NCBI GenBank assembly: GCA_009746045.1
Contig: RPFO01000934.1
Span: forward strand, 371,501 to 435,500
Length of the DNA: 64,000 nucleotides
Direction of reading: 5' to 3'
DNA from: Mesostigma viride
Taxonomy: Eukaryota > Streptophyta > Mesostigmatophyceae > Mesostigmatales > Mesostigmataceae
Shown in pieces: positions 1 through 64,000 of the stretch; within the stretch, counting starts at the first letter, position 1, and every line of letters begins with the position of its first letter. Below the pieces are notes generated by a model. That model saw nothing but the letters and a program-made list of their open reading frames with translations. It made no database searches and was not told the DNA's origin. A program made the position numbers and the translations under genes.

Positions 1-168
1 GATAGCTTTGCCGGACAACCACTCAAGTGGCTGGGTTCCACTTTTAAACGCGCATGCTTGTGCACGCCTGCCTTGTTTCTTTACTTGTGCGTGCATGTGT
101 GCGTGCTCATCTATGCGCCTGCCTCGTGTCTATTTTTACGCATGGATGGCCTTTTGTGCGGCCACCAG
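1..168 (+). other. Intron upstream of the first visible kinesin exon
   Basis: No coding similarity is seen. It ends in an AG acceptor at 167-168. The preceding exon must end with two bases of a split codon. Confidence 0.6.
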
Positions 169-260
169 TCACCGCGAGCTGACCAAGGGCGAGCATGAGG
201 CGTGGCGGCCCGATGGCAAGAACCAGGTTATCAGCACCACGGGCGTGCAGTACGCGTATG
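169..260 (+). CDS. Kinesin exon 1 (start of motor core)
   Basis: It encodes [12 protein letters not shown] and ends at QYAY, matching the first strands of the KIN-7 motor after the RPLSPRE segment. It is 92 nt, entered after two bases of a codon and left in phase 1 before gtgagt. Confidence 0.88.
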
Positions 261-2557
261 GTGAGTGGGCAATGCGATACTGTAGAGCTACTTATTATAA
301 CTACTCTGTAGCTGCTCTACATGGTGCCTTCCGCGCTGGGTGCGGACCAATTTTTTTCACAGGTGTACGACCTATTTCGTCCAGGCCCTTCCACGCTGGG
401 GCACCGCATTCCAATTTCAGGTCCGGACCCTTCCACGCTGGTAATCAATTTCCTCAAAAAGTTCAGATCTGTCCGTACTTTTGGCTGGGCGAAACCGATT
501 GGGGTGGGACAAGCCGAAATTGGCGAAAAGGGTGGGACAGGCCGAAATTAGTGTCGTTGCCGAAGAACGTAGTAGCCCGTAGTAGCTCACAACGTGACGA
601 CAGACTGCCCGCGTCCCCGTAACTTTACGCCATAAAGTTAAGGAAATTGTTCGCAGCGGAGAAATTGGTCAAGACAATAGGGTGGGTCCAGACAATTTTA
701 CAGTATAGTGACCGTTACAGTGACTGGCGTGCCCAATTAAAATTGGTTACATCGAACCCAGCGTGGAAGGCCCCTATATCTACTCTATAAGGCTACTCTA
801 TAGCTACTACATAGCGACTCCTCAGTGGCTGTTTAGCGGCTATTTAGCGACTATAATGCTACTATGTGAGGACTGTGTGAGGACTACATGGCTTCGCGTG
901 TACAATATGTGAGGACTACATGGCTACCCGTGCATACTATGGGAGGACTGCATGGCTACCCGTGTTTACGGGTACTACATAGCTTGGCAAAATGCGTGGG
1001 GAATGCGATTAAACAAGTTCCAACTGGAAATGCCTCGTAAACACGTGCTTGGGAGATCCATGCATTTCTTAGAGATCCCATGCCCTAGTCCTTGTCTTTG
1101 CAGAAATCTCTACCACTTTTTCTCTTGCTTGCCTGAAGTGTGTGGATCTTCTGTTTTCCCAGTATGCCCAAACTATGGGTTTTCTTATCAGAAAATGCGT
1201 GCCACAATACAAATGGTTTGTCTGTCTGCATCACGATTGATGTATGGGCCAGGTATGGGCGAATAATTTCCACGATCATTTTGCATCACCAATAATGAAC
1301 ATCATGAATGGTTGACAAAACGATTCGTGCTCATCGCGAATACTTAACATCAGGATTTCGACATCGCTGCCATACCATGGTGACGGTGTTTTGGTGGGAT
1401 GCGAGCATGCTTCACTGCTTATGGGCGGGCAGCCCGCCCTGTCTTGGGTTGGCATATCTAACGTGCTGGGGCATCCTGGCAGATAATTACAAATGCTGCT
1501 TCTTGTACTACTATTGCTACTTATGCCACCACTGCCACCAGCGCCACTATTACTGCTGCTACCATTAGTACTAATACTTCTGCCTGCCATTACTAATACT
1601 GCTACTACTATTACATTAGGAACATATCCATCTGTGCTAGTAATGTACCTGTACGTTAACAATGGGATGGCTCTCAATGCCTGCTTCCCCACTGCGACCC
1701 TGTGCCCCGATCAACCCCCCGTTGTTTTAGTCAAGTTGCTCTAGTCTCCTTGTTTGAGTATCGCTGTTCCGGCCCCTGGGACCATGCCCACCCCCCTGCC
1801 ATGCTCGATTCCCATGCTTCTGCTGTGCTCACCGTTGCTATGCTCGATTCCCATGCCTCTGCTGTGCTCACCGTTGCTATGCTCGATTCCCATGCCTCTG
1901 CTGTGCTCACCGTTGCCATGCTCGATTCCCATGCCTCTGCTGTGCTCACCGTTGCTATGCTCGATTCCCATGCTTCTGCTGTGCTCACCGTTGCTATGCT
2001 CGATTCCCATGCTTCTGCTGTGCTCACCGTTGCCATGCTCGATTCCCATGCTTCTGCTGTGCTCACCGTTGCTATGCTCGATTCCCATGCTTCTGATGTG
2101 CTCACTGTTGCTATGCTCGATTCCCATGCCTCTGCTGTGCTCACCGTTGCTATGCTCGATTCCCATGCTTCTGCTGTGCTCACCGTTGCTATGCTCGATT
2201 CCCATGCTTCTGCTGTGGGCCGTATTTGCCCCGACCAGACCACGTGTTTGACGCGGAGGCCACCTCGCAGATGGTATACTCGGACGCGGTCGTTGGCGTG
2301 GTCTGGGCAGCCATGGACGGCATCAACGGTGAGGTCCAGCAGTTTGACTTTGGGTAATAGTTAATCAGTAGTTTATATGATTATGCTGGGGTGCATATTT
2401 GTTGGGTGGGGTGGGGTGGGGTGGGGTGGGGTGGGGTGGGGTGGGGTGGGGTGGGGTGGGGTGGGGTGGGGTGGGGTGGGGTGGGGTGGGGTGGGGTGGG
2501 GTGGGGTGGGGTGGGGTGGGGTGGGGTGGGGTGGGGTGGGGTGGGGTGGGGTGGGGT

Positions 2558-2589
<32 letters not shown>

Positions 2590-5500
2590 CATGGACGGCA
2601 TCAACAGTGAAGGATAGGGGATGGGTCTGAAATGATGAAAATATGCATGTTCCTTGACCAGTGTGCTGCCATGGATAGCATGGCTCACGAGCATAGAGGG
2701 AGGCATCTTATAGGACAGGGTGTACGAGTGTGCGTTTTTACCTCTTGGATGGTGGGCCTCGTGGACGGCACCATCATTGAGCATCTGGGGACGGTGGTCA
2801 ACCATTGTGCATACTTAGTTTGTTTCATGTGGCCGTGCACAGTTTGTTAGGAGGTAGACTGCGTTGCATGGTATGAGATAATAAATACTAAATGTTAGGA
2901 GAGGGTGCACTGCGACTCGGTACTAGATGTAACGCATTGCATCCTAGTATAGTGTGGCATCCTAGTATAGTGTGGCGTCCTAGTATAGTGTTGCATCCTA
3001 GTATAGTGTGGCGTCCTAGTATAGTGTTGCATCCTAGTATAGTGTGGCGTCCTAGTATAGTGTTGCATCCTTGTATAGTGTTGCATCCTAATATAGTGTG
3101 GTGTCCTAGTATAGTGTTGCATCCTTATATAGTGTTGCATCCTAATATAGTGTGGTGTCCTAGTATAGTGTTGCATCCTAGTAGAGTGTGGCGTCCTAGT
3201 GTAGTGTTGCATCCTAGTATAGTGTTGCATCCTAGTATAGTGTGGCGTCCTAGTATAGTGTTGCATCCTAGTAGTGTGGCGTCCTAGTATAGTGTGGCGT
3301 CCTAGTACAGTGTGGCATCCTAGTATAGTGTGACATCCTAGAACTAAATGGCGTTCTTGTATAGTATCCTGCAACCATGGGATTGCGTGCTTAGTACCTA
3401 CCACCCGGACCCGGAACTTGGAGGCTTCATTACTAACGGCTGGGCTGCGTGGCTTTCACAGCCATCCTTGTCATGGGGTGGATACCCACCGTAGCCTGCA
3501 TTGTCCTGCATCGCAGCCACCCCCTGGCTCTGCTCTGCTCTACTCCCCTGGCTCTTTTGATTTTTTCCGCCCTCCTTCCCAGCCACCACTCACCTTCATG
3601 TGTGCTGTCTCTTATCTCTTTCGTGGCTCTGACCTTTTGCTTCTGTCTTCCGTGGCGTTCGACAGGCACGGTGTTTGCGTATGGCGTGACCAGCAGTGGG
3701 AAGACCTACACCATGCAGGTAGGCGGACTGCTTTGGGATGTACGATGCAGGTAGGCATGGTGCCTGGAGATGTAGGAGCGTTGCCTTAAGTTTCCATTGG
3801 GGATGGATTTCAGCACATCGTTTGCATATACGATAGCTGATTGATACTACTACTACACACTACTATCATAACTGCAGATAAGTGAACTGTGGAAGAGCTT
3901 ATTGACCGCGGCGACATTAACAATCGCTGGTGTTGGGGATTAAGCTGTTGTTGTTGGGGATGCCGGTAGGTACACTGCCTGGCTTTGTTAGGGGTGAGGT
4001 ACGCGCTCCGCCGCAGAACATAGCGCAAATGATGGAGTTGGTCCGGGTTACCCTACTTGTGGGGCTGCAAAGCGACCGGCGTGGCAGGCCTTATGACGCA
4101 CCAGAATGAACTTTGTACAGGATAACACTGTCCTGCAGTGTGGAGGTTTCTCAAGGTGCGGTTGGATATTTCAGTGTGGATCTAATGCAGGGATCAGGGT
4201 AGGTGATGTCCCAGGCAGCTGCTGGGCGCACCCTGGGTCGGAGGCTGGGAGTTGGGGTTCACGTGGGAGGGTGGAACAGGCAGAACGTGCTGAGCATGGC
4301 AGAATTCCTGCGATTCGGTATGCGATTGCATCAGGACAAGTCATGCCATTGCATTAGGGCAAGTCATGGTGGCGGCGGTGCATGCGGGTTAGAGTAAGTG
4401 GAAGGGCGGGAGGCTCAAGTGCAGTAGCACACTAGGTTTTCGAAATGATGTCTTGAGAAAGGAAAGTAGGTGTAGCTTGTAGGGAATGAGCAAGCACCTG
4501 TTCGAACCTCGCTGCCACGTGAAGGCTCCCTTGCCTCATAATAATTTCAGAACTTACGTACGTAAATCCCGTCATTCTTATGCTAATCATTGCTCTTAAT
4601 TGTGTCTTGTGTCCCCTTCACGCTGCACCCATTTCACTCCTCGCCTGTGTCATCATCACTCGAGCCTTTCTTTCCTCTCCTTTCCCCGTGTCCTCTCCCA
4701 CTGTCTTGTTTGAGTTGTTTCCCTGCCTCACTTTCCTGTTTTCACTTTCCTTTTCCATATCACTGTCTGATGTCACTGCCTCATTTTACTAGTCTTTTCA
4801 AACGAGTCTATTTCTTTTTACTGGTCAATGAGTGAAACAGCTTCTCTTCGCTGCCTCATCTCACCGCCTCATCTCACTCGTACGATTCACTGTCACCGTG
4901 TCGCACTAAATTGTCTTGTGTCCTCCCCTCACGCACAGGGCACTCACAAGGCGCCGGGCATGATCCCTATGGCCGTGGTCGACGTCTTCCGTATCATCCA
5001 GGACGTGAGTTTGGGGGCTGCTTGGACAGGTGTACATGTGAGAGTACAGCTGTAATCTGTACAGCTGTAATCCCTCGCAATCCGTCACTTGGACCTGTCC
5101 CTTGAACCTGTCGCTGAGGTCTCGTCACCTCAACCTGTCACTGAGACCTAGTCCAGTCATTGGACCTGTCATTCGACTAAGATCTGCCCATTGGGTCTCT
5201 CGTTTTAACTTTCCACTTGTACTTTTTACGGATACAGGTATACCTGTTCTTGAACCTATAACTGTAAGTAAGACTAGTTGGCTGAAAGACAGGCACAATC
5301 CTCGTGCGACACGTCGCTCCAGTGCAGACAGCATTCCCTGGTTCCAGTGCAGGATCCGCACGCCAGGGAACGCCGACATCATGGACTGCAGGCGCAGCAA
5401 CTGTTGTCACAAAGGCATGCATTCATTCTCTTCATGCCGACCATGGGGTCAGGAGGAGGGGGAGTTCTCAGGGGGACAAGGGGTGGGGATGGGGATGGGG

Positions 5501-8500
5501 GGTGGGGGAAGATCCAGGTGGGGGCGTGAGCGGGGAAAGGCTGGCTGTCTGGGCTGCCAGGGACAGGGTGTAGTGGGCCACGCCGCATGCTTGTGAAGAA
5601 CTTGAAGCCCACGGCGGATACTCCACAATAAATGTGGTTGCTTGCAAGTCCTCGTTTCTAGCTTGAAGTTTCATGGCCTGGTTTGATTGGCCGACCGCCG
5701 ACCTATGAGGTCTCTACAACATTTCTGTGCCTTCTTTCTGCTCGTGCGCCACATGGACCTTTCAAAAGCCGTGGAGAAATGTTTTTACCCAACTTGACTT
5801 CATCCAAGGATGTGGCCATGTTGGCGGTCATGGCTGTGCTTGATCGGCCGTGCTGGCATTCACCGGACGGCTTGGTTACTTGTCCCGTGTTAATCCCCGC
5901 AGTCGCCACAACGGGAGTTCCTGCTGAGGGTGTCCTACATGGAGATCTACAACGAGGTATGATATCGCTGTTCTATGTACTTATCACCGTACTGCTAGTT
6001 GTTTATGGTCCTAAACAGATCTACAACGAGGCATAATATCGCTGTTCTATGTACTTATCACCGTACTACTAGTTGTTTATGGTCCTACATGGAGATTTGC
6101 ATTAAGGCACACAGTTGCTCTATGTACTTATCACGGGCTTATCATGTGGTATGTACTGCTTACTATATTATACTCCTACCATGATGGTTCTATGGTCCTA
6201 CAAGTAGTCTATGTAATTGCTCTGTATGCTTATCACATAGGTGTATATTGCTTGGCGCTGGGATCTACAATGAGGTGTACACTTTATATACTGTAGATTC
6301 TCTGGTATTATTAACCGTAGTAAGCGCTACATGGAGATCCAAGGGGAGGTGTCTGCGAGGACTGATCAGGCTAGGAATGCGCAGCATCTGTGATGTGGTC
6401 TGTATTAACCATACCACCTATGACATTGACAATGCATTGATGCATGTAGTGTTTTATGATGTTGAAATTTCACCACACCAATATGGTGTTGACTTCTAGC
6501 ATAGCAGCTCCTCGCAAGCCAAAAACTAGCAATTCATGGGTACAGCTTGCTTAGCACAAATGCAACCTTGCGCATGCTGTTTTTTTTTTTTCTTGAATAT
6601 TCGTTCAAGTACAGGCACAATTTCTGCAACGTTTAAATCCAGCCCTCTCCTCTAGGCCTCTCCTCCCACGAATCCTTGCCACGATACACCCACCACTCCA
6701 TCTCACCGCCATGCACCTTCCATCCTTAAAACCCATCTTGCCCTTACACCCAACATCCAGCTGCCTACCGCAACCCCCCCACATCCACTGGAGCCCCATT
6801 TCACCCCTATTTGCCTGCCATGAATACTTGAGAGACCCCATTGTGCCCTCTCTTGTCTATTCTCTTCGGTTGGCCTGCCATGTCCTCACGCGATCCACTT
6901 GAGCCCCCTTTGGCCTGCCATGAGTCGCTGGGACCCCCTATCACCCGCCTATTATCTTATCTTTCTTTGATTCTTTCTGTTTCCCTGCCACCATTCGCGC
7001 GTGATCACTTGGAGCCCCATCTCACCCCATTTCGCCCGCCATAGCTAGCGGGGACTCTCTGTCACCTTGTATCACCCCCTCTTATCTTATCTCTTATATT
7101 TATTTTTCCTGTTTGCCTGCCACTATTCTCACGCGGTCCATGGGAGCCGCCCACGTGCCTCGTTTCCTTTTGGCAATTTATGCGTTGAGACTCCACTTAA
7201 TCAACGTCTTCTTTCTTGCTGCGACACCGCCTGTGTGCGTTACTTCCCCCCCTTTTCGGGCTACAAGGTGGTGAATGACCTGCTCGACCCCCTCAACACC
7301 AACTTGAGGATTCGAGAAGACAGCCAGGTGGGTGGGTGGGTGGGTGGGTGGGTGGGTGGGTGGGTGGGTGGGTGGGTGGGTGGGTGGGTGGGTGGGTGGG
7401 TGGGTGGGTGGGTGGGTGGGTGGGTGGGTGGGTGGGTGGGTGGGTGGGTGGGTGGGTGGGGTGGTATGGGTTGTGAGGGAGAGGGGGGGGGGGGCATTGA
7501 AGGGGGGCTCAGCGTTGGTCTACACATGGATCTCATTGATCAGGACTTAAGCAAACCGTGCGATCTAAGATCGCCTGCAGCATATTGCCATTTTGCTGCT
7601 CGCGGGCTAAGCTTGGCTTGTGCATGACTGTTTGCAGCTGAATCTGAGCCCAAGTTCGTGTTTGTTTTAGCTTGTGCTTTCGCCTCTGTTTTCCACGGGC
7701 TCGGCTCGCTCCCACAGCCTATGTACTACTTGTGTGCTTTGGCTTATTCCTTGTTAATCGCGCCTCGAGTGAAGTCAGACCTTAATTGGGGTGTCTTTGG
7801 GGCTGCGCTTTCTGTTTTTGGCATGGTTGGCCACATTTCAAGTGCGCAACATGATCATTGATTGGGGTTTGCTTGGGTGGCACATCTCATGTTGCCATGG
7901 GCGCGGCGCGCAGGCGGGCGTCTATGTGGAAGGCATCAAGGAGGAGGTTGTTGTCTCCGCACACCACTGCTTGTCGCTCATCAAGGCGGGGGAAGGTGAG
8001 GCCACGAATAGCCCTTATCCATCAACTAGAAAGGAGGTGGTTGTCTCCGCACACCACTGCTTGTCGCTCATCAAGGCGGGGGAAGGTGAGGCCACGAATA
8101 GCCCTTATCCATCAACTAGAAAGGAGGTGGTTGTCTCCGCACACCACTGCTTGTCGCTCATCAAGGCGGGGGAAGGTGAGGCCACGAATAGCCCTTATCC
8201 ATCAACTAGAAAGGAGGTGGTTGTCTCCGCACACCACTGCTTGTCGCTCATCAAGGCGGGGGAAGGTGAGGCCACGAATAGCCCTTATCCATCAACTAGA
8301 AAGGAGGTGGTTGTCTCCGCACACCACTGCTTGTCGCTCATCAAGGTTAGGCCGGGAACAGCGGCTACAGCTACAGGGCTGGCATCCTTGCCATGCCTTG
8401 TTGTCAAGTGCAACACCTATTTTACTTGATTCTCAAGTTGTTGATATCGAAAACATCTTATCCTAGACCAGTCAAGGGCTAAGCAAGCAACCTTTGCAAA

Positions 8501-11500
8501 CCAAAGTCCACAGATGGCCCAGTGGCTACACCAGGCCCTCCCTAGTTGTCGTCGGCTACCTTTGGACGGTCAGCCTGGCTGCATCGTATAAGCTGCATCA
8601 ATACTTTTGCGTGCACCTCCCGAGCAATAGGATACGTGATTTGATAACTTAATGCGATAATATCAAACATTATGTATTTGATATTAGATATCTTAGCGTG
8701 TTTTGAGCACTTGCAGATGTGTTAGACAAAAATTAGTCCCTGTTCTTCTCTAAGAATCACACGCATTAATGCTATCTCGCCCATCGAGTATGCTCCCTGC
8801 TGAGCCTCTCCCTTAAATGGATGGGTGACCCGTAGCTGGGCCTCCCCATTAAAATCCTACACTGGCGGTACCAAATAGCTAGGAATCCCCCTTCCAATGA
8901 CCTCTGCCATTATTACTTGGGTCTTTTTTTCACCACCGTCTCTGTTGGCTTTGCCCAGCCCACCGGCATGTCGGCTCCACCAACTACAACGAAGTCAGCA
9001 GCCGCAGCCACACCATCTTCCGAATGGTATGCATCCACCCTGGGCATCATTTGCCTGCTCGGCCTGCTTACTCCTTTTCCAGCCGCGATGATCAGCCTGA
9101 CCTGCTGTTTAACTGCAGTGGATGTCCCAGTGCACATTTGCTTATTTACGGACTCTTTTTTTGAAGTTGTCCATGTCGTCTTGGGGGAAAATGCCTTCCT
9201 TGCCCAACGCCTCCCCATTTCTGCCTCCCTGGCCCCGTCCTCCCTTCTGCAGTGTTGTGGCCACTCTGAAACAAGCTCACTGGTCCCGTCTCTGCAGCCT
9301 ACGTTTTATCACCTCGTACAAAACATGCCACACGGCTGGCTTACCTGCTGCAGGTGGTGTATAGAACCAGGTCCTGGCCTTTTTCCCCAAAACTGAAATG
9401 GAAATTTTACCTGGCTAGAACAAGTTGCTTATCCCATTCATGACCCGGGCGATGGTTGAGTAGTACCCAAAACAAATCCATGTAATCACGGTCACTCAGT
9501 TGTGCCTGGCTGCTGCCTTACTCCTACCCCTTAACAGCACCTCCTCGCACCTCCTACCCCTTCCCGTCTTCCCTCCCCTTCCCCCTCCCCTTCCCCTTCC
9601 CTCCCCTCCACCCCCCTTGCCGTGCTCCCTCCCCCTCCCCGCCTTTCCATTCCCTGCCCCCCCTTCCCTTCTCCCCCTCTTGCCCCCTTCTCTTCTCCTT
9701 CACCCCCCCGCTCCTCTTTGGCCAGACGGTGGAGAGCACGACGCACGTGGAGGACAAGGGCGTCATGTCCAAGGTGGCGCGCGTCTCGCAGCTGGTATGT
9801 GGCTAGCTAGTCAATAGTAGCATTAGTTTATATCGGTTTGTCCATTCTTGTTGATTAGCTAACTAGGTAGCACATGTCTCCCAGCTGGTGCATGACCTAC
9901 TTGTTTACTAGCCCTGCCCATATTGAGTAGTATCTGTCCATATTCACTACCAGCAGCTATCGAGGTCCACTTATAATTATTGGCGGCATGTATGTTGATA
10001 ATATCCAGGTCCATCTATAATTATTGATAGCATGTATTTTGATAATTTATAGGTCCACTTATAATTATTGGTAGCATGTATGTTGATAATATATAGGGTC
10101 CACTTCTAATTATTGGTAGCATGTATGTTGATAATATCTAGTTCCATCTATAACTATTGGTAGCATGTATAATGATGATATCTAGGTCCATCTATAAATA
10201 TTGGTGGCATGTACAACATTTCGATGATATCTAGTTCCATCTATAACTATTGGTGGCATGTATGTCGATGATATCTGGGTCCATCTATAATTATTGGTAG
10301 CATGTACAACATGTCGATGATATCTAGTTCCATCTATAACTATTGGTAGCATGTATGTTGATGATATCTAGTTCCATCTATAACTATTGGTGGCATGTAT
10401 GTCGATGATATCTAGGTCCATCTATAACTATTGGTGGCATGTATGTTGATGATATCTAGTTCCATCTATAACTATTGGTAGCATGTATGTTGATGATATC
10501 TAGTTCCATCTATAACTATTGGTGGCATGTATGTTGATGATATCTAGGTCCATAGATGAGTATCACTAGCGCGTAACCTGATATTCATCCCCTCCCTCGC
10601 CGCCCTAGGGCCACATCTCGCCCTCCCATTGAACCCTTCCCTCGACACCCTTCTCCTGTCACAGCCTGATGGACGTGTAAGACATTGCTCGCGTGTATGC
10701 TATATGCACCCCACCACCCTTTGACCACCTTCCATTGAACAAGTCCCTCACCAACCTCCTCCTACCAGAGCCTGATCGACCTATAGATCATCTATACCTT
10801 ACATGCTGTTAGCTGCCCCACCCATGCATCGCCACCCATGGATCGTTCCACCCTACCAGAGCCTGATCGACCTGGCGGGCTCCGAGAGCTCCAAAGTCGA
10901 CACGCTGGGAGTGCGGCGCAAGGAGGGCGGCTACATCAACAAGAGCTTGCTGACGCTCGGCACGGTGAGCGGACGGACACTTGTTATCACAACCAGTATG
11001 TTACTCATATCCTAACTATGTAAAGGAGGCTGGCTTGGCACACTGGGCATGCGCTGACGGACGCTGATGGATGGGGTTTCTGCCCTGCTGCTTATGCTCA
11101 GCACGGTGAGTGTGTAGGTCGATGGATGCTTTGTCAATGGCATATGACGGCAGCAAACGATGCGCTGACGCAAACAGTAAACCACTTGGTAAGGGAAACT
11201 GTAAACAACGCAGTAACGGAAACAGACTGTTAGGAGGCTTACCACCCCGAGCGTCACCACAGGTATGTCGTCAGTAACGGTCGCTGTTCACACAATCGCG
11301 CTGATGCTCGGCATGGCCATCCTGCTTATGGGTGCTTTCTCTGCTTGCTGCTGGCGCTCGGCGCGGTGAGTGGACGGATCCTTCATGTGCTTGCCGCTTT
11401 CCACCTGGCACCTGGCACCTGGCACCTGGCACCTGGCACCTGGCACCTGGCACCTGGCACCTGGCACCTGGCACCTGGTGCGGTGACTCTGCGTACAGAT

Positions 11501-14500
11501 GGCTTGCGCCTGCGCTCGTGTTGTATATAATTTTGGCCACAGCAATACTTGCCATCTATCTGCTGACGGTCGGCGTGGCGGAACCTGGTGCCATCCCCCC
11601 CTCCCACCTGGCCATGTCCCGTCCCCCCTCCCTGGCCAGGTCATCTCCAAGCTGAGCGAGGGCAACGCGGCGCACGTGCCCTACCGCGACTCCAAGCTCA
11701 CGCGACTCCTGCAGACGTCACTCACGGGCAACGCGCGCATCACGGTGCGGAGATAAATGTTTGTAGTTTGATCTTTACGACACAAGTATCCCTTTCTCCC
11801 TCCCATGGCCTTCCTCCTGTCTCCCCTGTCTGCCCCTGCGCATTGTTGCCCGGTTTCGGCCCTTGTTTGTTCGTCCCTGTGCGTTGCCACACTCCTGCCC
11901 ATGGCATTCTCCCATGCTTGCTCTCTCCCTTTCTCTCCTTCCATTCTGTTTCCTTTCCCCTCGCCCACTCTTGGCCCACATGCCTCTCTTCTTCTCCCTG
12001 TACCTCCTCCCCCCATTCCTAGCCCTCCGCCACCTATCATTGCCTCTCCTCTCCTGCTTCCTCCGTCGTCTCTTCGTTCAGCCTCTTCTGTCTCTTCGTC
12101 CTGCCTCTGCCTCTCTTTATTCTGCCCCCTTTCCTTTCCCCCTAATCCTGTCGGCATACCCTTCTCCGCATCGCCTGCTTTCCCCCCCCTGCCCCACTCC
12201 TCTTCCTGTGCTGTCGCACCGCGCGCTTGTTCCCCTGGCGCCGCACCGCCCCTTGCTCCTGTCTCGCGGGCTCCCATCTTGCCGCCCCTTTTCCTCCCCC
12301 CTGCTTGGCTTCCCGTGCGGCAAAGATGACGCTTTGCAAAGATGACTGGTGACTTACGGCTCCCACTGTCACATTGCTCTGATTTAATGTGTGTGCATAC
12401 CCATGCAGTTGATCGACCCGCTGCTGTCCCTTGCGGTGTTTTTTTCCCGCTGTCCTCCCCCTTGCCACTCGGTTGCCCTCGCTCTCGGTTGCCCCGTGTC
12501 GTGTAGCCCAGGTCACGACCCCTTCCTGCCATGCACCTCCCCTTCCTTCGCGCATCCCCGTCTTGACCTATAACAAGACCTATCCTTGTGCCCCCTTCCA
12601 CTTCCCTTGCGGCCACTGACATGCATCCCCATCCATCTGCTGTGCCGTGAATGACGTCTGCCCCCTCATCGCCTTTGCCGCCGGTATTTGCCTCACCTTT
12701 CAGTTTATCTCGTGGACAGTGCCGTTTGCCAGATGGTGGGCGTCGTCGACATCGGGCCTTTCCTTCTTCCTTTCGCCCTTTCTATGTATACTTCTTGCGG
12801 CCACTTTCCTTGTGCTGCTCGCCAGATGGTGACCGTTGACAGTTGCCCCCTTTACATTTGTTTCTTGCGCCTGCGGCTTTGGTGACGTATGCCAGATGGT
12901 GTGCACGGTCACGCCCGGCTCGTTCAGCGCTGAGGAGACACACAACACGCTCAAGTTTGCGGCGCGCGCGAAGAAGATCGAGCTGCACGCGCACAAGAAC
13001 GAGGTAAGGGGTGAAAACGTGGTCACTACAAGGGCGCTGGCGGCAGTGGTGGTGGTCACTTTATATGGGGTCACAAGGCTGCCCACCACGCGCTCAAGTT
13101 TGCGGCGCACGCGAACCAGATCGAGCCACATGCTCTGAAGAGCGAGGTGAGGGGTTAAAGTGTGGCCACTGTACTGGCGGGGACGGTCATTTCAGGGGTG
13201 GTGGACAAGTTGCTTCGCACAAGAGCGAGGTGAGGAGTTGTAGTATGATCACTGAAGGGGTCGTGGTGGTGGTAATTCTTGGCGCGGTCACTACGCATTC
13301 GTGAGGCCACGCACAGCATGTGCACGCTTGTTGCGCACTCTAAAGGACACTCTAAAGGACACTCTACAGGAGCCCTTTCTGCCCGATCCCTGTGATCCTG
13401 CCGGATTGTTCGCGGCGCCTTAGATGAGAATGGCGCTGATCCAGGAGTACCTGTCGCACGCGAGTAATGAACATGTAATGGACAAACACGGTCCCCTTTT
13501 TGCTTGTTCCTACTTCTGTAACAACCCCCAGGTCCTGGACGACAAGTCCCTGATCAAGAAGTACCAGAAGGAGATCCAGCAGCTGCGCCAGCAACTGGAC
13601 CAGCTGCAGAACTTTGTGCCACCGCCCGCACAGCGTGGTGACCACAGCGCGGTGGTCGAGGAGCTCAAGCAGAAGGTGGGACTATCTTGTGCAGAGTATC
13701 TAGCACACAACCCGTGTGGGTGTGCCTTTGGTGTGCGGTGACCACAGCGCGGTGGTGGCGCGCAAGCAGAAAGCGCGTATGTGGCAGGTGTCCCCTGTAC
13801 TGCGCGAACGGCAGTGGACACGGTGCTATGCTGTGCTGGGGATGCCTGGTGGCGCAGGGGCCACAATGTGGTAGGGGAGGAGATCCAGAGGAGGGCGATG
13901 CTTGCGGTGTGCAGCTAGTGTACAGTATAGGTATAGGGGGGGGGGCTTGCGAGCTTGGGGTCTTGGGGTCTTGGGGTCTTGGGGTCTTGGGGTCTGGTGG
14001 GCTGGCGGGCTGGCGGGCTGGCGGGCTGGCGGGCCGGCGGGCTGGCGGGCTGGCGGGCTGGCGGGCTGGCGGGCTGGCGGGCTGGCGGGCTGGCGGGCCG
14101 GCGGGCCGGCAGGCCGGCGGGCTGGCGGGCCGGCGGGCCGGCGGGCCGGCGGGCTGGCGGGCTGGGGGGCTGGCGGGCTGGCGGGCTGGCAGGCTGGGGG
14201 GCTGGCAGGCTGGGGGGCTGGGGGCCGCACACAATTCCAACCTTGGTATGAGAGAATTATGCACCGGAAGTGGAGGTCATGAGAGTGGGAAGGGGGTTGG
14301 CTTAGGGTTGCCGCGGTTAATCATGCATGCCATTCATTTCAAGTGGGTCATGTGGTTGCCAATATGGCTACATTGTGACGGCCGCCAGAACAAGAAAGGC
14401 AAGCTGCAATCATGCGTAATCATCTTTGTCACACGTCATTCCTGTATTGGTTTGTGCTTTCCGACATGGTGACATGGTGGCATGGTGACGGCCAGTACGA

Positions 14501-17500
14501 GGAAGGCAAGATGCAGCTGGAGCGTGAGGAGGAAGAGAAGGTTGCGCTCCACGAACAGATCACACGCCTGAAGAAGCTTATCTTGGTGTCCACACGCTAC
14601 GTGCCCGGCAGCAACCTGGTGAGCGGGTCACTCTAACGCCATAGTGTGCCTTGTGCCTGCCTCAAGAAGCTTATCCTGGTGTCCACACGCTACGGCCCGG
14701 CAGCAACCTGGTGAGCAGGTCACTCTAACGCTTTAGTGTGCCTTGTGCCTGCCTGAAGAAGCTTATCCTGGTGTCCGCACGCTGCGTGCCCGGCAGCAAC
14801 CTAGTGAGCGGGTCACTCTCACGCCATAGTGTGCCTTGTGCCTGCCTCAAGAAGCTTTTCTTGGTGTCCACACGCTATGTGGCTGGCAGACGTGGTGAGC
14901 GGGTCACTCTTCTACTCTGTGTACTGTGGCTAGTAAGAATTGTTCTAGCCTCTGTGCGCTGGGACGCCGCATGATTTCTACTGCTAGTAGCATGCCAGAC
15001 AGGAGCCTGGTGGGAGTAATCAGATGTCATAGTCTGTTGTGCACTGCACTTTTTTAGTGCTCTCGACATTCAATCCAATATGGTATACTGAATTTATATT
15101 ATTAGTAGTACTAAATCTACCATGCCTGCTCTAATGGATGACCTGCCACATGGCTGTGCCATCACATTGCTGCGTGCTGTGCTGCAAACCTCATGGCCAC
15201 AACTGCTTTACAACGGCTTCACCACATCGCCGTGGGCGGACCGCAGTCCATGTCCACGGACCTGCCGAGCCGCTCAATGTCATTCACAGAGGTGAGTGGT
15301 AGCCCTCAGATTGCCCATGGGGACATCATCATGAAGCTTACGACGAGACCCGGGTACGCTGTACTACTACACGATTTGTTATCTACAACCATTCTTGGAT
15401 TGACTAGCATGCAAAACCAGCCATGGGCTTACCGATGGTATTGCCTTTCCTACGTCACAAGGACCGCTCCTGTGATATACTAGTATTGAATAGCATGCAA
15501 AACCAGCCATGGGCTTACCGATGGTATTGCCTTTCCTACGTCAAAATGACCGCTCCTGTGATATACTACTGTTGAATTTCTTTTATGCCTGTATTAATTT
15601 CAATACTAGTAGTGGTTTTATGTATAGATACGTCACACTGTACCAGATGCTAATAAAAGGATCGGTGAATGGTTGGCGGAGCGAAGCAAGACTAGACACG
15701 GACAAGTGAAGATCCGTCAAGTAGTAAAAGCCTAGTGTAAATGTATCCACATGCCATGGTTAGACATGGAGGTGCTGGTCTGCCAAGGAATTGTCTACTA
15801 ATGGGGGTTGTCATACCCCTGCCTGCAGTGATGTTGTGCTTGTCAGGGGGTGGGGCCAAGGAGCAAATTGCATGTTTTTGAAAAGTCCCCTACCTGTTTC
15901 TTAGCCATTAGTTGCCAGTCCCTTAACTGTTCCTTGACTGTTAGTTTGTAGCCTCTTAACTGTTCCCATAACTGTTAGTTTTTGTCCCTTAACTGTTCCC
16001 ATAACTGTTATGCAATATAATGCCATGCTGCGTAGCCAACTTGCCATGCACACTCTCCGCTCCTGCCTGCCATGCCCCATGCACAAACTGGCTGTAATCC
16101 ACCATGGCCCATGCACAAACTGGCTGAACCCTATGTATCGCACAGGCTGGGGGCAGCAACAGCCTACTGCAGGCCAAGGCCGCTGCGAAGAAGCGAGGAT
16201 TTGTCGGCTATTTAAAGGTAGGCCCTATTGTGGCACCATGCCTGCCTGCTCTTGCCAGCAGCATGTCAAGGCCCCTGTGTGTCCAATCGTCGATCCCACC
16301 GCATCACATCACGCAGCCATTTGGCGTTACTTGTTTGGGTTGGCAAAGGGTGGTCGATTGTTGCCTGTCGGAGTGGGGCGGGGAGGATGCCGGGCAGCAG
16401 TTGAAGATGTTTTACTTTTTGTACTACCTTCATCATTTTTTTGTTCACGAATTTCTGTGCTTCGGACCTGATGTGGGGCCATGACCTCCCTAAGGGAGCG
16501 ACGTTGCTAATTCACCGTTTTTTGCTTCTTTCCTGCCGTCTGCTACGTGTTGCTACTAGTACGCTTCCAAGCATTTTCGTGGTTTACGCGCATACTAGTG
16601 TATGCCAAATGCCCTCGTAGATACAACTCCTCGCATCTCTGCCACGTTCCGACGTTGTTGTAAAACGTTGACCTCCATGGTGGTGTTCAGTTTCCCATGC
16701 ACGCCCGCAGTGATTTTCTGAGCTATCTGCTCATTTAAGGGTATGCTGTGGCAGGCTCAAAAGGGGCCGATCTGCCGCCTGTCTGGCGTAGCTCTACCGT
16801 ACGTCACCTGCACCACGGGATGTGCTTGTGTGAAATAGGACTGAGTAGAAGGGGGCCGGCGTTGCGCCGGTATTGGTGCCTACTGTCAACCGTGCCCTTT
16901 TTGAGGGGGGCGCGGCGCCTTGATCGCATGGCCCTGTTACGCATTTGCACACGTACTTTGAGTGGTGTGGTGACCGTAGGGAGGCCTTTTTGGCAGCTCC
17001 CAACCACCCACCCTCGCTGCTGTTGGGGGACAAGATTGGACCAAGGGGGCATGTGCTGGACCCCAGCATGGTGAACTGGCCTAACTTGACAATGACTTGT
17101 ACTATGATTTTGAGGGTGTGGCTAGGCTCCACTAAGCTATGCCTGTACACAGTTTATTATAACTCCCATGGACCCTAGCTTCAGCACCTATGGTGAGATT
17201 GGAGACGTTGCCCTCTCCGTCATTCCAACATCCCACATGAGCGACATACCTCTCTGCTGGGTGGCAGTGGCGATAGAGGCATCCGCCATGGCTTTTTTGG
17301 TGCCAGACCGCATTCTAAGAATGTCTCCACATTCATCCATGTGTCATGGGTCCCTTGCTGCTGGGTTGCACTCTCTGGGGGTGGTGGCCATGCACATGGG
17401 TGGCATCGCGGGTGCCAGAACAAGTACCGCTCGCTTCAAGGAACGCCCACAAGTGGCCCCAGCAAGCTGCACAGCTCTTATTCCACTGCCGCCACCGACA

Positions 17501-20500
17501 AGCTGGACGCAACGGCGGAGCGCTCCTTTCTGCTGGAGCTGGACACGCCGCCCGGCCGTCGGCACAGCGACGTGGGAGAGGGCTCACCTCCCTCGGGCAG
17601 CGGGAGTTTGTCACGAGAGACGCTGGGGGCCGACATGGAGGACTCAGATGAGGATCTGTCACCGCAGTTGTCACCGGTACATTATTTGGCTGTCAAATAA
17701 ATGATGCGGGGATGTTGTGCTGTGTACAGGACTCTGATGAGGAGCGATGGATGAGGGCAATGGATGAGGGATGTGCGTGATAGGCAGGCGTACCATATAC
17801 GTGCGTACCAAATACATGTTGTGGTCTATCATGGGTTAAGGTGCTGGGGCTTGACATGCAGAGGGAGGACTCGAATGAGGACTTGTCGCCACAGATGTCA
17901 CTGGTTAGTGCGGGTGTGGTGAGGGGGGGAGATAGGTGGTGAAGGGGGTTCATCAAGTTTTGCCGCTGCATGTGTCACCAGAAAAGCTATACTGGCGTGT
18001 TCGCTGTGTGTGTAGTATGGGTAGGACCCATCATGCGTGATAACCAGTATCCTCATGAAGCATTCCCATGCCCCTAACTCATAGCCATTTCAGACCATGC
18101 CACGGGTGCCTTCTTCCTGCTGACCCTGAAGCCAAGGGGTCGGGTTGCAATAATGTTGCTGTTGCCCTACGCCTGGGTAGTGCGCACCCCGTAAGCCATG
18201 TTTGCCTACTGACCGCTTCAAAACCCGAAACCCAAAACGCATTCGTTGCTGCCCATACTGCCCACCTTACATGCGCTGCTCCAGCAACTGCGTGGCCTCC
18301 CCCCCCAGAGCCTCTGTAGCCTTACAGGGGGTCAGTTAGGCACTTTCTGGCTCATGCTGCCAGCGTCACCATGATCGGTTTGCTATCCACCATTCACGAT
18401 GCGCCATTCGCTACCCGTCACCCACCGTTCGCGATTCGCCCATTGACCATTCACCTCTTTCCATCCGTGTTTTCATTTTCCAGCCATGTCACTGGTCTTA
18501 ACCCGTGCCGCCTGTGCTATATGTGCCACGGCCTCTACCCGCCTTGTTGCCGCTACGAACCGCAAGTTTATGGCGGCTGTTCGCTATTCACGTTCACACT
18601 TTCCGCTACTGTCAGTAGCTCAATAGTCTCGTGATCCCTAGTTATTCGCAGTATCCCTAGTTATTCGCAGTATCCCTAGTTATTCGCAGTATCCCTAGTT
18701 TACATGTTTCGTTAGCACGCCATCCGCCGTCCGCGTGTCGCTTCCCCCGCCGCGCAGGCAGCCCATGCTGGCGGGCCCCTTGCTGCTAATCACACTACCC
18801 ACTATTCCACTCATCTTATTCTGGCGGAGCCAATTTTCGGAAGAACCGTTTGGCGAAGCTTATAAGGCTGTACACGTGAGAAAAACATAGGAATAGGGGA
18901 TAAAATCCGTCAATCCATCCATCCATCCTCCGAATTTGTCACGAATTTGCAAGCATAAGGGTGAGGTTCTTCCGAAAATTGGCTCCGCCGCAGAGTTTCA
19001 ACGGGGAAGTTGCAAACACGCACGTTACTTGATACTATATATCATGATCTCACCGCGTCCCCCACATTCACCCATTCACAACACACCTTACCCGTGTTGA
19101 CCTACCCCCCTAGCCGCGCCGCCGGTCCACGGCGGCGGGTCACGAGGATGACGGCGGCGCCGCGGAGCAGATCGAGCTGCTGCAGGAGCAAGTGCGGGCG
19201 CTAGCAGCGGAGATCAAGGACCGCGATGCGGCACTGGTCAAGCTGAGGGCGGGCGCGGCGGGCCATGGCAAGGATGGCCAGTCGGCGCAGGACGATGTGG
19301 GTGTCTGGGGTGGTTTGATAGTAGCAATAGCATGACATGCTCATCGGATGTTCTACTTGCGGGCACGCATGCATAGCATGGCCCGTCCGCGCAGCTCTAG
19401 GCAGGACGACGTGGGTCTGTGGGGTTGCTCGGCTCCCCGCTGGCGACCCACCACCACAGCATTGGTCGGATTCGCCACTTTTCCTTGGATTTGGAATGGT
19501 TGTGGCTTGCTTGATGTTCTACTTGCATGCGTGCATGCAAAGGATGGCCACTCTGGGGAGGATGTTGTGCGTGGTGGGTTTATGTCTGCATCGGCTTCCC
19601 TACTATTATCATCCAGCTACATAGTAGTGTAGGCATAGTAGTGGTCAGCAGTTTCGCAGCAAGAATGGCAACATAAAAAAAAAAAACTATCATCCACTTA
19701 TGTTAAGGTCAGGGAGAGGCACACCGTGGCCTCTTCAATTTCAAAAAATCTCATTTCTACCAAGTTTTAAAATGTCTCATTTCTACCACGAGTCATACCA
19801 TTACCAAGTTACGCAACAACCACTTTTGCCAGCTGAAGTTAGGGTTGCAACTTTTTTTTTTTGTCCTCCTGGAAAGCTGCGAACTTGGCGATTCTTGTTG
19901 CCCCCTGTGTGTGATGGCCACCATGAATGCACGTGTTTGCATGTTTGCCTTCAAAGTGGCCCAATCAAACGGTGCGCGGCCACCCCTCTGCCATACGCTC
20001 CCCTCTACGCCCCACTCTGCTCAGCCATGTTTTGCCATTACCTTGGGCATACTCCCCTCTTGCCATTTCCTGTGGACAATTGGCAGGAAGTTCTGTAGTG
20101 ATTGGAGTGACTGGAATGGTTGGAATGGTTGGAATGGTTGGAATGGTTGGAATGGCTGGAATGGTTGGAATGGTTGGAATGGTTGGAATGGTTGGAATGG
20201 TTGGAATGGTTGGAATGGTTGGAATGGGTGGAATGGGTGGAATGGGTGGAATGGGTGGAATGGGTGGAATGGGTGGAATGGGTGGAATGGGTGGAATGGG
20301 TGGAATGGGTGGAATGGGTGGAATGGGTGGAATGGGTGGAATGGGTGGAATGGGTGGAATGGGTGGAATGGGTGGAATGGGTGGAATGGGTGGAATGGGT
20401 GGAATGGGTGGAATGGGTGGAACGGTTGGAATGGTTGGAATGGTTGGAATGGTTGGAATCGTTGGAATCGTTGGAATCGTTGGAATCGTTGGAATCGTTG

Positions 20501-23500
20501 GAATCGTTGGAATGGGTGGAATGGGTGGAATGGGTGGAATGGGTGGAATGGGTGGAATGGGTGGAATGGGTGGAATGGGTGGAATGGGTGGAATGGGTGG
20601 AATGGGTGGAATGGGTGGAATGGGTGGAATGGGTGGAATGGGTGGAATGGGTGGAATGGGTGGAATGGGTGGAATGGGTGGAATGGGTGGAATGGGTGGA
20701 ATGGGTGGAATGGGTGGAATGGGTGGAATGGGTGGAATGGGTGGAATGGGTGGAATGGGTGGAATGGGTGGAATGGGTGGAATGGGTGGAATGGGTGGAA
20801 TGGGTGGAATGGGTGGAATGGGTGGAATGGGTGGAATGGGTGGAATGGGTGGAATGGGTGGAATGGGTGGAATGGGTGGAATGGTCGGAATGGGTGGAAT
20901 GGTCGGAATGGGTGGAATGGGTGGAATGGGTGGAATGGGTGGAATGGGTGGAATGGGTGGAATGGGTGGAATGGGTGGAATGGGTGGAATGGGTGGAATG
21001 GGTGGAATGGGTGGAATGGGTGGAATGGGTGGAATGGGTGGAATGGGTGGAATGGGTGGAATGGGTGGAATGGGTGGAATGGGTGGAATGGGTGGAATGG
21101 GTGGAATGGGTGGAATGGGTGGAATGGGTGGAATGGGTGGAATGGGTGGAATGGGTGGAATGGGTGGAATGGGTGGAATGGGTGGAATGGGTGGAATGGG
21201 TGGAATGGGTGGAATGGGTGGAATGGGTGGAATGGGTGGAATGGGTGGAATGGGTGGAATGGGTGGAATGGGTGGAATGGGTGGAATGGGTGGAATGGGT
21301 GGAATGGGTGGAATGGGTGGAATGGGTGGAATGGGTGGAATGGGTGGAATGGGTGGAATGGGTGGAATGGGTGGAATGGGTGGAATGGGTGGAATGGGTG
21401 GAATGGGTGGAATGGGTGGAATGGGTGGAATGGGTGGAATGGGTGGAATGGGTGGAACGGGTGGAACGGGTGGAACGGGTGGAACGGGTGGAACGGGTGG
21501 AACGGGTGGAACGGGTGGAACGGGTGGAACGGGTGGAACGGGTGGAACGGGTGGAACGGGTGGAACGGGTGGAACGGGTGGAACGGGTGGAACGGGTGGA
21601 ACGGGTGGAACGGGTGGAACGGGTGGAACGGGTGGAACGGGTGGAACGGGTGGAACGGGTGGAACGGGTGGAACGGGTGGAACGGGTGGAACGGGTGGAA
21701 CGGGTGGAACGGGTGGAACGGGTGGAACGGGTGGAACGGGTGGAACGGGTGGAACGGGTGGAACGGGTGGAACGGGTGGAATGGGTGGAATGGGTGGAAT
21801 GGGTGGAATGGGTGGAATGGGTGGAATGGGTGGAATGGGTGGAATGGGTGGAATGGGTGGAATGGGTGGAATGGGTGGAATGGGTGGAATGGGTGGAATG
21901 GGTGGAATGGGTGGAATGGGTGGAATGGGTGGAATGGGTGGAATGGGTGGAATGGGTGGAATGGGTGGAATGGGTGGAATGGGTGGAATGGGTGGAATGG
22001 GTGGAATGGGTGGAATGGGTGGAATGGGTGGAATGGGTGGAATGGGTGGAATGGGTGGAATGGGTGGAATGGGTGGAATGGGTGGAATGGGTGGAATGGT
22101 CGGAATGGTCGGAATGGTCGGAATGGTCGGAATGGGTGGAATGGGTGGAATGGGTGGAATGGGTGGAATGGGTGGAATGGGTGGAATGGGTGGAATGGGT
22201 GGAATGGGTGGAATGGGTGGAATGGGTGGAATGGGTGGAATGGGTGGAATGGGTGGAATGGGTGGAATGGGTGGAATGGGTGGAATGGGTGGAATGGGTG
22301 GAATGGGTGGAATGGGTGGAATGGGTGGAATGGGTGGAATGGGTGGAATGGGTGGAATGGGTGGAATGGGTGGAATGGGTGGAATGGGTGGAATGGGTGG
22401 AATGGGTGGAATGGGTGGAATGGGTGGAATGGGTGGAATGGGTGGAATGGGTGGAATGGGTGGAATGGGTGGAATGGGTGGAATGGGTGGAATGGGTGGA
22501 ATGGGTGGAATGGGTGGAATGGGTGGAATGGGTGGAATGGGTGGAATGGGTGGAATGGGTGGAATGGGTGGAATGGTCGGAATGGTCGGAATGGGTGGAA
22601 TGGGTGGAATGGGTGGAATGGGTGGAACGGGTGGAACGGGTGGAACGGGTGGAACGGGTGGAACGGGTGGAACGGGTGGAACGGGTGGAACGGGTGGAAC
22701 GGGTGGAACGGGTGGAACGGGTGGAACGGGTGGAACGGGTGGAACGGGTGGAACGGGTGGAACGGGTGGAACGGGTGGAACGGGTGGAACGGGTGGAACG
22801 GGTGGAACGGGTGGAACGGGTGGAACGGGTGGAACGGGTGGAACGGGTGGAACGGGTGGAACGGGTGGAACGGGTGGAACGGGTGGAACGGGTGGAACGG
22901 GTGGAATGGGTGGAATGGGTGGAATGGGTGGAATGGGTGGAATGGGTGGAATGGGTGGAATGGGTGGAATGGGTGGAATGGGTGGAATGGGTGGAATGGG
23001 TGGAATGGGTGGAATGGGTGGAATGGGTGGAATGGGTGGAATGGGTGGAATGGGTGGAATGGGTGGAACGGGTGGAACGGGTGGAACGGGTGGAACGGGT
23101 GGAACGGGTGGAACGGGTGGAACGGGTGGAATGGGTGGAATGGGTGGAATGGGTGGAATGGGTGGAATGGGTGGAATGGGTGGAACGGGTGGAACGGGTG
23201 GAACGGGTGGAACGGGTGGAACGGGTGGAACGGGTGGAACGGGTGGAACGGGTGGAACGGGTGGAACGGGTGGAACGGGTGGAACGGGTGGAACGGGTGG
23301 AACGGGTGGAACGGGTGGAACGGGTGGAACGGGTGGAACGGGTGGAACGGGTGGAACGGGTGGAACGGGTGGAACGGGTGGAACGGGTGGAACGGGTGGA
23401 ACGGGTGGAACGGGTGGAACGGGTGGAACGGGTGGAACGGGTGGAACGGGTGGAACGGGTGGAACGGGTGGAACGGGTGGAACGGGTGGAACGGGTGGAA

Positions 23501-26500
23501 CGGGTGGAATGGTTGGAACGGTTGGAACGGTTGGAACGGTTGGAATGGTTGGAATGGTTGGAATGGTTGGAATGGTTGGAATGGTTGGAATGGTTGGAAT
23601 GGTTGGAATGGTTGGAATGGTTGGAATGCCTGGCTTGACTGTAGTAATGGCACCATGCGCCCGTGATGGTTCCCTTGGTTCCATTTTCTCTTGTTGGCCT
23701 CAGGGGCAATACAGTTATAGCGCATGCGAGCATCAATTGGGATCGTTTCCTGCTGTTCTACCTTACTCAAACACCACTCTGCAATGCCCATCCACTCCCA
23801 CTTTCTTTACTTCCCCCGTACCACCCATCTACTCCCACTTTCTTAAATGCCCCCATACAACCCCATATACTCCCATATGTCTTTCCCCCCCCAAACAGGT
23901 GACGGTCGCCAGCCTGCGCAAGGAGATTGTGCAGAAGAATCTGGAGATGTCCATTTTGGAGCAGAAGATTGAGGGCGCAAAGGACCAAGTGCCGCAGTGG
24001 GAGCTGGACAGCAAGGTGCGGCAAAAAAAAAGATTCGTGGAAGCGGGTGCGACATCTGGGTAGAAGCACTAGGGCCGCTAGGTGGGAGCCGTCGATAAAG
24101 TTAAAGGGTGCAACGCTGTGGTGGGCTCCCAGGTGCGGCCAAGACAATCGCTAGCATATGGTTTTCCTTACCCCACAAGCCCCTACCACTCAATGAGGGT
24201 TACATATACTAGGAGGAGGAGGAGGAGGAGGAGGAGGAGGAGGAGGAGGAGGAGGAGGAGGAGGAGGAGGAGGAGGAGGAGGAGGAGGAGGAGGAGGAGG
24301 AGGAGGAGGAGGAGGAGGATGTGGATTTGGTCTATCAGCATATAGATGGAGGTAGGTGGGTAGAAGCGTGGGAGCAAGCTAAACATATAGTTGAAAAACT
24401 ATGACAGAAGCACAGCAGCATGTTGCATAGTACCAGAGCGATGATAGGAGCAGGGTCCATCCTTTGGGATGTTGAAAGCTGGTCTTCTGTATCGAAATGG
24501 GCGTACTGACAAAAGGAACGGCAGGATAGCGCTAGCTAGCGCCGCGTCCACACTGACTTAACAATCCAATAATACCAGTACTACTTCTGTATTGAATGGC
24601 GCAAATAACCGCGCATATAGCCGCTAAAAGTAGAACTTGCCCAAACGCAGCAGGGCAACCGGGCATGCGTCCTCTTAATTCACAAGTCTTGCAACACGGC
24701 AACTCTGCGCCTAACCACGTGGTCATAGCCGTTCTGATCCTGGCTCGCTTCCGCCTCACCCCACCCTGGCAAACAATGGACTGGCTAAGAGCTCACAGCC
24801 TCCATCTCCAAGAAGCCCACCTTTACCACTTGATCCTGTGAACTTCGCTGTATAAACCTAGTGGACGATGGTTGACCGGCTACGAACTTACCTCTACCAC
24901 CCCCTGGCTCCCTTGCACTGCTTCCTCTTGCGCTGCTCCCCCCCCCCCCCTGGCAGATGATAGACCGGCTGCGGCTGCAGCTCGGGGAGAAGAACTTTGA
25001 GCTGATGGTCACCGCTGCCGACAAGAACTTTCTGCAAGAGCAGATGGTCTTACTGGTAAAGTGAACCCCCATCGCCTGTACTAACTTTCGCAGGAGTAAA
25101 TTGTCCTCCTGGTTCAGTAAGCACCCCTCGCCTCTAGGACTTTCTGCAGGAGCGTATGGTCCTCCTGGTAAGGTTAGCCCCCATCGCCTCTACGAGCTGA
25201 CACACCTCACCTTGAGAAACTTTCGCAGTAACAGATTCCCTATTGAACATTAGCCTCCCTCGCCTGTATTTGTTTGTGCAGAGACAGGCGGGCCTCCCGG
25301 TAAGGTGAGCTCACCTCGCCTCCAGCCCTCCCAACCTCTGCCTGGCACGAATCGATAAAACAAGCAATCATGTCGGTAAATGTGCATGGTTGGAGCCCGT
25401 ACTCCTGGCAAAGTTTACCAGCCAATCACTCATCATGATCCTGGTATAGCTAACTTGCGCGTCCAAGCCCTCCTAGCTGCGGCGTGTAGCCTGGTTGCGT
25501 TGGTTCTCCACCATGACAGCAAGCCAGCAAGTCTCCCACCCAGCAACCGTGTAAGTGCTCGCAGTCTCGTCCCCAGCCAAGTCATGCCTTGCCCGAGTGT
25601 CCCACACCAGAGAATAGCAGTGTGCTCATCAAACCAGTTATGGCCGTTCTGCCATGCCTCCGTCGATCATCGTTCACTTACCAGAACTTTTACGTACGTT
25701 ACTTATATGGTTAGTAGTGCTTCCGTACCAGGCCCTCACAGCCATTGAGTTCGCCCCTCCCTATGTATTCCTCCCCCCCGCCAGACCGATGAGCTGGAGG
25801 AGCTCCGCGCCGAGAACGCGCGCCTAATGGAATTAGCCGACCGCAACAACGGCAACAGTTCCGTGGGCAGCCCCCACAGCCCACGCAGCCCGCAGGTGAG
25901 GGGCGTTGTATTAAGAATGTGGTCGAGGGGTCTGCAGCCCGCAGGTGAGGGGGGCTTTTTTAAGAACATGGTCATCGTGCAAAAGCATTGGGACGAGGTC
26001 AGCTTTGTCGTCTGCAGTACGAAGGTAAGGCGCGCTATTTCCCTGAGCCATGCGAGATGGGTGCCGTGCAGATTCATCATGATGAGGCCAGTGGGGGTAT
26101 CTGCAACCTGCATCGCCCGCATGGGCATTCCGGTTTGGTTCAGTGGATGGGTGGGGCACTCTCGGGCAGCGCAGACCTCAGGCGAGCACCCCGGTAGGAA
26201 TGGGATGGCCGTGCGAAGCGATACCGGTACGGTTGCTGTGGATGCGTGGCGGTGGCAGCCCCCCCCCCCCGGGCGGCGACTGAGGCTACGCCCACTCCCC
26301 CTTCCCAAGGTTGTGGTGGATTGTGGTAGTTATTGTGGAGTACGCGTTCCTAGTGGACTATGGCAGGTGATGGGTTACATGGTGGTGGCTTGTTGTGGAT
26401 TACCGCGGGCGAAAGAGGTCCTTTCAGATAGTATAGGGTACGTGTTCATGGGCTGGTTATGGCGCAGCTCGCGCAACGCTGCATGTTTTGCACGCAGTCT

Positions 26501-29500
26501 CGTTCTGCAGAAAATGCGTTTCTTTGATGCAGCTGAAGGTAGTGGATGACGTGAGCTGTGGCTTGATGCGCATAGGATTGGACAGACCTGGCTGGACAGA
26601 TCCGTTTGCCCCAGGGCTTCCCAACAGGAACTCCGCATGAGCAGTCGTCTATATATAAACACAGGAAACCACATGACAGGGGCACACGAAGCACAAGTCC
26701 TCAACTTATAACCGACCACACGGTTCATGCCAGGATCTTCATACCGCGACTTATACCACGATGGAACAGGGCCAATATCCTATAATGCTATATATTCTGT
26801 GAGCTCTCTATAATACTATCCTATACATGGCCAATATCCTATCATACTATATATTCTGTGGGCTCTCACCCCAGTTTGTACCCTGCGACACTCCTCACTG
26901 ATGCACGTGAAGCAATCTGCTTTCGTCCCTGCATGACACACCCTGGACCACCCAACCAACCAACCACCACCGCGGCCCGCCCGTCATTGCCAACCACCAC
27001 ACACGGAACCACCCATCCCACCACCCAACAATCATCGCATCAGGGCGCCGAGACCTCCCTTCGCTCGGAGAACACCCGCCGGCGCGCCGAAATAGAAGCC
27101 ATCCGGCACGAAGCCGCGCAACTGGACGAGCTAAAGGGTATCCCCCCTGGCACCTCTACCATCACGGTGGCCACGCGGCTCATCAGCGGGGAGCGAGGCG
27201 CCGCTGAGGGGCGGCCGATGCGACGGTCAGCTGGGAATGGCACACGCGGCGGAGGCGACCTGGTGGTCAATTGCAGCAGCCCCCATGGTTTGCAGCCTGG
27301 CACGCCAGACGCCCACGTGGCAGAGCTCGTTGGGTCCCTGGAGGAGAAGGTGGACGCGCTGCGCCGGCGGATCAACACCCTGGAGGTGAGTCTATCACAA
27401 TTAAGGCAGGCGCCAACGGGCCGGCATCTGCTTATCCCAACCCTTTGGCATGCGCTTGCTTGGGGAAGCGGGTGCCCATGGTGAGTGCATGGGACAATAA
27501 GCGCTTATGCTTTTGGAAGGTGCATATGAAGGCGATGCTCCCGAGGGAGACCGTTTGGGGAAAGCACACCGGACGTGAGCGCGTGAGGGATACGTGCGAG
27601 GGAGAGATCACGTGCCAACGGACGATCACACAATGTTCTGGTGTGGACATGCGCTCTTGAAAGATGTGCTTCAGCGAATCAGCGGAGGACAATGTGCGTG
27701 AATGGAAAAAGCCGTGCAAAGGGTGTGGGGGGTGCCCGCATCATGTCAATGCTCTATCTACAAGAATTACTTATGGGGGGTGCCCGCATCATGTCAATGC
27801 TCTATCTACAAGAATTACTTATGGGGGGTGCCCGCATCATGTCAATGCTCTATCTACAAGAATTACTTATGGGGGTGCCCGCATCATGTCAATGCTCTAT
27901 CTACAAGAATTACTTATGGGGGGTGCCCGCATCATGTCAATGCTCTATCTACAAGAATTACTTATGGGGGTGCCCGCATCATGTCAATGCTCTATCTACA
28001 AGAATTACTTATGGGGGGTGCCCGCCTCATGTCAATGCTCTATCTACAAGAATTACTTATGGGGGGTGCCCGCATCATGTCAATGCTCTATCTACAAGAA
28101 TTACTTATGGGGGTGCCCGCATCATGTCAATGCTCTATCTACAAGAATTACTTATGGGGGGTGCCCGCATCATGTCAATGCTCTATCTACAAGGTGCCCG
28201 CCTCATGTCAATGCTCTATCTACAAGAATTACTTATGGGGGGTGCCCGCATCATGTCAATGCTCTATCTACAAGGTGCCCGCCTCATGTCAATGCTCTAT
28301 CTACAAGAATTACTTATGGGGGGTGCCCGCATCATGTCAATGCTCTATCTACAAGAATTACTTATGGGGGTGCCCGCATCATGTCAATGCTCTATCTACA
28401 AGAATTACTTATGGGGGGTGCCCGCCTCATGTCAATGCTCTATCTACAAGGTGCCCGCATCATGTCAATGCTCTATCTACAAGAATTACTTATGGGGGGT
28501 GCCCGCATCATGTCAATGCTCTATCTACAAGAATTACTTATGGGGGGTGCCCGCATCATGTCAATGCTCTATCTACAAGGTGCCCGCCTCATGTCAATGC
28601 TCTATCTACAAGAATTACTTATGGGGGGTGCCCGCATCATGTCAATGCTCTATCTACAAGAATTACTTATGGGGGTGCCCGCATCATGTCAATGCTCTAT
28701 CTACAAGAATTACTTATGGGGGGTGCCCGCATCATGTCAATGCTCTATCTACAAGAATTACTTATGGGGGGTGCCCGCATCATGTCAATGCTCTATCTAC
28801 AAGAATTACTTATGGGGGGTGCCCGCATCATGTCAATGCTCTATCTACAAGGTGCCCGCATCATGTCAATGCTCTATCTACAAGAATTACTTATGGGGGT
28901 GCCCGCATCATGTCAATGCTCTATCTACAAGAATTACTTATGGGGGGTGCCCGCATCATGTCAATGCTCTATCTACAAGAATTACTTATGGGGGTGCCCG
29001 CATCATGTCAATGCTCTATCTACAAGAATTACTTATGGGGGGTGCCCGCATCATGTCAATGCTCTATCTACAAGAATTACTTATGGGGGTGCCCGCATCA
29101 TGACAATGCTCTATCTACAAGAATTACTTATGGGGGGTGCCCGCATCATGTCAATGCTCTATCTACAAGAATTACTTATGGGGGGTGCCCGCATCATGTC
29201 AATGCTCTATCTACAAGAATTACTTATGGGGGGTGCCCGCATCATGACAATGCTCTATCTACAAGAATTACTTATGGGGGGTGCCCGCATCATGTCAATG
29301 CTCTATCTACAAGAATTACTTATGGGGGGTGCCCGCATCATGTCAATGCTCTATCTACAAGAATTACTTATGGGGGGTGCCCGCATCATGTCAATGCTCT
29401 ATCTACAAGAATTACTTATGGGGGGTGCCCGCATCATGTCAATGCTCTATCTACAAGAATTACTTATGGGGGGTGCCCGCATCATGTCAATGCTCTATCT

Positions 29501-32500
29501 ACAAGAATTACTTATGGGGGGTGCCCGCATCATGTCAATGCTCTATCTACAAGAATTACTTATGGGGGGTGCCCGCATCATGTCAATGCTCTATCTACAA
29601 GAATTACTTATGGGGGGTGCCCGCATCATGTCAATGCTCTATCTACAAGAATTACTTATGGGGGTGCCCGCATCATGTCAATGCTCTATCTACAAGAATT
29701 ACTTATGGGGGGTGCCCGCATCATGTCAATGCTCTATCTACAAGAATTACTTATGGGGGTGCCCGCCTCATGTCAATGCTCTATCTACAAGAATTACTTA
29801 TGGGGGGTGCCCGCATCATGTCAATGCTCTATCTACAAGGTGCCCGCCTCATGTCAATGCTCTATCTACAAGAATTACTTATGGGGGGTGCCCGCATCAT
29901 GTCAATGCTCTATCTACAAGAATTACTTATGGGGGGTGCCCGCATCATGTCAATGCTCTATCTACAAGAATTACTTATGGGGGGTGCCCGCATCATGTCA
30001 ATGCTCTATCTACAAGGTGCCCGCCTCATGTCAATGCTCTATCTACAAGGTGCCCGCCTCATGTCAATGCTCTATCTACAAGAATTACTTATGGGGGGTG
30101 CCCGCATCATGTCAATGCTCTATCTACAAGGTGCCCGCCTCATGTCAATGCTCTATCTACAAGAATTACTTATGGGGGTGCCCGCATCATGTCAATGCTC
30201 TATCTACAAGAATTACTTATGGGGGGTGCCCGCCTCATGTCAATGCTCTATCTACAAGAATTACTTATGGGGGGTGCCCGCATCATGTCAATGCTCTATC
30301 TACAAGAATTACTTATGGGGGGTGCCCGCATCATGTCAATGCTCTATCTACAAGAATTACTTATGGGGGTGCCCGCATCATGTCAATGCTCTATCTACAA
30401 GGTGCCCGCATCATGTCAATGCTCTATCTACAAGAATTACTTATGGGGGTGCCCGCATCATGTCAATGCTCTATCTACAAGAATTACTTATGGGGGTGCC
30501 CGCATCATGTCAATGCTCTATCTACAAGAATTACTTATGGGGGGTGCCCGCATCATGTCAATGCTCTATCTACAAGGTACCCGCCTCATGTCAATGCTCT
30601 ATCTACAAGGTGCCCGCCTCATGTCAATGCTCTATCTACAAGAATTACTTATGGGGGGTGCCCGCATCATGTCAATGCTCTATCTACAAGAATTACTTAT
30701 GGGGGTGCCCGCATCATGTCAATGCTCTATCTACAAGAATTACTTATGGGGGGTGCCCGCATCATGTCAATGCTCTATCTACAAGAATTACTTATGGGGG
30801 TGCCCGCATCATGTCAATGCTCTATCTACAAGAATTACTTATGGGGGGTGCCCGCATCATGTCAATGCTCTATCTACAAGGTGCCCGCCTCATGTCAATG
30901 CTCTATCTACAAGGTGCCCGCCTCATGTCAATGCTCTATCTACAAGAATTACTTATGGGGGGTGCCCGCATCATGTCAATGCTCTATCTACAAGGTGCCC
31001 GCCTCATGTCAATGCTCTATCTACAAGAATTACTTATGGGGGGTGCCCGCATCATGTCAATGCTCTATCTACAAGAATTACTTATGGGGGGTGCCCGCAT
31101 CATGTCAATGCTCTATCTACAAGAATTACTTATGGGGGGTGCCCGCATCATGTCAATGCTCTATCTACAAGGTGCCCGCCTCATGTCAATGCTCTATCTA
31201 CAAGGTGCCCGCCTCATGTCAATGCTCTATCTACAAGAATTACTTATGGGGGTGCCCGCATCATGTCAATGCTCTATCTACAAGGTGCCCGCCTCATGTC
31301 AATGCTCTATCTACAAGAATTACTTATGGGGGGTGCCCGCATCATGTCAATGCTCTATCTACAAGAATTACTTATGGGGGGTGCCCGCCTCATGTCAATG
31401 CTCTATCTACAAGAATTACTTATGGGGGGTGCCCGCATCATGACAATGCTCTATCTACAAGAATTACTTACTATCATTGTTGATTATCGACAAGAATTAC
31501 TTTCTATCATTGTTGATTATCGACAAGAATTACTTTCTATCATTATTTCTATCTACAAGAATTACTTTCTATCATTATTTCCATCTACAAGAATTACTTA
31601 CTATCATTATTTCTATCTACAAGAATTACTTACTATCATTATTTCTATCTACAAGAATTACTCACTATCATTATTTGCTAGTAATGCTGCATGGATCCAC
31701 GTTCATGGCCGCCGCCTCGCCTGCGTGAAAGTGTTCATCGCTATTGCTACAAATCTCCTTCTGTGGATCCTGCGTGCCAGCACGCTTCGTGTGTGAGCAC
31801 GGCGTGCAGGTCAAGGGCTTTCATGCGCTAATTCTTACTATCCAAGTGTCATTACTAATATTGCGTTGCACGGCTTCCATGCCCGGTGTGCAAGTGAAGG
31901 GCTCGGGGTATCGTTATTTATAGTGTTGTTGTTAATCTTGCATGGCTCTCCTATTTCAAGTGTTGTTGTTAATCTTGCATGGCTCTCCTATGTCAAGTGT
32001 TGTTGTTAATCTTGCATGGCTCTCCTATGTCAAGTGTTGTTGTTAATCTTGCATGGCTCTCCTCACGCCCGGTGCCCACGCAGGGCAAGGACGTGGAACA
32101 ATTGGACGAATACGCACTGGAGCAACTACTGGCGACGCAACGCATGGCCCTCGAGCGCACCGTCGCCGCGCAGGTGGGGAAGCGAGCGTGGCCTTGGGGC
32201 TTGGGGTATCAGTGCGGACAGCGCAGTGGGAAGGGAGCGTTCCCTTAGGCTATCCGTGATGCAGGTGGGTTTATAGTACTTTTTAAAAAACATTGGAACC
32301 CTCCCTTTCAGAACGCTCGCAACTTCATGGATGTTCTTTTCATCGCAACGAAAGTGAAATAGTTATCCTTTTGCGATGGATTCAAAAGCATGGCCTAGGT
32401 TAGCCATGATGGGGGGGGGGGGCCAACCGTGCAGGGGGCGCGAGAGTGTAGGCCTGGCAAGGATGCAGGGGGAGTGAAAGTCCGGGGAGGGCCAGAGTTC

Positions 32501-33887
32501 AAGGCAGGCAAGCATTGAAGCAATGTGCCACATGACAGTGGGTTGCCCTTTGAAAAGACTCGGTTTTCTCTGAATTTAGTTTAATCAACGCATGCGGGAA
32601 AGATAGGGCCGCTATGCCTTGGCCTTGATGTTCAAGGCTGTCTGCGACATAGGCTGACTAATTCGATCTGTACAAAGGGTTTCATGCTCGCCTGAATTTT
32701 CCTTGGATGACCCGGCTGTTTATAAGGGTCGCTGGCTCTTAATTAGTTGTCCGACAAATTTAATGTAGGTTTTATACGACTTGCTTGAAACAATTCGTAT
32801 TTGTTTGCACCGGCTGAGATTAGCTAGGAACCTGTAGGGTCGGCTGTCTGCTTAATGAATCTTTGTCTGATTGGTTTGTAGTGAGTCGTGGTTAATTATT
32901 GTGTTGTGGACTCGGACCGGGCCAAGGGGTCGAGGGGCGAGAATCATGTATGTCAGTCTTGAACAACCTTGTACGACTACCTGTACGGTTAACGCACTAG
33001 CCTGGGGGTGCGAGGCCACGTGGTTTGTAGTGGCGTTTTCAGCACTGTTCAGGCGCGTGACGCATGCCGGTGTTAGTTAATAGGATGATGTCAGCTCGTG
33101 TGTCGTTGGACCATGCCTTAAGCAAGCTAGGCCGGCAATGATCCGCTATTGTTTCTTTTCCCTCCCTCCCACCCTGGAGGCTTCTTGCTTCCACGTGCCG
33201 ATTGAGAAACCTTAAGGCCACTGTAACTGCTGCATTTGTGGCGGGGCTCCACTTATTGTATCAATCAAATGCTGGTCTTCTTGGGAGCTTGGTGATCTTA
33301 ATATCTTTCCTTGGTTGATTAAAAAGCTGAAGTTGACAAGTGCTTCTCTCCGTCAATTCTGTGATTCACTCACTTGCTTACCTCGCTGATTCACTCTGTG
33401 TATTCGCGTCTCGCTTCTTGTGTCTTTTCAAGTAGTTGATAAACTTAATCATTTATTTCAAGTATTCGTCTCTTGTGCCTTTTCGAGTATTTGATGAACC
33501 TTGTTGATGAAAGCTTTTGCTTCTTGTGTCTTTTCAACTTGCAAACGCCACTCAGGCGGCGCTGCGGCACCGCACGGAGCTGTCCCGCCTCCCCCAGACG
33601 CAGTCGACCCAGGAGGGCGCTGGCGTGTGCCTGAGCTGCCGCGACAAGGAGGCGGGTGTTCTGTTCCTGCCGTGTCGCCACTTCTGTGGTATGCAATAGC
33701 ACTGCCATGTTTGCTAGATACTTACACGGTCCTTAATGGTAGCTTAGGGCACAGGCGTGCTCTTCCTGCCATGTTGTCTATGGTAGGTGCTAACATGTGT
33801 GGTTGCCGGACCACTTGGCCCCATATTACTTGGTCCCATATTACTAACTTTAAGAACAGTAGTATCACTGTCATGGTATTCGCCCCC

Positions 33888-33935
<48 letters not shown>

Positions 33936-34707
33936 CCCCGGCTATGGGCTTGCGAGGTATTAGAACGACCTCTGCCCTTAAACAGAACACTGCCATCAAA
34001 CACAACACGCGAGTAAAGTGCTGGCATGTGTGCCGTGTGATACGCACTCCCTTCTGGGACGTGCTTGCCGGAGGATTACACATTACCTGATAGCGTATCA
34101 TAGTGACATTCGTAGTAACGATCATAACACTTAGCAAACGAGCACCATGCCTGTTGGCAAAGCCCAGCTGCGGGCATCCTTCTTGGCTGACCTTGCCACA
34201 CAACTGCCAGCACTACCTGTTGTTTGGTCATCCCTCCAATGCCATGTGGCAGTGCATTCTCACCATCGCTCATATCAGCCTCTTGTACAAAGCTCATGCA
34301 TGTGGCGGCAGGGTCAGCCGGCTGGCTGGTCAGCAATGTATGAGCGTCCAAAATCTACCAGCATGTGATGTATCCCAACTCATGTCTTGCATGGATGCGT
34401 ACAAAGTTGAATGAGGAAAGTCAAGGATCAACCACTGAAGTTGGTGGCCCGAGTAGCTTTAAAAGGCGCGCAATCATCACTGTGTCTCCTCGTCCAATCT
34501 GTTACCTGGCATGTGCAAACTAATGCCTTTGTTTCCTCGCCCACAGTGTGGCCTGAAGAAAACAGTGTGCCAACCATCATTTCATCTCCTCACGCTCTGT
34601 GTTGCCGCCACCTGGCAGTGTGTGAGGACTGCTCGGTGTTGCTGGAGGAATGCCCGCTCTGCCAGTCGGCCGTCTCCCAGAGAGTGCTCACCAACGACTT
34701 GAGCTAG
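169..34707 (+). CDS. KIN7: Kinesin-7 motor protein with C-terminal RING finger (spliced, 5' partial)
   Basis: This is a plus-end-directed microtubule motor of the plant KIN-7 type that also carries a RING zinc finger, usually an E3 ubiquitin ligase module. Twenty-five exons joined at GT-AG sites keep one open frame of 919 codons including the stop; land-plant relatives are about 1,050 residues, so a short N-terminal part lies upstream. In order the exons give the motor core (P-loop in exon 3, switch I NEVSSRSH in exon 8, switch II DLAGSES in exon 10, [10 protein letters not shown] in exon 11), the KIN-7 neck and first coiled coil (exons 12-14, LKKLILVST), an acidic Ser-rich stretch (exon 17), stalk coiled coils (18-23) and a C3HC4-like RING (24-25). 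No frameshift was seen, so the gene looks functional. Exons 15 and 16 are less certain, and small exons may be missed. Confidence 0.95.
323..774. mobile_element. Candidate MITE with ~35-bp imperfect inverted ends
   Basis: The left end GGTGCCTTCCGCGCTGGGTG is matched in inverse by the right end (read as GGGGCCTTCCACGCTGGGTT), and both ends then reach CCAATTTT. The motif CCTTCCACGCTGG recurs near 388 and 428 as subterminal repeats. No transposase frame is present and no clear target duplication was found. Confidence 0.5.
859..965 (+). repeat. ~40-bp tandem repeat, about 3 copies
   Basis: The phrase GGACTACATGGCT(A/T)C recurs at about 871, 913 and 946 in intron 1. Confidence 0.6.
1801..2217 (+). 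repeat. 39-bp minisatellite, ~11 copies
   Basis: ATGCTCGATTCCCATG recurs every 39 bp from 1801. Because 39 is divisible by three and the unit lacks stops, long frames appear on both strands, but the array lies in intron 1 and ends just before exon 2. Confidence 0.95.
2239..2328 (+). CDS. Kinesin exon 2
   Basis: It encodes [19 protein letters not shown] then [12 protein letters not shown], the segment before the P-loop. Phase 1 in and phase 1 out give YAY-D across the junction. The donor is gtgagg. Confidence 0.92.
2404..2587 (+). repeat. (TGGGG)n array followed by a 30-G run
   Basis: About 31 pentamers run straight into an unbroken G30 tract at 2558-2587. It is G-rich on the sense strand of the gene and could form G-quadruplexes. 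It lies inside intron 2. Confidence 0.97.
2936..3345 (+). repeat. 18-bp minisatellite, ~22 copies
   Basis: Units of the form TCCTAGTATAGTGTKGCR repeat with point variants inside intron 2. Confidence 0.93.
3666..3718 (+). CDS. Kinesin exon 3 (P-loop)
   Basis: It encodes [17 protein letters not shown], the Walker A nucleotide-binding loop (GxxxxGKT). The donor gtaggc is followed about 30 bp later by a second ATGCAGgtaggc copy. Confidence 0.97.
4023..4938 (+). other. Rest of intron 3, nothing recognised
   Basis: No coding similarity or inverted repeat was found. The 3' half is a T/C-rich polypyrimidine stretch (about 4580-4900). Confidence 0.6.
4939..5004 (+). CDS. Kinesin exon 4
   Basis: Twenty-two codons, [17 protein letters not shown] then RIIQD, follow the P-loop as in other kinesin-7 motors. 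Phase 0 at both ends. Confidence 0.95.
5903..5956 (+). CDS. Kinesin exon 5
   Basis: Eighteen codons, [18 protein letters not shown], include the conserved SYMEIYNE strand of the motor. Phase 0. Its 3' end is copied several times downstream. Confidence 0.96.
5957..6345 (+). repeat. Serial echoes of exon 5 3' end in intron 5
   Basis: ATCTACAACGAG plus a donor-like sequence recurs at 6019, and more weakly at 6094, 6263 and 6330, with the first two copies in a 74-75 bp tandem repeat. These are decayed copies of the exon end. Confidence 0.85.
7268..7327 (+). CDS. Kinesin exon 6
   Basis: Twenty codons, [20 protein letters not shown], continue directly from MEIYNE. The donor gtgggt is the first unit of a GGGT array. 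Confidence 0.96.
7327..7463 (+). repeat. (GGGT)n array
   Basis: A pure tetranucleotide array of about 34 copies begins at the donor of exon 6, so it may have grown from the splice site itself. Confidence 0.97.
7914..7995 (+). CDS. Kinesin exon 7
   Basis: It encodes [19 protein letters not shown] then LSLIKAGE and leaves in phase 1. The last ~50 bp plus the donor are the unit of a 90-bp tandem repeat that follows and stays in frame. Confidence 0.95.
7932..8346 (+). repeat. 90-bp tandem repeat of exon 7 with its donor, 5 copies
   Basis: The second half of exon 7 plus gtgagg and 38 bp of intron repeats at exactly 90 bp (7951, 8041, 8131, 8221, 8311). Copies are almost identical. Because 90 is 30 codons and no stop intervenes, the frame of exon 7 stays open through all copies to 8429. 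The last copy has lost the GCGGGGGAA stretch before the donor. Confidence 0.97.
8959..9026 (+). CDS. Kinesin exon 8 (switch I)
   Basis: It encodes [20 protein letters not shown], containing the switch I motif (NxxSSRSH) that senses the nucleotide gamma-phosphate. It joins exon 7 in phase 1 to give [11 protein letters not shown]. Confidence 0.97.
9726..9794 (+). CDS. Kinesin exon 9
   Basis: Twenty-three codons, [20 protein letters not shown] then SQL, lead into the switch II strand. Phase 0. It follows a C-rich polypyrimidine intron end at 9560-9720. Confidence 0.9.
9965..10556 (+). repeat. ~55-60 bp minisatellite in intron 9
   Basis: Units containing CCATCTATAACTATTGGTGG and GCATGTATGTTGATGATATC repeat about eleven times with indels. 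Confidence 0.9.
10663..10785 (+). repeat. Echoes of exon 10 acceptor
   Basis: CAGAGCCTGATCGACCT, the acceptor and first bases of exon 10, occurs at 10767, and a weaker copy (cacAGCCTGATGGACG) at 10662, both upstream of the true exon at 10860. Confidence 0.85.
10860..10964 (+). CDS. Kinesin exon 10 (switch II)
   Basis: Thirty-five codons include [11 protein letters not shown] (switch II) and [12 protein letters not shown] (the relay helix region). Both ends are echoed in the flanking introns. Confidence 0.97.
11085..11385 (+). repeat. Echoes of exon 10 donor
   Basis: The end of exon 10 (CTGACGCTCGGCACGgtgagc) recurs as GCTCAGCACGgtgagt near 11097 and as CTGGCGCTCGGCGCGgtgag near 11350. Confidence 0.85.
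11401..11478 (+). repeat. 7-bp (CACCTGG) array
   Basis: About eleven copies in intron 10, C-rich on the sense strand, unlike most arrays in this gene. Confidence 0.95.
11640..11744 (+). CDS. Kinesin exon 11
   Basis: Thirty-five codons carry [20 protein letters not shown], the conserved microtubule-binding loop region of the motor. Phase 0. Confidence 0.97.
12726..12837 (+). repeat. Echoes of exon 12 acceptor
   Basis: GCCAGATGGTG, the acceptor and first codons of exon 12, occurs twice upstream at 12728 and 12821. Confidence 0.75.
12896..13003 (+). CDS. Kinesin exon 12 (end of motor, neck start)
   Basis: Thirty-six codons include [20 protein letters not shown] then ARAKKIE, the last strand and helix of the motor and the neck linker start. 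Acceptor and 3' end are both copied in the adjacent introns. Confidence 0.97.
13078..13234 (+). repeat. Echoes of exon 12 3' end
   Basis: CGCTCAAGTTTGCGGCGCAC and on to GAAGAGCGAGgtgagg (about 13090-13150) is a decayed copy of the exon 12 end, still readable as [19 protein letters not shown] shorter copy ends at 13230. Confidence 0.9.
13532..13675 (+). CDS. Kinesin exon 13 (neck coiled coil)
   Basis: Forty-eight codons begin [20 protein letters not shown], the KIN-7 neck signature, and continue as a Gln/Leu-rich coiled coil before a PPPAQRGD linker. Confidence 0.96.
13731..13777 (+). repeat. Echo of exon 13 3' end
   Basis: GTGACCACAGCGCGGTGGT and AAGCAGAAAG repeat the end of exon 13, about 100 bp downstream of the original. 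Confidence 0.9.
13957..14222 (+). repeat. 8-bp GGGGTCTT then (GGGCTGGC)n arrays
   Basis: Four to five 8-bp GGGGTCTT units give way to about 28 units of GGGCTGGC with variants. Strongly G-rich on the sense strand, in intron 13. Confidence 0.95.
14496..14618 (+). CDS. Kinesin exon 14
   Basis: Forty-one codons: a charged helix, then [17 protein letters not shown], which matches the conserved LTKLILVST block of RING-type KIN-7 proteins. Its 3' end and donor recur three times downstream. Confidence 0.93.
14655..14905 (+). repeat. 93-bp echoes of exon 14 end, 3 extra copies
   Basis: AAGAAGCTTATCCTGGTGTC plus the donor region recurs at 14664, 14756 and 14849 (period 92-93), following the original at 14571. 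Stops lie in the intronic part. A weaker copy of the exon 14 acceptor lies upstream at about 14375-14415. Confidence 0.93.
15247..15291 (+). CDS. Kinesin exon 15 (probable)
   Basis: Fifteen codons, [15 protein letters not shown], between a good acceptor and gtgagt donor, phase 0. The Ser-rich sequence fits the weakly conserved linker here, so support is from splice signals and frame only. Confidence 0.6.
15407..15575 (+). repeat. ~81-bp tandem duplication in intron 15
   Basis: AGCATGCAAAACCAGCCATG and what follows occurs twice (about 15408 and 15491). Confidence 0.9.
16146..16217 (+). CDS. Kinesin exon 16 (probable)
   Basis: Twenty-four codons, [20 protein letters not shown] then GYLK, between cacag and gtaggc, phase 0. 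Basic and Ala-rich; no strong family match. Confidence 0.62.
16218..17418 (+). other. Intron 16, little recognised
   Basis: No coding similarity apart from a weak echo of the exon 17 acceptor (GGTGCCAGACCGC near 17300). Confidence 0.5.
17419..17676 (+). CDS. Kinesin exon 17 (acidic, Ser-rich linker)
   Basis: Eighty-six codons rich in Ser, Pro and acidic residues, ending [14 protein letters not shown]. The codon bias matches the other exons. The 3' end is copied at about 17725 and 17862, the latter a 14-codon open block with its own AG and GT. Confidence 0.8.
17725..17910 (+). repeat. Echoes of exon 17 3' end
   Basis: GACTCTGATGAGG (near 17729) and GAGGACTCGAATGAGGACTT (near 17865) copy the [10 protein letters not shown] codons. 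The second is open for 14 codons with acceptor and gttagt donor, so it could be a real extra exon. Confidence 0.75.
18633..18705 (+). repeat. 19-bp repeat, 4 copies
   Basis: TCCCTAGTTATTCGCAGTA repeats in intron 17. Confidence 0.93.
18823..18989. mobile_element. Hairpin/MITE with perfect 25-bp inverted ends
   Basis: GGCGGAGCCAATTTTCGGAA and its next five bases at 18823-18847 are exactly complemented at 18965-18989. About 117 bp lie between, including a CCAT run. No target duplication is obvious. Confidence 0.75.
19114..19296 (+). CDS. Kinesin exon 18 (stalk coiled coil)
   Basis: Sixty-one codons including [19 protein letters not shown], aligning with the DQIDLLVEQVKMLAGEI block of plant RING-type KIN-7. 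A Gly/Ala stretch follows to the gtgggt donor. Confidence 0.92.
19381..19580 (+). repeat. Echoes of exon 18 3' end
   Basis: CAGGACGACgtgggt (about 19401) and AAAGGATGGCCACTCTGGGG then GGATGTTGTGCGTGG (about 19538) resemble the end of exon 18 with its donor. Confidence 0.75.
20113..23628 (+). repeat. 9-bp satellite (GGAATGGGT)n, ~390 copies
   Basis: A 3.5 kb array fills most of intron 18. Variants form blocks: GGAATGGTT at both outer edges, a short GGAATCGTT block (about 20456-20510), several long GGAACGGGT blocks (about 21456-21776, 22622-22904, 23060-23130, 23180-23508), paired or quadruple GGTC units (about 20880, 22098, 22573), and GGAATGGGT elsewhere. Nine bp is three codons with no stop in five frames, so frames over 1,100 codons arise that are not genes. 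Confidence 0.98.
23899..24015 (+). CDS. Kinesin exon 19 (coiled coil)
   Basis: Thirty-nine codons, with [20 protein letters not shown] as a heptad-rich helix resembling the family's second coiled coil. It follows the 3.5 kb 9-bp array in the preceding intron. Confidence 0.92.
24211..24319 (+). repeat. (AGG)36 trinucleotide array
   Basis: A pure purine tract on the sense strand in intron 19. Confidence 0.98.
24775..24895 (+). repeat. Echoes of exon 20 5' end
   Basis: CAATGGACTGGCTAAGAGCT (about 24774) and GATGGTTGACCGGCTACGAA (about 24866) resemble cagATGATAGACCGGCTGCGG at the exon start. Confidence 0.7.
24957..25055 (+). CDS. Kinesin exon 20 (coiled coil)
   Basis: Thirty-three codons; [20 protein letters not shown] matches the EKSFELEIKSADNxILQEQL block of plant relatives. 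Both ends are echoed repeatedly in the flanking introns. Confidence 0.92.
25085..25310 (+). repeat. Echoes of exon 20 3' end
   Basis: ACTTTCTGCAGGAGCGTATG then GTCCTCCTGGTAAGG (about 25139) and weaker copies near 25086 and 25279 repeat the exon end and its CCCCATCGCCT intron tail. Confidence 0.85.
25785..25895 (+). CDS. Kinesin exon 21
   Basis: Thirty-seven codons: [20 protein letters not shown] (coiled coil) then a SPHSPRSPQ tail. Phase 0. Confidence 0.88.
25917..26036 (+). repeat. Echoes of exon 21 3' end
   Basis: TGCAGCCCGCAGgtgagggg (about 25933) repeats the exon end and donor exactly; TCTGCAGTACGAAGgtaagg (26014) is a weaker one. Confidence 0.8.
26036..27043 (+). other. Intron 21, nothing recognised
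   Basis: Only a short duplicated phrase, CCAATATCCTATMATRCTAT, near 26770 and 26830 was noted. Confidence 0.5.
27044..27385 (+). CDS. Kinesin exon 22
   Basis: One hundred and fourteen codons: a charged helix at the start ([20 protein letters not shown]), a Gly-rich middle, and a terminal coiled coil ([20 protein letters not shown]). It is the longest exon. Confidence 0.88.
27731..31470 (+). repeat. 3.7 kb minisatellite, ~80 units of 48, 47 and 33 bp
   Basis: Each unit starts TGCCCGC(A/C)TCATGTCAAT and ends either after AAGAATTACTTATGGGGGG (48 bp), with one G fewer (47 bp), or directly after CTACAAGG (33 bp). The C variant is found mostly next to short units. It fills intron 22. All three frames lack stops, producing frames over 1,200 codons that are artefacts. 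Confidence 0.98.
31470..31680 (+). repeat. Derived repeat edge (CAAGAATTACT units)
   Basis: The array decays into units of CAAGAATTACTTTCTATCAT with GTTGATTATCGA or TATTTCTATCTA spacers, about seven copies. Confidence 0.93.
31790..31915 (+). repeat. Echoes of exon 23 acceptor
   Basis: GCACGGCGTGCAGGTCAAGG (31798) and CCCGGTGTGCAAGTGAAGGG (31882) resemble CCCGGTGCCCACGCAGGGCA at the true acceptor. Confidence 0.65.
31921..32062 (+). repeat. 37-bp tandem repeat, ~4 copies
   Basis: GTTGTTGTTAATCTTGCATG and GCTCTCCTATGTCAAGT repeat up to the exon 23 acceptor. Confidence 0.95.
32084..32173 (+). CDS. Kinesin exon 23
   Basis: Thirty codons, [20 protein letters not shown] then [10 protein letters not shown], a helix shortly before the RING. 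Phase 0. Confidence 0.88.
32174..33555 (+). other. Intron 23, nothing recognised
   Basis: A G12 run lies at about 32411. The 3' part is T-rich. A weak echo of exon 23 occurs just after the donor (to about 32270). Confidence 0.5.
33556..33688 (+). CDS. Kinesin exon 24 (RING finger, first half)
   Basis: It encodes a short helix and then [20 protein letters not shown], the first Cys pair and the Cys-His-Cys centre of the RING. It leaves in phase 1. Confidence 0.96.
33747..33790 (+). repeat. Echo of exon 24 3' end
   Basis: GCGTGCTCTTCCTGCCATGT then TGTCTATGgtagg mirrors GTTCTGTTCCTGCCGTGTCG...TTCTGTGgtatg, a decayed copy of the RING half-exon with donor. Confidence 0.85.
33888..33935 (+). repeat. 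Poly-C tract (>40 C)
   Basis: A nearly pure C run in intron 24, the opposite strand bias to most arrays in this gene. Confidence 0.97.
34619..34707 (+). CDS. Kinesin exon 25 (RING finger, second half and stop)
   Basis: It supplies [19 protein letters not shown], the remaining zinc ligands, and ends NDLS-stop. Joined in phase 1 it gives C-RHF-C-V-C-ED-C...C-PL-C, the arrangement of plant KIN-7 RING domains. Confidence 0.95.
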
Positions 34708-36128
34708 CCGCACCTGCATGGATGCCAGTAGACAATTGCAGCCAACACAGGTAAGCAGTAACATGGTACTCTCATCGATGATGACACTAGTCGCTCGACC
34801 GATATAAGTCTTGCTCCCATCTTTGCAGCACCTCTTCGCGAGTTGCAGCGTCTACTCAGTAAAGGCTGATTAATATACTAGCGGTGACCTAGAATGGCAA
34901 TTAAGCTGTGCGTTGAGACCTCTTTAAATGAGAAGCAGTTGAAGACGCGAGCGCATGCTTACCTTTTTGCACTCGATCAGGAAAAGCATAGTTGAGAAGG
35001 AGCACCAGCACCAGCCCTCCGACCTACCACGAGATCTAGACACAGCAGAAGACTTGGCAAGTGATAGGCGAAAGGTTGGTCAGTGCTAAGCTTGAAAGCC
35101 GGCATGGAAGTGATGAGCACTTTCGCTGGCACTCTTTTAGAGCAATATTCTCTGATACCATATTCTGGGCCTGATTATTGCCGTGTTCTTTCTGTTGCCC
35201 TCGCTGCTGTGATTGCCACGATGGTTTATACAAATGGGCCCCTTACGGGTCCAGAACACAAAGGCTGCATGGACATCAACCAAGTATGACCTGGCAGCAG
35301 GCAACGACAAGCATCGAGGAGTCCTTGGTCAGCGAAGATTTGCATGACGCAGCAGCCTCTCGTTGCTTCTAAATGTGGCAAATTTTCAAGGCTACACGGC
35401 CCACCAGTTTGCTTGGGGTTGACAATGAGGATTCTTTATTAAACTCATCACTTGCACACATTCTTTCCTTGGGGGCTTTCCTGGCATGTGCCTGCCTGAA
35501 CTTAGAAAGCATGTGAGAGGGAAAGCCCATTTCCAACATAACAAACATTCTTTGTGGTTGTTCCTCAATAAGCGCCAGCACATAGCACCAGAGCTCAAAC
35601 AGGTGAGGCATTGCACAAGCTGTGGGCAACCCACCTGTGGGCAAGCCACCTCCCCCCAAGCGGAGGAGGCGTTTTGATGAGTAGTGTAGTTAGGATTTTC
35701 TAGATAGAGTTAGGATAGTTCGATCACGCGGCTTCCTCCACCCCATCCATCATGAAATATGTGCTACATGACCTCCCCACGGAGGCATGTTATAATTTAA
35801 TTTAATTTAATTAATTGCACAAGCTATGTCTGCAGATGCGGGTAAATAAATTATTAATTAATTAGTTAGTTAATGCAGATCTGCGGGAAGAGAGAGAGGT
35901 AAACTTCGCTTGGAACAATCCAATAGTAAACTTGAATTCAGGTAAGTGGACCATGGAGCATATGCGCTCATGAATATCCAGTGATCTACGCTGGCAGTGA
36001 TGCTGGTAGTTCAATGCTAACTTTCATTACCACTGTCCGAAAACAAAGGTTCCCCTGATGATCCTGCGAACTATGCTGTACAGAAACAAATATTCTTCTG
36101 ACGACTGGCCTGCGAAGTACCGAGGCGT
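34708..36128. other. 3' flank of kinesin and intergenic DNA
   Basis: A possible 3'-UTR intron starts at cacaggtaagc (34746-34756). AT-rich repeats (TTTAATTTAATTTAATTAAT) lie near 35797 and TTAATTAATTAGTTAGTTAA near 35855. No gene recognised. Confidence 0.5.
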
Positions 36129-36840
36129 GTGCATTCACTGCATCCAGAGCGCCGCGTTCAAACTGTTTATGCGCATGATTCTGAATTAACCGCCTACGCT
36201 CAGCTCTCGACCATCACCTTGGGAAGACCCAAATGGGCTTCCGGCCTGGCCGCAACACAGTCATGGCCCGTGATCTTCGTCACGCTGATCCTCTTCGAGA
36301 AGATCGCGCTCCTGCAGCGTGGTGAGTTTCCCGCCATCCTGATCTTCGTCGACTTCATCAAGGTTTTGGATTCTGTCCGCTGGGCCGCTCTACGGGCTGT
36401 CCTTGCTCACGCTCGCGTACCCACCGCCCTAATTGCTGTCATCCGCACGCTGTATGAGGGGTCGACCACCTCGGTCCGCACTCAACACGGCATTACCCCG
36501 CCGTGTCCCCTCCAGACCGGCGGCTAGCTGGCAAGGCTGCGTCCTGTCACCGTACCTGTTCATTATTGTAGTGGATCATGTTCTGCGCCGGGCACGTGCT
36601 CGCTTCGCTAGGCATCCTGCCGCGAACCTGGCCTAACGATTACGAATGAGCCTGGGGAGGGGGCCCCGGCGAACCAGCAGAATTTACTCGCTGACCTCAT
36701 CTATGCCGACGACATCACGCTCATTGAGAAGCCAGAGTCTGCCCAAGCCTGGCTGGAGTGCCTGGCGCTCGAGGCCTGTGCTGTTGGTCTAGAAATCAGC
36801 CATGCCAGCAAGTCGCCCCGCTTGCTTGGATCGAGAGTGC
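36129..36840 (+). pseudogene. LINE copy A: reverse transcriptase fragment
   Basis: Frameshifted RT pieces are readable: GFRPGRNTVMARDL, IFVDFIKVLDSVRW, a YEGSTTSVRTQHG stretch, WQGCVLSPYLFIIVVDHV and the catalytic LIYADDITLIE (about 36694-36726), then LEISHASKS. Several frame changes and a duplicated CCTCCAGACCGGCGG region show it is dead. The motif set is that of EN-containing non-LTR retrotransposons. Confidence 0.85.
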
Positions 36841-36939
36841 CATATGCGCGTTGAAAAGTACTATGTTATCTCACGCCGCACACACCCCGCCAGCCTCTCC
36901 GCAACCCCCTGCCGATACCGTGGGTTCCCGGGGGCGCCC

Positions 36940-37925
36940 CTTGCTAGGTCAACACCGGCACCACTCGCTGCGCATCGCTACCTACAACGTCCGCACCCTG
37001 CCCGGGGGGGATGCCCCCCCGCGGACCAACGAGCTGGTCCACTACTGCCGCCTATATGGCATTGATATGTGCTTGGTGTTCAAGGGCGCACCGGCGCTCC
37101 TTTGAGGGCCGGCCGTTCAGCGTGTCACCCTTGCACTCCAATGGCATGACTGCTGCGGCCCGGTGCATGCGCCGGGTCAAGGGGGGTTACGTGGACTTGT
37201 TGTGCTCCCCCTCCGCTGCCGCCCAACTCGTGGACCACAAGCTTTGCTAGATTATCGATCGGATCCTTCAGTGCGCTTTCCGCTCGGCCGTGAAGGACGG
37301 AACCCCATTATGCTCTCGGTCATTGTCGGCTATGCCCCACACGCTGGCCATGCACCCTGTCGAAGACCGCGAAGCGTTTTTCAACCAGATGCTCGACCTT
37401 GAGCGACAGATCCCACGTCGATACATCGTTGCCATCTTGGTGGATGCCAATGTGACCCTAGCTGCCGGCCGGTGGGCAGCGGGGGCTGCATGTACGCGCC
37501 GCGCCTAACCGACAGCTTGATGCCAACAGGCCCCCCTCCTAGCTTGAGCAACCGTACTCACTGCTGAGGGTGACTTGACAGCTGCTAATAACACACTGTT
37601 AGCTAAGCCGCCTGATGCGCCAGTGACCTTTGTGGGCCCCGCGCGCAGGGCGGCTGGCTCAGTACTCCCCCGGCGCCGGCGGTGCACATGTTTGCAAGCT
37701 TGGACTACATACTTGTGCGCAAGTGCTGGCGTTCTTCCGTTATCGATGCCCGTACTCTGACCACCCCAAGTGTCTCATCGGATCACCGCATGTGGTCACC
37801 GCAACCTTGCGCCTACGTCTTCAGGCCCCCGAGCGCCGCCGCCCACGCCCACGCCCACGCCCTAATTGGACCTGCCTATTCCCCGTCCGCGAGAGCCAGG
37901 AGAAGTGGTCCGAGGATCGATGAGA
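36940..37925 (+). pseudogene. LINE copy B: apurinic-type endonuclease domain
   Basis: LRIATYNVRTL (36968 on), ELVHYCRLYGIDMCLV, EAFFNQMLDLERQIPRRYIV with AILVDANVT (about 37367-37455) and LDYILVRKCWRSSVIDART ending SSDHR (37700-37788) follow the order of an EN domain, with frameshifts between blocks. It follows copy A in the same orientation. Confidence 0.85.
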
Positions 37926-38689
37926 AGCGCCGCGACGCAATCAGGTCTGCCTTTGTTGTGGCTGTGCTGCCTGCGCAACCTTTAATTGATGCACCTGGAT
38001 GCCGAACGCGGAATGGATCTCACGCCACCCTACGAACTGTTCATGCGATCCGTGGATCTCGGCTCTCAACTGCTCCGGGCCTGAGCAACCCCGCGCCCCC
38101 CCAGCCCCGCTATATACCTGCGCGATGCCCGGGTGATCGCCGCCTGGCTGGTGCTAGTGCGTGCAGGCCGGCCCGCCGCCGCGGGGAGGACCTGCACCCA
38201 TACCATGAGCGGCTACTCAAGCATTTACTGCCGCACACGTGGAGGTGGAGACACTTGCCGCAGAGATCAATCGCCACACGGCCGCCAACCGAACCAGCAC
38301 AACTAGGCGGCATGGCGGTCTCTCGCGACCGTCTCACCGGACGCCGGGAAACGGACTGGGCTGACGTCCCGGGCACCCCCAGTGAACGCCTTGGTTCAGC
38401 TCCCAGGCCAAACTATCGGGGACTGCACCGCTGCCGAGTGCAGGCGTCCTGCGGCTATAGCCGCGGCGGACCTATTGAGCCCCTGCAGGCCCGCCCACCC
38501 GCGAAACGGACCGTCCGGTGGTACCTGGTCCCGGCACCGCTCTCCGGCCCCCTGGTGGACGGCCCGCACGGCGAGTGGACCCAGCCCCGGGATGAATGGG
38601 CTGCTGCCATCTCCACCCGGCCGCCGGCATCATTGCGGAGCCTCCGCAATGATGCTGGCAGCCATCAGCCATGGGAGTGGACAATATTT

Positions 38690-39200
38690 CACCGGAGGTT
38701 GGATGCCTGCTGAGCTTGAGCCTTTGATCCAGGGCATTTGCAACCGGATTCTACGAGATGGTCTCCCCGGCCCCGCCGACGTATTGGAAGACCGCTGTCC
38801 GGGTCATGCTCTACAAGGACAATTATTGTTGGGGGCCGCCGCGGATATCGGCAACTACCGCGGCGTCTGCCTCCAAAGCTGTGCGTGCTGAAAGTCTGCA
38901 TGCGTCTCCTGCCATGGGACTCCCTACTATGGGTGGTCCTACACCTGTTCTGGTCCCATCGTATACATGCATATAGTTGAGATCATCCGCCATGCAGTTC
39001 TATGAAGGGTCCCATGCCCAGGTCCGTACCGCTGATGGCGTCACTCCGGCATTCCCCTATGTAGCTGCACACCGGGGTGTGGCAGGGCTGTGTGCTCTCC
39101 CCATATCTATTCATCATTATGGTGGACTATATTATGAGGCGCGTGCACAAGCCCGCTTTGCCCGGGTGGAGGGGCGCCCGCCGGGGATCGTCAGATCACG
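38690..39200 (+). pseudogene. LINE copy B: reverse transcriptase, first part (deleted inside)
   Basis: IGNYRGVCLQ (about 38849), then FYEGSHAQVRTADGVT and WQGCVLSPYLFIIMVDYIMR (about 39078-39140). The central VDF...KAFDS block is missing. Confidence 0.75.
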
Positions 39201-39760
39201 TACGGAGTACGCCAGCTACGGCGGGGTTGACTGTTACGTCGCGTAACAATCTGTTACTGTTACGGACGTAAATTAGGTCCTTCGCCTCAGTCGTTCCTGG
39301 GTTTACGTTTAGCTTGTACTGTTGGACACTGTCGTCCCGGTACCGTGGTGCAATTGGCGCCCCACGCCGCGTACTTTAGTAGTGGTCCTTATCCTTTGTG
39401 TAGAATGTAGTGGACCAGCGTGAATCTGTGCATCTGTAGGCGAGGGCCATGTCGGCCCGAGCATGCTGGACCGTTGGTGCATCGATCATTTATGCACGTC
39501 CTACCCCTCGTGTTGGCACTCGGCGTGTGCTAATGAATTGACACATATAGCTAGGGTCATGGCAGTGTAGTAGTGTTTCCTTCGTTATCCTGGAGTAAAC
39601 GGGTTTTGGTGTAATGGCCTATGGCATATTATAGTCGTACTTATGTTAATGCATTGAGATCCAGCTCGTCACGTTCGTCTTTCGCACAGAGGCGGCCTCA
39701 CTAATTTAGCTAGTATTAGACGTGGGTTAGTAGGTAGAGGAGGAGGTAGAGAACCGAGCC
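39200..39760. other. Unidentified ~500-bp block inside LINE copy B
   Basis: RT homology stops near 39200 and resumes near 39780 with SDLIYA. The block holds a GTTACG-TCG-CGTAAC palindrome at about 39231 and no reading frame. It could be an insertion; no target duplication was found. Confidence 0.4.
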
Positions 39761-39774
39761 GCAACATTGACCCA

Positions 39775-40416
39775 CCCGGCTACCGATCGCTGAGCGATCT
39801 GATCTACGCCATGATGACACGACGCTCGTGGAGACCCCGGAGTCCGCCCAACTCAGACTGGCTACATAGCTTGTCACTGGAAGGCGCGGGCGGTGGGGCT
39901 TATGATCAGCAAGAAAACGGAGGTCATATCCATCGGCTTCCCCGCTGGGACCACCCCACCCACCCTCCTCCTGCTGGACGACAGCCCAGTCCCCCCGGCG
40001 ACTCGCTTCAAGCTCCTTGGCAGGCTGCTGGCTCCCCTCCACGGCCAACGACATGAATCAACACCTGCATTGGCCATGCAGGCCTAGCTGGGCCGGCGGC
40101 TCTCTGGCGCCGCCTCGACAGGTTCTGCACATGTCGCTACAGTACCGGCCTGAGTGAGCGGCGCAAGTGCATTCTGTTCCTGACTGAGGCCCTTGTCCTC
40201 AGCATCCTCCTTAGTTACGGCTGCGAGGCGTGGACCCTGGACCAGGCGCTGAGCAAGCAGCTTGACGGCACTGTCACTCAAATGCTCCGTCACATCCTAG
40301 GCGTCCGCTACCAAGAGCGCCGCACCCGGGCCAAGCTCTAGATACTGCGAGCTCCCTCTTCGATCAGTGTCACCCATACCATCCGACACCGCCGAATCCT
40401 CTTTGCCGGCCATCTT
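39775..40416 (+). pseudogene. LINE copy B: RT end and C-terminal region, cut by element X
   Basis: SDLIYA(D)D, ISKKTEVISIGFPAGTTP, LLDDSPVPPATRFKLLG, YGCEAWTLD, MLRHILGVRYQERRTRAKL and HRRILFAGHL are readable in shifted frames, the usual LINE C-terminal series. The last codons end at the 5' LTR of X. Confidence 0.82.
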
Positions 40417-41273
40417 AGTTAACGCCAAGCGCATTGGCGTGTTCCTGATTTGGCACATCTCTACGATTCCAGCGGCACCGGAACGAGTTCATTCCGACAA
40501 GTATCAAGAAAGTTATGGCGTTCCGACTTCCCGGTCGCGCGCGAGCGCGAGCCGGCTATTCTTCGAAGTCGTGCGTGAATATTTGCTGACGGCATATGGG
40601 GTCGACAGTAATTCCTGGGCTGACAGGAATTAGGTGCTGAACCTACGACGGTATTGGATTAATACGTCGTACGCAGGAAATAGGAACCTTAACCTGCGGT
40701 CTGATGGTACCGCAGGCTTAGTAGCCCTGGACTATTGGGTGCAGACGCAATAATCACTGTGTGGACTGTACTCTGTGGTCATGCACTGTGCCTGTATGGC
40801 AGACCTACTGTATAGGATCTGGACGCTGTACAGCCGGTTGTTAATACTGTACCGGGGTGTTAATACTGAGCAGGCCCTACGAGGCTGCTCAGACCTAGCA
40901 AAGCACAGTGCACAAGTATATAAAGAATAGGCCAGTGCCAACTGGTCATCTCTTGCGAGCCCGCCTCACGTGTGTTGCCTTGACTTGGCAAACTCGTGTC
41001 TAAGCCTCAAGTGTCTGAGTGCTGTAACATTATCCAATTTTAACAAAGCTCTGTTCCAGCCACATTCACACAATTGCTGCATTGCCCATCTAGTGCTTAA
41101 CGGTTGGGGGATGATGCAGACGATATTTGTCTAAACTTTTGTGTAATTATTTTTCTAATGAGATTAGCATAGTACTCCGTGGCATGCCTTTGCGCATGAC
41201 ACGCAAGTACTTACTTACTTTACTTACTGCATTGCAACCATATCCTTATACATTGCGTTTAAAAACGTTAACT
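40417..41273 (+). repeat. Element X 5' LTR (857 bp)
   Basis: It begins AGTTAACG and ends CGTTAACT, a perfect 8-bp inverted terminal pair. The first 274 bp match the start of the 3' LTR at 61587. The LTR end is set by the terminal inverted match, not by a full second copy. Confidence 0.82.
40917..40925 (+). promoter_or_regulatory. TATA box in X 5' LTR
   Basis: TATATAAAG lies about 350 bp before the LTR end, a plausible U3 promoter element. Confidence 0.55.
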
Positions 41274-41364
41274 CAAATTACAAGCAGTCTCAACGGAACG
41301 ACCAGGAGGTTTGTTGCTGTGTGCTGCGTACGTGCAGCGTTGACGACGTGGTGAAGATCGTCGG

Positions 41365-42880
41365 GTGTCGAATGGTGCAGGAAGAACAAAACGGCAGCAG
41401 GATTCCCGGTTTTCTCGGCAGTCTTCTGGTGGTTCTATATCCCCTGAATTGCGTCGTGTGGTTCGAGATTTATCCTTATTATTGCTTGCAGATCGGCCAC
41501 TCGTTGATCGCAACTTTGCGCAATTCGTCGACGACCAGGCCGCGGTCGAGGATTGGCAGCGCATTTTGCAACACGTCCGGACCATCGTTGTTCCGGCACA
41601 CCGGAGCGCCGACGACATTGAGCAAGAGCTGCACGGTCTGGTCGGAATACAGACTGTGATCACAGCATTAGTCGACCGGGTGCGTGCGGAGTTGGTGGCC
41701 AGGCGAGAAGGAGCTGCGGAGCCAGCTGGTGCGGTGCGACGAGAGTTCGTGCAGGCAGCGGCAGGTGTGGGCGCGCAACGTGCGTTCGCAGGCGCAATTG
41801 GCGTCAAGGGATTTGCGACAGGACCAGTTCGACGTGAGCGACGAGTACGTGGCGGAGCGCTACAGGCGGCTAGCAGATATCGAGGCGGCTGAAGGAGCCA
41901 TCGCTGGAAATCAGCGAGCTACGCGGGTCGACAGGGTGGTCGACAGGAATCCGGAGTGGCGTCGAGTGCCGCTTCAGGAATTGCCCCAACCTCTTCGCGT
42001 TCGTGTGACGCAGTGGGAGGAGTTCGCCTCTCGGGGTTACGACAGTGACCTTGAGGTAGGCGCTGTGGGGGTCGCTGATCTAAGCGACGAGGAGCTTGGC
42101 GACCGCGAGGTGCCAAGGTATAACCCGCGGGGTGGTAACGACGGGTTGTCGCCTGTTTACTACACCAACGGTGACGACGCTGTCATCGCGAGCCGACAGC
42201 GGGCTGACGACGGTGCTGCTGGCAGCAGGGTGCCCGTGAGAGCTCATCAGTGTGAGCGACAGCGACAGCGACAGCGACAAGGAAAACCAGGTGGCGCCCG
42301 CGGGTGGCCGTGGTGGGCTTGACTAAGTGGTAACGCTTGTCATCTTCCTTCTTGTTCAGCAGCGTATATTGCTTTAATTGCTGTTTGGCCACTTGGCTGA
42401 TCTGTAGCAGACCTGAACAAGACCCATCATGAGCGAGAGAGCATCCGACCAACGAGGACGTGGGGTCGGCTTTGAGCGGCGCGGCGCTGATATGGATGGA
42501 CGCGGTGGCCGAGGAGGAGGGCCTGCACTAGGGGACCAGGCTGGTCTAGAGGATGATCAGAGTCAGGGTTCTCAAGGCGCTCAGAACGCGCCAGCAGCAG
42601 CCCAAGCAGCGCCTAGGCGGCCGACCGTAGCCGAGGGGTACGCGGTGCTGAGCCAATTTCAGTCAATCAAAGACAATTGGCAGCCCAGAGACGCGGAGAG
42701 GATGCTGGAGGATATGAACTTTTACACGGACATCTACACCGGTGACAAGCTTCGCATTCTGGCATCTAGTGCCTACATACGGCCCAGTCGGCACGGCGGC
42801 TGTCCGGGAGCGCCATTCAGCGGGGGATACCTGGGCCGCGTTCATGACGCGCCTCAGGGTGTTCCTAAGTGATTAGAGGA
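41365..42880 (+). pseudogene. Element X gag, N-terminal part
   Basis: Three open pieces in different frames (about 41365-41760, 41760-42322, 42429-42872) encode charged helical sequence with SPELRRVVRDLSLLLLADRP and later YAVLSQFQSIKDNWQPRDAE. Position between LTR and zinc knuckle suggests gag. It is cut by E1 at 42885. Confidence 0.65.
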
Positions 42881-43061
42881 CCATATGTTAAATTACGGAG
42901 GAGGAGGAAAGATCTTTTGAGCCTTTGTAATCAGTCTCGTTTGTATTAATAATAAGAGGTGACACCAACTAGGCGTTTGAGTAAACAAATGCCAACTAGG
43001 CCATAAACAGATGCCAACTAGGCATTAATAACAACCAGCCAACTAGGCTGTCACGCCTTAA

Positions 43062-44413
43062 CCCATGGTCCGCTAGGCCTTTTTTGGCACTTTTTGACCC
43101 CTGAAAATGAAAAAAATCATAACTCATAGACTACAACTCCAAATACCCTCAACCCAGGTGCCAGGAATATCTACACTTCAAGGGCTTTCAGAATATGCAA
43201 TAACATCTTGAGTCCAGCAAGTAGTTTGGAAGATATTAGCTGTCAAAGTTGTCTAAAAGACGATCTTTTTCAGGCAAGAAAAAGTGAACCTACCCCTGTA
43301 ATCCAGGGCAGGGTTTCAAACATCATTTTAATGATTGGATAATTTCAATTGATAGTCCAGGGGTCCCCAACCGAGGGGGGTGCACTCAGAAATGCATTCT
43401 GACCATGGCACCACGCTCATATTGACACATGGGTATGCGTCAATACGCGCTTGTAAACAGGTCTTTATGGCATGCAACACAAATATGCAGTATAACAAGC
43501 AACAAAAGACAGCCAAAAGTGCTGGAATACAAACACGTTGCCTACCTGCACTAACGGAGTGATATACTCCAAAGACATGCCACAAACTGGGCACTTTCAG
43601 GGCTAATACCACCCTCTACAGCAGGTATGGAAGCTTGCTGAACGGTGCACTAATAAACTCGTGAAATGTAATGGATGGAAGACGTATTCCGCTGCAAACA
43701 ACACGCAAAAACGTGGCCGTACCTGGCTCGATCACGACCTTTCCGGATTCTGCTGGCCGGGACCCTCATATCTCACACATACTAATGCTATACAGGCATA
43801 GGCCGCCATATCCGCATCATGCATGCATCTGCCATGATTACCATGTTGATGTTCCGTGCATAGATGGCCTATAAACGCATCCGCAAGCCCAGGAAATGGT
43901 GCAGCGGATGTCCCGTAATAAACAGGATGCTCGGGCTGGCGCAGACTGCCCGGCCATAAGGAGAAAATCGAAAGACGATACGCTATGGCCCATCTGGCAC
44001 TGACGACCAAGACGGCAGTATTTTCTCACCTGTATTTTCCCAATCCTGAAAATCTGGCCATGCCTGACTTACGAAAATCACGCATCACCATTCTGAGCAA
44101 CATTCTGAACCATTTCTAGCCGCGAGACGCAAAATTTCCTTGCTAACGGCACGTTGGCAGCCATATCTCGTTACGCGCGCGCGCGAGTGAAAATTTCCCG
44201 CCAAAGTCACGTGATAATTTCCTTTCCTGGGCTATATTTTACAGGCTATGGCGAATTACCCCCCCAACCCTATACTTTTTCTGAATGCTCACGAGTTCCT
44301 GGACACGTTGGACCACTTGCTGCCGTCACATCTGGCGCGGCGCTCCCGGAAATTCGCGAAATGTGACGGGTACCAAAACTGGGTGCTGTAGCACCCAGTT
44401 TACGGACTATGGG
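43062..44413. mobile_element. TTAA-flanked DNA transposon 1 (1,352 bp)
   Basis: It is flanked by TTAA on both sides (43058-43061, 44414-44417), and the intact LTR has one TTAA there. Inverted ends are CCCATGGTCCG and CGGACTATGGG (one mismatch). TTAA targets with CCC...GGG ends suggest a piggyBac-type non-autonomous element. No transposase recognised. Confidence 0.88.
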
Positions 44414-44757
44414 TTAATGAGACTGTGGCTCAGCCGACCAACTCGGTAGCCATGAAATTTGCAAGGGCAACATTAAGTGGAAAAACACACTGTCACAGTA
44501 TCCGTCGATATGGAAATGATCTACGGTATAAGTTAGAGTGCATCCAGCCGCCACACACAAGTGGGTGGCTTACATCAACACTAAAATGATGCGTCGGGTC
44601 ACTTAGTATGCAAGTACAAAGACATTGCGCCTCCAGGGCAGCACTTAGTGGACATAGGGTCGGCGCGAAGCGCGGATCCAGGCAAATTTTGTCAGGCGGC
44701 TACAGTACCACTAGGTACGGTACGGATGTCAGCAAACACCGCTGGAAATATATTTAA

Positions 44758-46477
44758 CTCGTCGTCTGTCCCTGGTCCTCTACGGAGGACTGAGTTGAAC
44801 TCAGTCCTCTCTAGAGGACCGAGTTTTTGGGTTTCGTAGAAAATTCGCCCCGGTCAGAATGTTTGACAAAAAAATTCTCTCAAAATTTATTCAAATACTA
44901 CGTGAAAAGATCTTTCTTGGACATATTTTTGGGATTTTTTTGGATTTGGTATGAGCGGCTAAATGTACGGTCAAAGTACAGGTGGTAAGGGTACTTTTCC
45001 ACGTGAAACGCGAGTTCCGGAAATGCACGACCTAGCCATGGCGGCTCGCGCCCATGCATGCAGTTTACGTTTGCGGACGAGTTAGCTGTCCAAACTCAGG
45101 AAATAGATTTAACATGCCCTAAAGATGATAAAAATCAATTTTTAGCTCGCGGGGATGCGATTTACCCGGTGTCGGCACTGTTCTTGCTGGAAAAAACTGC
45201 GATAAGGCAGGTCGACGGAATTGATGACTGCGCTTGCTTTCCGGCGCAATTTCAATGGCTGATAGGTTTCTTTCTACATTTTAACATGCATTGTATTAGA
45301 ATAAATTGAGTGACAGTATAGATTTGAGTATTTCGACCATTCTGTCACGTCATGGTCTATGTGCCGCAAAGTGCCACTTTTGCGGGCACCGCCTGGGCCA
45401 AGGTAACGCCAGCCGTGCCAGGTAAAGCCGGATAATCGTTGCCTCTTCGTTTCTTGATGTTTGTACATGAGTTTAAGCTTGCGAGGCGTTGTCAGGTTCA
45501 AGTCTTGATGCTCTTTCTTGACCGTTGCCTGCCCTCTCTAAAACCCCCTTTTCAGATGATGTTATCAGGCATTTGCCTTGACCCAGTGTAGTTGTGCAGG
45601 GTTTTAGGAGCTGTGCAGGTTTAAACACCTGCATAGATGTTAGTTATTCTTTTTCTACGTTCATACTGCATGATTTTGAGGCCACGGGCCGCGTCAAGGG
45701 TGCATTCAAGCTTTTACGGGTGAGTGAAAAGTCTTGGTGACAAACCACTGCCATCACGTGCCAGCAACTATGTTGGCCACATCATGGCAAGGCAAAACAG
45801 TTATAGCCATATCTATTGTTGTTAGAAACAATGGAAATATGCTTAACCTACCCATTATATTGGTGGTTGACACTTATAACATAACCCTTTGTTGGTAGGG
45901 TATCCAAGCCCATTCCCTACATGCATGCATAGGCTCTCACTGCATGATAAGGTATGATATACCTGAAGTATGATGATGCAAGTGTGTTGTCCTGTAATGC
46001 TTGAAGGGAAATGAGTTGATTGGGATGGTTGGTGGCCACGGTGGTGTGTAGTATGACCGCACTTACATGCTAGCAAAGTTAGCAAAAGCCCCATTCCTCT
46101 CCTGAGGACTGAGAGTTTTTTAATTGTTTCAGGCAGTTGCAGTGGCCAAATCGAGCCCAGTTTTTTTCCACGTTTCAAGAACTATGTTGTTTACATGCCT
46201 ATATTTTTTCTTCATGCACGAGGATTTGATTGAATTTTTCCCACTCGTTCTTATCCCGAAAAATGCAAATTCGCGAGGGGTGCCCATCGTCCATGTAATT
46301 TTCAGGTGTTCGGGTCAAGTTTTCACATATGCAGTATTTTTGCCAACAAAATGACATCTAGTACACCCCCGATCCACATCAAAACATTTGGGATGGACCC
46401 CCCACCTAGTCGCTACACGCGGTTGAAAATTGTCAACTCAGTCCTCCTGTGAGGACTGAGTTGGGACAGACGACGAG
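44758..46477. mobile_element. TTAA-flanked DNA transposon 2 (1,720 bp)
   Basis: Perfect 15-bp inverted ends CTCGTCGTCTGTCCC / GGGACAGACGACGAG sit between TTAA duplications (44754-44757, 46478-46481). Next to each end is a hairpin built on GGACTGAGTT/AACTCAGTCC. The ends differ from transposon 1, so it is another family (piggyBac- or Kolobok-like by target). An 83-codon frame at 45058-45309 matches nothing known to me. Confidence 0.9.
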
Positions 46478-46611
46478 TTAATGCCGATTTATACTACATC
46501 GGACTTTGTAAAAATGAACTGAAAATATTGCCGGTAAGACGAACAGCAGAAAAGTACCAAACATTCTGACACACCCCCATGCTGTGAGGCGGGGCTACAG
46601 GAAAGAACTGT

Positions 46612-47507
46612 TCAAAAAACAAAACCAGGGGGGAGCTCCTCATGCTCCTGATCCAGGTTCATCTTCTGGAGATCCAGGGTGGCGTTGGCCACACTCTTGG
46701 CCCGCTTCAGTTCAGGATGGAGAGCCCAGCACCGCTCTTTGGTATGCCCGGTGCGACGGCAGTGTGAACAGGTCTTGACCTTCGGACCTGCGGTGTGAAA
46801 GATAGTCTCATCCAGATCCTCTTGGCAGTGAGGACAGGCGACCTGGGTGGTGTAGACGGTACCGCTGGTGGTGCTGGACGAAGATGCTGCACCGTTACCG
46901 TTGACCCGCAGACGGATGATCGTCAGCCTTGAGCACTGCTGCATGCCTTGTAATCCTTCCATGAGATGTCTACTGGAAGGTTATAGGCTGCCAGGACAGG
47001 GCCGTATAGCGCTGGAAGGCGTCTGCGGTGGCTTGTCACCAGGATGGAATGGTGAAGCTTGTTACTGCTCAGCTTGTTGTATTCGAGATACTTCCGCTCC
47101 ATCTCGTTGAGGTGGGCTGCCACCTTCTCTACTGGCACCTTTTCAGTTGCCAGCAGCTCCTCGAGCGTCGTCGCCTGGTGTGTAGAGGTGGTCTGATCGT
47201 GACCATATACGTCAACCAGAATTGCCCACGCTTAGTGAAGTAAACCGTTTGGAGCCAGGGCTGCGTGCAGAGCTGCAGTCCCGTTTACAGCTGACAAATG
47301 GGATGCATAGCCGAGGCGCTGTTGCTGCTCCTTGATGACGCCAGTGCCCTTCAGGGCATCCTCATATCCAATAGCCCTCAGGGTCCCCTCGACCTTGAGT
47401 TTAAAAACAGGGAAATCGTTCAGTCTCTCGCCATCAAAAGACAAATGCTTCAGTGCACCCAACACTGTACCCTCCTTGATGCCGCGAACAACAGCTGGGG
47501 CGGCCAT
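46612..47507 (-). pseudogene. E1 gag (nonsense and frameshift)
   Basis: It reads from ATG at 47507 (MAAPAVVRGIKEGTVLGALK). It parallels E3 gag through KYLEYNKLSSNKLHHSILVT and WKDYKA, then a CCHC knuckle CSHCRRTGHTKERC. A TAA replaces a Glu codon after NGLLH (near 47233) and a frame change lies near 46940. Confidence 0.85.
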
Positions 47508-47528
47508 TCGAAAAGGGAAAAGAAAAGC

Positions 47529-47954
47529 TTACTCGTGCAGGAAAGAGTATTCTTGCTGGCTGTCGCCCAGGAAATAGTGTGTGATGGTTGCAGTCCGCAC
47601 CAAACTCCAGTCGTAGAGCATAGAGTTTATTGTATGCCAAATTTTGGCGTCGTAAGTAGTAATGCCGAATGAGCCCCCCTCAAATACGACAAAGGGTCTC
47701 GCTTGTGTGTCGTGGACCAAACTGCGCCCTCTGGTCAAAAGACGACCAGTCCTTGCGTACAGATACGTAATGATGTCTTTATAAATGAAGCGATTGCCAG
47801 AGTAGACGATTCGAACACTCCTTCCCAGCTCGGGATCGTGAAATTTAACCTCTACAGATTGGTCTGGGCTGGGGATAGGATCCGATGCACCCCGAATTGT
47901 AATGTGTTTGTAGGGTTGAGAGTTAACTGACATGTAAATGTGAAATCTCGACAT
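47529..47954 (-). CDS. E1 extra leader frame, 141 codons, function unknown
   Basis: It starts with ATG 38 nt inside the PBS-proximal LTR edge and ends 21 nt before the gag ATG. The protein (MSRFHIYMSVNSQPYKHITI at the start) has no family I recognise. E3 has an open stretch in the same place, with at most weak similarity, so it may be part of an N-terminal gag extension or chance. Confidence 0.4.
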   Translation of the reverse strand: MSRFHIYMSVNSQPYKHITIRGASDPIPSPDQSVEVKFHDPELGRSVRIVYSGNRFIYKDIITYLYARTGRLLTRGRSLVHDTQARPFVVFEGGSFGITTYDAKIWHTINSMLYDWSLVRTATITHYFLGDSQQEYSFLHE

Positions 47955-47975
47955 AAACTGAATTACAAAAGCCTA

Positions 47976-47992
47976 CTCGCTGCGCGATACCA
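47976..47992 (-). promoter_or_regulatory. E1 primer binding site
   Basis: Read on the - strand it is TGGTATCGCGCAGCGAG, directly next to the LTR. TGGTAT is the complement of an initiator-Met-type tRNA 3' end, common for copia elements. E3 has the near-identical TGGTATCGAGTAGCGAG. Confidence 0.7.
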
Positions 47993-48598
47993 TGTTAAAT
48001 TACGGAGGAGGAGGAAAGATCTTTTGAGCCTTTGTAATCAGTCTCGTTTGTATTAATAATAAGAGGTGACACCAACTAGGTGTTTGAGTAAACAAATGCC
48101 AACTAGGCCATAAACAGATGCCAACTAGGCATTAATAACAACCAGCCAACTAGGCTGTCACGCCTTAATGAGACTGTGGCTCAGCCGACCAACTCGGTAG
48201 CCATGAAATTTGCAAGGGCAACATTAAGTGGAAAAACACACTGTCACAGTATCCGTCGATATGGAAATGATCTACGGTATAAGTTAGAGTGCATCCAGCC
48301 GCCACACACAAGTGGGTGGCTTACATCAACACTAAAATGATGCGTCGGGTCACTTAGTATGCAAGTACAAAGACATTGCGCCTCCAGGGCAGCACTTAGT
48401 GGACATAGGGTCGGCGCGAAGCGCGGATCTTGGCAAATTTTGTCAGGCGGCTACAGTACCACTAGGTACGATACGGATGTCAGCAAACACCGCTGGAAAT
48501 ATATTTAATGCCGATTTATACTACATCGGACTTTGTAAAAATGAACTGAAAATATTGCCGGTAAGACGAACAGCAGAAAAGTACCAAACATTCTGACA
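47993..48598 (-). repeat. E1 5' LTR (606 bp, intact)
   Basis: It starts TGTTAAATT and ends TTCTGACA in window orientation. It contains four CCAACTAGG iterons at 48071-48155. Confidence 0.95.
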
Positions 48599-48603
48599 CC
48601 ATA

Positions 48604-49310
48604 GATGGTTCTCACTTGAAGCAGGAGTACCTGGACTACAAGCCCATCAAGGGGCAGTTGGTGGTCCACGCATTTGAGGACTTCTGTAAGCTGAGGGAGG
48701 ACGCCATGGCTAAAGGATTCTTCTGTGCAGACAGAATGGCCATGGTGGGTGACTTTCTCAAGTCACTGCAGCTGGAATTCCTATTACGATGGACAACGTG
48801 TCCATCCACATGCGCCAAGTCCATGGCTGGGCTGCCATGATGGACCAGCTGTATGAGTGCTTCAGTGGCAAGTATGTAGGCGGGAAGCGCCCACGTCAAG
48901 GGGACGAGGAGGCAGCTGAGCCTGCAGTCAAGTCCATGAGGGGATTGGGCCACGGGGGTCCAGCGTCCTCGAGGGGGCCTGAGACCTCGTTCAGGGGTCG
49001 AGGAAGGTCCAGGAGGGGGCGTGGCAGAATGGCTGGACGGGGGACACCTCCGAAGTCGGGACCTCCACAATCCCAGTTTGACTTCAAGAGGGTGGGTGGT
49101 CCTCCCAAGGCTGGGCCCAGTGCTCAGTGGGACCTCACGGGACATCAGTCAGGTGGAATGTTATTTCTGCCAGGGGAAGGGTCATTTCAGGAATGAGTGT
49201 CCCTCGTACCTGAGGCAGGAAGGTCAGAGCAAGCCAGCCCAGGGTGGCGGCAAGGAGAAGGCTGGTCCATCCCAGGACAAGGGCAAGGGCAAGGCTGTTG
49301 ATCATTGACT
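48604..49310 (+). pseudogene. Element X gag, C-terminal part with zinc knuckle
   Basis: Frames shift from YLDYKPIKGQLVVHAFEDFC to QVHGWAAMMDQLYECFSGKY to CYFCQGKGHFRNEC (about 49159-49200), a CCHC nucleocapsid knuckle, then a Lys/Gly-rich tail. Confidence 0.8.
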
Positions 49311-49686
49311 TGAGCCTGCACACATCCCTGAACCCTGGAAGGTGCCCCCAGGGGTGTGTAATGTAGCTGCTAGTGACGGCAGTGTCAGAGGGGCAGCCCC
49401 ATACTCTTTTGATAGAGCCCATTGGACACGATGGGGCAAGCTTGGTTACCACAGAGAGTATGCCAGCTGTAGCTGCAGTGGTTACTCGCCAACGTGCCCG
49501 CCATGGCGGTGCTGAGCCTGAGGTAGGACCTGCATGGTGCTGTGGACCCAGGTGGATCTCAGAAGCATTCTGACCGTGCAGGACTGGCACAGGATGGTCA
49601 GGATGAGGATAGGGCTGGAGACAGTCTGACAGGCACGACCCTGGTGCTTCCTGTACATAAGGGATCTGTACATACTGTACAATACC

Positions 49687-50907
49687 TTGAGTGCTAATAA
49701 TGACAGTAAAAGATTTTCTCTCTTGTATGACATTGCCTCAAGGTTGCATACCATGTTTGGCCATGCAGCTCAGTCTTTGCAGGTTGCTAGACGGCTGGGA
49801 GGAAGTGAGTTGTACTCCATTTGCCAACAGGTTGCTCAAGCTTGCAGGTGCAGGCTAGTTGCTAGAAAGCCCAAGCAGTCTCATGCCAGGTCAGACTCCT
49901 ATTTTACAGCCAGGTCATGTGCAGGTGGATATTCAGAGAATCAGGGGTTTGAAGCTGCTGGTGGCAGTGGACAGATAGTTAAAGCCCCCGACCGGCTGAG
50001 CTATGGCGGTCGGTCACGTTGAGCTTGGGATAAGGTGAACACAGAGAACTGCTGTCGGAGCTGGCCAACCACTGGTTTATTATGTCTTAGCCAGCAAAGC
50101 CTATCCGGTTAGCCGTAACCGTTGGACAAGCTAGCTGTCCGTACCGACCCGGATAAGGCCCCGGACTGGGGCCTAGGTGGCGACGGCCCTAGGCGCCGCC
50201 CTTAGACCGGTCGACCGCATCGGACCGCCGGATTATAGCCGGCGGCTTAGCGGACGCTAGCGGAAGGCGTGCGGACGGACATGGGGAACTTAGAGCCAGA
50301 TCCTAGGGCTCTAGAGTTACTCAACTCAGATATGCCAAGTACAAGACCCTAGAGATCCTGCCTGACATGGAGAAACCTACGTTGATTGCTGCTCTGAAGC
50401 TGACAAGGAGCAGGTACCCTGGGTTGGATCGAGTTGCTGCAGTGTGACATTCAGTTTGAGTGCTGTGAGAACCTGCCAGAGTTTCCAGAGTTGCTGATTA
50501 CACCCAGGGAGAGCCACGGCCAGCAAGGGGTGGTGGAGAGAGCCATCCAAGAGATCAAGACTGTGCTGCTGGTGGAGAGGATACCCAGGACGTCATCTGC
50601 CATTGTGACATCTGCATGGCTACGTTCTGTGGACGATAGGCTGAACCTGAGGACTCCCATGTTCTTTGGTGACATTGCCATCAATCCTCTTATGCTGCAT
50701 ACCAGGATGCTGCCAGCTGATGCTGAGCAGGCATGGAAGGAGAAGCTAGAGGCCAAGTTCCTCAAGCTGAGGCAGAAAGACAAGGGCTGGAGTGTTCTAG
50801 AACCTAACGTTGGACAACAGGTTGTTGTGTGGAAGGAGCCAAGCTTTCCAGGGAATCGTACGTGGCAGCTGGCATCAGATGGGGTGGTGACCCGACTCAG
50901 TGAGTAG
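49687..50907 (+). pseudogene. Element X integrase
   Basis: A pre-integrase zinc region (LHTMFGHAAQSLQVARRLGG ... CRCRLVARKPK) and VDIQRIRGLKLLVAVDR lead to YAKYKTLEILPDMEKPT across the solo LTR, then QCDIQF (second catalytic Asp) and QQGVVERAIQEIK (catalytic Glu), with 29 residues between Asp and Glu. A C-terminal VGQQVVVWKEPSFPG block follows. Confidence 0.85.
49977..50326 (+). mobile_element. 350-bp solo LTR of AG...CT type inside X integrase
   Basis: It starts AGTTAAAG, ends CTCAACT, and is flanked by CAGAT on both sides (49972-49976, 50327-50331). Removing it and one CAGAT rejoins the integrase frame as VDRYAKYK. It has no coding frame and no second copy here. Confidence 0.85.
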
Positions 50908-51132
50908 AAGCCGCTGGCCATAAGTGCTGGGTGGCCATTGATGGCTCCCAGGCAGTGCACCGCCTGTCCTGGTCAAAGATCCGTCCCCGGGGAGGTAATC
51001 AAGGAGACCTCTTCCATGTGCCTGCTGGTGTATACAAGGCGGGGGTGACGTGGAACTTCCTGATCAGGGTGCTACAGCTGTATCGAGCCTCAGGGTGACC
51101 CTGGCCCGGCCCCTGGGGTACCTTCACATACG

Positions 51133-51648
51133 GTGGTTGGGCAAGCAGGCGGACAGGCTGCACGTCGGGAACGGCCCGACACCAGGCCTAGGGGTGTGCG
51201 TCTATCAGATATTGTACAGGCTTTGCAAAGAGCCAAGAAGGAGCCTAAGGTGTCCAAGCTGGTCCAGTTGGATGAACCTGAGGTAGCTGCCATGGAAGTA
51301 GATACCAATGCACAGGTTTCTGTCATGGGACCTCAGCATACAGGAGAACTGCTGGTCGGTGAACCAAGTTGCCCCTGGGTGTCTGACTTTAGTGGTAGGA
51401 CGCATCTAAGGGTGTTGGGAGAGGTTACTGCCCCTGTCATGGGTGTGGATGTGACCTTCCTTGTGCTAGAAGACTATGATGGCCCTGTGATTTTGGGTCA
51501 GAATTTTCTGGGAGATCCTGGGATTTCTATCAGAGCTACAGCTCTGAGAAGAGATGGCTGGGGGATGATTCCCCTAGAAAATTTCAGGACAACATTTCCA
51601 GTCAGGTGCAGGGCCAAGCCGGTCAAGGCCGGGTGTAAAGTGGGATGA
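51133..51648 (+). pseudogene. Element X retropepsin-like domain (between INT and RT)
   Basis: AMEVDTNAQVSV carries the Asp-Thr of an aspartic protease, followed by WVSDFSGRTHLRVLGEV and VILGQNFLGDPGISI, the usual C-terminal ILGxxFL signature. It lies downstream of integrase. The frame is open through this piece. Confidence 0.82.
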
Positions 51649-51655
51649 AGGGGAG

Positions 51656-52584
51656 GTGCCCCCAGCAGCCAGTTTGGTGATTCCAGCTGTGTTGCACCCC
51701 AGCAGTATTGGCATAACTCACAGGAGCCTTGCTGCACACTCTCCTTTGACATATGACCAGCTAGTCCAAGAGATGAGCTCGCCTACTTTGTTTGAGGCTT
51801 GGAAGCTCGCCTTCTCCAAGGCATTGGAGGAGTGGTTGCAGTTTGAGTGTGCTGCACCAACAGACAGGCGTCCCCCAGCATCAAGGAAGCTTGCTTTGAG
51901 ATTTGTGCTGAAGAGGAAGGTTGTGGATGAGGTATCAGTGCCCCATGTCAGGCCTGTCCTGAATGAGTATCACGGCACGGGGAGTCTGCTGGGAGAGGTC
52001 GAGCTGTACACGCCAGGGATGCTGCATTGACACGTGGAGAATTTTGCTGTGTCTATACGTGGGGTTGCTGAACAGGGGAGCAGCTATGTCATCAGTGCTG
52101 CTGGACTTCAAGAGGGCATTTTTAAAATCTGATCCAGAAGTGGCCAGGAGGGTGTGGAAGCAGGATAAGCCTTATTGTGTTGAGGTGCCTGCTATCTGGA
52201 AGCTGGAGCTGCATCAACATTTCCTGGTTATTCTGAAGGGCCTGGAAGGACTCAGGTCGAGCCCTATCATCTGGAGACTCATGCTGCAGGAAGCTCTGAT
52301 CAGTGAGTGTGGCTTGAGAGTGTCTTCAGTTGATCCCTGTTTGTTGCTGGCCCAATGGGAGGGTCTGCCAGTGTATGCTAGTTTGCATGGAGATGATCTG
52401 CATTTGCTAGCCCCCACGACCTGGCTGAAGAAGTTTATTCCTGTCATCAGTGGCAAGTTTTCACTGGGCAAGGAGCTGTGGCAGGAACCCAACAAGCCTG
52501 TAGTGTTCTGTGGAATGCAGGCTACCCTGTTCAAGAGGGATGGGGAGTGGAGTATCAGGCTTCAGGCTGGAGCTAGGAGATTAT
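51656..52584 (+). pseudogene. Element X reverse transcriptase, first part
   Basis: Two frames: SPLTYDQLVQEMSSPTLFEA to LGEVELYTPGM, then LLDFKRAFLKSDPE, SSVDPCLLL and YASLHGDDLHLLA (catalytic HGDD). The break near 52030 is a frameshift. E2 interrupts it at 52584. Confidence 0.85.
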
Positions 52585-52971
52585 AGTTAGTCTAAGTCTC
52601 CCGCCTGTAGCCTAAGTGGACACGTGCCAGCACCGCCGGCGCCCAATTGGGTACTGGGACGGTGCTGGACTAGAGCAGTCGTGGCATGGACACGTGGCTA
52701 GACTCAGTATGTGATGAGCCGGTACCTCAGTACCGGGACTGTAGTTGTCATGTTAGGACTGACTAGATCAGGTTGTAACTGATAGGCTAGTCCGTCCAGG
52801 ATCAGTAAGTTAGGCTTAACTTACGCAAAGTCTGGTCAGCCGCAAGTGACGGCTGACCAGCGGTATATGTGCCATTCTATCCTAATGCCAAGGTGTCTCG
52901 TCGTCTCCACACTGGCCATTTGGCATCGTTTGCGTGCACTGAGTTTCCCAAGCTCTCAGCCTGCACTAACT
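52585..52971 (+). repeat. E2 5' LTR (387 bp)
   Basis: Ends AGTTAGT and ACTAACT are perfect inverted partners. Confidence 0.95.
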
Positions 52972-53145
52972 TGCATTAAAAAGCACTCCGTGAGGTGTGC
53001 ATTTTTTGACGACGAGCGTTCAAGCGTTCATTTCGCGAAAACCCATTTCATTTTCTACCCACATTTTTTGAAACAATGGCTCCCAAGGCTCCGAACAACA
53101 AGGGCAAGGCCCTGATGGGCGCGATCGACCTCCTCAGACGAGGAG

Positions 53146-54785
53146 GTGCCATCAGTCACGCCGTATCAGTCGTCCTCGTCCCCGATGTCTGACGACTCGG
53201 GGACATCAGACTCGGATTTGGCGAGTCTGCGCCAAGAAATTTTGGACCGGAACACCCGGGATGAGACGCACCCAGATGACGTTGAGGAGGATGACCCGTC
53301 GTATCGGGATGTTGTGCAGGAAGTGGTACGCATTCCCCTCATGCGTCGGGTGAGGGGTTCGACGCCGGTGGTGGCACGTGCTCCGCGGGGGCCGCCATAT
53401 GCACCATGTGGTGCGTGGCCGGGCGTCACCTCGTCGGGTGAGAAGACTGGCGGGGAGTCGGGCGAGGAGTCCGAGTCCAGCTCTCTCGGCTTGTTTGGCA
53501 TGCAGCCCTCATCGGCAGATGAGGCACGCTCGGCGCAGGTGGAAGCCGACGCTGTTCTGGCACGTCGCCTTGCTGAGCAGGAGTCCGCGGAGGAGAGGCG
53601 GCAGGATCTGCGGTCACGTGAGAGGGCAATGCAGATGGAGGATATATGCTGCACGGGTCCGCGCGGCCCTGAGGAGGCCGGGCCTCGCCGACCTACGAGG
53701 TGGTCAGGCGGGGCGACCTGGCGTGTTTTCAACGTCTTCGCAGGTCTGAGACGATCCCGCGGGAGATCGACGGGGTTCTCCAAGAGTCCGAGTTTTCCCT
53801 GACGGGACCGTCGGCGTCGGACGCGGAAGACCTGGTGGAGATGACACCAGCCATGCAAGAGCGCGAGAAGGAGGCGAAGCGAAGGATGGAGGTCTTCAAG
53901 GCGGAGAGGGCGAAGAAGCAGCGCAGGCGCGAGGCGATTGAGCAGAGGAAGCTGCGCGAGCAGCAAGAGCGCGACAGGGCGGAGGCGCTCGCGGCGAGGA
54001 TTAGGGTGAAGATGTCTCACACCAAGGTGCGGTGTGAGCGTCTGACCCGCGACATGAAGTCCTGGAAATACAGGAAGGTCGCCGAGCTGGCACCACTGCA
54101 GGGGCCGGCTCGTAGGGAAGCCGAGGAGCGCTACCGCCGGAAGCTGGCCATCTGGGAGGCGAGCGTCGGCAGGCTGGAGCGGCGTATGCTCAAGCAGCGA
54201 CGCCGTATGTCCAAGAACATCAAGAAGGCTGCTGTGAGGGGATGCATGGGGGAGGCGGTAAGAGCTGAGTTTGGTTTAATGCCGGATGAGCGGATTTCCA
54301 CCGAGCAATTGTACCATTTTCTGTCGCAGCCCACGCACACCATTTCTAACCGAGATGGCACAGCGGCAAGAACCAGGGTGACGCACCGGGGCGACCCCGG
54401 TCCAGCGACACTGTCGCACCGGGAGGACATCCGGAGGCAACTCCAGCTGGCCCAGCAGATGCTGGACGAGGGGAGGGAGCTCACCCCGGCGGAGCATGGC
54501 AGGCTAGCCGACACGGTGGCGAGGCTGGTGGCCTCGCTGAAGCCAGCAAAGCGAAGGGCACCGGAGGAGGCATGCACGCCACAGCCAAAACGCAGGAGGG
54601 ACGAGGGGAGGATGACGGAGAGAGGGGGGCAACCAGGGCGGGGGAGGACACGGCACCCAGGAGTCTGCACCAACACGTCACGAGGGCGGGGAGCGGCAGC
54701 AGCAGCAGCAGCAACAGCAACAGCAGCAGCAGCAGCAGCAGCCACCTGCAGGAACGACCACAACCTCCAACATGGCCTTGAGTAG
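53146..54785 (+). CDS. E2 gag-region upstream frames (acidic head, basic coiled coil)
   Basis: One frame (from a GTG at 53146 to 53802) is Ser/Asp/Glu-rich; a second (53700-54785) is a long Arg/Glu coiled coil (AMQEREKEAKRRMEVFKAER) ending in a CAG-repeat Ala run. They overlap by 100 nt in different frames, so a 1-base indel or frameshift is likely. No family recognised; position suggests structural proteins. Confidence 0.6.
54683..54752 (+). repeat. (CAG)n tract in E2 gag
   Basis: Interrupted CAG/CAA repeats encode Ala in the upstream frame and would encode Gln or Ser in the others. Confidence 0.9.
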
Positions 54786-55570
54786 GCCCAGGTTTGATCC
54801 AAAAAAGAAAGAGGACAAGCTAGTGTTTCCGGGTTTGCCAGAGGGCCATACCCAGGACGAAGCTAGGGAGTGGTTGTTTAAGTTGTCACATGCGTATGCT
54901 AGTGATAATGTCCGTGATTGGTTTGCATCCCTAAGTGCATCCACACCCATCCATCAATCTGCCAAGCCTATCCAGCAGTTGGTACAATTGTACCAAAAGC
55001 GTGCCAGCAGCGGGGTAGATGTGGCAGAAAATGTGTTGTGGGCGCAGTTCATGGTAGACCTTAGGGCACTTGTTACCACGGGGGAGCACTTAGAAGTACT
55101 TAAGGGCTTCCAGTGGATAGAGTATAAGGTCAACAAGCGTGACTATGTGAGTGACAACAAAAAGTATGTCATGTACATAGAGGGGGATGAGGAGCTTAAG
55201 AAGCTCAATGCCAAGTACACCTATGGCTACAAAAGGCAGAACTGGACCCTACCACCCTGTCAGTCATACTGGCAGGTCTGAAGGATAAGTGGGAGGACTT
55301 CAGGAAGGCAATGGCTTATGTGCAGCAATGCCTAGAGCCATTTGCTGCTGCAGCCAAGGATGTAAAGGTGAAGCAGGTAAAGGGGGAGGAAGCCTCAGGT
55401 ACGGGGCTCTCCAAAAGCAGATGCAGTCGCTGGTGGCCCAGGTAAAGGCGGTAATGGGGGGGATAAAAACAAAAACAACAAAAGTGGGGGAGGTGGAAAC
55501 AAGGGGGGGGGAAGAACAATAACAACAAAAACAGAAAACAAAGTGGGGGAGCTAGCAAGCCAGGGGGTGC
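54772..55570 (+). CDS. E2 gag core (capsid-like), one frame change
   Basis: From ATG at 54772, the protein starts MALSRPRFDPKKKEDKLVFP and runs helical to 55235. The same gag-like sequence then continues in another frame as LSVILAGLKDKWEDFRKAMA (about 55257-55316), so a frameshift or indel lies near 55236-55250. It precedes the zinc knuckles. Confidence 0.65.
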
Positions 55571-55595
55571 TAAGCCAGCAGGGGGGGACAAGAGG

Positions 55596-55922
55596 TTGCC
55601 TCATGACCCCACCAAACATTGCACTAGGTGCCTTTGTAAGGGGCACCTAAAAGATGATTGCTGGAAGGGCAAACCCGACTATGGTTCTGACGTTGATGTT
55701 TGTCCTGGATGCTGGAAAACACGTCACCCCATTGCAGCAGGAGCGCGCTGCACGGCTCCCAGGCACAACAAGAACACGCCAGGGCGCTACAACCGCGCGG
55801 GGGCGGCAGACCAGGGAGACTCCTGTAAGCTACCCTCACCATTTTTCACAAATGGTTTCCTGTTACCTTCTGTCTGCCAAGTGTTGCCTGAGTGTGATGA
55901 TGTGGATTGGGATGGCATATGA
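55596..55922 (+). CDS. E2 nucleocapsid zinc knuckles
   Basis: CTRCLCKGHLKDDC is a canonical CX2CX4HX4C knuckle (about 55620-55661). A second, looser one, CPGCWKTRHPIAAGARC, follows. The frame stops at TGA 55920-55922 and overlaps the pol frame, which is one base ahead (+1). Confidence 0.8.
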   Translation: MPHDPTKHCTRCLCKGHLKDDCWKGKPDYGSDVDVCPGCWKTRHPIAAGARCTAPRHNKNTPGRYNRAGAADQGDSCKLPSPFFTNGFLLPSVCQVLPECDDVDWDGI

Positions 55923-58900
55923 CATGACACTGTCACACATGATGCGTGACCCCACCATAGCTTCCCTTAGTGCAGCAGCAGAAAAGGTAATCACGTATGG
56001 TGCTCTAGCAGAGCAACTGCACAAGGTTATGGGCCATGAGGCTGTGGCTGAAAGGCTAGCCAATAAAATACAAGGCCATGATCTGGAACAGATGTGCAGG
56101 CACGTACGTAAGCACTGTGAGCAATGTCAGCTATATGCTCCTAAGCCCAGAAAATGGCATGTGGCCACACCACCACTGGCTAGAGGCAAACTGGTTGGGG
56201 ATGTTATACACGTGGTGAAGGACACGGTATACTACCTAGTCATAAAGGATGCCTGGTCAAGGTTTGTGGTAGTGGAGCCCCTGCCTGGGATGGATAAAGA
56301 GCAGCTGCACAGAGCTTTACAGATAGCCTTGGCACGTTTTCACCCCATTGAAAAAGTAATGCTGGATCAGCAGTTTCTCTGCATCCAGGACAGGAATGAT
56401 CTGCCCAAGATAGAAGTGTCTGGGGCTCAAGATCATGAACGTCAGGGGTTGGTAGAACGTACCATGAGAGCCATCAGGGATGTGATAAGAAAAATGCCAT
56501 CCAGGTTGGCTGACTCTGGTAGCTATGCTGACAGGGCATCTTGGGCAGCAGGGGTGACTACCCAGCTAAACGCCAAACCAATAATGTCCTCACCTTTTGG
56601 GGAAATCACCCCAACTGGCCTTCAGTCAGGCAGCTATGCTTCAGAGGTACACACTCACTACAACACACAAAGGCAGCACTTAGCCAAGTTGCTGGCAAAG
56701 AAAGACAAAAATAATGCCAGGCCTGTGTTTGAAGTGGGGGACCATGTGTTGTTTTTCAGAGAGGGTGACAGAGGAAGAGCACACTCTGCCAGATGGCACG
56801 GTCCAGCTGTAGTCACCAAAATTCATGAAGAAGGGACTGCAGTCACTATACAACATGACAGAGAGCGTGTGGTCAGCAAGCATAGACTCAAGCTTTATTA
56901 CCCACCACTGGCAGACGTGTCAGGGGTAGAATTCTTGGACATGGATTCAGAGCAGGAGTCTGGTGGATTGATCTCACCCAATGAATTGGCTAAGGACGTC
57001 ATTGATGCAAGCACTAGTACCACAGTAGAAGCTCCTGTGTTCCTCAGTAGTGCAGCCCCACTACAACCCAATAGTCCACCTGGGCAGGAGGACGGTGCAC
57101 AGGGTGAGCAGCAGGTAGCACCTCCCTCACACCTGGAGGAGTCACAAAAAGCAGATCCTGTCGTTCCCAGGAAGTCATTTGCTGAGATTCTTAAGGCCTT
57201 GCACAAGGCACACAACACTAAAGCAGTTGTGGCAACAGGTGCAGCACAAGTCAATGCTGTAGGGGATGCAGGTCAAGATCCTAGTATTTTGGCTGTAGAC
57301 ACCCAAGCACAGGTGAGTATCATCAGTGCAGCAGCTGTATCTGGTCTGAAAATGAAGGCCTCACCATGGGCTAGAGTGTCAGATTTTTCAGGCAAAACCA
57401 AAATGCAGGTCAAAGGTCAGGTGAGCATTCAAATCTTGGGTATGCCCACTCCATTTCAGGTGGTTGAGGGTTACTCAGGGAATGCCCTGTTAGGGGAACC
57501 TTTTGTATCTTACCCTGGTGTTGTCATCTCAGCTGGGAGGTTGAGTGTGGCAGGGGTAGGACAGGTGCCTCTAGATCATTTTAAAATCCCTTTGAGCCAG
57601 ATTAGCACTGGGTTGGATGCTGCCATCAATGCAGTTAAGCCCAAGTACCTCCCAGGTCAGGAACCGTGTGTGGAGGACCTCATACACTCTCAAAAGCTAC
57701 ACCCTTCAGCGTTTGGGCTTGGTAGATGGGATGTTGCATCCATGTCTCCCCTGTCCTATGATGATATTGTACGGGACTGCCAGACGCAGATTGGGTTTCT
57801 TAAGTGGCTGGAGGCTTTTACCAAAGCCAGGGAGGAGTGGGTTGTTCCAGATGCACGTAGTCCCACACACACACCACCTGTGACTCCTCTTGATGCTATG
57901 CCAGCTGGAGCCAAGAAGCTAAGGTTAAAGTTTGTGTGCAAGCATAAACCTCAGGCTGATGGGGGACCACCCATTTTCCATGCTAGGCCATGTGTCACTG
58001 AGTTCAGGGGCTCTACAGAGCTGACAGAGGCTGAGCTTTATACTCCTGGTATTCAGCAAACGTCTCTCAAGGTGTTGCTTTCCTTGTTTTTGCATCAGCT
58101 TAATACAGGGAAGGATTATGTGTGTAAAGCCACAGATATCAAAAGAGCCTTTCTAAAGGGGGACCCTGCCATAGCACAGCAGGTCTGGAGAGGTCAGGTA
58201 TACGTGGTGAATACTCCTAAGGTGTGGCACAGGGATATTGTTCAACCCTTGTTGAGGCCAAACCTGGGGGTTGAAGGGTTGCAGTCAGCTCCAAAAATTT
58301 TTAGGCTGTCTGCACAGGAGGTATTCATGAAGCTAGGGGCCACCTATGATGACATTGACCCTTGCTTGTTTGTCATCCCACACCCTGATGGAATGATGAT
58401 GTTTGTCTGGCATGGGGATGATCAGTTAATCTCAGGTCCTAGAGCTGCAGTGGATGCTTTCATAGCTCAGGTGTCTGCCAGTTTTGAGATTGGCAAGCAG
58501 CTAGAGCTGGGCAAGGAGCCAGTCAAGTTCTGTGGCATGATGCTTGAGTTGCTGCAGCAGCAGGGCAGCTGGGTTTGTTCCATGCAGGCCTCTGCTGAAT
58601 ACATTAAGTCTTGTCTGGATGTCCTGCCTGTTCACATCACCCCTGACATGTGCCCTACCATTAGAGGCAAGCTTGGTTGGCTATGTGCTACATGTGCACC
58701 CCACCTGGCTTTTGTGAGCAGGGTAGATGATGAGGTACTACAGGAGGTAGGAGCACGGGCAATCAAGCAGTTATTGCATGATGGTCCACCTTTGATGCTT
58801 CACTCACTGGACCTGTTTACTCCCATTCACATCACGTGCATGATGGATAGTTCAATGGAGTCCAGGGTAGTTACCAAGGTTCAAGCCAGAGAGGCTGGAT

Positions 58901-59325
58901 TGTTTTTCCTGCATAACCAAGGTGGGAAGAAGTCACTAGTCTCCTGGTTCAGTAGATTGCACAAGAGGAAAGCTGTGAGTAGCAATGTAGCTGAATGCAG
59001 GGCTGTGGTATCTTCTGTCTTGCATGCAAGGTATCTCAATCACTTGCTGGTCTGGCTTCAACACCAGGCTGGTAGCTCTGCAGGAGTGAAAGCACATTTG
59101 CTGACTGACTCTCAATCTATCATCTCTTTCCTTGCCAATCCTTTGGCTGTACACTCGGACCTGGATTGGATTGTGCTAAAACAGGAATGCAAGTACCTGG
59201 AGTCTAAAGCCCACGTCAGGGACAAAGACAATGCTGCAGATGCACTGACCAAGGTGCCACAAGCAGCAGGACCACAATACCAGGTCTTGTATGGGTTGAT
59301 GAACCCTGGTTACAGTCTGAAGTGA
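55654..59325 (+). CDS. E2 pol: integrase, retropepsin-like, RT, RNase H
   Basis: A 1,223-codon frame; the first ~86 codons overlap gag and are probably not translated. Numbered from the frame start: HHCC zinc region (H123, H128, C155, C158), integrase catalytic D183 or nearby, D238 and E268; C-terminal GDHVLFF region about 362-369; an Asp protease motif VDTQAQVS at D549 and LLGEPFVS at 612-619; RT with TDIKRAFLKG (D828) and WHGDD (922-923); RNase H with MMDSS (D1065), AECRA (E1114), LTDSQS (D1152) and NAADALTK. All expected catalytic acids appear present. RT matches Ty1/copia best, but the protease sits after integrase. Confidence 0.92.
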   Translation: MIAGRANPTMVLTLMFVLDAGKHVTPLQQERAARLPGTTRTRQGATTARGRQTRETPVSYPHHFSQMVSCYLLSAKCCLSVMMWIGMAYDMTLSHMMRDPTIASLSAAAEKVITYGALAEQLHKVMGHEAVAERLANKIQGHDLEQMCRHVRKHCEQCQLYAPKPRKWHVATPPLARGKLVGDVIHVVKDTVYYLVIKDAWSRFVVVEPLPGMDKEQLHRALQIALARFHPIEKVMLDQQFLCIQDRNDLPKIEVSGAQDHERQGLVERTMRAIRDVIRKMPSRLADSGSYADRASWAAGVTTQLNAKPIMSSPFGEITPTGLQSGSYASEVHTHYNTQRQHLAKLLAKKDKNNARPVFEVGDHVLFFREGDRGRAHSARWHGPAVVTKIHEEGTAVTIQHDRERVVSKHRLKLYYPPLADVSGVEFLDMDSEQESGGLISPNELAKDVIDASTSTTVEAPVFLSSAAPLQPNSPPGQEDGAQGEQQVAPPSHLEESQKADPVVPRKSFAEILKALHKAHNTKAVVATGAAQVNAVGDAGQDPSILAVDTQAQVSIISAAAVSGLKMKASPWARVSDFSGKTKMQVKGQVSIQILGMPTPFQVVEGYSGNALLGEPFVSYPGVVISAGRLSVAGVGQVPLDHFKIPLSQISTGLDAAINAVKPKYLPGQEPCVEDLIHSQKLHPSAFGLGRWDVASMSPLSYDDIVRDCQTQIGFLKWLEAFTKAREEWVVPDARSPTHTPPVTPLDAMPAGAKKLRLKFVCKHKPQADGGPPIFHARPCVTEFRGSTELTEAELYTPGIQQTSLKVLLSLFLHQLNTGKDYVCKATDIKRAFLKGDPAIAQQVWRGQVYVVNTPKVWHRDIVQPLLRPNLGVEGLQSAPKIFRLSAQEVFMKLGATYDDIDPCLFVIPHPDGMMMFVWHGDDQLISGPRAAVDAFIAQVSASFEIGKQLELGKEPVKFCGMMLELLQQQGSWVCSMQASAEYIKSCLDVLPVHITPDMCPTIRGKLGWLCATCAPHLAFVSRVDDEVLQEVGARAIKQLLHDGPPLMLHSLDLFTPIHITCMMDSSMESRVVTKVQAREAGLFFLHNQGGKKSLVSWFSRLHKRKAVSSNVAECRAVVSSVLHARYLNHLLVWLQHQAGSSAGVKAHLLTDSQSIISFLANPLAVHSDLDWIVLKQECKYLESKAHVRDKDNAADALTKVPQAAGPQYQVLYGLMNPGYSLK

Positions 59326-59707
59326 CTGGCACATTGTACATGTTAGCCCATGACCCCCTGCCTAACACTGCAGCTGCAAGGCTGCAGTGGCAGCTGGGTA
59401 GTTTTCTGACAGTGAGAAGCACTGGTCTAGAAAGTTGGGACATGATGAATGTGTTATTTATTGAATAAAATTTTGTGAGACACTGTTTGGATGACCATGA
59501 CATGCTGGGGCCTGAGCACCCATCTCACTCAGTTAAGAAACCATGCTTGAGACATGGGGCCTTTTTAATGCATCTCTTGTACATGTGTGAGGTGACCTTT
59601 GGGTCCTAGTAGGTTATCTGACAGTTTTTCTAAGGCATTGGGAATGGCTGCGTCCATTTGATGGCTATGTGTGTTTCTGGTGAAACCCAAAGAAAACTTA
59701 AAGTGGG
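59326..59707 (+). other. E2 3' untranslated part
   Basis: No frame; it ends in the purine-rich AAAGAAAACTTAAAGTGGG before the LTR. Confidence 0.7.
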
Positions 59708-60097
59708 AGTTAGTCTAAGTCTCCCGCCTGTAGCCTAAGTGGACACGTGCCAGCACCGCCGGCGCCCAATTGGGTACTGGGACGGTGCTGGACTAGAGCA
59801 GTCGTGGCATGGACACGTGGCTAGACTCAGTATGTGATGAGCCGGTACCTCATACTTACCGGGACTGTAGTTGTCATGTTAGGACTGACTAGATCAGGTT
59901 GTAACTGATAGGCTAGTCCGTCCAGGATCAGTAAGTTAGGCTTAACTTACGCAAAGTCTGGTCAGCCGCAAGTGACGGCTGACCAGCGGTATATGTGCCA
60001 TTCTATCCTAATGCCAAGGTGTCTCGTCGTCTCCACACTGGCCATTTGGCATCGTTTGCGTGCACTGAGTTTCCCAAGCTCTCAGCCTGCACTAACT
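59708..60097 (+). repeat. E2 3' LTR (390 bp)
   Basis: Matches 52585-52971 except CCTCATACTTACC in place of CCTCAGTACC. Confidence 0.95.
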
Positions 60098-60102
60098 ATT
60101 AT

Positions 60103-60838
60103 AAGCAGACCATTGTGAAGGCCTTGCCAGAGAAGATCACCCAGGCTGCAGGTCCTGAGTTGAGAGGCATGTGGGCCTGGTTTGCCAGCATCTGTGGTCC
60201 GTCTTTGATGGTCCATAGCAGAATGCCTGATGATGTGCTTGAGGATGAGAAGCCTCGAGTCATAGCCCGATTGGTGGAGAGTACCCCTGATCTGATTTTG
60301 TCTGCATGGATTGACTTTGCCCAGCCTATCACCTTGGAGATCTTTGTTGACAGTTCCATGGATGCTCGCCAGGTTACCAAGGTCAGGGGGAGATCTGCTG
60401 CTCTGTTTGCTTTTTATCAGAGCAGGGCAAGCTTTTGTTCAGCTGGTATGTACAGCAGACTGCAGAAGAGGGTCTGTATCAGTTCAGATGTGGCAGAATG
60501 CAGGGCCATATGTGAGGGGATCCAGTCCAGTTTGTACATAAAGGAGTTAATGCTGGAGCTGGCTTCAGTAACCCCTTGGTCCTTAATTGCAGATGGAGAC
60601 GTTGCTAACAGACAGCATGGGTATGGTCCAGTTTGTTCACAAGCAGCTGGCCAGAAGCCGGGATCTGGATTTATATTTGGTGCTGAAGGAGTTGGCCAGT
60701 TTGGTTGACTTGAAGCATATCCCTGGCGAGGAGAACCCTGCTGATGCATTGACCAAGCTGCCACACAAGGCCCCAGCCCAGTACAATGTACTGAGGAAGC
60801 TCATGAATGCTGACTGCCAAGTTGGTCTATCTGTCTAA
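60103..60838 (+). pseudogene. Element X RT end and RNase H
   Basis: YKQTIVKALPEKITQAAG continues the RT cut by E2, then LEIFVDSSMDARQVTKVRG, SSDVAECRAICEG and HIPGEENPADALTKLP mark RNase H. A frame change lies near 60590. Confidence 0.85.
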
Positions 60839-61586
60839 AAGCTGAGAGCTGGGTGCTTAAGTCTCTGGATATCAGGCTGGGAGCTTGATTGTACATAATC
60901 CTGAGCACACCTTGAGGGGTGAGACATGTCTCTGGTGTGGGAATGTCTGACATTGTCTCTGCTGGAGAGATGTCTATCTGGGGTTTTCATCTCAGTCTAA
61001 GGTTTCCCCAGATCTGTGGTTTGTGGGCGGGTTCGATTCCCTGGTGCCGTCTTAAGGCGGAGTTTCACGGACTGGCTGACCCATCCATCATGCTGATGAG
61101 GTGGCGACAGGTCCCCTGATTTTCCACGGTTGGAATGAGTGTGAGCTTGTGGGTTTGCATGTGCTTCGCGTAGATGTTGTATCTGGTTCGATAAGGGGCA
61201 GCTTACCGGCGCCGACTCCTGTCTGGGGGTCAGCAATGTTTTCTGATGAGCTGTTGTGGGTGATCTGTGGGGTTTCGCCTAAGGTCCTGAAGGTTGTACA
61301 TACTTCTCAAGTTCTTCACTGAACACCTATGGGCTGCCACAGTTGGCCAACCTCTTGTACATGGGTAACACAACGAGCCTCCCAGGAAGGGATAGTAGGA
61401 TCGACTCATTGTAATTTGTTTGTGCTCCTGAAGTATGGGTGCTATGTACATATAATAAGGAATCCAAGCTGGCTGTCATGCCCAGAGGTTTGTGACTTGT
61501 AGTCGGGGAGGATGTCCAGTACCCATTGTGTGTGTTTGTATGTAGACTTGTGTGAGCTGCTACAGCTCAAGAAAAGAAAAGATTGG
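60839..61586 (+). other. Element X 3' untranslated part
   Basis: No coding similarity; it ends in the purine tract AAGAAAAGAAAAGATTGG next to the 3' LTR. Confidence 0.65.
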
Positions 61587-61912
61587 AGTTAACGCCAAGT
61601 GCATTGGCGTGTTCCTGATTCGGCATATCTCTACGATTCCAGCGGCACCGGAACGAGTTCATTCCGACAAGTATCAAGAAAGTTATGGCGTTCCGACTTC
61701 CCGGTCGCGCGCGAGCGTGACTCAGCCGGAGTTAGGAAATGGGAATCTGCAGCAAAGCATGGAGACTAACTGCCGGCTATTCTTCGAAGTCGTGCGTGAA
61801 TATTTGCCGACGGCATATGGGGTCGACAGTAATTCCTGGGCTGACAGCAATTAGGTGCTGAACCTACGACGGTATTGGACTAATACGTCGTACGCAGGAA
61901 ATAGGAACCTTA
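61587..61912 (+). repeat. Element X 3' LTR, first 326 bp
   Basis: It matches 40417-40690 apart from a 42-bp insertion with its duplication. It stops at CCTTA where E3 is inserted; the remainder should lie past 64000. Confidence 0.92.
61730..61771 (+). mobile_element. 42-bp mini-insertion with AGTTAG...CTAACT ends
   Basis: GCCGG flanks both sides (61725-61729, 61772-61776); the 5' LTR of X has a single GCCGG at this site. The ends match those of E2 LTRs. Confidence 0.75.
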
Positions 61913-62656
61913 TGTCAGAAACCGGGGCTCGGAGGAAAGATCTTTTGCCTGTTATATGACCCAGATATTGCACAAGTGTATGGAAAAGACTTCTTGTACG
62001 TTTATACTGAGAGTGGAAAAACACGGTGCGGCCAACACTGGGCGCAATCTACCATAGCCAACACTGGGCCAGGGCAAATGACAATGCCAACACTGGGCAG
62101 GGTCACACGACCAACACTGGGTCGGGGCCACACACGGCTTGCAAGCAAACAACTCTAGGCACACAAAGTAGTGGCGGCTAATGCATTATGCACCGTTGAT
62201 TTACATCAGACTGACGGCACTGCAGCTTAGCGTCTCTACAACCACGGAAAGAACACTAGATAATAACGACTTTGCAGCCTGTAATCTATTGTCCACATCA
62301 TGGTAAATTGTGTGTGTGGTCTGATAGGCTCAAAGTCCTATCGCCTCCAGGGCGGCACCACAAACTGCGGACCTGATCTGATCCGGAGAGAGCCGATGTA
62401 AATTACGGCACCTGTAACGGTGCTGACAGGTAACGCTTGCTGTATTCCGAGCAACATCATTCGGATTTTAGTACACTCAAACATTGTATATGATATTAAG
62501 TTAGTCAACGACCTGTGGGTGCAATTAATAGGGATGCAAACCCAACAACAAGTCGTGTAAATAAACACCTAGCTGACGGCGTCAATTTCCCCCGCATATA
62601 ATGCGTGATAACATAATGCGTGACAAAAGTAGAGAAACATCGCTAGATATTTGACA
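61913..62656 (-). repeat. E3 3' LTR
   Basis: It contains four CCAACACTGGG iterons at 62029-62125, in the place where the E1 LTR has CCAACTAGG iterons. Confidence 0.92.
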
Positions 62657-62758
62657 CACCCCCATACTGCATGTCACGTATTCTACTCAATGAAAAAACC
62701 AGCAGGAACATCTGCCACGTCGTCAGCCAGTGGCTCGCCGTCCATGGTGAAGTGCGCC

Positions 62759-63568
62759 TCAGGTTTCTTGGACTTGTTCTCCGCCTTCTTGGACCAGCAG
62801 CGATCCTCTGACAGTGTGGCCGGTACGGTGGCAGTGCTTGCAGGTCAGCACTTTCCCACCCTTGGTGAGGAAGACTGATTCGTCGATAGTACCCGCACAG
62901 TGGGGGCAGGCAGCAGTATGATACACTGGTGCACTGGAATCTGAGCTGCCAGCTTGGGCGCGGTGCACACGCAGATGGTCGTCAACTTTCAGGACGGCGG
63001 TCTTGTAGTCTTTCCACGTCAAGTCGGGGGGAAGGTTGTACGCCGCCAGGACGGGGCCATACTGGGCAGGAAGTCTGCGGCGGTGTGAGGTCACCAGGAT
63101 AGAATCATGGAGTTTATTGTTGCTTAATTTATTATATTCCAGGTACTTTCGTTCGGTGAGATTGATATTTGCAGGAACAGAATCCATGGGAATCTGCTCA
63201 GCTGACAGCAGTTCCTCAAGTGTCGCGGCCTGATGGGTGGATGTCGTTTCGTCATGTCCATAGACGTCAACCAGGACGGTCCACGCCTCGTGCATATACT
63301 TGTTGGGGGCCGTAGCGGCATGCAGTAGCGCGTTGCCGTCGAGGCCAGCAATCAGGGCAGCATAACCAATTTTTTGCTGCTTTACCACGATCGGATCCTT
63401 TCCGGCTCGTACATCTGAATATCCGAGGGCGTCAAATTGCCCTTCCGCCTTGATTCGGAATCCGGTGAATTTCTTGGGGTCGCTCCCATCGAAGTTGAGA
63501 TTCTTGAGAGCACTAAGAACGCTGCTCTCCTTGACGTCTCGTGCCACAGCTGGCGCACCTCCCAACAT
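62759..63568 (-). CDS. E3 gag
   Basis: A 269-codon frame starts ATG (MLGGAPAVARDVKESSVLSA), includes NLTERKYLEYNKLSNNKLHD, and reaches CKHCHRTGHT of the CCHC knuckle. The frame then shifts: the other frame reads SEDRCWSKK, which supplies the missing Cys. So gag is probably broken by a 1-base change at the knuckle near 62815. Function: capsid/nucleocapsid. Confidence 0.85.
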   Translation of the reverse strand: MLGGAPAVARDVKESSVLSALKNLNFDGSDPKKFTGFRIKAEGQFDALGYSDVRAGKDPIVVKQQKIGYAALIAGLDGNALLHAATAPNKYMHEAWTVLVDVYGHDETTSTHQAATLEELLSAEQIPMDSVPANINLTERKYLEYNKLSNNKLHDSILVTSHRRRLPAQYGPVLAAYNLPPDLTWKDYKTAVLKVDDHLRVHRAQAGSSDSSAPVYHTAACPHCAGTIDESVFLTKGGKVLTCKHCHRTGHTVRGSLLVQEGGEQVQET

Positions 63569-63917
63569 GTTCTTGATTGCGTTGGAGATTTGTAATGTGA
63601 AGTAAAGTGTGATTTAATCTCTCCAGAGATACTGCGTTGTTGTCGAGCAGATCCTGTAGATTTCTGATTGAAAAGTCTGGAAGTTCGCTGAAACACACAC
63701 AGTTGAAAAATTCTTGTCGAATGCCACCGTCGCAGGAGCCAGCGGCAGTAGGCTGATTCAGGAAACACGCCCGGGAAGATGTCTTCAACTTGGGCAAAAA
63801 GCAGATTTGCTCTTGCGAGGTAGTCTGGGCAAGATTCTTCGGGAAATTGAAAAAGCTCAATTCCAGATCTCAGGTTGCGGTCGTTGGGAACTGGAAAATA
63901 TGGGTTCATAGGCATCA

Positions 63918-63934
63918 CTCGCTACTCGATACCA
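63918..63934 (-). promoter_or_regulatory. E3 primer binding site
   Basis: TGGTATCGAGTAGCGAG on the - strand, next to the LTR; compare E1. Confidence 0.7.
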
Positions 63935-64000
63935 TGTCAGAAACCGGGGCTCGGAGGAAAGATCTTTTGCCTGTTATGACCCAGATATTGCACAAGTGTA
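63935..64000 (-). repeat. E3 5' LTR, partial
   Basis: Sixty-six bases match the left LTR with a 2-bp indel; the rest is outside the window. Confidence 0.93.

Follow-up and report, generated by a model that had tools for sequence, protein, structure and literature searches.

The window analysed here is a stretch of 64,000 nucleotides of the Mesostigma viride genome (contig RPFO01000934.1, positions 371,501 to 435,500, forward strand), in which an LTR retrotransposon, E2, lies inside an older and broken element, X. The features on which the analysis turns are as follows.

52585-60097: E2, whole element, inserted inside element X, which resumes at 60098
52585-52971, plus strand: 5' LTR of E2, starting AGTTAG and finishing CTAACT
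59708-60097, plus strand: 3' LTR of E2
52580-52584 (left) and 60098-60102 (right, within element X): target site duplication of E2, ATTAT
53077-55650, plus strand: gag region of E2, in several frames in the window copy
55620-55661, plus strand: zinc knuckle (CCHC), CTRCLCKGHLKDDC, in a frame that differs from that of pol in the window's E2
55651-59325, plus strand: pol open frame of E2, 1224 aa (P0002)
56020-56908, plus strand: integrase of E2, with HHCC and D184/D239/E269; rve match at E=6e-06, under the curated cut-off
57268-57600, plus strand: predicted retropepsin-like protease of E2, D550-T551-Q552-A553 at 57298-57309, LLGEPF at 57487-57504
57898-58620, plus strand: predicted copia-type reverse transcriptase (RT) of E2, limits approximate; HGDD at 58411-58422, RVT_2 match at E=2.5e-07
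58621-59295, plus strand: predicted copia-type RNase H of E2, ending ...NAADALTK; limits approximate, the copia profile alignment spanning the RNase H
49690-50907, plus strand: integrase pieces of element X, a broken copy with an open-frame relative in L036
51295-51600, plus strand: predicted retropepsin-like domain of element X, VDTNAQVS ... ILGQNFL; start and end approximate
51963-52583, plus strand: RT piece of element X, cut by E2
60098-60838, plus strand: RNase H part of element X, continuing to the right of E2

The two LTRs of E2 (387 and 390 bp) differ by one mismatch and one 3-base gap. Along P0002 the HHCC motif begins at residue 124 and is followed by the integrase residues D184, D239 and E269, the retropepsin-like region at about 540-650 with LLGEPF at 613, HGDD at 921, and an RNase H reaching to about 1215; Pfam returns the same succession (rve, then a weak gag-asp_proteas, then RVT_2), all three under their curated cut-offs. 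The earlier note had placed a protease-like domain after the integrase and before the RT in a single open frame, and the 1224-aa frame, which spans the interval it had marked, confirms this. Its second example, the older copy X, holds as well: VDTNAQVS...ILGQNFL lies between the integrase pieces and the RT piece, in broken frames. A second copy of the E2 family has a single frame running from the end of gag, via two zinc-knuckle-like motifs, to the RNase H. The window contains other repeats. A tandem array at 20112-23628 (unit TGGAATGGG, about 391 copies, 98% match, extreme GC skew) yields spurious long ORFs on both strands, and a second array at 27726-31470 (48-base unit, higher-order periods of 81-367 bases) yields spurious ORFs and Pfam matches. 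A fragment at 42374-42885 matches the 5' part of X-family elements with 83% identity, and a minus-strand gag-like element (62759-63613, within 61912-64000) is also found beside the X copy at L037:6190-8401, in the opposite relative orientation.

The search for further copies that the earlier note had proposed was made in the 440-Mb assembly, where only the best candidates were scored, so that all copy counts are lower bounds. E2 has at least 43 matching rows, the window copy included, at least 33 of which are without a stop across query positions 1-1101. A second family, M2, was reached via P0004, one of the EukProt homologues labelled jgi/Mesvir1, which is 100% identical to copies in the genome and has 43% identity to E2 over the searched region; M2 has at least 71 rows, at least 15 of them free of stops across query positions 1-699 (protease to RNase H). 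The M2 query began at the protease; three fetched copies, L009, L011 and L029, have the integrase upstream of it, and in L029 the pol frame is 1249 aa long. The X family, with a pol frame of 1196 aa, has at least 38 rows, and all 38 listed are without a stop. Because stop-free copies are many in the E2, M2 and X families, the INT-PR-RT order is not a product of chance. The same INT-PR-RT-RH order is found in P0006 (1214 aa, on a 6224-base ENA contig), whose matches in the Mesostigma genome have 63-64% identity and for which no relatives were found in viral_contigs or genome_contigs. Two partial, separate EukProt entries labelled Prorocentrum lima also match E2: P0013, which spans the integrase end into the protease (70% identity over 13% of the query), and P0010 (63% identity over 42% of the query); these are possibly resident, transferred or contaminating sequences. 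P0003, a Mesostigma gene model in which an RNase H piece with 84% identity to E2 is joined to a long stretch of unrelated sequence, is likely an annotation fusion.

The middle domain is predicted to have the fold of a retropepsin. A first structure model, built from 3 sequences, had a mean pLDDT of 47 and is kept as support only; a second reached block means of 71-85 over residues 41-140 (63.7 overall, pTM 0.55), and the matches listed for it by Foldseek (50 of 50) and by VIA (50 of 50) are all retropepsin or DDI1 structures, the best being DDI1 and retroviral proteases. The structural check that the earlier note had named, in which a non-protease fold would have counted against its reading, thus came out in favour of a retropepsin. 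At the level of sequence the resemblance is weaker. Pfam matches to protease families are under cut-off or absent across the permuted families (gag-asp_proteas on E2 has E 0.12 within the long protein and 0.0054 with the domain alone, still under cut-off), the profile comparison with the local proteases, gypsy as well as copia, is weak, and a protease-RT-RNase H profile gave 6 PDB matches at E<=10, with no retroviral enzyme among them. Pol_BBD, the copia-type protease, is in no piece of the permuted families and is present in both canonical pol proteins scanned; the protease differs from that of the canonical copia elements in this genome. All six proteases carry D-T-[QNM]-A in place of D-[TS]-G-[AS]. 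Since the active site is not D-T-G-A, proteolytic activity is something that we infer, and it could be that the order is real, that the domain has a structural or binding role on a retropepsin fold devoid of protease activity, and that the polyprotein is cut by another enzyme or left uncut. The third active-site residue (Q, N or M in 6/6) and the subthreshold Pfam matches speak for such a role, but D, T, A and a downstream V-S are invariant in all six, the domain is conserved between E2 and M2 much as the RT is (43% and 47% identity; RNase H 42%, integrase 35%, integrase-protease linker 22%), and the upstream frames hold no other protease. Moreover, two of the three canonical copia families likewise lack the glycine (DSAA), and one of these has LTRs identical over 778 bp. 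We therefore regard an inactive fold as improbable, though it is the strongest of the alternatives.

The RT and RNase H are, by profile comparison, of copia type: against the RT-RNase H profile of canonical copia elements those of the group match with probability 98.8 (E 4e-17) over 445 columns, nearly end to end. Pfam alone is less sensitive here, E2 scoring 31.0 bits for RVT_2 (E 2.5e-07) against a cut-off of 31.6, and the M2 RT alone having no match. In a tree of ten RT rows, seven from the group and three from local copias (midpoint root for drawing only), the seven form a separate set on long branches (support 100/100). Four of them, E2, M2, the X family and P0006, display the complete order; P0005 has the protease before the RT only, and P0008 and P0010 hold neither protease nor integrase. 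The integrase is further removed. The second and third catalytic positions are separated by 29 residues in E2, M2, X and P0006 and by 35, the DD35E spacing, in the canonical families L033-L035; its profile matches local copia with probability 0.3 and local gypsy with 3.6, whereas the copia and gypsy integrases match each other with 92.1, and no PDB match was found at E<=1. In M2 (L029:2731-6477), a family with many near-identical copies, D replaces E as the third catalytic residue (GLIDRH); GLIDRH is present in 17 of 20 fetched M2 loci, some of which may end before that site.

These data bear on whether the elements could be Ty3/gypsy elements in which PR-RT-RH-INT has been circularly permuted, so that the integrase heads pol. 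The GPY/F module belongs to gypsy integrases, and the C-terminal end of the E2 integrase presumably resembles it; this, a PF17921 match at E 0.78 and the kinship of the protease fold to DDI1 and retroviral enzymes would suit such an origin. Against it, the RT-RNase H matches canonical copia and not the local gypsy RT (probability 0.2), a negative that says little because canonical copia RT scores 0.3 in the same comparison, and the integrase matches neither group significantly. A gypsy element of the same genome (L050) has the order PR-RT-RH-INT, unlike the families described here. A permuted gypsy origin is thus very unlikely.

A canonical copia element with a true protease upstream of the integrase, the middle domain being an addition, is less probable still. 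Canonical copia elements are common in the genome, and a looser motif pattern also matches in M2 gag (D-T-S-S) and within the integrase of E2 (D-S-G-S). In the nine frames, from the E2 family, M2, the X family and P0006, that were scanned through gag or up to the HHCC, however, D-[TS]-[GA] does not occur upstream of the HHCC, none of seven gag and zinc-knuckle-to-integrase pieces matches a Pfam aspartic-protease family, and the loose M2 gag motif has no Pfam protease match. The same library detects Pol_BBD in two canonical elements, L033 and L034, in which it is followed by rve, SH3_retrovirus and RVT_2, and all three canonical families (L033, L034, L035) have a protease motif upstream of the integrase. 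The claim that nothing protease-like lies between zinc knuckle and integrase is therefore borne out, and an upstream protease is disfavoured for the fetched copies. Finally, several of the fetched copies have interrupted gag frames, as might be expected of a local rearrangement or an assembly artefact in the window, but dozens of copies on different contigs, in three families, together with P0006 and the P. lima entries, refute that reading, as the earlier note had argued from two copies.

The termini also set the group apart. In two E2 copies, one M2 copy and one X-family copy, the LTRs end AGTTAG...CTAACT (window E2; the second E2-family copy has the target duplication CACAC), AGTTG...CAACT (M2, duplication ACGCT) and AGTTAACG...CGTTAACT (X family, duplication GTGCG). 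The X LTRs come from another copy of that family; the copies in the window and in L037 both look interrupted, and no LTRs were found for either. The control, one canonical copia copy of the same genome, has TGTTGG...CCAACA, the duplication CTCAC and the primer site TGGTATCGGAGG. No TGG primer site, and thus no site of the tRNA-iMet type, follows the 5' LTR in the examined copies of the three families (TGCATTA, TGTATTC, CAAATTA). Putative primer sites lie at 52972-52990 of the window, at about 1482 in L029 and at about 1627 in L044. The reverse complements of the primer-site bases look like anticodon loops. By analogy with copia, our guess for a primer site without TGG is that a half-tRNA serves as the primer. 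In the fetched copies of M2 and X, gag and pol share a frame and are separated by one in-frame TGA only (TGA-CGT at L029:2728-2730 in M2; TGA-CTT at L037:2344-2346 in X). A C directly after TGA makes for a leaky stop, and readthrough is therefore likely in both. A frame of exactly 1249 is present in 13 of the 71 M2 rows listed, which fits a conserved stop at the gag-pol junction; the other M2 loci checked end short of the stop.

Most probably, then, E2, M2 and X form a distinct lineage of LTR retrotransposons that derives from copia, has its pol arranged INT-PR-RT-RH and copies itself as copia elements do. Copying would proceed through RNA, reverse transcription and integration with 5-bp target duplications, the integrase presumably recognising the unusual AGTT...AACT ends. 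The protease would act as a homodimer with D550-T551 as the catalytic pair, and would be produced only within Gag-Pol, in M2 and X through TGA readthrough, the integrase then coming first in the pol part of the product. Possibly, the protease cleaves in the linker that separates it from the integrase and remains joined to the RT; this seems plausible because the linker is variable and only a short stretch lies between protease and RT. The PR-RT of foamy viruses offers a parallel for a protease joined to RT.

The known orders are PR-INT-RT-RH in Ty1/copia and PR-RT-RH-INT in Ty3/gypsy. With Ty1/copia (Pseudoviridae; L033-L035) the group shares the RT and RNase H, a zinc-knuckle gag, LTRs and 5-bp duplications; it differs in domain order, in a protease that is not Pol_BBD, in integrase spacing, in LTR ends (AG...CT against TG...CA) and in lacking the TGG primer site. 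With retropepsins (retroviral proteases and the DDI1 RVP domain) it shares the predicted fold, the catalytic D-T, the alanine after the third residue and an ILG-like second half, but has Q, N or M for the glycine of D-T-G-A. Foamy virus PR-RT, among the fold matches listed for the first model, likewise has its protease directly before the RT; foamy viruses differ in their retroviral order and RT. The title of a 2002 paper by Goodwin and Poulter is said to describe the order of Gmr1 as copia-like, so that the protease would come first there. Gmr1-like elements share a permuted pol order with the group, but are gypsy elements, probably with the protease first, and a gypsy RT in the order PR-INT-RT is not what we find. 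Excerpts of one source give the integrase of these elements as upstream of RT (PMC3587641). Thus the earlier note was right that INT-PR-RT fits neither standard order, but its frame of two orders was too narrow: on those excerpts permuted pol is already known, and Gmr1, a gypsy element, is the closest known permutation. A survey of plant elements, in the excerpts seen, lists the two standard orders and discarded all others as mispredicted (PMC6317226). We found no description of the INT-PR-RT order in the open-licence literature.

There is a fair chance that the group is a separate lineage. A fuller version, which we put forward tentatively and rate at somewhat under even, is that of a separate major lineage with a deep split from the known Ty1/copia elements, its protease, integrase and LTR ends all replaced or remodelled: the protease would derive from outside copia and have been inserted between integrase and RT, the integrase would work on AGTT...AACT, and the hosts would be distantly related algae, a streptophyte and possibly a dinoflagellate. 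Pol order serves to define the superfamilies of LTR retrotransposons, and because the standard groups lack the INT-PR-RT order, its presence in three many-copy families widens the known ways to build such elements. Classifiers based on order would discard or misfile them. The group shows that a protease can change in position and type along with changes in integrase spacing and in LTR ends, and it offers a natural test of how the position of the protease affects processing.
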